From the NCBI GenBank assembly GCA_905250025.1, contig CAJNOJ010000182.1, positions 62,001 through 126,000 of the forward strand: a stretch of 64,000 bases of DNA, in the 5' to 3' direction. Below, in pieces: positions 1-64,000 of this stretch (position 1 is its first letter; each line of letters starts with the position of its first letter). The notes beneath the pieces are model-generated. The model saw nothing but the letters and a program-made list of their open reading frames with translations, made no database searches and had not been told where the DNA came from. The DNA comes from Adineta ricciae (Eukaryota; Rotifera; Eurotatoria; Adinetida; Adinetidae). Position numbers and translations under genes: made by a program.

Positions 1-2240
1 GTTGCAAAGTGATTTCCTTCAAAATCAATTCGCATGCCTTTTTAAAATCCATTCGACCGAAATCTACATAGATTCGACTACCAATGATTAAACCCAGCCA
101 TCCATCAGCACGATAACCTTGTCGAGCAATAATTGGTATCAGATTTCGTTTACATCGAAACGCGTATTCAGCTTCTGCTTGACAATAAACGCTACGTTTG
201 TATGAATCGGACATACACAAAATAACAAATTCAGAGTTTTCAACTGCATCTGCCATGGCTTGCATCGCTAGAATGAGTAGGAACAAAAGTAATGAGAAGA
301 AATCGTTCGAATGTAACTCACCTGGCCCGTAAATATTATCTCGGTCGACCCAAATTTTAAAACCTTGATCTGCTAAGAACTGATGAACTCGATAAACAAG
401 TTCCTTATCAGCATGACAATATGAAATCATAATATCATATTGATAATCAACTTTTTTTGGTTGATCTTCTTTTTTGTCATCAGATTCAGTTATCTTCTTT
501 TTAGTATTCGTTTTCTTTTCTCTTTCGGACTCTAAAATACAAGAAATGAATCTTATTTCGATTCTCATCGATTACCTTTGAAAAGATTCCAAAGAATCTT
601 CTCTGCTGCTTTTCTAATTCCATCGCTTTCATCCTTCTGCATATCTTCAATCGATTTGATTACTTCTTCATCACCACGTAACATTCTTGCTGCCTCTTCA
701 TCGAATGTGATTGAACCGAGCGACTCGAGTACTAATCTTTTCGAACGATCGTTCAACTGTTGACAATGGTTAACCAGTAAATGTAGAGCATTTTGTTTTA
801 AAATCTCACTTTTTATTTGATCGTGTTGAACGAGTGCTGAAGAGAAACAAATATAAACTAACAATCCTACCTTTAAACTTCACTTTACCTTGAATTGCTT
901 CCATAAGCAAGGCAATATTTCTATTAGTAGATTCCTCGTCATTATCCATTACGGAAATCGATTGAATTTTCTTTCGTAACGTATCAAGTATTTTCGTAAG
1001 TAAACGACCGGAAGCTTTCTCCGATGCCTTTATATCATCTTCTTCCAGTGTATAAGATAACATGACATAAGCATGTAAAACAATCGATTCATTGCTCACG
1101 AATGCTAATGAACGAAAGATGGAAGTTATTTTAAGTTGTTTTAGGTAAATTAGAAGGTCGGGTTCGTGAGCGAAGATTGTTAATGTCTGCAGAGCAGAAT
1201 GAATTAGTACTGTTTCGGGATTTGTGGACTTTTTGGAAATTTTTTCAATAAAAGTTAGTTCGGTAAGAATACGAATGATATGATCAATTAGCCATTTAAT
1301 TGGTTGACCGTTGGCATAAGGTGTATAGTATCCTCGGACATGTGTTACTGTTAATAGCAGATGATGAATTGCGTGGATCATCGATGACTTCCATTCTTTA
1401 ATCGATTGTATATGTTTATCTAATAATGATGCGTACCGTGGAATCATTGTCCCTAATAACTGATCGATGATATTCTTAGATTGTAAACCTGACAGAAATA
1501 CCGAAAGTTTAGAAACAAAGATAAAAATGTCAAGTTTTACCTCGATACGAAGTTAAAAATGATGGACACTGAATAAGGAAGAACTTCTGCTCTCTTGTCA
1601 TAGATTTGGCGTATGGTTTCAATTTTTTAAACACTCTTTCATAATTCGATGAAACTAAACAATTCATTGTTGCAATAAACAATCGGTAAAATTCATCTTT
1701 ATCTTCTGCGTTCGAAGGCAGTCGTTCATAATAAACACCAAACATATTCAACAGTCGTGCTAGTTGTTTAAACATTTGTTGATTCTGATGCTTTGAAAGT
1801 AGCTGATCAATGTTGCTCATACATGTCGCTACGGACTCCACAAAAGATGAATCGATTAGCCATGATGTTAACTTACTGACGTCAGGAATAATATTTACAA
1901 GATCTTTGAAAAGCAAGACACCATTTCGAACAAAATCGATCTCTTCTTCGCTTAATTGCATCAACGAATGCCAATCGTCGAGAATATCTCGAAGAAGGTC
2001 GCGACTTGAAATATAAAATTCATGTGACGGAATAGTAACTAAGACTTCTAGAGGAATTTCATTTAATTGTTTGATAATTCTTGTCGTTTTTCTCACATAA
2101 CGGCTCGTCCGTTTGTGTTGTTTATACGGCAATTTTCGCGCAGAGGAATCTAAGAAGTATTTGACATCATCTATGGTCCATTGTCTTTGACAGATTGACT
2201 TTGCTTGTGGAAAATAATCGTAATTATTTGAAGGCAGCAT
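1..2240 (-). CDS. ARM-repeat/TIR-domain protein, 3' end beyond window
   Basis: Five exons in phase: 1541-2240, 889-1488, 576-836, 322-531 and 1-267, with GT-AG introns of 52, 52, 44 and 54 nt. The start is the first ATG, preceded by AT-rich non-coding DNA. About 679 residues are visible. The first ~430 are helical and have no recognised family. Residues ~430-520 look like armadillo repeats (for example RKAAEKILWNLFKG). A Lys-rich linker leads to a TIR domain from about residue 549: YDIMISYCHADKELV, then WVDRDNIYG as the BB-loop region, then YCQAEAEYAF, which carries the Glu expected in NAD-cleaving TIRs. The ARM-TIR order resembles SARM1 without SAM domains. A cytosolic role in NAD+ cleavage or immune/stress signalling is inferred. 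The open frame reaches base 1, so the C-terminus is missing here. Confidence 0.85.
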
Positions 2241-2585
2241 ATTACCACGAAATATTCGTTTATACGAATATATTTTTCTGCTTACGTATGTATTTGAGCA
2301 GAAAATATCATTAACTTACACGTGATGACCTTCGATAACACACTATCAACATTGTATGTACACAACGATCTAATAGGTAAAAAATACATGTCATGAATAA
2401 CAGCAGATGTACATTTTCTTTTCGTTTGGTTACGATTATTACTATTTTTTGCGAAAATGATAATTGTGCGATATTTTCCCCTTCAACGTAAACTGATTCA
2501 TAGAAATATGAGTCAGCACAAGAGATTTGTGGTTAGTTTCTCTCAAGTAGAGGCGGTTTTATTATGATTTTCGAGATAAAACATT
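2241..2585. other. Intergenic DNA
   Basis: AT-rich spacer between two minus-strand genes. It should hold the promoter of the ARM-TIR gene and the 3' end of the next gene. No conserved element seen. Confidence 0.6.
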
Positions 2586-3927
2586 TTATTTTTCTGCTAT
2601 ATTAAGGAGTAAGCCATATGGAACAATGGATGGTCTTATCTCTGTATAATATTCGATTCTATCGTTGGGTATATGTGGACAGATGCGATTATTACCAGCA
2701 CTGACAGTTTCACGTTGCACCGAAAAGGATTTTGGCTTTTGCCGACATTGCAAGACAATCAGAATTTCGTAGGACCGACGAGTTTTTGTCGAGTAGTATT
2801 GAACTCTCTCGCTGTAGTGTTTCAAACTAGAATATGCAATTGTTGGCGACGTATAAATATGATTTTTGCCGGGAATATGTCCCTCGCGAATTCCCAATAT
2901 AGTTCCATCGAGCAACTTATCGCCAGGCAAACAAAACTGACGACTTTTTAGTATTGACAGTGCTGCTATTCGGCTCGTGCCATGAAAGGTAACAATCCAG
3001 TCGTCCCAGATGTTATTTTGTTCTTCGACCACCCGATCCACGTACAGACCAATACGTGCCCAGCCACGAGGAATAACATACTTAGCATTACCTGCCAACA
3101 CAACATCGTCCTCCGACGAATCATAACATACGTCGCAATAGCACTGATCAAAGAATTCATCAAAATAAGACGATCCCCATTCAAGTGAAGCAACAAATTC
3201 CTTGGCTACTTTCATATAAGGACATTTTACTTTGCTTTTTCGTTGAGCATTGGATCCTTTTGTGGATGTCTTGCTCGATCGTACGCTTAGTTCGATATCG
3301 CTTTGCCGATAACTGTTACGGCCTGGTTGTGGCTCTTCAAATATAAAAACATGAAATAATTTTTTTTTTGGATAAATACAAATCAATTATCTATAGCTTT
3401 GGCTTTCTATCCGAGTTTGCTAATCGCCGGATTCACTTACTTCGTAAGTCTACTGGTTTTGCTTTTCGTTTGCAGTAGCAACAGATGGAAATGATTGCGA
3501 TAACGATTATGATAGTACCGCATCCTATTGCAATCACTATTGGCAAATGTTCCTTCAATTCTGTCCATATATTTGTCGGAGATGCTTCTAAAATAATAAA
3601 GTTAGGTGCCATTACGGACTGTGAAATCATATGTTAATATACTTGAGGAAGTTGTTGACTCATAGATTGTTGTTGTCATTGGTTGTGTTACTTCAGGTTC
3701 TAAATGGGATATGACAAATTATGATATAGTGCTAGATGTTGCTAAATAGGAACTTGTCAATCTCTAGGGCAAATAGATGTGGCGTGGAACACCTTACCAA
3801 CAGTTATTGTGTCATCTTGCATTGGTACTGTCTGCTGAATAGGAACGATGGAATTCAGCTGAGTTACATTTAACACAAATGATGTTGTTATTTGTATCAA
3901 ACATAAAACACACACTAGTGTCTTCAT
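2586..3927 (-). CDS. Single-pass membrane protein with NEURL4-like ADP-ribosyltransferase-type domain
   Basis: Four exons join in phase to 360 aa: 3798-3927, 3643-3699, 3441-3587 and 2586-3334 (introns 98, 55 and 106 nt). Exon 1 encodes a signal peptide (MKTLVCVLCLIQITTSF). A short Thr-rich ectodomain follows, then one TM segment around residues 76-98 ending in CCYCKRK. The cytoplasmic part contains a Cys-rich stretch (CYCDVC) and YVIPRGWARIGLYVD, then WIVTFHGTSRIAALSIL, then PGDKLLDGTILGIREGHIPG and IYTSPTIAYSSL. This pattern resembles the ART-fold domain described at the C-terminus of NEURL4-type proteins, where FHGT supplies the NAD-binding His. I see the motifs; the enzymatic activity is inferred. 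The receptor-like layout (signal peptide, TM, intracellular ART domain) is unusual. Confidence 0.75.
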
Positions 3928-4431
3928 TGTTACTTTTAAATCTGTAACGAATGCAAATTATTTATATAATCGATATTCTGACTGAAGGTACATCGAGCGA
4001 ATAACATAGTATGTAGTCGATTCTTCGTGGATACCGTATTATCTTATAAAGTAGTATCACCTTTCTTTCACGCGAAAAACTCTCGAGATGTGGTCGTATC
4101 ATTCGTTTTCTTTATAAGATACAGCCACATGCTTGTTAGCATGATAGATAAGATTTATCATATTTTTTCGTTTTTGTTTTCTCCATAACTTCTATGGATA
4201 TCTAGTTGGAGATTTTTTTTCGGAGAAAAAGCAAGCCAACAAGAGCCAATCGCCATAACAATACCACTGATGGATTTTTATGATAGTACGTGGTTGTTCT
4301 GTTACTGTATTCTATGTAGACTCATAGTTTCTGATTGAGTTTTCTGCATACACTTTTAAGTGTCTTTATTTTGCTATAAAATCTATCTTCAATCTTTATA
4401 TTTAGTTGAATATATATCTTTTCAGTAAATA
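3928..4431. other. Intergenic DNA
   Basis: About 500 bases between two minus-strand genes. AT-rich with T-runs; no ORF, RNA gene or repeat recognised. Confidence 0.6.
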
Positions 4432-5169
4432 TTAAGTCTTTGGTTGACTCTCATAGCTTGCTTCCCGTTGACGAGCACGCAGCATGTCGATTGCTTCCTT
4501 GACCTAAACAGAATGAGACGAAAAATAAGACGTGTTATGTATTCGCTTGGCACAAACTTTCTCCTTTAGAGTAGCGTTGGATTTGATTAAGAGGAGCACA
4601 TATTTTATATCGAATTCCAAAAACATTCCTGTAATTTTTGCTGCTAATTTTGGCTCAATTTGTTGAACAAGCACAAATAACCGTTCACCTAAGATTTGCT
4701 TTTGTTCTAATGGTGTCATACGACAAAGCATTCCTAACGTTAAAAGTTGTGTTCCAGGTACATTGATCGTTCTTAGATCATTTAGTGTGTTCTTAGCTGT
4801 TGCATTGTTTGCTTTCGAAGAAAGTGTAATTAAATGAATTGGCGACAGACTCTTGTCGTGTTCTAAATAAATTGTTGATGATGAGCTCGATAATTCCTCA
4901 CGAAATCGATGCAACTGCGCTGTTAAATGATTTAAACTCATATCTACCATCGAATTTTGACTAACACTATTCTTCATATTGATTAGTAAATTGACAATAT
5001 CATCGTGTCTTTTGTCGAGTAATCGTTGGAAATCACTGCGAGCTTGTTCGGCTGCTAATTGAATTTTACCTATCGAATGTCGTTCCCATTCATTGATAGC
5101 AGTGAAGATTGCATAGTGATCTGATTGAAATGAATCTTGAGCTGAATTATAAGTTGCGTTAGTTGCCAT
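4432..5169 (-). CDS. Small protein with C-terminal MLLE (PABC) domain
   Basis: Two exons, 4558-5169 and 4432-4503, with a 54-nt intron; 227 aa. The start is the first ATG of the frame (MATNATYNSAQ). The N-terminal ~110 residues are helical and may form a coiled coil (ARSDFQRLLDKRHDDIV). Residues ~150-220 form an MLLE domain: LTLGMLCRMTPLEQKQILGE, RLFVLVQQ, KITGMFLEFD, then VKEAIDMLRARQREA. In poly(A)-binding protein and UBR5 this domain binds PAM2 peptides; KITGMFLE matches the signature KITGMLLE. There are no RRM or HECT domains, so this is a stand-alone MLLE protein. It may bind PAM2 partners in mRNA control; that function is inferred. Confidence 0.85.
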
Positions 5170-5711
5170 TCTTTAGTTTGTATGTATCCCACACAGTGTT
5201 CTTTGTTTTTTTTTCTACGAAGGTAAATATCAAGCGCCACGTTGTACTTTTCTCACCGAAAGAGAACAACGATTTACCTGTAATCGTGCGTAGTTTTGCT
5301 TGTCGCTCGATTTGTGCATTTGACAGAACAACATCACATATATAGTGTAGTTTTTTGTTAATGTTAAAATAAAGGAAAAAGTAATTCAGACACGGGTTAT
5401 TATTCGGTGCAGTTTTATGCTTTCTGCGTCGACTTGATACTTGTTTTTTTCAAAGATTAATTCAATTGAAGATTACAAAATCATGTTTGTAAAGTAACAT
5501 AGACAATATCTCAGGAGCCTCTCGGTGTGTCTAATTAATTGTTTGAACCGAGCACAGAAAAGCCTGCGTACACATGTTCTTGATAGTTAAGTGATTATAG
5601 GTACTTCTTTGTCTTTATCGAGTAGAAAAAATTAAGTTTCTGAATAAGTCTGGACATACTTTTCATTCGTTTTAGGTGATCGCCTAATGCCACAAGATGT
5701 GATACTGATTA
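5170..5711. other. Intergenic DNA
   Basis: Spacer upstream of the MLLE gene. A TATATA-rich stretch near 5335-5345 lies about 170 bases upstream of its ATG and could be a core promoter on the minus strand. Nothing else recognised. Confidence 0.4.
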
Positions 5712-5765
5712 TTTATTAGGATAAATGAAGCTGACAGAGATATTATGAAGGAATTCACAATGTAT

Positions 5766-6843
5766 CTATGTAGTAGTAGTATTAGGTTGGGGACGAAATA
5801 AAGTTCCAACAGGTATTATTCTATTGGGCAGCATTCTTCCTAGGAAAATATTCTTTAACTGTGGTGTCATCCATACCGTTCCTACACTCAAGATTGCCAT
5901 CGTTACTTCAACATCGAGCCACATAGTACGATGGAATAATGGTTGCTCAAAGTTAGTGATCAATAAAATGAAGAAGAGAATTAAAGTTGGAAGGCCAAGT
6001 GTGAGTAGTATACCGACACTGACAATTATACGCTGCACTGCTACCAAATCTCGATTTTGTCGCTGTTTCACTATATTTGTCTGACGCGCCGAATGATTTC
6101 GAATGAACAAAGTGATTCGCGTGTAAATCATTAGCAAACAAACTATTGGTATTCCATAAGCATTAGAAGCAGACCACACAGTAGCACGAAAATTGGTAAA
6201 TTCAAAGTAGCAGTAGTAATCGTTTGGTATATAAGTTATACCATGCCATATAACAACTGGAGACATGAAAAGAAAGCCTGCCGCTAACTGAATAGGAGTG
6301 ATGATCAGATAAAACCAATATAGCTGAACTCGCCGGTAATTATGGTAGACAATGCGAAACAGCCGATACAATGCCTAGAAGTAAAGGTATCTATAGAGTC
6401 CTCTCATGAATATACCTATATTTGGAAAAGTAAATATAGAATAGTTGAAAAGTTTCAGAATCTGATTGGTATTGGCGTCTTCGCCAACTACTCACTTGGA
6501 TAATGAAACTGCTATATGTAGCACAGCAAATTGATGCGATAGAATAGCCTTTGAGTATGCATAAAGATCTGTTAGTACTAAAATCGACTCCATACATATC
6601 CCCGATCAATGTTTGCGTGTTGTTTACAATGAGTATTGCCATGAACATCAGTATAAAAAAATAAATATTAGCTGAAAGCATTAAAGTAACTTTCTCTGTA
6701 CGTTTCATTCCACGATGATAATGGTAAGAGTGATATGCTATACCAATAAGTACTATGCAACAAACAATCAAAGCAATTGAACCATGAACAAGAGATATAA
6801 TACTGAGAATATAACCAATTAAACCACGACCATACTCAACCAT
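5766..6843 (-). CDS. Class A-like 7TM receptor, duplicate copy A
   Basis: Exons 6496-6843 and 5766-6374, intron 121 nt, 318 aa. I chose the ATG at 6843 (MVEYGRGLIGY) because TM1 follows at once; the frame stays open up to an ATG at 6981, which would add 46 residues. Seven hydrophobic segments are visible. A Cys before TM3 (NRSLC) and a Cys in the second extracellular loop (NDYYC) could form the usual disulfide. A DRY motif is absent; the TM3 end reads QALYRLFRIVY. This resembles orphan chemosensory-like GPCRs expanded in rotifers; the ligand is unknown. About 89% identical to the copy at 18118-19195. Confidence 0.8.
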
Positions 6844-7158
6844 TCTTGAAATAGGTTTTTTTCGCAATAGTCTAGAACAAAAAAATGAGCTCTTGATCCA
6901 AAAAGATTTGAATATAAGTGTAATATGCAGAGAAACTTTCCCTTTTATCACATAAGAAATACATAATAAATATATAATCATCTACTTTGCCAGGTACTGG
7001 AAAGTAATGTCATATTCTGCTTCGAATTACCTTCTGAAAGCCGCTAGAATAGATTACAATGAGCTTCTTTTTATTACATAAAATCATTTGACGCAGCAGG
7101 TGGTGTATCTTCAAGGATTAAACTGCATCCGCCACACGCCAAAAGTGACATGATTACT
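6844..7158. other. 5' flank of GPCR copy A
   Basis: Upstream DNA of the receptor, conserved in the second copy. An in-frame extension of the GPCR frame runs to 6981 and may be 5' UTR, intron or extra N-terminus. Confidence 0.5.
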
Positions 7159-7342
7159 CCCATCGGCGGGCCAGAGGGGGGGGGGGGGGGGTTAACCCGG
7201 TTTAATAATATGAAANNNNNNNNNNCCAAAAGTGAACGGTTTTCCCCCCGCGGGGGGCGGGGGGGGGGGGGGGGGGCGCATCCGTGATAATCACTGAAAA
7301 AATTTTTATTGTCCCCCCTGAAATTTTTTTGCCGGCCCGCCG
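7159..7342. mobile_element. G-rich inverted-repeat insertion with an assembly gap
   Basis: Absent from the duplicate copy, where the site reads CATGATTACTTCTGATCG. The insert is flanked by the 9-bp direct repeat ATGATTACT (7150-7158 and 7343-7351). It has terminal inverted repeats CATCGGCGGGCC (7161-7172) and GGCCCGCCGATG (7334-7345, overlapping the flank). Inside are long G-runs and 10 Ns at 7216-7225. A small non-autonomous DNA transposon is the best reading; the interior sequence is unreliable. Confidence 0.6.
7216..7225. other. Assembly gap (10 N)
   Basis: Ten Ns within a poly-G/poly-C stretch, most likely a sequencing or gap-filling failure inside the G-rich insertion. Confidence 0.95.
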
Positions 7343-7683
7343 ATGATTACTTCTGATCGATATTACTATCCAAGAAACGACTGCAGAATTAAATTAGAAA
7401 AGTTCTGTTCAACGTCGTTTGTTAATTACTCTGAGAGAGAGAATAAGTTTGATTACTATTAACTTCTCTTCTTAGCTAACTATAAGTCATGAAGTATATT
7501 TGATTATTGGCATGTATTTATTTAAATAATAATTAAAATATAAATTAGTAATAATCTTCGAGCAATAAAAAAATCTTTTTCGCAGTTTTTTTCTATTATG
7601 AAATCAATTATATATAATTCACCAAATTGCAATATTATTTCACATTGTAGCAATAAGAGAAATGATAATGAGTAATTAATATA

Positions 7684-7858
7684 CTATTGTAGCAATAAAG
7701 CTTTTCTTGCTTTCGATGGTCTACTTCTTTTCCTCTTTGTGCCTGCTTCCACAGTTGTCGCTCCTGGTGATGGTTTGCGACATTCCAGCCTGATTAACAT
7801 TCCTATGACATGCTTGCAAACATAATTCTTAAGAAGTGAAGGACAAACGCACATTATT
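7684..7858 (-). pseudogene. 3' exon of a SWIM zinc-finger protein, copy A, broken by a MITE
   Basis: The minus frame ending at the TAG at 7684 reads CVCPSLLKNYVCKHVIGM, then a basic tail with KRKRSRPSKARKALLLQ. C-x-C...C-x-H followed by a basic C-terminus is the SWIM zinc finger typical of MULE-transposase-derived proteins. The frame is cut just upstream of the first Cys by the MITE at 7859-8244; the same exon continues beyond it at about 8253-8310. No N-terminal exons were found. The copy at 19819-20058 lacks the MITE. Confidence 0.65.
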
Positions 7859-8244
7859 CATCAGTGTGAAGCTAGCACGAAGGAGCTAGCACGAACAAAC
7901 GATACGTTAGGTTAAAACGTTTTTACTAAATATGTCCCGTCCATGGAAACTACACCGTTCGACTCAGAATTTAATTCTGCATCGAATGATCGCACTTTTA
8001 TTCACCAGACAAACTTTGGAAAAATTTTTATCTATATCTTTGTTCGTCTCCTTTAGGTCTATTTAAAATCCAGAACGAATTTTTCCAAAGTTTGTCCGGT
8101 GAATAAAAGTAGCACCATTCGATGCAGAATTGAATTCTGAGACGAACGGTGTAGTTTCCACGGACGGGACATATTCAGTAAAAAAGTTTTTAGCTAACAC
8201 ATCGTTTGTTCGTGCTAGGTCCTTCGTGCTAGCTTCACACCGAT
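7859..8244. mobile_element. 386-bp foldback MITE
   Basis: The two halves are long imperfect inverted repeats of about 165-170 bases (GTGTGAAGCTAGCACGAAGG at the left, its complement at the right). The element is flanked by the 8-bp direct repeat ACATTATT (7851-7858 and 8245-8252). The duplicate locus has a single ACATTATT and no insert, so the insertion post-dates the duplication. No transposase frame. An 8-bp target duplication fits hAT-type mobilisation; the superfamily is inferred. Confidence 0.88.
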
Positions 8245-8373
8245 ACATTATTCTTCTCCATTCTTCGAGTGAGGGTGAAAAGTTACTTGTAAAGAGAGAA
8301 TTCGGCCGAATTGGGTGCTATTAAATTTATTGCTCTTTTTCTAAGAGAATACAGCTTATATACACAAAAAAGG

Positions 8374-10713
8374 ATGCTCTGTAAAAAAAAACCGGGTAAT
8401 AACGAACTATTAAGAGTTTCAGCCTGTGTCTGAAACCTTTACGGTTCCATTCAGGTATCAATAAACTGTGAAAAGGTTTTGTACGATTTAAAGAGCCATG
8501 ATGCATTCCAAAATGGTTCCATATATCTCAAAAGGTTCGATCTTACACCAATCATTCTTCTGTGGAACCCATGTGGGCCATGACTGGTTCCATGTGTCAT
8601 AAAAAGGTTTACTCTCACACCAACTTTTAAAATGATCAATCGATTTTTATCCATAAAAAAATAATTTCTAAGGTGCAAAAGTGTATTATCTAATATCATA
8701 GACTTCTAATAATTAACGTTTTAGAAAGATGATTCGAATACGAATTGTCGTAGCACTTTTCTGTGGCTCACTTACCAGCGATATCTGAGGTGATTTTTTT
8801 ATTGGATTATTGACTTATCCAATATTTATATGTTTAGGTGCCCCTATAACTATACTTTTGTTACGTGTGGCTGTACGTTATATCAAAGATAACTGATCTT
8901 ATCTCTTAATCTTAGCATTTGGGACAATCGTCAACTTGCCAAACAGCAAGTTTTACATCTATTTCCTCTTTGTATTGACTTTACCTATTTTGCTCTGCTT
9001 CAAGTAAATAAAAATCTGGTCTTATTTAGTTCATTAACTAATAAATAGTTACAATCAAGTAAGGCTCATCCTTTGTATTCGCTGACCCCCTTCTGAAAGA
9101 CTTTTCCTAATGTTGGACATATTCAGAGACTTCGAAAGAGAAAAATCGCACTTCGATTGCTACTAGTGCTCAACTGAATCATGGCACTATGTCACACACA
9201 CTAGAATGAATAGGATGCAAAAGTCTTTTTAGGCATCAGACCGATTAGCCATTTGTCAGTGGATAATTCTCCAGCACTAACTATGTTGACTGAAAAATTC
9301 ATCGCTCAACAGCTAGTTAGACGGTCACTCACGGCCAACCATTGACCTTTGTCATCTGTTTTTTTCTATTTTCACATCACGCGCATGAAAATTTTCATAA
9401 ATGCTTTGCTAAATCATCCATAGACGAATGATATACAGTAGACTTCTTGAAAAGTTTGAACATTCGCCTGTGTCTTCCAGCGATAAAACGATTCTTTTCT
9501 CTCCTGTCAACAAAATGATACCTTGCCGAATATTTTCATTGAGGAATATTCATTCGTCAAATCCCTTTCGAAGTTATCTGAAGCCTGGTAAGGTTATTCT
9601 AAGCGTACACTTTAGGATTAATATAGCATTTAAACGCCTAGTCGTTCGTCGACCTCCCTCCGGTCGGTCACTCACGGCTAGCCGTTGCCATGCTGTCTCT
9701 CTTATTCCTTTCGTCTTTGATCAACTTCCAAATTGAACGATTGGGTTTTCTTTTATTGTCGCTTCGACAGTCATGATCTTCTATTCATTCGATTACCCAA
9801 AGAAACTAGATAAGAAAGTCTTATTGTATGATTTGCTTCGAAGCGAACATCTTTCACAGCGCTGCATGTGTTCAGAATACTGTTTCTACAGTCCACGCGT
9901 CTGTAGTTACTAAGAACTAAGATGGAATTCCACCGACGGGTATATCGCTTTGTGAACCACTTCTACTAAAATCCCATGAAAAGACATAATGTATGTAGCC
10001 TAAAAAGCAAATGTGATACTAACGTAAGCTCATATCACTTTTTCGGATTTCTCAACTAGAAACATCATTATGTACAATTCATTAGATCTTTTCGTGTAAG
10101 TTCTTGAGCTACTATCTTTGTACACATGACGTCCGTGAATAGCGTTCAGCTCACCATCTTCTACAAAAGATTTTAGAACAGATAAAGAAAAATATCTCCT
10201 TTGTAAAGAGGAAGGAGCAAGCCCAGGCTCAGTGAATAAAACGAAATTCGCCCTCAAATTCGAATTTCCCGACGTCAGAAATCCTTCGGTCTACTCTGAC
10301 AATGGATGTTAATCAGTCGTGGCTAGTTAATGAAAAATTAATAATTAATTAAGCAACAGTAACCTCGGATTCGTGATCCTCGACCTTGATTATCCTACTG
10401 ACAATCATTTTCTAACAACTATCGATGAATTTCATTGATTTTAGATATGCTGATTTCTGATTGGATAGGACAGACAGCCAACTTTAAGCTTTTTAACACA
10501 GCATTTAAACACTGTATAACCCTTTCTTTCAGAAAAGGGAATAAGGATTATAATAACTTTTTGATGTGGAATTCAGATATGGACAAGTCAAGTCGAAAAT
10601 TTTACACATATACGTTGGTGTTTTATACATTTTAGTATGAAATTTAGACTTCAAGTTTGCCAAAAAAATTCAGAATTAAAGACGACAGACTGACTCATAG
10701 AGCCAATTAGCAT
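8374..10713. other. Gene-poor region, left part
   Basis: No supported gene. Short open frames (for example 9428-9736 plus and 10030-10257 minus) lack recognisable domains and splice context. Two related stretches near 9317-9345 and 9668-9690 both contain TCACTCACGGC, probably old repeat debris. Frames near 8835-9000 have hydrophobic stretches broken by stops, possibly gene remnants. Confidence 0.4.
8441..8640. repeat. Degenerate ~72-bp tandem repeat, about 3 units
   Basis: GGTTCC(AT) recurs at 8443, 8515 and 8586, each followed 15-20 bases later by AAAAGGTT and, in the last two units, by a C/T-rich stretch ending in ACACCAA. Spacing is 72 and 71 bases. Units are clearly diverged. Confidence 0.4.
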
Positions 10714-10819
10714 CAGAGATGGAAAGTCAGATATATTTACGACTTGAATCAAGTTAAATCAAAGTAAATCAGGTGACTTGTGACTTGACTTGGAAAAACC
10801 TCTGACTTGCCCATTTCTG
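10714..10819. mobile_element. 106-bp hAT-like MITE
   Basis: It starts CAGAGATGGAAAGTCAGA and ends in the complement of CAGAAATGGGCAAGTCAGA, giving imperfect terminal inverted repeats of about 18 bases. CAGaaATGGGC-type ends are typical of hAT elements. The interior is rich in GACTTG/AAGTC repeats. I could not find a clear 8-bp target duplication. Confidence 0.55.
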
Positions 10820-13122
10820 GATCGTGATCGTATTTCAACATAATTAAATTATCCTCTTTACAATCATCCACTCTTTTGCTATAGTATTACTCAATATTGA
10901 TTCAGACTTCATTCAAAACTATTTTCTCGTCCTAGCAATCAACTTATCTTACGCTTGTCAGAGATGTTCTAGCCTTCGTAGCTAGACTTATTTAAGTGTT
11001 ACTGAAACGTCCAAAAATATTTTTATTTTCTAAACCTTACTGAAAAATATAGCTGAAGGTAAGAGAAAAAACCAGATATGTATCTGTATGTATGGCGAAC
11101 AACATATCTATTGCCAGAAACGCCAAGCAAAGAGACTCTAAGCAAATTTAGTTTGGATTTCAGAGAGAAGTCGCGTCCTTGATTTGTTTTATAGGTATCA
11201 CAAATAGAAATGACATCAGTATTATCAAGGTAACTTTTTAATGAGATGAAAATTAAGAAAAGAGTGGATAAATGAAAATCTCGCTATGTCAAAATAAAGT
11301 TCATGAAATTTGTTTTCTTAATCATCTCTAGCTCACATGACATTTCCTGAAACGATCATAAAACAGTGGAACACCAAATATTTGTCAAAAACTCATTTCA
11401 CACCAGATTGTATTCACATATTTCATCGATATTATCCTCTATACAAGATCTAATATCGAATCATCCATAAACGATATCATCGTTTATTGCTATATTTCAA
11501 AATACGACATCCCAAACAACAATCGAATGGAAGTTATTAAGAAACAAATCTGTCGAAAACCTATTCAGTAATAGCGCTGCCACGAAATTTCTTTTGAAAG
11601 TTTTACATTCTTCGCTTCTGTTTTACGCTTCAACAGCGATTCTATATGTATGTTGATGATGTTTCATTGTGAAAAATTGAAAATGTTTTATAATGTTAGA
11701 GTTTGCCATTTGTGTCTGATTGTAATCTGAAAAACCGTGCTTCGTGTTTGTTTTCGAAAGTATATGTTAGTTTCACAGAATAGAAGCGTTTTGTCATTTT
11801 CCTCTGCTCTTACTGTTAGTAGAAGAACTTGAACATTGTAGTTCCATTCGTTTCATAATTTATTGCAGAAAGCACAGAGTAAAATCCTATGGAACGATAT
11901 AACATATAGCACGCATTACATAAAATACTATCCTCCACAGCCAGATAATAAATCGGATGCTATGTTTGTTCTTCGTTGTAAATGTTCGCATATGTATGTC
12001 ATGGTTATTGTATTGAAAGAAACTAATCGGCAGTTATCTGTTAACAGAACTACAGGTGTTTTAAAGTAAGATATTACAGCGTTCTTGTAGATTCGATGAT
12101 TGTCTTAAAAGTTATCTGTTTGGGGATATCGAAAAGCGGCTTAACTTGTCCAATAACCTAAACCCCTTGTTTCCCAAGAGAATCGATAACATTTGTTTTT
12201 TCGAAGGTTTTCCACGTTTTCTTATTTACTAAAATACCATGGGGGAATTAATTCATCACAATGAATTCACAACAAATTGTTAGAGAATCTCGATGAAGGA
12301 GCTATCATTCTACTTATGTGAAAGAGAGCGAATGTTCTAACTCAGCCTTCAACACAAGAAACATATGCATTATAGGAGTGCCACTTTAACTTAACTTTAA
12401 GTGTTCCAGTTCAAGTTAACGTCATTCTTGCGATAAGCCGTAGTTCACTTTTATAGTTTGTGGCTTTAAAAAGAAATAAAAGATGATGTGACTGGTTTTT
12501 CTGGTCGAGAACCGATTATTTTTTCTTTTCTGATTTATCTATCATCGAACAAGATTTGAAAAATGAAACGAGCACACTGAAAGATGGTGCATGAAGCTTT
12601 CAGGAAGCTACGTAGTGAAACTTATTACAATCATGTGTTTCATTTACTAAAAGACGTCAAATAGCGCAAAATAATCAGTGAAAACTGACCTGGTGGTATT
12701 TAGTGTTCTCGAAAACAAAACTTACATAATCAAAATAAATCTCTAATGTAACCTGTAGAGTTTTTTATCTTTCACTATACTTTTTAGCTAAAAAAATTAA
12801 TTTAGAGGTGTCAATTTCTTTAGAAGAAAATCGAATCGGCTTGCAAAGGAGTCAAAGGCATAAAAGATTTCGTACTTTGAATTCTTAAAATTACCATTGT
12901 AAATGTCAAAACAGAATTCAATGAGCATGCGTATTCTAATGCCATCTTTCTGCGCACACCAACAATTCGTAACTGCTGAAATAGTTACACGTCATTTGTT
13001 TTCGTCAAAAACATATATAACTACATCATCACCATGAGTTACTACTCATAACGAATAAAGTCAAACATTTTTCATCCCTTTCAGTCTCTACAGTACGCTG
13101 TGCTGCACGATTGACATACAAC
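10820..13122. other. Gene-poor region, right part
   Basis: AT-rich, no recognised gene. A 68-codon open frame at 11863-12069 follows a possible acceptor but matches no family I know. The last part should hold the promoter of the F-box/LRR gene. Confidence 0.4.
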
Positions 13123-16100
13123 ATGCACACATTTTCCACATTACCCGTCGAAATTGTTTATCGAATTATGGATCATCAAAATGAGCTGACACTATTTTGC
13201 TCAATGCAAAATATTTCCCGGCGGCTCAATCAGATCCTGAGCACCTATGAGCCATATCGAGTAAGTTTACTAAGCACCTTAACACTCTTGTTGGTTGTTC
13301 TACATGTAAGCCTAATGGTATTTGAAGTTGTAAGTTTCCTCATAGAATGAGGTAAAGTAATCTCATAGTCCCCATCTAATTTGATCGAATGAGACAATCG
13401 CAGTGTGCAGTCATCTGAAATCAAGCATTCCTCCACTCTCTCGCCTTTCTCCTATGTATGTTACACTATTCGATACAAAAGTGTATCAACTATCACTTTT
13501 GTTGAAATTCCCCAAATCAAGCAATCTAATCTCCACAATTTCAGGGTCTATGCCCATATTCATTCTCACCCTCACCCACATAAAATCCAACTCCCACAAA
13601 TCATAAAAGAAGGGCTTCTATTTCACTGGACGACGCCCTCAAAAGAAATATCTCTCTACAATCAATAGCTATTCATAGTAATATTCTACTCGATCACCTT
13701 ACCGTAATCTCCTCTCAATATTGCCAACACAGTACTTCTTCTCTGAACTCAATCTTTCCTGCGCAACAACTTCCATCATCATTCACCCCTAAAACTCACA
13801 TCCACATCTGAGTGCTGCGTACAGATCGTCCCCCAACATCACTATTCCATATCACACATATACAATCAGAAGTATCACCTAACGTTCTCTTTACTACTTG
13901 CCCTATTTAAAATACATTACTTTATTGTAGACACTCAGCACACTAAACCTCCAAGACCGCAGAATTCGTGCTACAGGCACACAACACATTGCGAATGCGT
14001 TGCAAATGAACACGGTAATGTTGATCTGATTTCACAGAAGGTGAAGCACTCAGTTTCTCTCATACCTACAGACACTCACCACGCTACACCTCGATTCGAA
14101 CATAATCGGTGATGAAGGGGCACAACACATTGCGGACGCATTGCGAACGAACACGGTAATATTGATCTCATCTCAGGGAAGGTGAAGTACTCAGTCACTC
14201 TCACACCTACAGACACTCACCACGCTATATCTCGCCGGCAACAGAATCGGTGATGAAGGGGCACAACACATTGCGGATGCGCTGCGAACGAACACAGTAA
14301 TATCGATCTGATTTCACGCAAGGTGAAGTAAACAGCCTCTCTCACACCTATAGACACTCACCACGCTATATCTCACCGGCAACACAATCAGTGCTGAAGG
14401 AGCGCAACACATGGCGGATGCACTGCGAACGAACACTGTAATATTGATCTCATCTCAGGGAAGGTGAAGTAAACAGCCTCTCTCACACCTACAGACACTC
14501 ACCACGCTAGACCTCCAATTTAACGGAATCGGTGCTGAAGGAGCACAACACATTGCGGATGCATTGCGAACGAACACAGTAATATCGATCTGATTTCACG
14601 TAAGGTGAAGTAAACAGCCTCTCTCACACCTACAGACACTCACCACGCTAAAACTCGATTCGAACATAATCGGTGATGAAGGGGCGCAACACATTGCGGA
14701 TGCGTTGCGAACGAACACGGTGATATTGATCTCATTTCACGGAAGGTGAAGTACTCAGTCACTCTCACACCTTCAGACACTCACCACGGTACATCTCCGC
14801 GGTAACAGAATCGGTGGTGAAGGGGCACAACACATTGCGGATGCGCTGCGAACGAACACAGTAATATCGATCTGATTTCACGCAAGGTGAAGTAAACAGC
14901 CTCTCTCACACCTACAGACACTCACCACACTAAACCTCGACTCGAACACAATCAGTGCTGAAGGAGCAAAACACATTGTGGATGCATTGCGAACGAACAC
15001 GGTAATATTGATCTCATCTCACGGAGGGTGAAGTACTCAGCCTCTCTCACACCTATAGACACTCACCACGCTAGACCTCCAATTTAACGGAATCGGTGAT
15101 GAAGAAGGACAACACATTGCGGATGCATTGCGAACGAACACAGTAATATCGATCTGATTTCACGCAAGGTGAAGTAAACAGCCTCTCTCACACCTATAGA
15201 CACTCACCACGCTATATCTCACCGGCAACACAATCAGTGCTGAAGGAGCAAAACACATTGTGGATGCGCTGCGAACGAACACAGTAATATTGATCTCATC
15301 TCAGGGAAGGTGAAGTACTCAGCCTCTCTCACACCCACAGACACTCACCACGCTATATCTCGCCGGCAACAGAATCGGTGATGAAGGGGCACAACACATT
15401 GCGGATGCATTGCGAATGAACACAGTAATATTGATCTCATCTCAGGGAAGGTGAAGTAAACAGCCTCTCTCACACCTACAGACACTCAATACGCTAGATC
15501 TCGGCTGGAACGAAATCGGTGATGAAGCGGCACACCAGATTGCGGATGCATTGCGAACGAACACAGTAATATCGATCTGATTTCACGTAAGGTGAAGTAA
15601 ACAGCCTGTCTCACACCTACAGACACTCACCACGCTATATGTCGCCGGGAACACAATCAGTGCTGAAGGAGCACAACGGATTGCGGATGCATTGCGAACG
15701 AACACAGTAATATTGATCTCATCTCAGGGAAGGTGAAGTAAACAGCCTCTCTCACACCTACAGACACTCACCACGCTAAACCTCAAGTGGAACGGAATGG
15801 GTGCTGAAGGAACACAACACGTTGCGGATGCGTTGCGAGCGAACACGGTAATATTGATCTCATTTCACGGAAGGTGAAGTACTCTGTCTCTCCCACACCT
15901 ACAGACACTCACCACGCTAGATCTTGGCAATAACCAAACCGGTGCTAGAGGAGCACAACACATTGCGGATGCGTTGCGAGCGAACACAGTAATATTGATC
16001 TCATTTCACGGAAGGTGAAGTACTCTGTCTCTCCCACACCTACAGACACTCACCACACTATATCTCGGCGGTAACAAAATCGGTGATGTAGGAGCACAAC

Positions 16101-16345
16101 GCATTGCGGATGCATTAGAAACGAACACGGTAATATTGATCTCATTTCACGGAAGGTGAAGTACTCAGTCCCTCTCACACATACAGACACTCACCACACT
16201 AAACCTTTGCGACAACGGAATCGGTACTGAAGGAGCACACCGCATTGAGGATACGGTGCGTAGGAATGCCGTAAGACCGATGCTTTGTTGGAAGAAATTT
16301 CGAATATCTGATTTATCTAATTCTTAGAGCATCAATGTGGTGTAG
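13123..16345 (+). CDS. F-box/leucine-rich-repeat protein built from 17 tandem LRR exons
   Basis: Exon 1 (13123-13260) encodes an F-box-like segment: FSTLPVEIVYRIMDH...SRRLNQILSTYEPYR. After a 670-nt intron come 17 LRR exons of 84 nt, from 13931-14014 to 16187-16270, each flanked by GT...AG introns of 57 nt. A terminal exon at 16328-16345 encodes SINVV and the stop. All joins are phase 0, giving about 527 aa. Each exon gives one 28-residue ribonuclease-inhibitor-type LRR, consensus TLTTLxLxxNxIGDEGAQHI plus ADALRTNT. Family knowledge suggests a protein-binding horseshoe, possibly a ubiquitin-ligase substrate adaptor or NLR-like sensor. The direct join of exon 1 to the first LRR is inferred; an additional exon in the long intron is possible. 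Confidence 0.75.
13931..16270 (+). repeat. Tandem array of 17 LRR exon-intron units, period 141 bp
   Basis: Unit starts fall every 141 bases (13931, 14072, 14213, 14354 ... 16187), with no net length change over 16 intervals. Each unit is an 84-nt exon plus a 57-nt intron. Introns fall into two main types, GTAATATTGATCTCATCTCA and GTAATATCGATCTGATTTCA, which mostly alternate over units 2-10, suggesting a two-unit higher-order repeat. Exons differ mainly at the exposed LRR positions. Confidence 0.93.
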
Positions 16346-18063
16346 ATCTCGCACCGGATGGAATGGGAGGACACGTGATAGTTGATCTGGTGACTCTTTG
16401 CGTAGAAAGGGTGCTTTTTGATTGAGAACTTAGTCGATATCATTTGGTGTGTGATTTTGGTGACGGTGAGAAGTAGTGAAGGAATAGAAAATTAATTTTG
16501 TTGTGAGAAGTGTATGTGACCTGAATGAGAATGCTTTTTGTTGTGGGAAAATATATGTGGAATAGCGGTAGTGAATGTTTTATTTGCGGAGGTGTAACAG
16601 AGCAGTGTTTGACGGAAGAGCTGTGATGGTACAATGCGTTTAGGGAAGGTTCTCTTGGTTCGGAAGTTTTTCCTGAAAGTGTGTGAGTGACAAGACAACA
16701 TTACTGCAGACTGCTTGACTCTATTGGAGATTGAATAGAATTGAATCGACAGGAGTACAGCACGTATGCATTTTACATATCAGATCTCGTAAAAGCGATG
16801 TGATCAGACCCTGGTACATTGAATGGGAACGACGTTTCATTAATATCTAGCTGTCTCATGCTAGATTCCAAAGCCTAAATGTATTGAGAGCTTGATGATG
16901 AAGTGTTATGTTTGTTTGTAATTTTTTTTGGAGAGAGTAGTATGTATCCGTTATCTATGAATTCTGTGGTGCATTGGAAAGAAATAATGTGTTACAGAGT
17001 GACTAAAATGGCACAGTGAAGAGAGACTGGTCAAAAAGTAGCGCACCGAATCGCGCTGTTAGGTTAATGATTTCCCACGATCAGTGTAGTCTGAGAAGAA
17101 GTGATTTTGTCGATTATGATAAGCTCCATTCACTCTCAGTGTTGATCCATAATAAAATATCAGGGAAGTATTTGCTGCAACATTTTATCGCGGAAAAAGC
17201 ACTGGAATATGCTCTCGAGCTTGTTTGTATTTTATTCTGATAACAGGGTTTTTCGTTTATGGTTTGCTTACATCGAAAATCTCTACACTGCTTGAAACGA
17301 TAGCAAATTTGAGGCCGTAAGAAAAGCGGAGGATAACCAGTTTTACAAATTTTCTCAGTCAGATTCGGACTGGTACATTTGATATCTAATGATAGTCAGC
17401 TATTGTACCCTTGCTCTAAGATTTATCTTTCGAATAGTGACAAAACTGAAACCAGTCGGTTGTGCATCATTCAACATCATAGCCTGTGCGCTGAGATATT
17501 ATATATTCATAGCGTTCCTTAACATTACACTGCGTAAGAAAACGTACATTTCGCTTGATTCGGGTACCTGTCCTTGAGTTCTCTGCACGTATCGGTGATT
17601 GAAACCTCGCACGAAAAGATGATCTTTGAAGAGAAGCGGATTTTGGCTATCTGAAGTCACTCCATGCTGATTTTGTGTCTGTAGTGTTGCTAGGTTTTGA
17701 GATGTATCTGAAATGATATGCATATATACCGCCTTTTTGCAAGGGATTAACCGTACTTATATCTTTCTTTTTTAGAAAAAGGAGGACATGTTTAAAAGTG
17801 CAAATCCATACTAGTCATTTATAGCGAACTTCTGCTTCCTGTGAACAGTGATTGTCAGTCTGGAATATAGAACAATTAAAAGCAACACAAGTAGTCCTTT
17901 GACTTTTTTCAAGACTGCGAGGCGAATGAAGATCAGTCTTTGGGGCCCTTTTCAAAGGTTATATTTCTGTCTGTTTTTGCATAAAACGCACATAAGACTA
18001 TTTTATTTTCACTCAGTGGCTCAGTCGAGGGCATAGCGAGCCTGCCTCGACGAACGTTACTAG
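16346..18063. other. Intergenic DNA
   Basis: Region between the LRR gene and the right duplication copy. Several 60-75 codon frames on both strands (for example 17016-17240 plus, 17499-17723 minus) have no recognised domain. No RNA gene or repeat recognised. Confidence 0.4.
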
Positions 18064-18117
18064 TTTATTAGGATAAATGAAGCTGACAGAGACATCATGA
18101 AGGAATTCACAGTGTAT

Positions 18118-19195
18118 CTATGCAATAGTAGTATTAGGTTGGGGATGAAATAAAGTTCCAACAGGTATTACTTTATTGAGCAGCATTCTTCTTAGGAAAA
18201 TATTCTTTAACTGTGGTGTCATCCATACCATTCCTACACTCAAGATTACCATCGACACTTCAAGATCGAGCCACATAGTACGATTGAGTAATGGATGCTC
18301 AAAGTTAGTGATCAATAAAATGAAGAGGAATATTACAGTTGGAAGGCCAAGTGTGAGTAGTATACCGACACTGACAATTATACGCTGCACTGCTACCAAA
18401 TCTCGATTTTGTCGCTGTTTCACTATACTTGTTTGATGCGCCGAATGATTTCGAATGAACAGAGTGATTCGCGTGTAAATCATTAGCAAGCAAACTATTG
18501 GTATTCCATAAGCATTAAAAGAAGACCACATAGTAACGCGAAAATTGGTAAATTGAATCATGCAGTAGTAATCGTTTGGTACATAAGTTATACCATGCCA
18601 TATAACAACTGGGGACATGAAAAGAAAGCCTGCCGCTAACTGAATAGGAGTGATGATCAGATAAAACCAATATAGTTGAACTCGCTGGTAATTATGGTAC
18701 ACAATGCGAAACAGACGATACAATGCCTAGAAGTAAAAGTATCTATAGCATTCTCTCATGAATATACCTATATTTGGAAAAGTAAATATAAAATAGTTGA
18801 TAGTTTTCAGAATCTGATGGGTATTGGCGTCTTCGCTAGCTACTCACTTGGATAACGAAACTGTTATACGTAGCACAGCAAATTGATATGATAGAATAGC
18901 CTTTGAATATGCATAAAGATCTGTTAGTACTAAAATCGACTCCATACATATCCCCGATCAATGTTTGCGTGTTGTTTACAATGAGTATTGCCATGAAGAT
19001 CAGTATAAAAAAATAGATATTAGCTGAAAGTACCAAAGTAACTTTTTCTGTACGTTTCATTCCACGATGATAATGGTAAGAGTGATATGCTATACCAATA
19101 AGTACTATGCAACAAATAATCAAAGTAATTGAACCATGAACAAGAGATATAATACTGAGAATATAACCAATTAAACCACGACCATACTCAACCAT
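18118..19195 (-). CDS. Class A-like 7TM receptor, duplicate copy B
   Basis: Same structure as the copy at 5766-6843: exons 18848-19195 and 18118-18726, intron 121 nt, 318 aa. About 36 residues differ. Many lie in and near the second extracellular loop (YYCMIQF against YYCYFEF), in TM5 (WSSFNAYG against WSASNAYG), in TM6 and at the C-terminus. Both frames are intact and both keep the splice sites, so both are probably functional. TM3 again ends in LYRLFRIVY, with no DRY. Ligand unknown; the spread of differences near the likely binding pocket suggests divergence in ligand preference, which is inference. Confidence 0.8.
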
Positions 19196-19818
19196 TCTTG
19201 AAATAGGTTTTTTTCGCAATAGTCTAGAACAAAAAAATGAGCTCTTGATCCAAAAAGATTTGAATGTCAGTGTAATATGGAGAGAAGCTTTCCCTTTTAT
19301 CACATAAGAAATACATAATAAATATATAATCATCTACTTTGCCAGGTACTGGAAAGTAATGTCATATTCTGCTTCGAGTTACCTTCTGAAAGCAGCTAGA
19401 CTAGATTACAATGAGCTTCTTTTTATTACATAAAATCATTTGACGCAGCAGGCGGTGTATCTTCAAGGATAAAAGTGCATCCGCTACACGCCAAAAGTGA
19501 CATGATTACTTCTGATCGATATTACTATCCAAGAAACGACTGCAGAATTAAATTAGAAAAGTTCTGTTCAACGTCGTTTGTTAATTGCTCTGCGAGAGAG
19601 AATAAGTTTGATTACTATTAACTTCTCTTCTTAGCTAACTGTAATTCATGAAGTATATGTGATTATTGGCATGTATTTATTTAAAAAATAATTAAAATAC
19701 AAATTAGTAATAATCTTCGAGCAATAAAAAGTCTTTTTTCGCAGTCTTCTATTATGAAATCAATTACATATAATTCAACAAATTGCAATAAGAGAAATGA
19801 TAATGAGTAGTTAATGTA
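19196..19818. other. 5' flank of GPCR copy B
   Basis: Counterpart of 6844-7683 without the G-rich insertion. AT-rich; no gene. Confidence 0.6.
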
Positions 19819-20058
19819 CTATTGTAACGATGAAGCTTTTCTTGCTTCCGATGGTCTACTTCTTTTCCTCTTTGTGCCTACTTCCACAGTTGTCGCTCCT
19901 GGTGGTGGCTTGTGACGTTCTAGCCGGATAAACATTCCTATGACATGCTTGCAAACATAATTCTTAAGAAGTGAAGGACAAATGCACATTATTATTCTCC
20001 ATTCTTCGAGTGAAGGTGAAAAGTTAGTTGTAAAGAGAGAATTCGGCCGAATTGGGTG
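19819..20058 (-). pseudogene. 3' exon of a SWIM zinc-finger protein, copy B
   Basis: An 80-codon open exon follows an acceptor-like AG at 20059-20060 and ends at the TAG at 19819. It reads LEEWRIIMCICPSLLKNYVC, then KHVIGMFIRLE and a basic tail (KRKRSRPSEARKASSLQ). The CxC...CxH pattern is a SWIM zinc finger. The rest of the gene is not found upstream, since homology between the copies stops near 20118. It is therefore a truncated remnant carried by the duplication. Confidence 0.6.
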
Positions 20059-20118
20059 CTATTAAATGTATTGCTCTTTTTCTAAGAGAATGCAGCTTAT
20101 ATACACAAAAAAGGATGG

Positions 20119-20678
20119 GAGATTTCAAAGATAATAAGAGGAAAAAGAAAGTATTCAACACAAATGCATAACACTATAACGCTTGGATTCTTCTTGCTCT
20201 TTATACACATGATTTATTGCTCATTTAAATACCCTTTAAAGACAGGGTTTTGCCTGTATATTTCGTCATAAATCAATCTGCATTTCTATCTTTTAAAAAA
20301 ACTTTATAAAAACGTGTGTTTATGTAGAACATCGTCTAGCATGTCTCTATACAGACTACAACGCTGCTGACAACGATTTTAGATGAGCAGTTCTTTTTAT
20401 CTGAAAGTCAGTTCTCTTATATTTATTATCTGTTACTGGATATCTGAATAAAAATAGCCTAATTACAATCCAAATTGTGCCGAAAGACTCTCTGATAAAT
20501 GCTTTAACAATCACCCGTCTCATATAGAAATCTGTGTGTTTTGAAATACCAGAGAGCACCCGGGGCCCCTTAAGGGCCCAACCGTCCTCAAAGGGTTAAA
20601 TATTTTCTTAACTATGAGCACTTGTGACTTGACCTTCACACAGTCGAATACAAAAAAAAACAGTTAGGTTGTTCTTCT
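20119..20678. other. Intergenic DNA
   Basis: Non-coding spacer. CACTTGTGACTTGACCTTC near 20620 resembles the interior of the hAT-like MITE at 10714-10819 and may be a fragment of that family. Confidence 0.4.
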
Positions 20679-21533
20679 TTATTCATGCCATGGAGCTTGA
20701 GCACCACGTGATCTCAAACGTCCTGTAAAATAATTGACGAAGATCTGGTTGAAGAATTCGATAAATTCATTGGAAAGATGTTGAAAGTCAATGCATCGCT
20801 TGTTCGCATTGAACTGATACCAATTTGTATTGAAGTTCATATTAAGATCGAAGAATACTTCAGGAATTTCATAAGATTTGTCAAGTTTTGCTAAAAGCTC
20901 TTGCTCTGCAATCAACTGATTGATTGTTGTTGCTTCAAGAAATAGATCTAAATGTTCGACCGAATCGGGTGCCTTCGGACTTAAATAATGAACGATATGA
21001 ACCATAGCAACGATGACCTCTTTATATAAATTTTGCTCATCTGTGATTACTGAGTCAATAAAGTGACCAGCAAAATTGCGAATAAATCGAATTAGCTGAT
21101 AAACACTCATTTCTGTTGATGTTCGAATATAAGAATGATACTTCGCTGTCTCTTCGAATTGATGAGAATGTTTGCATTTTGAATTGAATGAGCATGTCCG
21201 TGTTTTATACCACGATGAACAAAGATTCGCTTGTCGATAGTTGGTTTGATGTTCACGGTGACACTGATCGGATGTTTTCGTACATTTACCATCTCTAATC
21301 ATGTAGTAACAAAGACGATGGTCCCAAAGAGCTATTTCAGATGCTAATGTATTCTTGGCTGTTTCGTAGATGTATATGAATAAAAGAAGACCTTTTTCTA
21401 AACGAGCGAAATTAACTTTAGCTTTATTTGATCGTCCTTCATAGAAATTAGCTGCATGGGTGTGCTCATCAAGTTTCAAAGCATTTGTCTTCTTTGTGAT
21501 TTCATCTGTTGTGGTTATTCTTCTCGATGCCAT
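20679..21533 (-). CDS. Tandem CCCH zinc-finger protein
   Basis: Single-exon frame of 284 aa from the first ATG (MASRRITTTDEITKK). Two CCCH fingers lie around residues 75-125: C-x8-C-x6-C-x3-H (LCYYMIRDGKC...QCHREH) and C-x8-C-x5-C-x3-H (LCSSWYKTRTC...KCKHSH). Such fingers usually bind RNA, as in tristetraprolin and related regulators, but the 18-residue spacing and the first finger (x6) are not the tristetraprolin type. The C-terminal ~150 residues are helical and unrecognised. The upstream neighbour on the same strand, the ART-LRR gene, ends 165 bases away. RNA binding is inferred from the fingers. Confidence 0.75.
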   Translation of the reverse strand: MASRRITTTDEITKKTNALKLDEHTHAANFYEGRSNKAKVNFARLEKGLLLFIYIYETAKNTLASEIALWDHRLCYYMIRDGKCTKTSDQCHREHQTNYRQANLCSSWYKTRTCSFNSKCKHSHQFEETAKYHSYIRTSTEMSVYQLIRFIRNFAGHFIDSVITDEQNLYKEVIVAMVHIVHYLSPKAPDSVEHLDLFLEATTINQLIAEQELLAKLDKSYEIPEVFFDLNMNFNTNWYQFNANKRCIDFQHLSNEFIEFFNQIFVNYFTGRLRSRGAQAPWHE

Positions 21534-21698
21534 ATGTAAAAGGTAGAAGTAAGCAAAAGTAACATAGAAATATTTCAAGCTACCGCATTTGTCTTGCAGT
21601 TTAACCAATGAGATCGAATATGAGTAATATTTTATTTGTTTTCAAATGACTCATTTCCTACATCAAATGACAACAGTTGCTTTAGTCTGATTCGATTA

Positions 21699-23126
21699 TT
21701 ATGCAAGTAGATAGAAGCTTTTTTTCGATCGAATCGCTTTTTCCAACGATAATTTGCCACCAGATGACAGATTACAATGTTGAATATCCAAGAACTTTAA
21801 TGCTGTATTGTGTTCCAGCATATTGATTATTGAGTCAACGGAAGCGTCGGTTATAGTCGGGTCGCCTGATAAACGTAAAAACTTCAGCGATCTATTATAA
21901 AATGCAAGGGAATTCACTAATGAATAAACACCTTCATCAGTAATTTCATTTTCATTCAACCATAATGAACACAAAATCTCGTTTGTTTTTAACATTTCCG
22001 ACAGGTACTGTATCGATTTACAGGTTATCTTATTAGACGAGAGATCCAGTTTGCTTGTATGAACATGATTAGTTGCCAAAATTTGTGACAGATATTGAAT
22101 ACCTAAATCACCAATAGAATTCTTTGCTAAGACCAACTTTGTCAATGTTGTATTATCATATAGAACTGATCCGAGAATGAATACACCTTTGCATGTTATC
22201 TGATTATGATTCAATGTCAACGCTGTGCAATTTTTATGATTAATTGCCTGTCGAACGATAATGTCCATATCTGAATCGTTTAGTGATTGATTTTCCAATT
22301 TGATTTCGCTACGAGATTTGCAATGTTCGATGTAGTGCTCTAATTTTGAATTGGTATAATCACTTGTCCATCGAATTGCCAGCATGAACATGTCGATAGT
22401 TGATAGTCGTTGAAAGAAACTAATCAACGGTTGAATTTCTCGTAAATGTATAATGCAAAGATCGTTGTCGTGTTGGTAGTTTCCAATAACTTTGAATTGT
22501 CTTGCAGGCAAAAATAAAACTTCTTCTTGGTTTGAAGAGAGGGTATGTTCGTGAATAGCTTTCGCGGATTGACATTCAATCTTAAATAGTGTTCGCTGAC
22601 CTGTTTTATTCAGAAATCGATCGGCATATTCTGCTGACATTGTGCATGGTGAGAAGCCCCACCATATGCATGTTGATCCGGTGTGATATTTTGAGCTAAG
22701 ATCCATGTTTACAGCACGATAGACCATCGAAATGGATTTCTCAGGCAATTTGAAGTAAGATATAAGAAGTAGTTTGAAATAGAGTAACCATGGCTTGAGT
22801 AATTCACGATTTTCTGAACGAAGTATTTGATTGAATGAGTAATAAAATGAATTTTCACCGGGCGTCCATTCCATGGAATAGAGCAAAATTGATGCTGATT
22901 CATTGAGTGTTAGATGTCCGTGCATATGTTGACTATGTTGTTTGGCTATCCAAACCATGCGATCAAGCTCAGGTACGAATAATTTAATTGGCTGAATTGC
23001 TTCGTCTAACGGAACAATCGGTAAATGTTCGTAATTTTGAATTAATGGTAGAATTCGCAGTGGTTCCAGCCAAACATCAGAAAATCGACCGGCTGTTTGT
23101 ATATTATTAAGAAAATTGGATGCCAT
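21699..23126 (-). CDS. Mono-ADP-ribosyltransferase-like domain fused to LRRs
   Basis: Single exon, 475 aa, starting MASNFLNNIQTAGRFSD. Residues ~30-245 match the arginine-ADP-ribosyltransferase (ART) fold: the conserved Arg in MVYRAVNMDLS, the WWGFSPCTMS segment in place of the usual S-T-S strand, and NQEEVLFLPARQFKVIG at the catalytic E-x-E position. Here the first Glu is Gln, giving Q-x-E; the second, catalytic Glu is kept. Residues ~290-470 contain about six ribonuclease-inhibitor-type LRRs (LTLNHNQITCKGV, LVLAKNSIGDLGI, LDLSSNKITCKSI). No signal peptide, so probably intracellular. The ART-LRR fusion is familiar in bdelloids; activity and target are inferred. Confidence 0.85.
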   Translation of the reverse strand: MASNFLNNIQTAGRFSDVWLEPLRILPLIQNYEHLPIVPLDEAIQPIKLFVPELDRMVWIAKQHSQHMHGHLTLNESASILLYSMEWTPGENSFYYSFNQILRSENRELLKPWLLYFKLLLISYFKLPEKSISMVYRAVNMDLSSKYHTGSTCIWWGFSPCTMSAEYADRFLNKTGQRTLFKIECQSAKAIHEHTLSSNQEEVLFLPARQFKVIGNYQHDNDLCIIHLREIQPLISFFQRLSTIDMFMLAIRWTSDYTNSKLEHYIEHCKSRSEIKLENQSLNDSDMDIIVRQAINHKNCTALTLNHNQITCKGVFILGSVLYDNTTLTKLVLAKNSIGDLGIQYLSQILATNHVHTSKLDLSSNKITCKSIQYLSEMLKTNEILCSLWLNENEITDEGVYSLVNSLAFYNRSLKFLRLSGDPTITDASVDSIINMLEHNTALKFLDIQHCNLSSGGKLSLEKAIRSKKSFYLLA

Positions 23127-24373
23127 GCGAGTGATTGAGCGAGAGAGACTTGTGAGTTTTCGAGAAAGGAATGTTAGATTTGATTAGTGAGTTGGCAAAA
23201 GATCATTTAACTGGTGAATTACGTCGGAAAATTTTTCTTTCTGAACGTCGCGTTTCTGCTTTGAAACTTAATAATAGGATAAAGAACAAATATCAGAGAT
23301 AATTGAAATAGCTCAACGAAGGTCGTCATAGTTTTATAGACATTATACCGAGCCTTCGCCTCCCGTTATTTGACGAACAATTTTTCGAAAGGTATACGCT
23401 ACTAGTAGTTTTCTTCGCTTAAATTCTTTTTATCAAAAAGGATATTTTATAGTCTCTGAACTGTTTACGCCTTTCAAAAAGTATGAATTAATTTGTTACT
23501 GCACATTAAAATCTAAAGCGACGTAGACAAGGCGTAAAAATCATGAAAAAAAACATGTAGACTATTATAGATTAGTTCTCTTTCGGATTTTGTATAAACT
23601 TATATTGTTTTAATTCTGAACACTTGTATACGATCGCGACGATACGTTTTATTGTATTCAAGAACGGATTATACATCGACAAGTGTGTAAGATATCGTAT
23701 GCATATGTATTCAGCATTGTTTTATTGTAGTAGTACAGCCCTGAACATTCACGGCTGATAAAAAATAATCAAAGAATAGCATGATACTTGCAGATTTCTT
23801 GAGCTCCATTTGAAGAAGGGTTCATTGGTCGTATGAAGGTTTGTTTTGGTACTATTGAACTGACTCGTGATACATCGATGTCTGACATAATTAGCTGTTT
23901 CGTGGACATTCAGCTCTTGATGTAATATAATCGATAGGCATAGGCCAATGAATTGATTACAGTCGCTACTTTTACGAACAGAGATAAAAATGAATAAAAT
24001 ACGATGTGATGACGCGAATTAGATCGTGTCTGATGTTACAAGCATTCTGTTATATACATATACTTTGCAAACAGAATCTATGGTGGATTATGTTGTAATA
24101 AAAAAGTTTTCAAGCCATGCCCGACCAACGTCAACGATTGAGCTAATATGGAAAAGAGAGAATATGAAACGAAGGTTATACTACAACTAGAACATTGTCC
24201 AGCGAGAAGATTAAACTTGAGCTCAGGAACTCTAGTGCTGATAAAATAGCTCGAAATCGATCAAAGCTGAAGTTCAAATACTCTTCAGTTTTGTTTATTC
24301 ACGCTTCAAAGACTGATGAAAATTACAAAGTAAGGTATTTACTGTAATTCCAGTGATTTACCGAATTTTAAGT
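23127..24373. other. Intergenic DNA
   Basis: Upstream region of the ART-LRR gene. AT-rich; no ORF or repeat recognised. Confidence 0.5.
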
Positions 24374-24658
24374 TCATGCAGGTTGAGACTGATGTTGTCC
24401 GATACCTAATTCCATGAAAATATCGCTCGCAGGACGATGCGCTAGATCAGAAAAAGAATCGACTTGTCGTTGTAATTCTTGAATTTGAGTATAATGAAGT
24501 TCTTTTGCTGTTCGTCATTCTGCCCTATCTGAACATTCTTGACAAAATGCGTAATAACAGACCATTATCATTAGTAATATAACAATCGCCACTCCAATAA
24601 TGCAATAAATTCAAAGACGGATAAGATCAGCTGAAATTGACGGTAGTCGGAAGATCAT
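24374..24658 (-). pseudogene. Pseudogene of a small single-pass membrane protein
   Basis: An ATG at 24658 opens a 94-codon frame ending at a TGA (24374), broken by two in-frame TGA codons: after ...ISADLIRL and after CQECSDRAE. Between them lies a TM segment (GVAIVILLMIMVCYYAF). After the second TGA comes a helical tail RTAKELHYTQIQELQRQVDS ending GIGQHQSQPA. Both TGAs could derive from CGA by one C-to-T change, fitting the basic residues expected beside the TM. A pseudogene is the simplest view. It could also be the last exon of a larger decayed membrane protein. Confidence 0.45.
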
Positions 24659-25133
24659 TCCTCTGAATTAATATTATCGTATAATAGTTGCTCTGATACA
24701 AGGAAGGAAAAAAACTCGAACATGGGACAAAATAGATACTTAGAACAGTATGTCAGCCATTTACATGATCATATCATCAATTATAGAACAAATGCTCACA
24801 GCGATAGATAATGAATGAATAAATAACACATTTCTTTTTTTATCGGTCTATTCTATACTGATTTAGCTGAAATAATATTTTACCCTGTTTGCCAATTTAT
24901 TTTTGTATATAGAAAGGAAACTGAGTTCTAGGATAATTCAGATGATCTTTGACAAAAAGGAAGAAAGGGTTTTTTAATAGATCGTGCTTTTTACACATAG
25001 AATATAAAATATTTCAAATAAATCTCCTAGATGACTACTCAGCTTCTCATATTAGTGCCGTATATTAAAACGAGAAAGCTATCGAAGACTTCTTCATGTC
25101 AGTAAATCTATTATTAAAAACATTTATTAAATA
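24659..25133. other. Intergenic DNA
   Basis: AT-rich spacer downstream of the glycosyltransferase gene; nothing recognised. Confidence 0.5.
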
Positions 25134-26170
25134 TCATGACGATAAAATATTTGGCTTTCTGTTATGAAATTCGATTGTCTTGTTACTCATGTACATCTCT
25201 TCCTCGAATTTTTTCTTTTCAGATTCCAGTCTAACATTAACATTGATCCCTTTCAAACCAATCATTCTTGTTCGACTCAATTTTGGTATCATACATTTCC
25301 ATCCATCTTGTTTTGCGCGACGACTGACAATACTGTCCCAGCCATTGTATTTTGTCCATTGACTTTTTAACCAATTCCATCGCGTTCGAGCAGTCGACCA
25401 TCCCCAGGAATCGAATCCACGAGAAAATAAACTATACGGATCAGACGAACTAGTTGAGTCAATATTGAAAGAATGAATCGATAAAGCAGTTGAATTATTT
25501 CCCGTTAACAAATGTTGATATGTCCATTGATGATAACGATAGAAATCTACCGATGGGATAAGATCAGATTCGAGAAGTATTGCACCATCGGCTAACATAT
25601 ATTCAAAAGCAAATTCTAGTAGAAATTTCACATTTGCCGAAGTTGCATATTCATTCGTATCAACATAACGTGGTAAAGAAAAATAAGGAGGAGTATGCGG
25701 CAGAATTAACACACGTATGGAAGATGAGACAGATACCAATAGAGACGTTATTGCTGCTTGATCGCAATCTTGTGATACAACTAGAAGTGTCTAAAAGAAA
25801 AGAATTCAGACATTATTAACCATTGATATGATTGTATTACTTCATTGATTCCATCGACTCGAGTTAATCCATCAAGAACTCTTTTTAGATATTTTGGTCG
25901 ATCACAAACCGGCATTAGAATAGGCATAAATTGACTTTGAACACCGACATTTACATTCCATAGCTTCCGTTGACTTGCTTCAACTAAAGCTTGTTGAAAT
26001 CGATTATTACAATAGTTTGCATAGTAATGTACAGATGAAAAATAAACAAATAGTAAACAAAAGATGAAGATTATGATAAAACGAACAAACAATTGAAATC
26101 GATGTCGACAAAAGAGAATAATTGACTTTACTACTGTAAATAGTTTTGTACAACGATCGATATATTTCAT
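25134..26170 (-). CDS. GT13-like (MGAT1/POMGNT1 type) Golgi glycosyltransferase
   Basis: Exons 25841-26170 and 25134-25790, intron 50 nt, 328 aa. A cytoplasmic tail of about 25 residues is followed by a TM anchor (FVRFIIIFIFCLLFVYF), a type II topology usual for Golgi enzymes. The catalytic part matches the GT13 pattern: MPILMPVCDRPKYLKRVLD, LLVVSQDCDQ, the metal-binding LLESDLIPS (E-x-D where MGAT1 has EED), SRGFDSWGWSTARTRW, then WDSIVSRRAKQDGWKCMIP and KLSRTRMIG. GT13 enzymes transfer GlcNAc from UDP-GlcNAc to mannose on N-glycans (MGAT1) or O-mannosyl glycans (POMGNT1). This protein is shorter than either, and its acceptor is not predictable. Confidence 0.8.
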
Positions 26171-26647
26171 TCTTGGATTCTATTCAGTGATTTCTTCGTT
26201 TGACTGAGTACATAAAAACATATGAGATAAAATCCATGAGGTAAGAACAGCAAAAAATGGGGAGTATAATGTCGTTTTTCTTCTTCCTCTTCTTTACCTT
26301 CTCAGTCTTCTAGTTGTTAACCACGGCGACAAACATTACTATTAGATAAGAACGAGTAAATAAAAACTTCAAGTATTGCTATCGACAGCGTGCCCGTGAC
26401 TAATACGAATGGAAAAGCATGAAAGCTTCGATCTAAATCTCCAGATTATATTCTTGCAAGAAAACATTGACGCATTTTGAAAATCGCTTTATTCGTTCTG
26501 TTGTGAACATACTGACTTTCCACATGTTTGATTTTACGCAGTAGTTGCCGTCTTTTTTCTCTTCCTTTCTGACAAATGGCGTAATTACACAGTAATGCTA
26601 TCGAACCAGCAGTTAACAGGATCATTTACAAGTAGAGCAAACAGAGG
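26171..26647. other. Divergent intergenic region
   Basis: Spacer between a minus-strand and a plus-strand gene, so it likely carries both promoters. CT-rich tract near 26278-26310. No clear TATA box. Confidence 0.4.
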
Positions 26648-27496
26648 ATGGCGTCGAATGCTGGTACGAAACGCAAGAATTCATTCGCAGATGAAAAAGT
26701 CAAGCAGCCGAAACAAACCAATCTGACTGATCTGGTTCACTCTCAACAAAATCGTCGTTCATCAACATTATTATCGTCATTGCATCATATACGGATATTT
26801 GCTATGCGACGTCCTAAACCCGAATGTTTAACAAAAGAAAATTGGCTTGTCTACAATGTAACATCGGCAACCAGAGAGAAGTGGTGCCTAGAATTTAGTC
26901 CATTTGTCCTAGGACCAATTGAACTGTATCCAAATCCGAAGGATGGAACGATGTTTGTAGCGAAAAATATGGAAAATGCATGGCAATTCTGTAAAGTCTA
27001 TCAAAAACATGCCGAAACTGATGACCAATCACCATCTTCGGCCTACTGGCAATGGGCTGAAGATGGTTGGAATGATTCGAAACCACATCGATTTCCTCTC
27101 GGACGAAAGGCAAGTAAGCCACTGTACTCATTATGGAACGGAAAACGTTTGAATTACATCGAAGCTCGAAAAACTATCTATGCACCACTGTATGCAAAAT
27201 ATGTTGAGCAAACCGATGCATACAAAAAACTAAACGATATTTATCTCAAATACTGCTGTGGAGATGTCAGTGATAAACAACAACGACCCATGGCATTGAC
27301 AGATTTCGATGGATGGGATTATTTGGGACAGGGTTATACATTGGAGGACGTGATTGATCTTCCCAAACCAAAAATGGGTCATGCATTTGTTTTAGCTGGT
27401 CTGTTAGAAAATAACTTATTTTGGTTAGCTGAACCAGAAAAGTCAAGAGTGGAAGAATTGAGAAAAAATAGTCAATTATTGAAAGACATTTCATAA
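26648..27496 (+). CDS. Intronless protein of unknown function (DUF6939-like)
   Basis: Single exon, 282 aa, first ATG of the frame. The N-terminal ~40 residues are basic and low in complexity (TKRKNSFADEK), possibly a nuclear signal. The rest looks like one conserved domain: WCLEFSPFVLGPIELYP, MENAWQFCKVYQKHAE, HRFPLGRKASKPLYSLWNG, LNYIEARKTIYAPLYAKYVE, ALTDFDGWDYLG and KMGHAFVLAGLL. I recognise this pattern from a widespread uncharacterised family that I believe is DUF6939, common in microbes; the name is from memory. No intron and no metazoan family recognised, so horizontal origin is possible. No catalytic role can be assigned. Confidence 0.6.
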   Translation: MASNAGTKRKNSFADEKVKQPKQTNLTDLVHSQQNRRSSTLLSSLHHIRIFAMRRPKPECLTKENWLVYNVTSATREKWCLEFSPFVLGPIELYPNPKDGTMFVAKNMENAWQFCKVYQKHAETDDQSPSSAYWQWAEDGWNDSKPHRFPLGRKASKPLYSLWNGKRLNYIEARKTIYAPLYAKYVEQTDAYKKLNDIYLKYCCGDVSDKQQRPMALTDFDGWDYLGQGYTLEDVIDLPKPKMGHAFVLAGLLENNLFWLAEPEKSRVEELRKNSQLLKDIS

Positions 27497-27762
27497 AAAT
27501 TTCAATAATTAACAGCTGTTTTTCACATTTTTTTTTCTAATGGACCCAGATCAAAATAGCTACGCGTCTGTTTCGAGATCATACATTCATTTCTGTAAAT
27601 AAATAAATAAATATATATATATGGGCATTTATATATTGCCGGTCACACTTCTTTTTCATGTCAAAAGAAAGCTTGCTTTTTACAACGCGCGTTACACACG
27701 TATAAACTTTTCCATTGGCGTTTATACCGTACGAAAGTCGATTGTTCAATTCGTTTTGTAAC

Positions 27763-28671
27763 ATGAGTAAACTATTAATACGAGTTCTTCAAGCGAATAT
27801 TTATTTTCAACCGATACAATTCTGTCTTTCAATCGTTACAAATCTGCTCAATATTCGTGTTTTCTCTTCTCGTACGCTTTCTTTATCACCGTGCACACAT
27901 TATCTTCGTGCGTATGCTGTCTTTAGTATTGTTTACACATGTTTAGCATGCCCAACACAATTCTTGCGCGGCTTTTACATCGACTGGGCAAATACACGAG
28001 TCGGTTGTCAATTACATTTCTATTTTTTATTTCTATTTCCTTTCCAAGCAAATTTTATGCTCATTCTTGCTTCGTTCGATCGATATTGTTCTAGCTCAAA
28101 ATCGACTCGAATATGTTCGAAAAGCACAGTCCGATTAGCGAGAATCAATATAATCTTCACCATAATCATAAGCAGCATCTACATGTCACCTATGTTAATC
28201 ATCTATAAATGGAATGACAGGCAACTCAAATGCGTCCTACACACAAATATGTTAATTAGAATTTATATATTTAGTCAAATATTTCTCTATTATATGCTCG
28301 CTCCAATGGTTATGTTTACACTCGGTTTATTAACAATATCAAAGATAAGACGACAGTCAATGCATGTCAAACTTGTAACAGTATCGTCCATACGACGACG
28401 TCGAACTGAACGGCAGTTAACTCGCATGCTGCTTGTTCAAGTTATTATTCATGTCATTCTTATATTTCCATTTGGTGTAATCTATTCTATGAATAGTTTG
28501 AATTCATCAACGCAAACAGCAGATATTTTAGCGATACGATATATCTTTGTAATGTGGCAACAGTTTGATTATTTTCTTTCATTTTTTCTCTATACTCTTT
28601 CGGGAAGAGTTTATCGTCAAGAATTGAGAAAGATCATTGCAAAATGTCGCCGACAGTGCTGCACAATGTGA
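27763..28671 (+). CDS. Class A GPCR, array member 1
   Basis: Intronless, 302 aa, starting MSKLLIRVLQANIYFQPIQF. Seven hydrophobic segments. TM1 is followed by NIRVFSSRTL, and TM3 ends in LASFDRYCSSS, which keeps the DRY motif for G-protein coupling. Cys in GCQLHFY and in LKCVLHT can make the extracellular disulfide. The basic third loop (SIRRRRTERQLTRMLL) and the last TM (WQQFDYFLSFFLYTLSGRVY) are shared with the two genes downstream. An FMRFamide-receptor-like orphan expanded in bdelloids; ligand unknown. An AT-rich microsatellite-like tract lies at about 27597-27622, upstream. Confidence 0.85.
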   Translation: MSKLLIRVLQANIYFQPIQFCLSIVTNLLNIRVFSSRTLSLSPCTHYLRAYAVFSIVYTCLACPTQFLRGFYIDWANTRVGCQLHFYFLFLFPFQANFMLILASFDRYCSSSKSTRICSKSTVRLARINIIFTIIISSIYMSPMLIIYKWNDRQLKCVLHTNMLIRIYIFSQIFLYYMLAPMVMFTLGLLTISKIRRQSMHVKLVTVSSIRRRRTERQLTRMLLVQVIIHVILIFPFGVIYSMNSLNSSTQTADILAIRYIFVMWQQFDYFLSFFLYTLSGRVYRQELRKIIAKCRRQCCTM

Positions 28672-29651
28672 CTAATAGATTTTTTCATTACAAGAAATTT
28701 TACCGTAGTGCTGAAAATGAAAAATATTCAACGTGATACGTTTCTCTCATATTCTATGTATTTATGTTGTCTAAGTAATAATTCGACAATGGCCAAGTGG
28801 AATCTACCATCTGAGAGGGCGTGTTATCAGTCGTTACCAGCAGAAATAGTTGGCATGGATGACGGTACCATTCGACGGATCTAAATATGAAGAGAAAGGG
28901 TGTTGAACTTTGGAAAGGTAATCGACATGTATTCTGCTTGATATTCAAAAAATAATAATCAGAATCCTGGTAATGTTGTTACTAAAATAAGAATTTGTTC
29001 TCAATTCAAAGACTTGTTCTTAGGAGCCCTCTGATATTATCCTACGCAAAACAGCCTATAATTAATTACATAGTAGAGTAGCCCTCTCCGAAGACTTGAA
29101 AACATTAATTAGCGATATCAAGTATCATCCGTTAAAAACCGTCTTAGATTTTCATAACAGTTCACTTTCAGTGTAATGCACTTTTCAAACACATATGTCA
29201 ACATGATTTTCCGTTATATATAACGCTACAAAGTCGTTGCTTCAACCATTCGATGAATTTAACTGATCCTTCTTTTCTCCTGCGTGACACATTTCTCCAC
29301 TGTCTTATTTTACAAGTTAATATGAAAGTGAAGCAAAAAACAAATAAAAGACATCTTGCCGAGGCAAGAATAGATGCTTAACTAGATTATGCACAGTAGC
29401 CGTGCCAAATAATGCAAATGTTTTATTAATGGCTTTTATATGTTAGAGTCTGTTTTCCGTTCTTTCATAGAGTTCAAACAACGTCTCACTTGTTACTCAC
29501 GGATAATTATCATATTTTTCGCTCTCGTTAACTCACGGAGGGGGTTTTTCTTCCAGATTAACTCATATTTTCATTATTACTTCAGTTTATTGCATAACAA
29601 CACTGCAAATAAAAGTATATTTTACTAACTCACACCGATCTAGTTTCAGAT
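28672..29651. other. Intergenic DNA in the GPCR array
   Basis: Separates array members 1 and 2. No supported gene; TTATATATAA near 29214-29223 could be a promoter element. Confidence 0.4.
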
Positions 29652-30602
29652 ATGAGTCAACTACTAGATTTTGCTCTGCAAGCTAATATTTACCTTCAGC
29701 CAGTTCAGTTCACACTAATAACGATCACAAATATAATTAATATATGTATTTTACGATCTCGTATTCTTCGCAGTCCGCCATGTACATATTATTTTCTCGG
29801 TTACGCTATTTCCAGTATTGCGTATACTCTATTAGTCTGTCCAACGCAGTTCTTACGTGGTTATCACATCGATTGGGCAAATACTCGGATAGGTTGCAAA
29901 CTTCATTACTATATTGTATTCCTGCCACCATTCATTGCGCGGATGATGCTGGTATTAGCTGCACTTGATCGTTATTATTCGAGTTCGTATACACGGCAAT
30001 TCTATGCAGCAAACACGAAACGAATGACAAGATCGATTATTCTTGTTTGCGTAATTGCATCCACTATCTACATGTCACCAATGTCTGTGATCTACTATTT
30101 TAATGAATCAAACGGTATTTGTTTGCAATACACTAATACTCTGATCACTATTTATATCTTCAGTCAAATGACTATTTTTTATATGGCAGCACCGGTATTA
30201 ATGTTTGCTTGTGGCCTATTAACGATTATCAACATTCGCCAACACGTAGCTCGTACAAATCTCCGGTCAATATTGAGTCAACGTCGTCGAACTGAAGGAC
30301 AATTAGCCCGAATGTTAGTTCTTCAAGTAACCGTTCACCTGATTATAACTTTACCGTTTGGTATTGTCTATCTAATCAATGCATTTGATCCATCTACACG
30401 AACGCCGAATGTATTAGGTATTCGTTATATATTAGTAATATGGCAACAGTGTGATTATTTCATGTCATTTTTTCTCTATGTTTTCTCGGGAAGTGTTTAT
30501 CGTCGAGAATTTTTTCGTTTAATCAGATGTTATTCGCGTTCAAATCGACTCGAGCAACAACAATTTGCTCTGCGACTCATACGTAAGAACATCAATGGAT
30601 AA
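29652..30602 (+). CDS. Class A GPCR, array member 2
   Basis: Intronless, 316 aa, starting MSQLLDFALQANIYLQPVQF. Same layout as its neighbours: LRGYHIDWANTRIGC before TM3, LAALDRYYSSS with DRY intact, ASTIYMSPMSVIYYF in TM4, the basic loop SQRRRTEGQLARMLV before TM6 and WQQCDYFMSFFLYVFSGSVY as TM7. Ends with a polar tail. A polyadenylation signal AATAAA lies at 30692-30697. Orphan receptor; ligand unknown. Confidence 0.85.
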   Translation: MSQLLDFALQANIYLQPVQFTLITITNIINICILRSRILRSPPCTYYFLGYAISSIAYTLLVCPTQFLRGYHIDWANTRIGCKLHYYIVFLPPFIARMMLVLAALDRYYSSSYTRQFYAANTKRMTRSIILVCVIASTIYMSPMSVIYYFNESNGICLQYTNTLITIYIFSQMTIFYMAAPVLMFACGLLTIINIRQHVARTNLRSILSQRRRTEGQLARMLVLQVTVHLIITLPFGIVYLINAFDPSTRTPNVLGIRYILVIWQQCDYFMSFFLYVFSGSVYRREFFRLIRCYSRSNRLEQQQFALRLIRKNING

Positions 30603-31940
30603 GGATTACCCGAAATTGATTTCGTTCATTGCAGAAGTTTTTACTACATACCAAGAAACGCAGTTTTTCGAATTTTCTTGTTGCTTTTTACAATAAATGC
30701 TTCATATATTCTATTGAATTAAACTAGACGAATGCCAGAGACGGGTTATTCGGTTTGAGATAGTCAATACGACAGATCTGGAGGCGAGAGCAGAGGACAT
30801 TTGAGTATGGATCTCGCTTAAACAGAATTTACTTTTTTTTAATTATAAATGGCAAGTGGATATATATTTAGAAAAACTAATTAATTATTACAAAAAATAG
30901 CTCATCTCATTTAAAAAATACGTCAGACAACTTCAAAAGTGTCCCGATTAATTCTATCATTATCATTCGCTTCGGAGTGTCATTAATTCACACGTATACG
31001 ACTAATTACTTATGTCTTCGATTTCCAAATCATTCTTTTTTCCAACTACAGTTAGTCATCAATTCTATGTCTTATATGCTTAGATTACATTGACATATAC
31101 TTTGTTGACAAACCGGTATATATTCTTTTCTTAGTCGATTAATTATGGTTTGAAATAGGACAGTAGAAGACGAACTACTATAGTGGGCAAAAGAAGACCG
31201 GAAAAAAATAAACGACATCGGAAGGAAATGTGAACATCTAATTAAATCTTTCGAATGATCTACCAAGTTAATTACGAACACAAAAATGACATGCTTTTCT
31301 CAAACATCGACATAATTGTTACTGATCAAATCATATAATCTTTTTGAAGATAGACATGAGGTTGTACGATGACAAAATAACACTTTTCATGTGGACTCGT
31401 CTTCTACTCAAAGAAGATGATAGAGAGATGTGTATTGAACATCTTTCATTGATATAATCAGGTTGGTAGACGATAGTGTCGTCGGGAGCTTATGTTTTCA
31501 ATGATATTCTTCTGTAGTCAACTGAATAAGAGGATTTTTACGTTGGTGTTCAGCGACAAAAGTTTGCTCTTCCAGGTAAATGATATTTTACTGACGTCAA
31601 CTCATCATTTACAACTCGATGGCAAAGTTCAAATTATACGAAAGCACACATTCTAGCTATCGATGACGGTGGAATTACTCTCAATGACCTTATTTTCTCC
31701 TAGACTGTTTCCGTTCGTCTTTATCTTGATTCTTTTCAAATGAGCATTAATGCTCAAGAAAAAATCATTTACCACGGAAGTCATCTTTCATAATATATGC
31801 TATCGAAAGATTACCAAGCATTCACGATATCACATACTTACCGTTTATTTATAGAAGTATCTATTTGAGTATATATATATATTTATGTTCGAAAGTGCAG
31901 AAAATTCTATTTTGTTTTCCATGCTCGCATTTCTTTAGAT
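30603..31940. other. Intergenic DNA in the GPCR array
   Basis: 1.3-kb spacer between array members 2 and 3. A 69-codon minus frame at 31072-31281 has no recognised domain. A TATATATATATATTTA tract near 31871-31886 lies about 60 bases upstream of the next ATG. Confidence 0.4.
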
Positions 31941-32945
31941 ATGAGTTATTTGTTAGCACAAGTCCTACAAGCAAATATCTATATTCAACCTTTACAGTTT
32001 TCTTTAGCTATCATTACGAATTTCATCAATATACGTGTATTATGTTCCCGAGCGTTGCGTTCGTCATCGTGCACGCATTATTTCCTAGCGTATGCCGTAT
32101 TCAATACTATTTATACATGTTTAATATGTCCAACATTATTTTTAAATGGCTTTCATCTTGACTGGTCGAATGATAAGATTGGCTGTAAGATGCAATCATC
32201 AGTTCTCTTTCTAATCCCATTTCAAGCAAATTTAATGTTAATACTCGCTTCATTCGATCGTTACTGCTCAAGCTCAAAGTCCCGTCGTGTTCATTCGCGA
32301 AGTACAATACGTACAGCACGCATAAATATCATCTCCGGTACAATATTATCCACTATTTACATGTCACCTATGTTAATTATCTATGAATGGAACCAATCAA
32401 ATCATCGATGCATACCTCGGACACATTTGCTAACGAATCTATACACGTTTAGCCAAGTATTTCTTTATTATACTCTGTCACCTTTTTTAATGTTTCTCTT
32501 TGGCATTTCAACTATAAATAATATTCGTCGACGGTCCATTCGAGCAACACCATTAACAAGTTCCATGCGACGACGACGTACCGAAGGGCAATTAGCTCGA
32601 ATGTTAATCTTACAAATCGTTGTTCATCTGATTTTTGTGCTTCCCTACGGTGTTATCTATTGTATGATTTCAATCGATCCCCTAGGACAAACATCAACGA
32701 TTGCTGCCGTGCGAAATATATTTCTCACCTGGCAACAGTGTGATTATTTTGTATCCTTCTTTTTGTACATTTGCTCGGGAAGTGTTTATCGGCGAGAACT
32801 TCTCCGCATATTAACGTTTAAGAATACTCGAAATATCTCCACGCCATCTTTCTCTAGAAGCCGAAAGGATACTTTCCGAGATACCTCATTGATTACGACA
32901 ACAACCCAATCAGTAAATGACGCTATAAATCATGTTTTTGTGTAA
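31941..32945 (+). CDS. Class A GPCR, array member 3
   Basis: Intronless, 334 aa, starting MSYLLAQVLQANIYIQPLQF. Closest in pattern to array member 1 (LMLILASFDRYCSSSKSRR, STIYMSPMLIIYEWN). DRY intact; third loop SSMRRRRTEGQLARMLI; TM7 WQQCDYFVSFFLYICSGSVY. The C-terminal tail is longer and Ser/Thr-rich (SFSRSRKDTFRDTSLITTTT), a likely phosphorylation region. AATAAA lies at 32953-32958, just after the stop. Ligand unknown. Confidence 0.85.
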   Translation: MSYLLAQVLQANIYIQPLQFSLAIITNFINIRVLCSRALRSSSCTHYFLAYAVFNTIYTCLICPTLFLNGFHLDWSNDKIGCKMQSSVLFLIPFQANLMLILASFDRYCSSSKSRRVHSRSTIRTARINIISGTILSTIYMSPMLIIYEWNQSNHRCIPRTHLLTNLYTFSQVFLYYTLSPFLMFLFGISTINNIRRRSIRATPLTSSMRRRRTEGQLARMLILQIVVHLIFVLPYGVIYCMISIDPLGQTSTIAAVRNIFLTWQQCDYFVSFFLYICSGSVYRRELLRILTFKNTRNISTPSFSRSRKDTFRDTSLITTTTQSVNDAINHVFV

Positions 32946-33174
32946 ATATGTAAATAAAATTTTCGTTAAAACACAAGATAACCTACATCAATGACTCAGT
33001 TTGAGAGTGAAACGAGAGTATTTCTCGTCTTATTTATCAGATAAACTATATTTAAAAACGAACGAAAATTTGGCCTTGCATTTCATCATGTGTCACATGT
33101 TGCTTTACCTATGCAAATAATCAAACGAACCGGCCAACTTTTTTAATTGAAAGACAACGAACTGATTTCTAGCC

Positions 33175-33720
33175 ATGAATCAACTTTATCGTTTATTAAA
33201 ACCTTGGGCCAACAAATACACCGTCATCTTATCATGGTCATTAAGCGTACTTAATGTATACCTCTTCTTCAAACCATTACGAGAATACGCTACGTCAGCT
33301 GGCTTATCAACTCTGCCTAAGGTACTCGATGAAATCAATTATTACACACCTGATGAAGGATATGAAGCATTAACAAACTTAGGTAGCCGTGGTCGTTATG
33401 CGTATCGCTTGGCTAATTATACAGATTTTGTTCTGCCTATTTTGTTGTTTTTCGCATTAACTCTACCGAATTTGGCGTTAGGCAAAGGTAGTCGTTGTGT
33501 CGTCGGTCCATTTATTTACATGTTCGTTGATTATCTGGAAAATATTGCCGAGAAATATGTTTTAGAAATCTATCCGGAACGAAATGATCCGATCATGACA
33601 TTCGCATGCTACACAGGTTTGCTAAAGATGACATTTTTCATTGGAAGTGTAATCATTGTGCTTCTACACGGAATTCAGTGGATATTATCGAGTAAAACTG
33701 CGCAATATAAAAGAGAATAA
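33175..33720 (+). CDS. Small four-TM membrane protein, unknown function
   Basis: Single exon, 181 aa, first ATG (MNQLYRLLKPWANKY). Hydrophobic segments near residues 15-33, 80-100, 105-122 and 148-170. Between TM1 and TM2 is a conserved-looking stretch: INYYTPDEGYEALTNLGSRG, then RYAYRLANYTDFVLP. I have the impression of a broad family of unnamed eukaryotic membrane proteins with this YTP...LG..GR...Y pattern, but cannot name it. AATAAA at 33752-33757. No function assigned. Confidence 0.65.
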   Translation: MNQLYRLLKPWANKYTVILSWSLSVLNVYLFFKPLREYATSAGLSTLPKVLDEINYYTPDEGYEALTNLGSRGRYAYRLANYTDFVLPILLFFALTLPNLALGKGSRCVVGPFIYMFVDYLENIAEKYVLEIYPERNDPIMTFACYTGLLKMTFFIGSVIIVLLHGIQWILSSKTAQYKRE

Positions 33721-33999
33721 CATTTTTTTTGTCAAACTATTCTTCTATTTGAATAAAGCATCAAGTAAAGATTGGATTTATGTATACATTTATTCTTGAA
33801 GATACATATAACAATTGAATCTTATTAGTCGAACTGAGCAGTAACTCAACAGAAACCAAATAAATCATCTGACAAGGTGATTTCGAGTTCTTCTCTTGTT
33901 ATTTTAATGATTTTTTATTCGTTTGTGTCTTTACAGACTTCTAATAAGAGATTGGAAATTCAATATAGCAATCGAAGATCATTGTTAGTGAATGAGACG

Positions 34000-36900
34000 A
34001 TGAACAGTGCAAGTCATACTGTGCTATTAGATCTTTTATTGAAAGTAGTTTGATCGAAAAGTCGAAGATACCGGTGAACTTTTGTGTCTTTAGGCAACTC
34101 GAACATCGGATGTTCAAGAAGCGATTCAATGGTGGAATCACTTCTACGAAACTCTTCATGCTTATCGCATCAACCGCGAACAATCATCAACAATTGAACG
34201 ACATTTTTTCCTTACAAAGCGACACTCATCCACTTCTTCGAAAACTATCCAAGCACTTGCGGAAGTACTTGATAAAGATAATTTATCTGTTATTCATTAC
34301 GTTGCCTATCATAACAATTTCGAAATCTGTCAAAGATTGGCCGATGAGAACTGTGGTACACCTTTCTAAATTCGTTTAAGCATACCTATAAATCTCATCT
34401 AGATTTCAACACTATGGGCAAGGATGGTGAAACTATATTGCATATTGCAGCTCGATCGAAAGAGATCAATGGCGATACTGAACGTGACCAATTTCATTCA
34501 TTACTATTCTATTTATTATCAAAATTGACAATAAAGAAAAAAGCGTTGGTTAATATTGATCAACGTGATGACCATGGACGATCTGCACTGCATCATGCTA
34601 TTATGTCCAATCGAATAGCTAATACGAAGTTGTTACTCGATTATCAGGCGTGCATTGCGGTAAATCGTTTCTTGAAGAATTTAGATATGCGTTTTTCAAT
34701 TGATAATCATCTATAGGTTAGGGATATTTGTCAAGCAACACCATTACATTATGCTTGTCGTTATAATCAAACAAACACAATCGTTCGATATTTATTAGCT
34801 CAAGCTGAGTCTCTAGCATTTCAACCGGATAGATTTCAATGGATGGGACGAAATGCATCGCATAAAGCATGCTTTCCCATCCGTTCGAAACTTGATTATA
34901 TCAATGCGAAGTCAAGAGATGGTCATGATGCATTTTCCCTCGCGCGAATGTACGCACATGATGAGATTCTTGATGAACTCTTTGAACATATTCCAAACGA
35001 TGATATTCATTGGCAAGAAAGAGATAGAATGATCTCGAATCGGATCTGCAAAGCCATTCGCGTGGATGATTATCTCACTCTCGATTCATATCCTAGTTGG
35101 TTTATTATCAATGAGCATACCGGTGAAACGGTACTCCATCTCGCGTGCACACTTGGTTGCTCAACAACTGTTCAATATCTTCTCGAGCGCCAACGAAAAG
35201 ATCATCACCAAGGGCCAAATGCCATTTTCTTACGTGAAAAACAACATGGATTTACTCCTCTACTTTCAGCGGTTTACATCGGTCAAGTGAAATGTTTTGA
35301 ATGTATGCTGGATTATACTCTTGAAGCAATGTCAACCAAACCTGATTTGCTGGTTGATCGATATGGTCGAACATTGTTACATCTTGCCGTTTTATCACGA
35401 GAAGCAAGGATTTTGGACACTTTCTTCTTGACCATTCATTCGGAATCATCTTTATTCGTGAAGTTAATTGAACCGATGCTATATGCATTAGATTACAACG
35501 ATGAAACTCCACTCCAACTTGCCGTTCGGCTGAAACTGTATTCGTTTTGTCAATTCTTACTCCAATTCGCCGATAAACTTGATGATATTCAACAGCCGCA
35601 TATCTATTTTGATAAAATCGATGGCGAACTAATTCGATCAACACACACATACACAAATACTATTCGTGTGATACCAACGATGATGTCTTCTATGTTAACT
35701 AAATCACGTGTATACACAATTGCATGTAAAAATAAAACTGGTCAATCATCGTTTCATACTGCCGTTCTTCAGGGTGATTTATACCTAATGAATCTGTTTC
35801 TTCAATATGTAGACGAATCTGGTAGGAGATATTTATTAGAGCAAACCAATGGCCAAATACGAACGGCGTTACATCTAGCTTGCTTGAAGGGATATCTTGA
35901 AATCGTGAAGAAATTGTTTTCATTGAATGTGGATGTCTATGTACGTGATATGGATGGATCAACACCATTACATTGTGTAGCTCGTTGTGTTCACATGAGA
36001 TATATCAATGGAAATGATGCATCTGCTTGTATTTTGGATATTTTTCTCGAATACATTCAGAACTGTAAACAAATGTCTTTTGATTTATTAACGGCAATTG
36101 ACGGCTTCGGTCACAATTGTCTTGAAACAGCCATTCTTGCACGGAATCGTTCGTTTGTGAGCTACTTATTAAATCTAAATAATATTCCTTTATTCAAAAA
36201 TCTTTTACGTAACGCTCAAATTCTTGATGTACATTATCGACATGTAGACACGCCATTAAGAAAATTAATTACATGTATGCCTGATTTAGCCTATCAAGTA
36301 TTGAATATTTGCATTACACATATTGGAGATAAGCACAGAGCACAATCGAAAATGATTTACGATTTCGCATTTCTTGAAGATTATTGTTCAATTCAACATT
36401 GGCAACATGATCGAACATTATCCGTCCGTATAGATGACGATCACATACATACATGGTATTGTCCAATATTTTGTCATCATAAACCATTGCAATTCCAAAC
36501 AAGATATCGTCATAACAATCTTCATCGACCGTTGATTGCTTACACAGCAGATCCATATACCTTAATACATAATAATGTACTTTCCATGATGTGTAAATGT
36601 GCGAAAAAAATCGATTTAAAAGATCATGAAGATAATTATGAGCATATCCAACATGGCTATCGATTGATGCATCATCCCCTTTGTCGACAATTAACGCAAT
36701 TGAAATGGCAGCAGTTTGGTTTGCCTTTATTTTTAACATCATTTATCATTTATTGTGTTTATCTAATCTTATTTACTGTAATCATGTTACGAAACAAACA
36801 GCCGGAACATTTTTATCGATTAGTTAATGCGTCATTTCCACACAGATATCATTTGAATGGAACAACTCGAATGGTCGGTAAACATTTTTCGATTTGAAAG

Positions 36901-37909
36901 AGGAGTTTCTACATTTGTTTGTACAGGAATGCGCTGAAGTTGCCAAGTATCTCGTGAAATTGAATTTTCACGAAGCAATGAAACATCCGACTGATCGAAT
37001 CTTGAAAAACATAGTTCTCATTCTTCTCTGGATTCATGTCTGTAAAGACGCTCTGCTCATTATTGGTGTTCATCGATGTTCTTTAGTATGGCGACTCTAT
37101 CTTGAAACAATTTCGTTTATTCTAAGTTTCATTTGTTTGTATGACGATAATCGATGGCAAAGGAAACTGAAATTTCGCTGCCCGAAACAATGGCAAGTAG
37201 GTGCTTTCGGAGTGTTTCTTGCTTGGGCAACATTATTATCGTATCTTCGTTTTCTACCAATATTTGGAGTTTATGTGGTCATGTTGGAAGTTATCATGTT
37301 GAAATTTTTATGGTTCGCACCTGTTTTAGTCATATTAATTTGTTCATTTTCGTCGGCATTCTACATGCTTTTACAAAATCAACCTGTTTTTTCAACTATT
37401 CCATTTGCTTGGTTTCGATCAGGTTGAGTGTTTTCAGAACATGTCCAAAAAAGTTTTCATGTGCTTCTCTCTTTCTATAGTATTCATGATGTTAGACACT
37501 GGCTATGAAGATCGTTTCTTTGGACCAGACAGTGACTCATACATTAGTCTTTATCCCGTACTTTTTGTTTTGTTTCTTCTATTCGGTGTAACAATGACAA
37601 TTCTCGTCAATAATCTTCTCACAGGTAGGGAGAGCTTTCACATAGTAGTACTGCAGAATTTTCATATGACGTCGATTTCTAGCATTGGCTGTGGGTGAAA
37701 TAGCTGACCTATCGGCTATTGCTCGTGTACGAAATGCAACTAGACGATATGAATTACTACGTGAATGGGAAATCTTTCGTTTGCAGTACTTGCCAGCATC
37801 TGCGACACTTCATCTTTATCATGAACATATTGAGAAACAATGGGATCGACGAGTGCAACGAGTTTTGAAATGGATTTATCGACATACATTTTTAAAATCG
37901 AACGATTGA
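34000..37909 (+). CDS. TRPA1-like ankyrin-repeat cation channel
   Basis: Seven exons: 34000-34044, 34094-34355, 34403-34659, 34717-36873, 36927-37422, 37481-37624 and 37683-37909, giving about 1195 aa. At least eight ankyrin-like repeats (DGETILHIAARS, HGRSALHHAIMSN, TPLHYACRYNQ, GETVLHLACTLG, GRTLLHLAVLSR, RTALHLACLKG, STPLHCVARC) fill the first ~560 residues. A TM domain follows, from LFLTSFIIYCVYLILF to LFGVTMTILVNNLL, and then ALAVGEIADLSAIAR, which matches the post-S6 helix of TRPA1. Length fits TRPA1. Predicted plasma-membrane Ca2+-permeable sensory channel. The join of exons 4 and 5 is uncertain: a phase-consistent join needs the weak donor GTCGGT at 36874, or another site. An exon upstream of 34000 is also possible. 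Confidence 0.85.
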
Positions 37910-38178
37910 GTTCGATTCGGGAGAAAAAATATCGAGGTGTTTTGAAATTACATATATGTCATCTTGTTATGAAAGTGAAAGAATCGGAGACAAACGAGAA
38001 AGATTGTTGTGGTAATGGTTGTTGTAGTTGTTGTTGTTTTTACTCTGTTTGTTAGAAAAAAAAGAAGAGAGAATAAAAAGAAAAAAGTTGTTGAAGTGGT
38101 TGCTTGGTGGTAGTTGCGAGTCATTTTCCTTTTTTTTCTTTCTCGTCTTGATTATCGTTACCGTCAAAAAAAGAAAAG

Positions 38179-38751
38179 ATGTATTATGTTCCAGTGACTG
38201 ATAGCTACTATAGAGTACCAGTAAGTCATGTGCCTATCTATCCAACGGTAACAACAACTCGGTTATTAGTCGACGATTCAAATGCAAAATTGAACAATGA
38301 TCTCACGCGAGTTCAAAAAGACCTAGCTGATCTACGCGAAGAACTGGCTGATTTACGTTTAGAGAAAGATACCACTTGTCGTTTGTGCTCATCGAGAATA
38401 CAATCGACTCCATGCGATCTTGATTGCATTATCTGTTATCCACCGACACGTCGTCTTAGTTATTCTCGTTCACCATCACCGGTTCATTATTGTTCAATCT
38501 GTCATGATTATGTGACTGATGAAACTTATGTATCACCACCGCCACTTCGACCATCATCTACACGACCGAAAAAGAAATTAAGATACGAAGAAGATAGATT
38601 ATCGGAATATTTATCTCGACAACTCGATCTTCAACGTCTTCGTCAACGACCGATACCAGAAGAACGACCAGTATGGATCCCAACTGCATATAAACAAGAT
38701 TATCCTCATCGACGATGGGCGACACGCCAATCGTATTTTTCTGAACCGTGA
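38179..38751 (+). CDS. Coiled-coil protein with CxxC pairs, unknown function
   Basis: Single exon, 190 aa, starting MYYVPVTDSYYRVPVSHVP. Residues ~35-63 form a short coiled coil (LNNDLTRVQKDLADLREELA). CRLCSSRI, CDLDCIIC and YCSICHDY provide Cys pairs that could bind zinc. The C-terminus is Pro/Arg-rich. I do not recognise the family. The frame shows good codon bias, so I think it is real. Confidence 0.55.
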   Translation: MYYVPVTDSYYRVPVSHVPIYPTVTTTRLLVDDSNAKLNNDLTRVQKDLADLREELADLRLEKDTTCRLCSSRIQSTPCDLDCIICYPPTRRLSYSRSPSPVHYCSICHDYVTDETYVSPPPLRPSSTRPKKKLRYEEDRLSEYLSRQLDLQRLRQRPIPEERPVWIPTAYKQDYPHRRWATRQSYFSEP

Positions 38752-39004
38752 ATGATCTATCGGTACGACAGCACATATATTTTAAAAATACCAACATATT
38801 GAAATTTATTTTTGAGTATTTTTTGTTCGCTGAGTAAAAAAAGAAATCTGAACTGCAAGAATGTTGACATACATAGATACACGCCCTCTATGATGACTGA
38901 TAAAACATATAACGAAGAAAAAAAGAAAAAAGAAATGTTTTTTTCTCTTTCTGTCACCAACACACACATTTAGAAATATACATAGGGCACTCTACCACGT
39001 GTGA
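38752..39004. other. Short intergenic spacer
   Basis: 3' flank of the coiled-coil gene and 5' flank of the next. Contains T-runs and A/G-rich runs. Confidence 0.5.
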
Positions 39005-39012
39005 TATAAAAG
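39005..39012 (+). promoter_or_regulatory. TATA box
   Basis: TATAAAAG, 88 bases upstream of the ATG at 39100, a normal distance for a TATA box plus a ~60-nt leader. Confidence 0.5.
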
Positions 39013-39099
39013 AGAAGACAAGTAGACTCTTATTTTCAAATACAGTGTAATTTTGACATCTAATTCGATTTTATTTGCAAACGTTCACCTTCGTCAATT

Positions 39100-39607
39100 A
39101 TGTCTGCCGAACAAGCATTGAAAAATAGCCATGTCATTGCTGGAATTATGCTGATATGTCAAGGTTTAGCTCTTGTAATGCTTCCACAGTTGACAACGAA
39201 ACTACTGCTCCTATCGCCACTTGAAACCGCCCAAGCAGTACAATACGTACGAACCACCGGTTTGGCCGTTGTAGTCATTGGATATTATTATTGCGTCGCA
39301 GGAAAATGTGGACTGATCAGTTTTTTCCGGTAGTAAAGAGACAATTCTTGATGTTGAGTTCTATGATTATTCTATATATGTAGAGCAAGTATTATTGGAC
39401 GCTTGACTCTTCTTCCCGTCTTGCTTGCAATGATTCATTTCTTGTGAGTGCCATATTAACGATCATTAAATTGTTAGAGTCGACTATGGTTTTAGTTCGG
39501 TTGAAACCCCACTCATTATCTTGGGTATTCAAGATCTAATGACTGCTATGTGGTCTTATGCATGTCTGAAAGCATACGATAAAGAGCAAAGCAAACTCAA
39601 ACAATAA
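39100..39607 (+). CDS. Small four-TM protein, unknown function
   Basis: Three exons, 39100-39329, 39384-39443 and 39478-39607, join in phase to 139 aa. The second intron (39444-39477) is only 34 nt. Hydrophobic segments: VIAGIMLICQGLALVML, VRTTGLAVVVIGYYYCVAG, RLTLLPVLLAMIHFLV and ETPLIILGIQDLMTAMWSYA. C-terminal tail ends KAYDKEQSKLKQ. No signal peptide beyond TM1 and no enzymatic motif. Family not recognised. Confidence 0.7.
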
Positions 39608-39803
39608 CACTTATTCGCTTTTTTTTAACTTGAACTTTTCTAACAAAAAAATCTTAATAACTTTCATTAGAAACTAGCATGTTTATTTATACTTATATAT
39701 ACATATATTTCAGATAAGTATAGTCCTCTCTCTACGTGTGTATATGGGAAATAGATATTAGTTATCTATTGCATCTGAAACACTCGCGATAACACATTTC
39801 AAT

Positions 39804-40727
39804 ATGGCGGATAGCAATGAAATGAAGAAAGTTGTCGTTGCGGGAGGAACAGGTTCAGTTGGCCGAAATATTGTGGATGCTATTGTCGCAACTGGAAAAT
39901 ATGCTGTTATCGTATTTTCACGTCAACAACCATCGAATCCAGTACCTAAAGGCGTCACACTGATTATCGTTGATTACAACGATCATTATCAACTTCACCA
40001 AACTTTAAAGAATGTGCATACCGTCATATCATGCATTGGCGATTTAGATGAATCTTGTCGAGATGCTCAAATTGCCCTACTACATGCTTGTCTCAAAGCT
40101 GGCGTCAAACGCTTTGCACCATCGGAATGGGCTGGTTCCAGTGAGAGAAATATCTCTATTGAATTATATACAAAAGTGAAGAAACCTGTTGTCGACGCAG
40201 TGAAATGTTCTGGTATTGAATATACTTTATTTCTAAACGGATTATTCATGGATTATTTTGCATCACCACAGCAAAGTAACCCTTATCTGGAACCAATGCC
40301 TTTCGGTGTTGATATGAATAAATGTACTGCGCGCTTTGTTGGTACTGGCGATGAACCGTTCAATGTTACTCTATTGGAAGATGTGGGAAAATTTGTTGCT
40401 GCTGCACTTGATTTAGAACACTGGGAACTTCATTCAGGTATTGTTGGATCACGAACAAGTTGGAATGAAGTTATTCGACTAGGAGAAAAAGTTCGAGAGC
40501 AAAAGTTTGAAGTAGAACGGTTAACCGTTGATGAAATATTAGCTACACGAAATCAAGAATCTGCTAATTCCATGGAAGCATTTTATGCTGACGCCATGAT
40601 TCATTTCGCTCAAGGGGAAATGGAGTATGAAGCAACTTTGAATGAACATTTTCCAGCGATGCAAGTTACAAAAATCGATGAATTTATCGAAAAATGGTGG
40701 AAGAATAAGCAGAAACAAGTCTTGTGA
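39804..40727 (+). CDS. NmrA-like/isoflavone-reductase-like NAD(P)-binding protein
   Basis: Intronless, 307 aa, starting MADSNEMKKVVVAGGTGSVG. GGTGSVGRNIVDAIV is the Rossmann dinucleotide-binding loop of atypical short-chain dehydrogenases. VISCIGDLDES and GVKRFAPSEWAGSS are typical of the NmrA/PCBER group; the YTKVKK segment supplies the Lys of that group. The C-terminal half carries the usual substrate lobe and ends KIDEFIEKWW. These proteins are NADPH-dependent reductases or redox sensors, abundant in fungi and plants. With no intron and a fungal-like pattern, horizontal acquisition is plausible but not shown here. Substrate unknown. Confidence 0.85.
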   Translation: MADSNEMKKVVVAGGTGSVGRNIVDAIVATGKYAVIVFSRQQPSNPVPKGVTLIIVDYNDHYQLHQTLKNVHTVISCIGDLDESCRDAQIALLHACLKAGVKRFAPSEWAGSSERNISIELYTKVKKPVVDAVKCSGIEYTLFLNGLFMDYFASPQQSNPYLEPMPFGVDMNKCTARFVGTGDEPFNVTLLEDVGKFVAAALDLEHWELHSGIVGSRTSWNEVIRLGEKVREQKFEVERLTVDEILATRNQESANSMEAFYADAMIHFAQGEMEYEATLNEHFPAMQVTKIDEFIEKWWKNKQKQVL

Positions 40728-40777
40728 TTCTTTTGCAAAAGTTTATTTTTAATTTTAATGCGCAGTAATTCTTTTTT

Positions 40778-43700
40778 CTACTTTTTCGAAAAAAAGTCGG
40801 ATAGCCGATGTTTTTTGCCAGTTTTTACACTAGCTTCTTGCTCTTGTTCTCTTTTGACTCGTTCGAATTCATCAAGAATATGCTGGCATACTTTTGGATG
40901 AAAACCCGAACGTGCTGATGCTGTCTTCACCGTTGCTGAATATGATGCGCCAGCATCGTCATGCATTGTCTGTTCACCATTCGTAGATGATGCATCAAAC
41001 AGTTTCGATGAAATCTGTCGTCCTTCATTCCGATACGTTTCTATTGTCTTTCTAACGCTGGCATAAGTACCTCGACTTAGCCAAGTAATGGATGAAAGAG
41101 TTCCGACTGTTGGTTTCAGAGCTACATTGACTGTCGCAATCAACGAGCCAGCTGCAGTACCCAATGCTCCATGACGTTGATAACCAGCACGTGGTTGCTT
41201 GACAATACCAGTTATTCCATCTTTCCAACCATTGTATAAAGCTAAACCGGCCGCTTTGGCACCTGATTTGAAATCTGTTACGCGTGGCCGTTCGCGTGCT
41301 TTCGGATTGCTATAAATGAGTTAATCATTGAATATGTCGAAGCAAAACTTTGAAGAGACGATCTTACCTGTAGGGATCATAAAGTGATGTAATCACATCG
41401 AGTGCATCTGTCATTTCACCGTATAACGATAAACATCCGATTGTTAGATGGCCTAGACCGAGGCCAACACCTTTCGCTACAGTTCCAACTCCTTCTAATG
41501 TTCCTTTCACTGGATCATCATTGTTCACAGCACGTTTTAAATCTTCGGCAGTATCAATAAACATACTTGAAATCGCTTTTTCAGAATGCTCAACAATCCC
41601 ATGAGTGACTAAATGTACACGATTATCGTGTTCAAATCGCCATTCGCGCGTGATATGATGACGGAGCTCATATTCTTGCACAACGCCAGCAGCGACAAGT
41701 ACCTGAGCTACTGGTCGAGAAATCTGCATATTATAGTTATCCAGATAATAACAAGCCGCGAACGTTGGCTCAAGATCACTGTGCAAACGTTTCAAAGGCA
41801 GATTAGCATGAAATGCATAGATAGCTGCTGCACATCCATCTTCTTTCAGAATACCATCCCGAACTCGTTCTGCAGCAGCGCGTGTCGATGGTTTTTGAAC
41901 AAAACGGAATGCTGCAGCTAGTTGAGAACTAGTAATTGATTTTCCTGGAAGTGCTTGTGGTCCAGCACCGCTCTTCTCGATTACATTACCCCAAAAGAAC
42001 TGATCACCAAAAAATGGTATGATTATTGTTGGTTTACCAGCACGTAGGCCAGCAGCTGTAGTGCCTGCTCCACCATGATGGCAAACAGCACATACTAAAT
42101 GAAGAATAGTTGCATGTATTCAAAGAGCAGTCAAAAACAAATATATATATATATATATATATATACCATATTGAAAGAGCCAATCATGCGGTACATTTCC
42201 AATGCGAAATATGTCGGGCGGTAATCGATCGGTATCTACTGCTAGACCTGACAATAGGACTCGACATTCTGTTTGTTCGGCAGCATCGATAACAACTTTT
42301 AAAATACGACGAGAATCATGACCGGTAATTGAACCGAAACCTACGTAAATCGGCGGAACTATCGAGTCACCTATACAGGTTCCATCATGGTTGATACCCA
42401 AAAATCTCAGAAGATCATCAGGAGGATTTGTATAAGAAGAACCAAGATTAAGGAAGAAAAATCCGGAAACATCAATATGTGCGCCCCAGTCTTTTGGCTT
42501 AGCAACAAGTGATGGTGACCAACAGTATGTATGTGGTACACTTTCATCGATCAACACATTGATCGCTTGCCGTACATGTAATTCTCGAAGTCCTAAGGTT
42601 TTCTTCCGAAAACTATTGACTATGTCGCGCATACCTGTCCATGTCTTTTACAGATAAAAAAATTCAGGAATAGACTTGACGATTTGAGTCATTGACTTAC
42701 TAGCATTTCAATCACATCGTATGAGTATAGATTAATCGTTTCTTTCAGTCCAATAGAACTTGCGATATTTGCTAATGGATGAGGAAATTGTGTTGTTGGT
42801 GTCCAAGGCATTGTGAACATGATATGTAGAGGAATTTGTAGTTTTTCCGCACAGTGTACATGACCAAACGACGGTGGATTGGCAATGATCGCTTCCGCAG
42901 TGAAAGGTGCTTTCGTTTCATCATCATCTGCTATACATGCGAGCCAAGTTGAAGCAAGAATATCAGCAAGACAACGACGTTTTTTCACAAGATCACCTTC
43001 GAGAATACAACTCATCGAAGGAATAATACCAGCATTTTTCACCATGAATGCCATTAGATCGGCTGGATCACCAGCCAATGGATAGAATTCTAGTCCGTTA
43101 CCACGAACAAATGAGCGAAATGTTTCATGCGTAGCTATGCGAACACGATGTCCTACTTGGTGCAGTGCTTGTCCAAGACTGAAAAGTCACAATAAATGTC
43201 TCTGCCGATAATCATTCTGTTGAATCGACTTACGCGATAAATGGCTGAACATCACCTCGAGTACCAACAATGAGTATCACAATTGCCAGACGAGGAACAA
43301 GAATATCTTCATCCGTGGTTTCATTTGTTGTTCTATTATGCGGTACCATGATCTCATTTTGTTGGATTAACGACTTTGATGTTGATTTCGATTTTAGTTC
43401 TGGATTAAAAACCAGATCAATGCGTCCATCATTGTTATCGAGGCTAACCGTATAATCCAGAATATTCATTGATCTATGCTCTGAATTGTCCATCTGTTCA
43501 TCAGTCATTACTTGTCCAGTTGCACAAATGAGTTTGGCATGAATCAGAAGAGAAACTTGAAAAGTAAGGCTTGCATTGTCAAAACAACGGATTAACAATA
43601 TATTGTCATGTTTATTATCTTTATGTAGGAATTTTGGAGATATTTCGACTGGTTTCTTCAATGAAGACAATGAACCCGAATAGACTTGTTTATTATTCAT

Positions 43701-43982
43701 CCAGATCGTCGCAGTAACGTCAGATTTGGTGTCGGATGTTTTGAACCTGATGTAAATTTCTTGTTGTGATTCTTGATCTATCGCAGACCATTCAAACTGT
43801 TTCATGTACCACCATTGGCCCACATCTGCATTCACTTTTGTCACATGCGGTAAATCAATAGGAGACCAACATTGATCAGGATTGCTTGCTGATGCAATCG
43901 TACTATCATTCGATCGTTGATAGTAGCATTTCCATCCATGGTTAAAATCAATATATGTCAAATCCTTACTGTTAGTAGTCAT
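40778..43982 (-). CDS. Sterol-glucosyltransferase-like GT1 enzyme with extra N- and C-terminal domains
   Basis: Five exons, 43234-43982, 42701-43178, 42167-42644, 41368-42094 and 40778-41309, join in phase to 987 aa. Residues ~10-160 form a beta-rich module resembling the sugar-binding domain of GH2 glycosidases ([47 protein letters not shown]). From ~240 a GT1 fold follows: [46 protein letters not shown], and the nucleotide-sugar motif [18 protein letters not shown] plus FFGDQFFWG, as in Atg26/UGT80 sterol glucosyltransferases. The last ~200 residues ([18 protein letters not shown]) recall the lipid-binding C-terminus of VPS13-type proteins. Predicted to glucosylate a sterol or related lipid at a membrane. 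Confidence 0.85.
42141..42165. repeat. (AT)n microsatellite in intron 3 of the sterol-GT gene
   Basis: 25 bases of alternating AT inside the 72-nt intron 42095-42166, beginning right after the splice donor. Confidence 0.95.
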
Positions 43983-44488
43983 AATTTCTTGATCCTGGCA
44001 GAGAGAAAAAACGTATGCAACTATATATCGATAAGATTACTTCAACACACATTTCTTTTCTCTTCCAAATAGCAACAAATAAAAAGAAAAATATTTTTTA
44101 ACGTCCCATTCAATGACATCCAATGAGTAATAGTATATATTTACCTATGTCAAAATCGGTGTTGCCTGGTGCTTTATAGACATATATATACATTTATTTA
44201 TTTTCAAGACGTATTTCTTCTGCTCTCGAGTTCATGTCTGGACGAGAAGCAAATTATTCGCAAAAGTTTGATACCAGCTAACAATTGGTTTCTTTCTTCT
44301 TCTCGTTCGTGTCATAGGCCTCTACCTCGAAATGAATGCCCTTAATGCAGCTTTTTCTGCTGATTCATTATTTATTTTCAAATCGAAGTATTTCAAATAG
44401 CTAAGACAAATACGAAAACAGTTTCTTGACGTCATTGCTATTTATTAAGTCACTTTCTAAACCCATCATTCATTGAATCATCTATCAT
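43983..44488. other. Intergenic DNA
   Basis: Promoter side of the sterol-GT-like gene and 3' flank of a GPCR. No ORF or repeat recognised. Confidence 0.5.
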
Positions 44489-45409
44489 TTATGCTGGTTG
44501 AATTGCATTTCTTCTTCTCTTATAAACATATCGAAGTACATAAAGAACTTGCTTTCGATAAGATGATGATATGGAATAATAGATGAAAAATGATGGCGAA
44601 TACGTGACATAAAGAAAAGTACTCACAACACCTAGTATACAATTTTCTATAGCGATTCTTTCCGAAGACTTGCCTGACACCGTAAGCATGACAATCGCTG
44701 AGTAAATGAAATACACTGCATATGGACCACACGAAACTAAGACGATTATGATTCGTACGAGTATAATTAATGTTAATGAACGTTGTGCCTTTCTCAGATG
44801 AGTTCTCGTACGTAATTTATAGTATATTAAAATACTCATGATTATCATAATACTTAACGGAATGACGCCATAGAAAGCTGGTATGCCGAAAAATGACGCA
44901 TATCTTGCGAAGATCGCATTATACATCGGAGTACAGCTGATACTCGTCGCAGAACGAAGGATTTCTGTTAGAATGAGGAATGGTAAGCTTTCGAAAACGA
45001 AAACAAATGTGATGAGAAACGCTACACAACGAATCCATTTTAGATTACTCATGTCCCGCCAGTGAGCTGTTCGACAGCTGACAAAGAATCGTTCGATTGA
45101 CATGAGAGAAACAATGTGAATTGAAGTCAATGATGTAACACGTAATCCGTACGATCGAATTTTACACCACGGTAAATTCATTAAAGTCGAATCAGTGTTG
45201 AACCCTACCGCTTGTATACGTGGTAATAGGCCAATATTAAGTACAAAACAATCAATAATTGATGCGTAAATCAATAAGAATGTACACGGATTGTTTCGTT
45301 TGGAAAAAAGAACAGTAATATTGATTAAATTACCGAGAAAACCAAAAGTATACAGAGGAATTCCGATATAGATCGACATATAATGTGGAATACTGATGAG
45401 AAGTGACAT
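44489..45409 (-). CDS. Class A-like GPCR
   Basis: One exon, 306 aa from the ATG at 45409 (MSLLISIPHYMSIYIGIPLY). Seven hydrophobic segments. TM1 has GFLGNLINITVLF with the conserved Asn region. TM3 ends LMSIERFFVSC, so ERF replaces DRY. The TM6 region is RSLTLIILVRIIIVLVSCGP and TM7 is LYVTYSPSFFIYYSIS. Basic C-terminus (YKRRRNAIQPA). The frame is open further upstream without an ATG, so an earlier exon cannot be excluded. Different subfamily from the receptors at 5.8/18.1 kb and 27.8-32.9 kb. Ligand unknown. Confidence 0.75.
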   Translation of the reverse strand: MSLLISIPHYMSIYIGIPLYTFGFLGNLINITVLFSKRNNPCTFLLIYASIIDCFVLNIGLLPRIQAVGFNTDSTLMNLPWCKIRSYGLRVTSLTSIHIVSLMSIERFFVSCRTAHWRDMSNLKWIRCVAFLITFVFVFESLPFLILTEILRSATSISCTPMYNAIFARYASFFGIPAFYGVIPLSIMIIMSILIYYKLRTRTHLRKAQRSLTLIILVRIIIVLVSCGPYAVYFIYSAIVMLTVSGKSSERIAIENCILGVVSTFLYVTYSPSFFIYYSISSSYRKQVLYVLRYVYKRRRNAIQPA

Positions 45410-45631
45410 GAATACGTACCGAACCTTGAAATGAAGATCTGCCACAAAGATTCTACTTTTCACCTTCTGGGATAATCTGGAAGGAAAAGAACATATAATT
45501 ATGAAAGTTCTTAGTTAAACATCGTGCCACAATAGCGTGCTATAACGTGAATATATGAGAAATCTGAAGTTATCACGAAATTGAATCTTTTATTTAGTTT
45601 CTGTAAACCTGCTGAGATATAGTAGTGAAAA

Positions 45632-45816
45632 TTAAAAATACCGTATAGTCTCGTCTGGAAAAATCATTCTCAAAAGAACCAAAGAGTAACAGTTTGCAAT
45701 GAAGCCTTCGCCAAATGAGTCGCAATTAGGAAAACCTCGAGTATTGTGATGTTCTATTAACGTTTCCATTGAATTATATGTTATTGCAGAAGTTTGTGCT
45801 TGAGCACGAGAGACTT
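45632..45816 (-). CDS. Possible terminal exon of an unknown protein
   Basis: After a good acceptor (TTTTTTTCTCTTTCAG) at 45817-45832 an open exon reads VSRAQAQTSAITYNSMETLI, then GFPNCDSFGEGFIANCYSLV and ends DETIRYF. A donor at about 45915 with a short open stretch upstream could be the preceding exon, but I found no convincing start. Family not recognised; it may be a fragment. Confidence 0.3.
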
Positions 45817-45832
45817 CTGAAAGAGAAAAAAA

Positions 45833-46195
45833 TGACATTTTTGTGAGATTTGGATTGTTGTAATATCTCAAACAGAGATCGACAGCTCCGACTCCGGAAA
45901 CTGACACTCTTTTACCTGGAGTACAGATAGAGTTGATTTTTTCTCACAAGCTCGATTCGCTGTCAAAGTATCTTATGATTATTGGAAGAAGACAGTAACG
46001 GACAACATCTACAAATAGACAATCCTGGATAAACACACAGAGAAAGAAGAAATTTATAAAGTAAATGGTGTGGAAGGTGATTGTTGATTATTTATTGAAC
46101 TTTTCGATCTATCGAACGTGTAATCAAAGCTCTGGACACTTTGAGCTTCTGAAGTTTTCCATTTCAAGATGCAAATGACTATTTATTATAGAAAA
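45833..46195. other. Intergenic DNA
   Basis: Between the uncertain exon and the BAHD gene; may include an upstream exon near 45916-45960. Nothing else seen. Confidence 0.3.
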
Positions 46196-47656
46196 TCATC
46201 GGTTTGACTTTCCAGAATATCTTCGAAAATCTGAGTTCTTTTCCAATCGATCCATTTCGTTCACTTCTAGTCCTAAGAAGACGTCAATACTTCCATCATC
46301 TTCTTCCGTTGAAAGTAATATCGCTGCACCATTAAACTTCACATCCGGTGGTAAGATAATTCGACATGCACAAACATCACTTTCGAATTCAGAGCCTGTA
46401 TACATTCCCATTTTATTCCATGCAGAAATCGTAAAGTCTGTTGTTTCGGAATGCCAAGTCGGTCGTATCTTTGCTTTATCCTTCTGACAGACAATCCAAG
46501 CCAAAGTCGTTCGAATATCATAACTTGTATTCTCTTCAATTGATTTATGAGCTCGACTTGCGATTGAACTGAGACTATCAACATTCAGTACATCATTCAG
46601 CATCATTTCGGAATAGGAGAGCATAATTGCATTTCCGAAATAACTTGTAGGAATGGATGGCTGAACCAAACGTGGACGAGTATTAGTTGAAATGTAGAGT
46701 TTGCTTTGTAACGATGTCGAGGATGCTGAATGATAACGCGCGAGCATGACATGCTGAAAAAGATGGGCGGTAAGAACTTCAAATGTTGATAGATAACGAA
46801 TATCAGATGAAAGATGAGCAGTCGCATTAGATTTCATTCGCTGCAGTTCATCATGTGAAAATCGAAATACTTTGACAACTGTTTGTTTTGTTAGTAACGA
46901 AGTATCGGGAATTTCTTCATTGTATGCAAGACTTCTTCGATTATCAAAACCAGGATTCGAAGTTTGTAATTGTTGAATTTCTTCGTCAGTTGGTTCGAGA
47001 AATGATCGTTGATGACAGACGTCTGGTTGATAGTTTTCATCTCTGTACAGTTGTCGCCAGTGATCAATAAGTTGGAAATACGAATGTGCATCAGCAATTT
47101 GATGATTCAGTGATACGCCGAGTGCTACACTTCCACATGAAAATCGTGTATGACGAATATGAAGTAAATGATCTGGATGGAAGGAATTGATCAGTTGAAG
47201 TGATTCAGGTATTTTCTTCGTATCAGTATACTTGTCGACTGTGACTGGTAAATCACTTAAAGGAATATTGACCAATGTCGAAACGAACAAAATTCCACCT
47301 TTGTTTTCTTCGTATTCAAGAGATACTCGATTATCAGTATCGAATACATTGAACGTACCATTTAATAAAGGATAAAACTTTAACAAAAGCTGTAAACTTG
47401 ATGTCAACCTTTCTACATTCATAAAGATTTCATTAACTTCTTGTTTGAAGAGTGACCATTGCTGAATGTCATAAAAATAGATGCAACTAATTGTGCTACT
47501 TGAAGGTATAATCCAATCATTGGGAGATAGTTTCAATGATGTAAACGAATTAGATTTGATGATCTTTGATGATATAATTTGTACTAAATAGGGCGAAGAG
47601 TGTTAATATTTCGTGCTACGTTTTCTTGCCTACTTACGATCGATGTTCTCACTCAT
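46196..47656 (-). CDS. BAHD-family acyltransferase
   Basis: Two exons, 47638-47656 (19 nt: MSENID plus one base) and 46196-47583, intron 54 nt, 468 aa. The tiny first exon is supported by phase and by the typical BAHD N-terminus it creates (LQIISSKIIKSNSFTSLKLS). NHQIADAHSY carries the catalytic HxxxD motif at about residue 170. The usual C-terminal DFGWG motif is not recognisable; the region reads TTDFTISAWNKMGMYTGSEF. BAHD enzymes use acyl-CoA to acylate alcohols or amines and are known mainly from plants and fungi. In an animal genome this suggests horizontal transfer. Substrate unknown; probably cytosolic. Confidence 0.85.
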
Positions 47657-48126
47657 TTCTGTGTGAATACATTTCGCTATGTTATCAGTGCGTTATTCGT
47701 TTTCAGTTATTTCGTAATAACGCAAACTTGACTCATTTACTTCTAGCGTTCGATAAAGAAACAAACAAACAAACAAACAAATTGAGACTTTTGAAACAGA
47801 ATGTATTGACATGAATGACACATTCACGATTTGATTGTGTATTTTAATTAATGATTTGGTCACATATACGTATAGCACACGAGTGTGCTACCTACGTCAT
47901 ACTATTGTGAATGGTTGATGACATATACAAGTATCTGCCTTCGACTGTGCTCCTACTCTTGTTCTATTCTCTTTCTCTGTGTTCTTTTTTTTCTTTTGGG
48001 CCTTGACCCTTCTCACTTGAACAGAATGACTGAATACGCACGCTTTTGCAATCATTGTACACTCTTTTTTTCCTCATCTGCTGGCAACACATCATTCGTT
48101 CACTGGCTATTTTTTATAATGATATA
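47657..48126. other. Divergent intergenic region
   Basis: Separates the minus-strand BAHD gene from a plus-strand F-box gene and should contain both promoters. Includes an ACAAACAAACAAACAAAC run near 47761-47779. Confidence 0.5.
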
Positions 48127-49080
48127 ATGTCAGTTTTTCGTTTGACGATGAACAGTACAATTGAAACCTTTCCAAATGAACTATTCATTGAACTATTTGG
48201 TTATCTCAGTGCGTATGATTTGTATGGAGCATTTTATAACTTAAATTCTCGTTTGAATCTTCTCATAAACTCCTTCCAACATCTTCATTTAACTCTTGAA
48301 GAAGACTGGGACAATCGACCACGAACGACTCCGTTTTTCTCATCACGTGTCCGCATATTGACTGTCAATCATGACGAAGAGATCGATTTATCTGCGTACA
48401 AAAATCTCCGTTCATTAAAGTTATCGCGGCCGACAGAAGCTCAATGTAATGTTATTCAACCGTACGTGCTACCCTATCTCGAATGTTTATCCATATCGAA
48501 TTTTTTCTTTTCTGACCATACACAACAGTTAAGTCGTCTGATATTTTCTCCTGCCTTTCCTCATTTACGTTCTTGTCAAATCGATCGAATAACGTTCGAT
48601 GACAATCATATGAATTCATCGTTGTCACTTCGACATTTGACTATTACGCCTTCAACATGGAAAGTAAACAACTATGAACATATATTTTCTTCGTGTCCTA
48701 ATTTAACGCATATACGAATCATTCGTTTACGAGATTTATCCTTTAAATTGCCTTCAGCATGTTCAGTTCCGGCCCAACAGTCCATTTCTTCTCTTTACGT
48801 TCGATTTTATTCACTTGGTAGTGATTGGTATGAACATATGCAATGGTTATTAACCATTCTACCGCACTTAGAAACTTTTCAGTTAATTATCGATCAAAAT
48901 GAATTTACCGCGAATTTCTCATTTGATTTATTCACTCGTTTATTAACAACCTACGTACCCAATTTAGTTCATTTACGAATCAAACTTCCGTTGACTCTTG
49001 ACTTTTCAAAACATGCTCATCGTATCGAACAACTACATTCCTTGTTTCCTAAAGTCCAATTTTCTCATTTTAGCAAGTAA
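48127..49080 (+). CDS. F-box protein with degenerate LRR-like region
   Basis: Single exon, 317 aa from the ATG at 48127 (MSVFRLTMNSTIE); a second ATG at 48148 would give MNSTIETFPNELF. An F-box-like N-terminus, IETFPNELFIELFGYLSAYD followed by LYGAFYNLNSRLNLLI, is the pattern common in bdelloid genes. The rest has irregular LxxLxL repeats (YKNLRSLKLSRP, LECLSISNFF, LRHLTITP, LTHIRIIRLRDL). Probably an SCF ubiquitin-ligase adaptor; substrate unknown. Confidence 0.75.
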   Translation: MSVFRLTMNSTIETFPNELFIELFGYLSAYDLYGAFYNLNSRLNLLINSFQHLHLTLEEDWDNRPRTTPFFSSRVRILTVNHDEEIDLSAYKNLRSLKLSRPTEAQCNVIQPYVLPYLECLSISNFFFSDHTQQLSRLIFSPAFPHLRSCQIDRITFDDNHMNSSLSLRHLTITPSTWKVNNYEHIFSSCPNLTHIRIIRLRDLSFKLPSACSVPAQQSISSLYVRFYSLGSDWYEHMQWLLTILPHLETFQLIIDQNEFTANFSFDLFTRLLTTYVPNLVHLRIKLPLTLDFSKHAHRIEQLHSLFPKVQFSHFSK

Positions 49081-49654
49081 AATTCAAATCCGTATCGGAA
49101 TATTGTATCAAATTCTATGATGAGCGTGTAAGTTCATTGGAGAATCTTTGTAACGAAACTTTGTCTTTATCATTTACGACCAATTAAAGAAATTTTAGCC
49201 TTGAAGGGTAAGAGTCATAGCATAATTTCGAAGAGAAACATCATCTCAAGGATTCTCTTGTAATTAATATGAATAGCAAAAGTAGATTTAAAGATAATCG
49301 TTGTTGTTCGAAAGGAGAATAAATGACCTTGTAAAGTTTGTTTTATTTGGTCAAAATCTCAACAAGTGGTAAACAAAACAAATCGAAGGTGTTCATTGTG
49401 TGAGACTCATGACTGAATTAAGGCTAAAAAGATTTCCTTTCTTCTGCTCGACGTATTTCAACATTGTACTAGAACAGCGAATCGTGTTAACGCTTCTATT
49501 GACTTCTTCATTCAAAATGAAACAATAACCTTCAGAAGATGCAAGAGTGTACTTTTTTAAATTTCATAGACTTCTTAATTGTGATTGTAGATAATTCTAT
49601 TGATAATATGAGTATAATTTGTATACTTTTCAAATTTAATTCATAAACATACAC
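49081..49654. other. Intergenic DNA (convergent genes)
   Basis: 3' flanks of two convergent genes. AT-rich; nothing recognised. Confidence 0.5.
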
Positions 49655-50739
49655 TCAATTATTAGAAGAATCTATATACACGAAACGAATTGCTATGCGC
49701 CCATGTATCTTCTTATCGACTTTCTTCTTCTTCTTCTTCTTTCGTTCATCTTTCATCAATTGTCGTTCTCTCTCCACTGGATCAATCATAAATCCATATT
49801 TCAATACATCCATGACAATAACAAATAGAAACACCACAACAATAGCCGCAATTGCTATTGATGCAAATGACTTTCCTAGCGCTTTCTTCACTACCAACGA
49901 TTTACTTTCATGTTCACAGTAAACACCTGAATATACCGTTGGATCCACACAATGACATTGCCAGGATAACTCCGATGATCTGCAAGCGCCTCGGTTTTCG
50001 CAGGTTATGTTTGTGCACATGTTCGAAACTAATTCACAATTTAATCCTTCATAGCCTTGTCGACACAAACAGACGAATGTTGTTTTATTATCAATCGCAA
50101 TACTGTCTTGAATACATTTACCATCATGCCTTAAAATAATCAATAGATATATGGTGTTCCTATCATTCGAAACCATCTTTCTTCTTACCAGCAAGTATCG
50201 TTCTTACAATCTCGATTATCATTTTCACAGTTATAACCCGAATACTCATCGGATAAACATTGACAATGATATCCTAATGGGTAAGATGAGTTCGATATGC
50301 ATTCAGCATTATTTTCGCATGGCTCCATGGATATGCACTTGTCGTTTGTAACGTTACAATAACTACCTATATAATTCGGATCGGGACATTTGTTAATAAT
50401 TAGTTGAATGTCCATCGTCGTGGTGGTCTGTTGAGTTGACTGAATCGTCGTTGGATAACACGTTGCATTATCAAAATTTTCGAGCACTTCCATGGGCAAC
50501 TCGCAATCAAACAGATGTACTTCGATAGTTGATTCATTTCCACAGACAAAGATGGAGAAATTATACCATTCAATCAGATTCGCAAAGTCAACATCATCGA
50601 TTTCGATTGAAAGATTTACTTGAGTGAGGATGAGATATACTAAATTAGATAATTCCACAAGAAAAATATTTCTCTCCCGTACTGTTAGCAATAACTTACG
50701 GTTCACGAGCAGAAGCAACGATACCGATCGAGAGAACAT
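49655..50739 (-). CDS. EGF-repeat type I membrane protein
   Basis: Three exons, 50700-50739, 50189-50639 and 49655-50129, join in phase to 321 aa. Exon 1 and the start of exon 2 form a signal peptide (MFSRSVSLLLLVNLYLIL). A ~100-residue ectodomain with a Thr-rich linker precedes three EGF-like modules, each with the C-x-C...GY..C spacing: CENNAEC...CQCLSDEYSGYNC, CWHDGKC...CLCRQGYEGLNC and CENRGAC...CHCVDPTVYSGVYC. Then comes a TM segment (FASIAIAAIVVVFLFVIVMD) and a short basic tail with a poly-Lys run encoded by a TTC repeat tract. A surface adhesion or receptor role is likely; partner unknown. Confidence 0.85.
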
Positions 50740-50918
50740 CTTCGAGATGAATAAGAAAATGTTTATTTTTGTTTTCTATTTAACTATGTGATTCAGTGAT
50801 GAATAATTTAGTATTTATTGAAATCAAATCACAATGCGATAGAATATTCTCGTAAAGTTTACTCAATTTTTATCGTTTAAATTGAACGTGCTTCTCGATC
50901 TAAGTGAAGTCAATTCTT

Positions 50919-52065
50919 TTATATACTCGTATTCATTTTCATAAGTAAATATATCACAAATATTAAGCCATAGAGAAGCATCGATATTCCTGGAAGCTCT
51001 CCCATTGCATTCGTTGTTGTCTGTTCTAATAGTTTGATCACAAGATCAGGTTGACTAGTAATGAACCCATCAACCTGAACTTTTCGATGGAAAAAGTCGA
51101 TTAATTCTTTGAAATTTCCTTTGTATGTATCATATCGAAATGTCCACGGATAGACAGCAAGTTGATACTTATGAGCCAACGAAGTTAAATTTGTCATATC
51201 GATGATCGAACCATTCGAATCAAAATTCACTAATAATTCCATGTTTGGTGCAATTCCTTGCACTATCCAAGATAAATTTTGTAAACCTTGTTCACTTCGA
51301 TAGAAATCGTAGTCACTCGAAGATTCATTCAACCAATTCCATGTCAATAAGGCAACTAGACGTAAACGACTACCGTGATTCTTGCGTATATGTATCAATT
51401 CTTCAATATGGAACGTTTGTATGACAATTGGATCAGTTAATTCAGTTAGATTGTAAGCAGCTAATGTTGAAAGTAAAATTTCTGAGATCGATCGATTATA
51501 TTGTGAATGGTATTCCGGATTTTTAATTTCGATAAGCAATTGATACTGTTGATTTGTTGATCGACGCAAACCAAGAAGTAATTCAAGTGTTTCATTCAAT
51601 GTCGAGAGAGAAAATGGGATTGACGATGAAGAAGGAAATCGAGATGGATAAACTTGAGTATTGGTAAATGGTATAGTACGCTCATGAATGGTTAATCGAC
51701 GTAACTCAGCGAGATCAAAATCAATCACATAATGATATCCATCTGACCGATTTCGATTTGGATACAAATTACCAACGTTACTGACTGCATTCAAGTAAAG
51801 ATCTGTATATAAAATCACAAGAGTTGACAGAGATAGGAAATTCTATGAATTTACCGTGAACAACGAGCAATTGATTGTCTCGACTAAGACATACATCGAT
51901 TTCAATCATATCGGAATGCAAGGCGTGCCCCATAGATTGAGTCTCTAGCGTCAATTCAGGTAAATACGCTGAACCACGATGCCCAATCACTAACGGACGT
52001 TCGATCGTCTGATAGATTTTCGAGAGAAAAAACGCAATAAGAAAGATCTTCAACATCTTGATCAC
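50919..52065 (-). CDS. Glycerophosphodiester phosphodiesterase (GDPD) family protein
   Basis: Exons 51855-52065 and 50919-51802, intron 52 nt, 364 aa. Signal peptide MIKMLKIFLIAFFLSKIYQT. The catalytic core begins RPLVIGHRGSAYLPELT (HRG motif), with MIEIDVCLSRDNQLLVVHD giving the Glu/Asp metal ligands and the second His; VHD is created by the splice join. LLIEIKNPE and VDGFITSQPDLVIKLL are further GDPD motifs. The C-terminus is hydrophobic (ISMLLYGLIFVIYLLMKM), either a TM segment or a GPI-anchor signal. These enzymes cleave glycerophosphodiesters to glycerol-3-phosphate and an alcohol. Probably extracellular and membrane-anchored. Confidence 0.9.
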
Positions 52066-52098
52066 AAGCGCTTTATTAATAATGATTCCTGGTGTTGC

Positions 52099-52105
52099 TT
52101 TTATA
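52099..52105 (-). promoter_or_regulatory. TATA box of the GDPD gene
   Basis: TATAAAA on the minus strand, 34-40 bases upstream of the ATG at 52065. Such closeness implies a very short 5' leader, or use of the second ATG at 52056. Confidence 0.45.
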
Positions 52106-52516
52106 GCTTTGTCTTATCATGACAACACCGTTTTCAATTGATTGTAAAACTCTTCAAAAACGCATACGAATACCAGGAATTCTTGTTTTGTCGGAAAAGA
52201 ACTACGTATGTTACACTTTATCCTTGAGAAAGATGTCATCTTGAATATAAGTACATAAACTAATTGCAGGATACAAACGGTTGCCTTGTGCATATAGTTC
52301 GATTAGCATGACCTTTCTAAAGCGACAGACTTTTCTTATCGATTGAAAAGTCGATCATGAAATATCTTGTACCTCATTAGAAAATTGTTTTTCGCGACAT
52401 GATTAATTTCGATAATGAGTAAGAAAACTGATTGGTTTTATCTAATCGAATCCACGTACGAATAAACAAACGGTTCGTCGAAGGTCAAAAAAATAACTAG
52501 AAAGTACATCGTGCAA
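52106..52516. other. Divergent intergenic region
   Basis: Between the minus-strand GDPD gene and a plus-strand F-box gene. No further element recognised. Confidence 0.5.
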
Positions 52517-54001
52517 ATGTTTGTTTCAACACTAGAAACGTTACCAGATGAAATCTTATTGATTATCTTTCAATATTTTAATGACATTTATTTTCTATTC
52601 CACACATTTCTTGGTTTAAACCAACGTTTCAATCATATTCTGCTCGATAAACAAATATATTTACTCGCTAAACTTATCAATATAAAAAAGCATGATCGAA
52701 ATTTTTCTCGATATTCGAATTCAGAGTTATTCAAAACCATTACTCACCAATTATCATCGGCGAATAAACTAACGAAGAAATCTCGATTACAACAATGTTT
52801 TCGAGCATTAGTTCAATACCATTTGCAAGAACAGTATGTTCAAATGAAATCACATGTGGAGCAAAACATCTCCCATCATAAATCGATTCGATTCGATCTG
52901 TCCTCTCAGCAACGAACGCAGCACGATGCGGAACTTAAGAAAACATTTGAGAATCTTCATAATCCATTTCAAAAACCGATTCTCAGGCAAATTCAAACAC
53001 TCGTGCACGCCCAGGGCGCATCACTTGAATACAATGAACACGAACAAGCTGGATTTTATTTTGCCGATGATTTTCGCGAGCTCGTTTTCTCATCGTCATC
53101 AATATTGGCTTCGCAAATCTTTCAAACCTTATTCATCTCGAATCCTTCACTATTGAAATACCCATGCTATGGTGGCGGACATCGTTTCAGTATTTACGAG
53201 TATCTTGTCTACTCGATTTACTATTCAACGTTAAGACATCAACGGGGCTATCAAGCATTGAGTGAATTGATACTCTTCGCAACACAGTGTCAGAAATATG
53301 AATCTGATGATGAGATTTGGCTCGAGAAAACGATAATGATTATCTTGGATGTTCTTTCAAAAAGTCGGCGAGTTCCGGTCGGTGAAGTTCTCATTTATGC
53401 AACTCAGCTGGAAATATTGAAAATACTTTTGAATGAATATCGAACGCTGGCTCGAAAGAAACGATCTGACGGAGAATTGATAAGTCAGTTCAAGTATATT
53501 CTGGATAGTTTGATCGAAAACAATCGATTAGACATTATACTCCTAATTTATCGAGATATCGATTTTTTTCAAAAGCTTTTCCACGACGTCAGACAATTTG
53601 TGAGTATTATGTTAGAGAACCAATTGCGAAGAAAGTTATTTCATCGACTTATCAAGGACAAACTTGCCGAGGTTTGGTTGATCAATGAAGAGTGCATATT
53701 TTTACTACTCGAGAAAAAAGACCGCCGATTGATCGAACAATTTCTACAATCATCTCCGTCATCAATTCATCAATTAGATAAAGATGGAAACAATCTGCTA
53801 CTTTTCACCTGTCTGAAAGTTGCAGGTCGCCGATATCGATTGGTTGAACTGCTCATTCAAATAGGATGTGATCCTCAGCAAGAAAATTCGCATGGTATGA
53901 ACTTTTATCATGCATTACATTTGCACAAAAATCGATGGTTATTACACAATTTAATTAAACGCACGTCAATTAATGTTCCTGATAGAATAGAACAGATATA
54001 A
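52517..54001 (+). CDS. F-box protein with helical and ankyrin-like C-terminal region
   Basis: Single exon, 494 aa from the ATG at 52517 (MFVSTLETLPDEILLIIFQY). An F-box-like motif occupies residues ~1-45 (ETLPDEILLIIFQYFNDIYF...LNQRFNHILLDK). A long helical middle follows. Near residues 420-485 two ankyrin-like units appear (HQLDKDGNNLLLFTCLKVAG; LVELLIQIGCDPQQENSHGM). Probably a ubiquitin-ligase adaptor; the middle region is not recognised. Confidence 0.7.
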   Translation: MFVSTLETLPDEILLIIFQYFNDIYFLFHTFLGLNQRFNHILLDKQIYLLAKLINIKKHDRNFSRYSNSELFKTITHQLSSANKLTKKSRLQQCFRALVQYHLQEQYVQMKSHVEQNISHHKSIRFDLSSQQRTQHDAELKKTFENLHNPFQKPILRQIQTLVHAQGASLEYNEHEQAGFYFADDFRELVFSSSSILASQIFQTLFISNPSLLKYPCYGGGHRFSIYEYLVYSIYYSTLRHQRGYQALSELILFATQCQKYESDDEIWLEKTIMIILDVLSKSRRVPVGEVLIYATQLEILKILLNEYRTLARKKRSDGELISQFKYILDSLIENNRLDIILLIYRDIDFFQKLFHDVRQFVSIMLENQLRRKLFHRLIKDKLAEVWLINEECIFLLLEKKDRRLIEQFLQSSPSSIHQLDKDGNNLLLFTCLKVAGRRYRLVELLIQIGCDPQQENSHGMNFYHALHLHKNRWLLHNLIKRTSINVPDRIEQI

Positions 54002-54153
54002 ATTGCCAAAACGAACCTACCACGTCGTCGTGATGCTCGTAGTAGGGTTTATAGAGTAGTGAATGTGAAAGCTGTGATGTTATATTTAAAAACAATAGAA
54101 TCAGCGTAGAATCAATATACTAAAGAAGAAAATGCCTGAATTTACATGTCAAG

Positions 54154-55285
54154 CTAGCGATTGTTCATAGGGAATGGTTGAGAGTTGATCGACGATTTTG
54201 TTGCTCGACCATCCAGAAGTACATAAATGTCTGCTTCAGTCCGAGATTGTGAGACCCGATCGTGTAATGTCGGAAAATGCATCGGTACCAAAGGCCCATA
54301 GAAAATCTCCTCCGTTCGATAAAGATTGTACATAAATCTTGCTTTTAAATCTCTTCTTACATACGATAAGAGATTCTTCTGAGATTCTTGGTTCCCTAGC
54401 CAAGGAGTATATTCGAAAAATAAGTGTCGAATACGTCTTTGAGCAAAGAGATTTTTGGCCGAACGAAGAACATTCAATTCCGTTCCAGCTGCATCTATTT
54501 TGAGTACATAGATAGATTGTGATGGCCATGAAATGTCGTCTAATCGAATAGTTTCTACCGAAACGCTTTCGGTGTCACCTCCAGCACCTTCCGGAGGTGC
54601 AAAATCAATCGTTGTATCGCTTGCTAAATCCATGACAGCTCTCTGAGTTACATTCACGGGTGGCGATGTAAATGAATTCTGGCGGATAGACGAGCGAATG
54701 AGTTTAACTAAATCCGGTTGAGCTTCAAACATATAAACAGTACAACCGCACGCCGCTGCATAAAGACCAAATGTACCTTAAAAAGAAAGAATATCGTCGT
54801 TCGCGTTCGAAATATCACTTTCGTATTCTTTTACCGAGACCAGCACCAACATCGATGACAACGGTTGATGGATCTTGTTGACAAGTTTCTTGCAAATGCA
54901 ATTCATCGAGTATTTTTCCATATGCCCGATCACTATCTATCGGTGGCTTGTCGCCCGTCCTGGTTACAAGTTTGAATGCTGGCTCTCGATTGTCCATGTC
55001 AAATACTGTTTCGTTAGGCTTGTTATCTTCAACCATACCCCCTCCCTCTTGTGTTTTCTCTCCATCAATATCGGTTCCGACGACCGTTTCTGGTTCATCT
55101 CCATTTAGCAGCATTCGTGATAATTGCAAGTCAGAAATGGCAGCTAGATGACGCAAGACAAGCACGGAAGTGACACACGCTAGTACTAAAATAAACCAGT
55201 TCTGCTTCGCAGCACGAACCATTGATACCATATAGTGTAAGCATAATGTACCATATCCAGAATTGGTTTTGTTAATATATGACAT
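54154..55285 (-). CDS. FkbM-family methyltransferase, array member 1
   Basis: Exons 54835-55285 and 54154-54776, intron 58 nt, 357 aa. Type II topology: TM at about residues 30-50 (WFILVLACVTSVLVL), then an acidic stem. SAM-binding motif I is VVIDVGAGLGTFGLYAAACG, split by the intron after the second LG. TVYMFEAQPDLVKLIRSSI follows, then VSVETIRLDDISWPSQSIYV, LKIDAAGTELNVLRSAK and HLFFEYTPWL, all typical of Methyltransf_21 (FkbM). KIDAAGTE replaces the more usual KIDVEGxE. FkbM enzymes O-methylate sugars and other small molecules; a Golgi glycan substrate is inferred from the topology. Confidence 0.87.
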
Positions 55286-56192
55286 AGTAATCTACAACGA
55301 GATAGATGCAGAATGAACAACAGTTGAATTCGATTGTGATTGTCACGATTGGATACTCATTTACATATTTCATTCGAGTAGTCTGCATGTTTTTCAGTTT
55401 CAATAATTAACGCTGTTGATAAAAGAAGAGATTTCAGAAATCTGATTCAGGAATGTACCTTTATAGCTAATAGACGAACAACAGTAAAATCATTCTCCAC
55501 TTATCAAAAGACGTCAATACCTTCAATGTACTTTGATGATGCATATATATACATATATGTCTACACTCTGCAATTCATGACATTTGGATGTAAGCAAACA
55601 TAGCTGAAAATATAGAGAAAAATCGCGTGGTATTTTTTTTTGCGCGTAGAACACACCTAAATAATTACAGTTGGATATTTTACACGATGTTTCTTTATGA
55701 AGTATTTTATATCTGTTGATTAGGGATGCGCATGTGTGTATGTATTTGTTCGTATTGATTAATTCGTTCTGGTCGAATGAATTTTCCGTTCTTTCCTCTC
55801 CTTTGCATTCGTCTTTCTTTTGTATTTTTTCTCAAGGATAAAAAAAGTGTCTATCGAGTGTATGTAAAATAGATAAACATGTTTTAATACGTAATGGGAG
55901 CATTATCTATTCATCGTTGAGGATGAAAAAAGCTCGCGCAGAATAGAATAGTTAATTCTAGAAAACAGATGCAATTTTAATATAAATACAAAGCAAAATA
56001 TAAACATAAGTCGAGTTCGTTTTTCGTCGTAGAACAAGTTATAAATTGTCGGTGTTCACCGTTATCAGATAATGTGTACTTCCCCTGCGTTATGTCAAAT
56101 GTGACATAGCCAACTACATTATTCATCGTCCTTGGTCAATGAATGTAACACATATTCGATATAATAGCTACAATCTCGGTTCAGTCGATTTC
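55286..56192. other. FkbM array spacer 1
   Basis: AT-rich, no ORF. TATAAAGG on the minus strand near 55459-55466 could be a distal promoter element for array member 1. Confidence 0.4.
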
Positions 56193-57262
56193 TCAAGCTG
56201 ACTGCAAACCTTTCCTATAAGGAGTTGCGCGGATTGACGTGTTAGTTGCATTTTCATCAAATACAGCATAGATATCTGTTTGAAGATGCGATACTAAATG
56301 CCTTTGATAGAATCTTTGTAATTCTTTTTGAGTCAGAGGCCCAAATATAATTTTTTTCTTGCGATGTAATGCATACAAAAATTTTGCTTTTAATTCATTT
56401 TCTACGTAGGGTAAGAGCAACTTTTGCGGTGCACGATCACTTAGCCATGGACTGTATTCAAATATCACATGGTGAATACGTCTTTGAACAAACAGATTCT
56501 TTGCTGAACGTAAAACGTTCAATTCTAATCCTTCAACGTCCACTTTAAGCATATAAATCGAAGATGATGACCAAGGTACATCATCTAGACGAATAGTTTC
56601 GACGGACATTGAACCATTCACAATGGCTGTTGAACCACCACCAGGCGTAAATGTCACAGCTGATCCAGTTGGCAAATCGCTCACTGCATTATGATAGAGA
56701 TGAAAGCGAGATGGTGGAAACGAATTGTATTTGATTGATAGACGAATTAAAGCAACCATTTTTGGCTGAATTTCAAATGTATATACAGTACAACCGCATG
56801 CTGCTGCATAGAGACCGAAATCACCTAGAATAGGAGACAGGGAATTTATTTTTTATATAGATTTTTTTTGATACCGAGAAAAGCGCCAACATCGACAACG
56901 ATTGTCGATGGATCTCGTTGACATGTTTCATAGAGATGTAATTCTTCGAGGGCTTGTGCTTGTGCTCGATCGCCATCGGCGTATGGTTTATCACCAGATT
57001 CAGTAGCCAGTTTATAACTTGGCACACGATCATCCATTTGTACTACAGTTTCAGAAGAAAATGCCGCAGTTGTAGATAAAGGTATTTTCGACGGGCTTGA
57101 TAGAAACGTAGAGTTACTCGGTATTGATAAAGTGGTCATAGGTAATAAATACTGTGCGCGTTGAATTACGACAAAAATTATGATCAGGACAGGAAATAAA
57201 AGAAGAAAACATAGTTTCGAATAACGATTGTATCTGCAAGTGAAGAATGAATTCCAATGCAT
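56193..57262 (-). CDS. FkbM-family methyltransferase, array member 2
   Basis: Exons 56875-57262 and 56193-56824, intron 50 nt at the same phase-1 position as in its neighbours; 339 aa. TM near residues 17-33 (LCFLLLFPVLIIIFVVI), Ser/Thr-rich stem, then CQRDPSTIVVDVGAFLGDFG as motif I, YAAACGCTVYTFEIQPKMVA, VETIRLDDVPWSSSSIYM, LKVDVEGLELNVLRSAKNLF (full KVDVEGxE motif) and HVIFEYSPWL. Complete set of family motifs, so likely active. Golgi methyltransferase by inference. Confidence 0.87.
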
Positions 57263-58563
57263 TGATTCACCAGCACGTTTAGTAGTGAACTTTATAATAA
57301 TGAGATAAGTTAGGATTATATCTAGAAGTGCGAAAAAAATCTACTCAGCTCTGGAAATCGTTTGATCTCTACTGTGTGGATATTGTAATCGCAAATTCCG
57401 TTCCAGATTATCAATTCATCGTCTTTCTACGTTCTTGCTATAGACTTGAACAAGCATTTTAACCATAAAAGTGGACGAGAGAGATAGAAAGAATCTCACC
57501 TCACAAGTTTCTTCCTATTCATTCTTTTTCTTCTTGTTCACATATACTAACACCATGTGCTGTTGCCTAACCCTTTCGATCACGACATTTGCTTACGTTC
57601 CATATAAACACGAAAAATCTCTCTCGTGCGTTCAGTCAATTGTAAACTGATTTAAATCTATTCTGACCATTAACGCATAAGTAATATAAATCACACGTGT
57701 TATAAGTTAGATGAGTATCATACGACATTCATCTTCTTAGAAGACGAAATAACGAAAAATAAAAAGAGAAGTAGAGAGATAATCGTAGCGAAGAAGCACA
57801 TTGATTGAAGGTATGCCTTTCTTCTGCTACAGACCTATGCATAACAAATGCATGGAATCATAATCATTCTGCATCGATATTTTTACTTGCGTGTACTGGA
57901 TGAATCATGTGTTCACCATCAATTATTAGAAATTGTCCGAGACGACCAAACTGATGTCATAATTCCAATTCGTTTAGTCATTTGAAAACACGCAAGTTGC
58001 CGAAATCATGAAAATATCAGAGCTGATCTACAATCAATACAATGATTTGCCTTGAGATTTTCATGATTTCGTACACGAAATCAATCTGTTCCTTCTCGAC
58101 TTGTCCAAACCATACAGCAACACAACATTCAATGCTTAATTTGTACGACTACGTTCATAACAGTGAATTGTAAACATGAAATAAATTCACCGTGTTGGTC
58201 ATTCTCGAATCACTACATTATACTTCGATAGGTACTTCGTTGGCTCAATTATATTTGATAATTAACAAACTGTATCAATAACATCATTTATTTTGAGACG
58301 TATGAAATTGGAGTAAAATCAAAGGAGAAAAAAAAACATCTTCTAATTGCTTTAGAACTTTGTATCGACACTCGCCAAACATCCAGATAATTAGAGAAAA
58401 ATTTTCGAAAATTCTCTTGTTTACAAACATTTATTACCATTGAACGATAAGAATGAATGAAGACAGAGATTTTACTATTCTAACAGATTTGAATTTTATC
58501 GGCGAATAATCTTGATCCAAAGTGAATTTGGAATTCAAATCGAACTATCTTTGAAAGAATATT
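57263..58563. other. FkbM array spacer 2
   Basis: 1.3-kb AT-rich spacer, the longest in the array. No ORF, RNA gene or relic methyltransferase exon found. Confidence 0.5.
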
Positions 58564-59686
58564 TTATGCTTTAGGTCTGAATAAATTATAACGTTTTGCT
58601 TTGATCATCAATTGGGGCGTTTTGTCGTCGAAGACAGCGTAGATTTCCGACAGAATATTCCATTTCAACTGTTGATTGTAGTAATTCTCCAGTTCTTTTG
58701 GTCGTAATGGTCCAAAGACATTATCATTAGAGGGATAAAGTGCAAAAACAAACTTGGCTTTCAAATCGTCTTTAATAACATGCGGCAAGAGTGATTTCAG
58801 TAATTTTTCTTCCGTTAACCATGGTGAATAGCTACAAAGTAGGTGTCGTATGCGCTTCTGTGAGAATAATTTCTTTGCCGAACGAAGGACTTGTATTTCA
58901 GACCCTTCCGTATCGATTTTCAGTATAAAAATAGATTTCGATGACCATTGAACATCATCCAACCGAATCGTTTCAACACTTACAGAATTGTCAGTAACTA
59001 CTGATGAACCATCACCAGGTGGATAACTAACATTCGTATGCGACGCTAGATTGTTAACAACATTATGATAAACGTGAACTCGATCTGCTGGAAACTTATT
59101 ATGTATAATAGATGAACGAATGAGTTTGATCATATCATATTGAGCATCAAACATATACACCGTGCAACCGCATGCTGCTGCGTAAAGGCCAAATGTACCT
59201 TAAAACGAAAAAGTATCTTCCTTTGTGTTCAAAACATAACTTTGGTATTCTTTTACCGAGACCAGCACCAACATCGACAACAATTGTTGATGGATCCTGT
59301 CGGCATGTTTCTTGTAAACGTATTCTTTCTAATAATATGGCTTCAGCTCGTTCATTTTTTATAAATGGCTTATCCTCCGGCCGGATAACAATTTTGTATA
59401 TCGGCTTGCGTTTATGCATATCTACGATGATGTCTGGATGTTTAGTGGTGGTAGTAGGTTTAGCTACAAGAAAAAATGAGTTTATATATTGGGAATAGTG
59501 TGATGTCTGCCATGAATTAGGAATTTTTCCTGACGATAATGTACGAAGTGGATGAAGATAGTTGAGGATCGCGAAGGTGGTGAGAAGTATAATGTACCAA
59601 CGTAATCTACTCCAACGCACAGATGTCAAAATGTAATATAATCTCAGTTGTTTCAGTCGATTCAGAATCTGATTGATTCTTGACAT
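58564..59686 (-). CDS. FkbM-family methyltransferase, array member 3
   Basis: Exons 59257-59686 and 58564-59198, intron 58 nt, 354 aa. N-terminal basic tail, TM near residues 30-45 (WYIILLTTFAILNYL), stem, then CRQDPSTIVVDVGAGLGTFG, TVYMFDAQYDMIKLIRSSII, VETIRLDDVQWSSKSIFI, LKIDTEGSEIQVLRSAK and HLLCSYSPWL. Phe-Glu after motif I is Phe-Asp here, and the FEY before SPWL is CSY, so it is somewhat diverged. The intron start resembles that of member 1 (GTAAAAGAATAC), which points to those two as closest relatives. Confidence 0.87.
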
Positions 59687-60498
59687 ATTGATCCCTAAAA
59701 AAATAAATCGCAGATAACAGTTGGATACAGAGAAATTTCACATCACTGAACATGGAACGATAAATAGAAATGAGGAGTTAGAAAGAAACAAGACAAACAT
59801 GTTTTGGTAATAACATCATGATGAGTTTTCTCCGAGTATAAATTAGACATTTCGTTACTCGATCAAATCGACATGCTGTATAATGTATGAAAATCAACCT
59901 GGGACGAAGAGAAGTGCTCGAACAATGAAGACAAGCAAGAGAATATTGAATCAGATGTTTCTTTTTCCGAGAACAAAAATACGTTGAAGGGTGGTCCTTC
60001 CGTTATAATTGACATTGGGAAAATGATTTTTTGACACACACCGTTACACAGGTATCAAGAAATCAATGATATGTGAAATATGCCTTTTGATTCAACAAAG
60101 TTCCTTTTTACTTATTTCTTTATGTACCACGAACCTAGACGGCTGTCCTTTAGTAGACAGGACTTCTCCTCGTAGAGACATATATAAAGAGAAACTTGAG
60201 TTTTATTTTCATCATTGTCATTGGTTTACTCTCGGCCGTGGTGTCGTACCTGTAAAATTCTTTTTTGTCTTGTTCGACTGTTAATATGGTAATAATACTT
60301 GAACGTCGTTCAGCTCAGTTGTGAGCTGAGCACGAACTTCTTTGAAGAGTGAGAATTGCTTTCAGCTTTGAAATTGTCGTATAGTGAGAGAAATTTTCAT
60401 ATGTAAAACATACGTCTTTGATTTAAACTTTTTTCCATTGTTTAATGAGAATATTCATTAAAAAAAAGAAAACCATAAAAATTACCTAAAATATCCAT
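59687..60498. other. FkbM array spacer 3
   Basis: No supported gene. A 72-codon plus frame at 60066-60284 has no recognised domain. A small hairpin CAGCTCAGTTGTGAGCTG lies near 60310. Confidence 0.4.
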
Positions 60499-61616
60499 TT
60501 AGTTCTTCCGTTTATTTGGCACGAATCGCTGTGATTTAATTGAAGACCTTACAGCTCTCGCATCAAACGTCGCATATATGTATGTTTGCACACTATCTTG
60601 CGTATATCGATCATATAATGAGAACGCGTCTCTCGGAGTTAATGGGCCGTAGATGATGCTCTCCGTTTGGTCCAGTGTATATATAAATTTTGCTTTTAGT
60701 TCCTTTTTCACATATGGTATCAACGTGTTTTGTGGCGCTCGATCAGTCCACCAAGGTGTATATCTAAAGATCAGATGGCGAATACGCTTCTGCTCGAAGA
60801 GTTTCTTTGCAGAGCGAAGAGCATCCAATTCCAGTCCTTCGACATCTACTTTGAGGAGGTAAATCGAAGGTGACGTCCAATTGACATCATCTAATCGAAT
60901 CGTTTGTACTGATGAGGTACCATCGGTAATGCTTGTTGCGCTTCCCTCAGGATTAAATGTCACTGTTGAATCGCTAGGAAGATCAGTAACTGCTTTTTGA
61001 TGAACAAACACTCGAGAATCCGAAAAGTAATTCTGTGATACCGATGAACGAATCAACTTAATCATGTCTGATTGGATTTCAAACATATAAACAGTACAGC
61101 CACATGCTGCTGCATAAAGACCGAATTCACCTGAACAGGAATCAATAGAATTTAGTTCAAAAGTAAACACATTTTACCTAAGTAAGCGCCAACATCGACG
61201 ACAATAGTCGATGGGTCTCGTGAGCAAACTTCCAGTAAATGTAGATCTTCAAGTAACTTTGTTTCTGCTTGATAACCCTTCACACTCGGTCTTTCGCCAT
61301 CTTTCGTTGCTATTTGATATGTAGGTGATCGATCATAAACATCCAGCATCACTTCCAGAGGACCTTTTGTAGTGGATGGTGTCTGTGTATTACTTTGTGG
61401 AGAGAGAAAACTGATCGAATCGGAATACGCGGGATCGCTCATCAGTCGGATAATTTCTTTGTAAGAATAGGTATGAAAATCGTAGAGAATCATAATTAAT
61501 ACAACAGATATCGATATCGATATAATCCAATTTAATCTGGAGAAATTGGAAAGTATTGAACTTAATGTCATATTCGTTCGTCGAGGTCTAAAAGCAATTT
61601 GAAGAATATTCTTCAT
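60499..61616 (-). CDS. FkbM-family methyltransferase, array member 4
   Basis: Exons 61178-61616 and 60499-61130, intron 47 nt, 356 aa. TM near residues 28-45 (LNWIISISISVVLIMIL), stem with a Thr/Ser/Pro stretch, then CSRDPSTIVVDVGAYLGEFG, TVYMFEIQSDMIKLIRSSVS, VQTIRLDDVNWTSPSIYL, LKVDVEGLELDALRSAK and HLIFRYTPWW. All catalytic-core motifs are present. Closest by motif to member 2 (KVDVEGLEL). Golgi methyltransferase by inference. Confidence 0.87.
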
Positions 61617-62502
61617 AGTTATCTATAAGAAAAAGTAAGGTAGCAGCTGCCGATGTTGTTAAACACCAAATTTCATAGTGTTGATATTTGCAATCAGAAA
61701 TTGTCGATAATAATTATGATACATGCACTTTTTTATATGGATCTAATATTGTTTCACGTCTGTCAAGAATTCTCGATTATAACAAACAGTAAACATATGA
61801 TATGATCGACATTTTCGTTTGTCGATATATTGAAAGTAGAGAAGAAAAAGAGAGATGGTGAATACGCTGACGATGAAAATGATACTCATTTCGTTCTTTT
61901 TTGTCATAAACATGTTTGTCAACTACTGATTTCACAGACATAATGTTGGACATGCGTCAAACATTTCGTCATAGATTGATGCACTTTTATTCTTCACTCG
62001 TTGAACGCGATCGAAACATGAATGAAATACATGACTTCACCAATGTTTCGTCATAATAAACATCACTTAACAAATTCTCATAGTTTCTTGGTTGATGTAT
62101 TTTCCTAAGTTGTTTGGAATTCTGCACACTACTGACAAGGTAATATCATGATAGTCAATCGCTCCATCGAATGTGTAAAATCGATAGTTAACGAAAAACA
62201 CGTGCTAGTCTTTATTCGAGCGTTGATTCATGTTTCGGAAGTACTCGTAGATATACTAACAAGATCAGATGATATCATTTATTCTAATGTTAGATCGGTT
62301 TCGAAATGTCATGACTATGTTTGCCATTGTTATCATTAAGGAAATCGACATACTGCTTGTGCTCAAGGCGCAATCGCTCTATGCATCCTTGGGTACCTAA
62401 ATGTCGAAAACTGTATGATCAATTACTTTCGAGTTTAACTAATCTATTCATTACGTTCGACATAAAACAATTCTTTTTTTTAATGAAAGAAATTCTATTG
62501 AA
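61617..62502. other. FkbM array spacer 4
   Basis: Non-coding. Two short plus-strand frames near 62148-62506 show no domain. Confidence 0.5.
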
Positions 62503-63624
62503 CTAAAATGAAACATGCTTATTCGTTTGGTATCGTTGTGCTTTGATTGTATTCCGGTTCGCGTTGCTATCCAATGCAGCATAGATATCTGCTGGTAGAT
62601 CTTGATTGACGTGTTGATCGTAGAATGTTTGGATATCTCGGGGACGTAAAGGACCGTATATCGTATTATCGGTTCGGTAGAGATTGTAGATAAACTTAGC
62701 TTTTAATTCACTCCGTACGTATGGTAGCAGTGCTTTTTGTGTACCCCGATCGATTAGCCAGGGATGGTATTTGAAAATTAAGTGGCGAACACGTTTCTGA
62801 GCGAATAGGTTCTTTGCAGAACGAAAGACATTCATTTCGAAGCCATCAGCATCGACTTTCAAAAGAAAAATTGACTCTGAAGGCCAGTTTATATCATCTA
62901 ATTGAACTGTTGACACCGTAGCCGGATCATCCAATACAGATGGTGATCCATCGCCAGGCGGATATTGTACACTAGAATTCGACGGCAAATCGTTAACTAC
63001 GCGATTGAAAAGACGCACACGGTATGTTGAAAAATCATTTAGCTTAATCGATGAATTGATTAGAGCAACTGCACTCGGTTGAGGTTCGAATATGAATACC
63101 ATGCAGCCACATGCCGCCGCGTAGAGACCAAAATCTCCTAAATAACGAGAGGGAACGAATGTCTATCTAGCGTATATATTTTATTCTAGATTTTTACCTA
63201 AGTAAGGACCAATGTGAACGACGAGTGTTTTTGGATCATGCTGACATGTATCATATAATTTAATATCCTCCAGTAGTTTCGCTTGTGCACGATCAGGATC
63301 AACGTATGTACGATCATCTGCTCTAACAACGAGTTTATATGCAGGCGTACGATCGTTCATTTCAAGGACAACATCGGGAGCAATGGTAGTAGTTTCAATT
63401 TCATCGGAAAATTCATTGTTAGCTGGAAAATATTTATTAAATAACATTCGAAAAAAGATCGGATAAGTCACTGAACGAATTTGAATGAATTGTACGATGA
63501 AGATCGTTAACAAAATGCTGAAAACCACCCAACGTAATTTCGCCCAACGAAAGTATGCCAATATATGATGTAATCTCTTTTGTCGCCATCGATAAAGAGA
63601 CCGGCTGGAATTAATGGTCCTCAT
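62503..63624 (-). CDS. FkbM-family methyltransferase, array member 5, altered SAM motif
   Basis: Exons 63198-63624 and 62503-63137, intron 60 nt, 353 aa; start at the first ATG (MRTINSSRSLYRWRQK). TM near residues 31-49 (WVVFSILLTIFIVQFI). Motif I reads CQHDPKTLVVHIGPYLGDFG: the family VVDVGA is changed to VVHIGP, so the motif I Asp is His and the Ala is Pro. YAAACGCMVFIFEPQPSAVA follows, then VSTVQLDDINWPSESIFL, LKVDADGFEMNVFRSAK and HLIFKYHPWL. The frame, intron and fold are intact, so it is not a simple pseudogene. It may have lost or changed SAM binding. Confidence 0.85.
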
Positions 63625-64000
63625 CTGCAATAGAAAATAATGAAGTAATTACTTGGCGTTAACCATGTGTTTGTTAGGATGAAACTATTTATCAATCATT
63701 TGAAACATGACACAAAATTTTGAAGTATTGAAGATGTGTCATCGTGTATAATTGCATGTAAAACAAAAATTATCATGTGTGTCGTTTACACAGAGAAAAG
63801 AGCTCGAGTTCCACGTGAATAGTTTGTCATGCTTCAGTGAAGCTTTTTCTTTCCTCTTCGTTCGGATCGTAGAAGAACAACGTATAGTAGCTGTTCTTTA
63901 TCAAGAGATTTATTCAAGTTATCTTCATTCGTTTTATTTTTATTCAAAATATCTCTTACGTCAGAGAAAATATTATATAAATGCGTTCAATCTACAGTCG
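63625..64000. other. 5' flank of array member 5
   Basis: Upstream DNA to the window edge. TATTATATAAAT near 63969-63980 on the plus strand may be a promoter for something beyond the edge. No ORF. Confidence 0.4.

Follow-up and report, generated by a model that had tools for sequence, protein, structure and literature searches.

The window analysed here, a 64,000-nt stretch of the Adineta ricciae genome (assembly GCA_905250025.1, contig CAJNOJ010000182.1, positions 62,001 to 126,000 of the forward strand), has a GC content of about 36%, in a species listed at 135.6 Mb and 35.5% GC (PMC7943196). It contains a predicted gene in which an F-box-like exon precedes a strictly periodic array of LRR exons, with flanking sequence that is common to dispersed copies. 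The features discussed below, in window coordinates, are the following:

9056 to 10544, minus strand: dispersed hairpin-ended element of 1.49 kb
11822 to 13122, plus strand: 5' flank common to dispersed copies, mostly 80-91% identical and incomplete in some
13123 to 13260, plus strand: exon 1, F-box-like domain of 46 aa, from the ATG to the conserved donor GTAAGTTT
13261 to 13930, plus strand: putative intron 1, 670 nt, phase 0, with a conserved donor and an AG before the first LRR exon
13931 to 16270, plus strand: 17 LRR exons (84 nt) and 16 introns (57 nt) in a strict 141-bp period; LRR_6 profile match with E = 5.7e-47 over the first eight repeats
14072 to 16186, plus strand: internal units 2-16, with the mutual nearest partners within the array 2/6, 3/7, 5/9 and 4/10
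16187 to 16327, plus strand: last exon, comprising LRR 17, an 18-residue C-terminal tail and the stop codon (16325-16327)
16328 to 17758, plus strand: 3' flank common to dispersed copies, about 71-93% identical

The first-pass annotation had described a strict 141-bp array of 17 LRR exons at this locus, and spacing, phase and length were all borne out. The exons start at 13931 + 141 x i (n = 17), with 16 of 16 spacings exactly 141, and Tandem Repeats Finder reports a period of 141 with 16.1 copies, 84% matches, 0% indels and a score of 2932. Each LRR exon has 84 nt, is in phase 0 and encodes 28 residues without a stop. The earlier inventory was right as to these 17 exons, but the introns between them number 16 and the F-box-like exon 1 had been missed. 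All 16 introns are 57 nt long and of GT-AG type, in a species with a reported median intron length of 55 bp (PMC5916493), and each contains a stop in the exon frame that would be read if the intron were retained; on this evidence, which concerns the exon frame only, we rejected the introns as coding sequence. The consensus of 283 internal units, TLTTLDLSGNRIGAEGAQHIADALRTNT, fits the definition of the RI-like LRR class, a unit of 28-29 residues with the pattern LxxLxLxx(N/C)xLxxxgoxxLxxoLxxzxxx (PMC4598782). The uniform phase 0 would allow LRR exons to be skipped in frame. No RNA family was found at the gathering threshold in seven sources, and a search of a phage collection gave no match. The telomere-type pattern TGTGGG gave few places, and its reversal is no control, being cyclically the same word.

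Upstream of the array, an ATG-led stretch, MHTFSTLPVEIVYRIMDHQNELTLFCSMQNISRRLNQILSTYEPYR, is followed by GTAAGTTT in the window, and this arrangement is conserved in all 15 copies reached among 16 aligned upstream regions. Against the Pfam F-box-like profile, a family composite one residue away from the window copy scores 13.9 bits and three other copies score 18 to 23.2 bits, so that all four sequences scanned lie below the curated cut-off of 24.3. The ATG, the frame and a GTAAGT donor are kept in exon 1 of 21 of 21 copies, and with pN at 0.054 and pS at 0.257 (pN/pS 0.21) across these copies the F-box exon is under purifying selection. The distance from this exon to the first LRR ranges from 421 to 1116 nt among the 21 copies, compatible with an intron, and joining the F-box and LRR exons in phase 0 yields a predicted protein of 540 aa. 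The spliced prediction matches 87 sequences of solved structures at E <= 0.001, the best being a GALA F-box/LRR protein (E 4e-53, over residues 67-282, in the LRR part), with LRRC34, ribonuclease inhibitor and NLRs among the further matches. The LRR_6 profile and these structural matches place an LRR domain at the C-terminal side, as in F-box/LRR adaptors, and the best reading of the gene is an F-box-like exon followed by 17 RI-type LRRs and a short tail.

The window gene, on contig C182, belongs to a dispersed family. At least 40 such arrays were found in the 130-Mb genome of 1033 contigs, and the F-box exon lies 0.4-1.1 kb upstream of the matched array in 40 of the 40 arrays scored. When 150 of 237 candidates were scored with the F-box exon itself, 70 places genome-wide were at least 83% identical to it, none of them with a stop, and more distant places follow. 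For base-by-base comparison we used 21 arrays, namely the window array and the 20 most window-like of 39 others scored (from 82 candidates), so the counts describe close relatives.

The 325 LRR exons of these 21 arrays contain no stop, as against about 82 expected under neutral drift, a figure obtained by applying random mutations to the consensus until it was equally diverged, which places a stop in 25% of exons. Splice sites are conserved as well: 302 of 304 internal introns begin with GT and two with AT, and all 304 end in AG when the two off-length introns (51 and 58 nt) are read at their own length. These two changes of intron length compare with about 22 expected, as a rough estimate, from the ratio of indels to substitutions in the flanks. 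Intron length thus also seems to be held, whether because splicing tolerates little change or as a result of the exchange process. These sequence data support the view that the window array is part of an intact gene under coding constraint.

Diversity within the arrays is concentrated at a few codons. In the window array the four most variable residues are LRR positions 6, 8, 9 and 11, and the same four codons have the highest pN over all 21 arrays (with the first and last units of each array excluded here and in the nearest-unit counts and core comparisons below, leaving 283 of 325 units). The mean within-array pN at these positions is 0.462, compared with 0.088 for pN and 0.169 for pS at the other 24 codons and 0.117 for intron pi, so that exposed-codon pN is about four times intron diversity. 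Every one of the 21 arrays has an exposed-codon pN above both its intron pi and the pS of its other codons, and in 20 of the 21 these other codons have a lower pN than pS. The window array alone gives 0.539 for exposed pN, 0.106 for intron pi, and 0.086 and 0.162 for pN and pS at the other 24 codons. The expectation that variability would fall on the exposed residues around xLxxN therefore held, and the opposite outcome, exposed positions no more variable than the rest, was not observed. An accompanying claim, that near-identical introns separate varied exons, needs qualification: the exposed codons are indeed the outlier, but conservation of the introns is no higher than that of the exon framework.

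The exposed set was chosen after viewing the variability tables for the window and the pooled arrays, and because it was fixed after seeing the data a figure of 1 in 20475 is not a fair probability; the chance that all four top positions fall among the six x of LxxLxLxxNx (3, 4, 6, 8, 9 and 11) is about 1/1365 (15/20475). Furthermore, the exposed excess is present in 20 of 20 of the remaining arrays, which entered the choice of sites only via the pooled table. Not every strand position varies, since positions 3 and 4 are conserved, and position 14 is also variable (A/D). Synonymous diversity is likewise raised within the exposed codons, where pS is 0.354 and simple pN/pS only about 1.3, so the case for selection rests on the introns and the other codons as reference, and the introns may themselves be constrained. 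Among 42 independent recent within-array duplicate pairs, exposed sites differ at 29/504 and intron sites at 80/2394, a 1.7-fold excess (p = 0.014), in a sample whose choice of recent pairs by total difference works against detecting such an excess.

The arrays also differ in length, with 11-19 units across the 21 examined. Two pairs of close paralogs illustrate this variation: L009 and L016, whose flanks are 95% identical downstream and 96% upstream, have 17 and 12 units, and L020 and L024, with flanks 95% and 91% identical, have 18 and 13. Between L009 and L016 the first units match each other at 96% and the last at 92%, and the internal units show no collinear order. Of the 283 internal units, 197 are closest to another unit of their own array, versus 12.9 expected by chance; in the window, the partner pairs 2/6, 3/7, 5/9 and 4/10 are best read as a trace of block duplication, and four of the 15 internal units find their nearest partner in L009 or L016. 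This pattern supports unequal exchange or conversion inside arrays. It agrees with the first-pass annotation, which had proposed homogenisation by within-array exchange and had set a fixed unit number as grounds for doubt; the number varies, as a comparison among paralogs only, since the best-scored matches to flanking stretches of 5.6 kb and 9.3 kb include no visible allelic copy of the window locus.

The target-facing core follows a course of its own in part of the data. Among 33 within-array pairs with at most three differences outside codons 6-11, 13 are identical inside this core, 13 carry 1-4 changes there and seven carry 6-9, the last all from L021, L022 and L024 and not independent; in L021, for example, units 4 and 8 are separated by one change in the 123 nt outside the core and by nine in the 18 nt inside. 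Identical 12-nt cores occur in 163 unit pairs, against 23 expected under codon independence (maximum 44 in 300 shuffles), of which 87 fall within arrays and 76 between them, with 34 of the 76 sharing one core. The between-array pairs with identical cores are also somewhat closer than average outside the core (median 0.122 vs 0.163), and common descent therefore explains part of them. Taken together, these comparisons suggest that cores persist or move as blocks, partly independently of the framework, and short conversion tracts combined with selection would suffice to explain the pattern, although focused mutation might instead be at work. A bolder version would see a germline repertoire of at least 40, perhaps 70, ubiquitin-ligase F-box/LRR genes with exon arrays that serve as sets of exchangeable cassettes, the target-facing core of 12-18 nt being replaced blockwise while the framework, made up of the rest of the exon and the 57-nt intron of constant length, is homogenised, and whose intron-containing copies are spread by hairpin-led repeats. 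We regard this version as improbable; blockwise core replacement would require conversion over very short stretches, or else mutation concentrated on the core codons. The small number and common origin in three arrays of the pairs with 6-9 core changes, and the share of identical cores owed to common descent, count against it.

Our preferred reading, to which we assign a probability of roughly 0.7, is that the locus is an intact F-box/LRR gene (a 46-aa F-box-like exon, 17 RI-type LRRs and an 18-aa tail, about 540 aa in all) from a large dispersed germline family of putative SCF adaptors, whose target face is varied by selection and renewed by exchange. The F-box would dock the Skp1 of an SCF ubiquitin ligase, and the LRR horseshoe would bind a target protein through its variable residues. 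Unequal exchange and short conversion tracts would renew the array and selection would keep the binding residues varied, and the driver would be the need to recognise targets that change, most plausibly proteins of pathogens or parasites. The architecture, the coding constraint, the homogenisation, the variable unit number and the amino-acid excess on the predicted concave face are directly visible in the compared genes; the docking on Skp1, the binding of a target, the interplay of exchange with selection, and the immune role and identity of the targets we infer from them.

This reading has to be weighed against others, one of which is compatible with it: the genes might be passengers of mobile hairpin-led direct repeats, with a copy number that reflects mobility over function. 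Sequence related to the terminus of the 1.49-kb element (74% over 180 bp) frames other members of the F-box/LRR family. Of the 40 places scored for a repeat with a terminal hairpin, TTATTCCCTTTTCTGAAAGAAAGGGTTATA, 13 are followed by an F-box exon 2.9-3.6 kb downstream and four more by one at some other distance of up to 8 kb. A related hairpin-led copy in the same orientation lies 3' of the gene in 7 of 11 downstream stretches, the DNA beyond the terminal repeat looks unrelated by eye in five copies, and a precedent exists in the Penelope pLTRs of A. vaga, with an NRPS gene and possibly an LRR gene (PMC3846280). Against this, the repeat is not peculiar to the family, since at 23 of the 40 repeat places no F-box exon follows within 15 kb, and the strong coding constraint says that the genes matter to their host. 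No target-site duplication was found, and inspection by eye of both ends of the 1.49-kb element in three copies showed none either. We also rejected a reverse transcriptase as the origin of the terminal repeat: 150 of 216 candidate reverse-transcriptase places were scored, and a comparison by eye put none of them closer than 6 kb to any of the 40 repeat places. Three GIY-YIG loci, with about 1.5 kb or less on each side, contain nothing that matches the repeat significantly. The copy in the window stops short of the others, and upstream of it lies only the inverted 1.49-kb hairpin-ended element, an arrangement common to the copy on C21, which shares a longer 5' flank, from 10431. A clean transposon ending where the window copy ends was discarded because other copies run past both ends, as was C1:244432 as a shared right end, this being merely where the C1 copy stops. 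On balance, we find the passenger explanation possible but doubtful.

The remaining alternatives concern what the proteins recognise and whether they function at all. F-box/LRR adaptors working by the same mechanism could be aimed at the cell's own changing proteins, such as transposon products or germ-line factors, instead of at pathogens. The diversity data and the constraint on the F-box apply equally here, and transposon-like repeats frame some of its members; there is, however, no specific evidence for an internal target, and host-pathogen conflict is the explanation offered for diversifying nematode families (PMC5392922), so we think internal targets rather unlikely. A surface or NACHT-type immune sensor of the VLR or NLR kind, with its LRR array assembled or spliced into many variants, would be in keeping with RI-type LRRs that resemble those of NLRs and with one LRR per phase-0 exon, which permits exon skipping. 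But the N-terminal exon is F-box-like and by eye shows no signal peptide, and between 6982 and 18117 no ORF of at least 150 aa, such as an unsplit NACHT/NB-ARC domain of an NLR would need, was found on either strand. The diversity is, moreover, spread over at least 40 germline genes with 28-residue RI-type LRRs. A receptor of this kind is very improbable, and of the original interpretation the exchange, the change of unit number and the variety at exposed sites are supported, while the VLR-like repertoire from a single gene is not. Finally, the high identity and strict period might suggest a decaying or satellite-like repeat without function; given the absence of stops from 325 exons, the conserved splice sites and the pN/pS of the F-box across the 21 arrays, we give this almost no credence.

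An LRR expansion in A. vaga has been mentioned (PMC3846280), and no earlier account of a bdelloid F-box/LRR family was found in the searchable full-text literature, outside which most subscription papers lie. A diversifying F-box family whose recognition half is a strict-register, exon-per-repeat LRR array is thus apparently new, an earlier description being possible. Bdelloids are thought to have lived long without sex (PMC5916493), and if our preferred reading is true, such a group maintains a large set of degradation adaptors whose recognition face is rapidly renewed. The strict register, furthermore, sets introns beside selected codons and so provides an internal reference, so that a single gene allows unequal exchange, the length of conversion tracts and selection to be measured. 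The family also bears on the multiplication of intron-containing genes in bdelloid genomes. Bdelloids are not known to have adaptive immunity of the vertebrate type.

Lamprey VLRs are LRR solenoids with a variable concave face, anchored or secreted, and are somatically assembled. The rotifer proteins would share the solenoid and its variable concave face, but their repeats have 28 residues and follow an F-box-like exon, and the germline array in the window is complete in itself. Hagfish VLRB repeats are of the 24-residue class (PMC4598782), and the 28-residue units fall outside this Typical LRR class. GALA and GALA-like proteins likewise carry an F-box and then LRRs, and some GALA-like proteins of plants, animals and protists are reported to have F-boxes (PMC2244805); GALA repeats, however, have 24 residues and are classed with CC-LRRs, whereas the rotifer repeats are 28-residue RI-type units, one per exon. 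In fish NLR families the LRR number is variable, as in the rotifer arrays, and gene conversion is a further likeness (PMC4852459). In these NLRs positive selection is described for B30.2 and the LRRs, in zebrafish, as not particularly variable (PMC4852459), in contrast with the rotifer family, where the LRRs carry the variety and no unsplit NACHT was seen.

With regard to dispersal, an NRPS gene with introns is reported from A. vaga that lies between two direct Penelope pLTRs, which have a 5' palindrome, and is accompanied by a target-site duplication; an LRR gene whose 3' end adjoins a pLTR is named there as a possible, older event (PMC3846280). The likeness lies in intron-containing members of a multigene family that adjoin repeats with a 5' palindrome; the difference is that neither a target-site duplication nor a linked Penelope ORF was found in the present family, and we treat the resemblance as a lead.

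The closest parallel is offered by the F-box expansions of Caenorhabditis, which are, like the rotifer family, large and lineage-specific, with a constrained F-box and a diversifying target-binding half. Comparisons of F-box paralogs in C. elegans and C. briggsae are reported to show purifying selection on the F-box half and, in most pairs, dN/dS peaks in the C-terminal half (PMC8665587). In C. elegans, infection with virus or microsporidia induces F-box genes, and the C. briggsae orthologs are reported not to respond to their virus (PMC5392922), which counts against the immune reading. The two families differ in the form of the target-binding half, which in the rotifer is an exon-per-repeat array of RI-type LRRs.

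The introns of the LRR arrays hold their 57-nt length: across the 21 arrays (that of the window and the 20 dispersed relatives most like it), 2 of the 304 internal introns are off-length, compared with about 22 predicted from flank rates. Within the 28-residue unit, codons 8 and 9 are variable at all three bases in these arrays, codon 11 is variable at its first two bases and nearly constant at the third, and codon 10 (AAC) is nearly constant, its silent base included. From codon 6 to codon 11 of the LRR unit, variation across these arrays follows a position-specific pattern.

The surroundings of the LRR gene include the following features.

Features of the window around the LRR gene
2-571 (-): TIR-domain protein (TIR_2, 71.8 bits)
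5766-6981 and 18118-19333 (-): 7-transmembrane receptor-like gene, two copies, one each side of the LRR gene
9056-10544 (-): dispersed, hairpin-ended element of 1.49 kb, with copies across the genome
17900-18070: repeated stretch of about 170 bp, found at at least 36 further places in the genome
21699-23183 (-): ADP-ribosyltransferase domain (ART, 29.5 bits) and LRRs in a single open reading frame
54154-63648 (-): series of similar genes, the one member scanned being an FkbM-type methyltransferase

The receptor-like duplicates share 95% identity across 1.4 kb, and in the domain scan this gene scored 24.8 bits against 7tm_1, under the cut-off of 30.5. Upstream of the LRR gene, the 1.49-kb element, whose terminus reads ...GCGTTACTTG or similar, is present in dozens of copies at about 87-92% identity among the best 40 of 989 first-look candidates retrieved with a 9.3-kb query containing it; inspection by eye revealed no obvious target-site duplication at this element.

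The TIR-domain frame continues beyond the window end. By eye, the remaining genes of the 54154-63648 series resemble the scanned methyltransferase. The ART/LRR frame is a second LRR gene within the window, built differently from the F-box/LRR gene.
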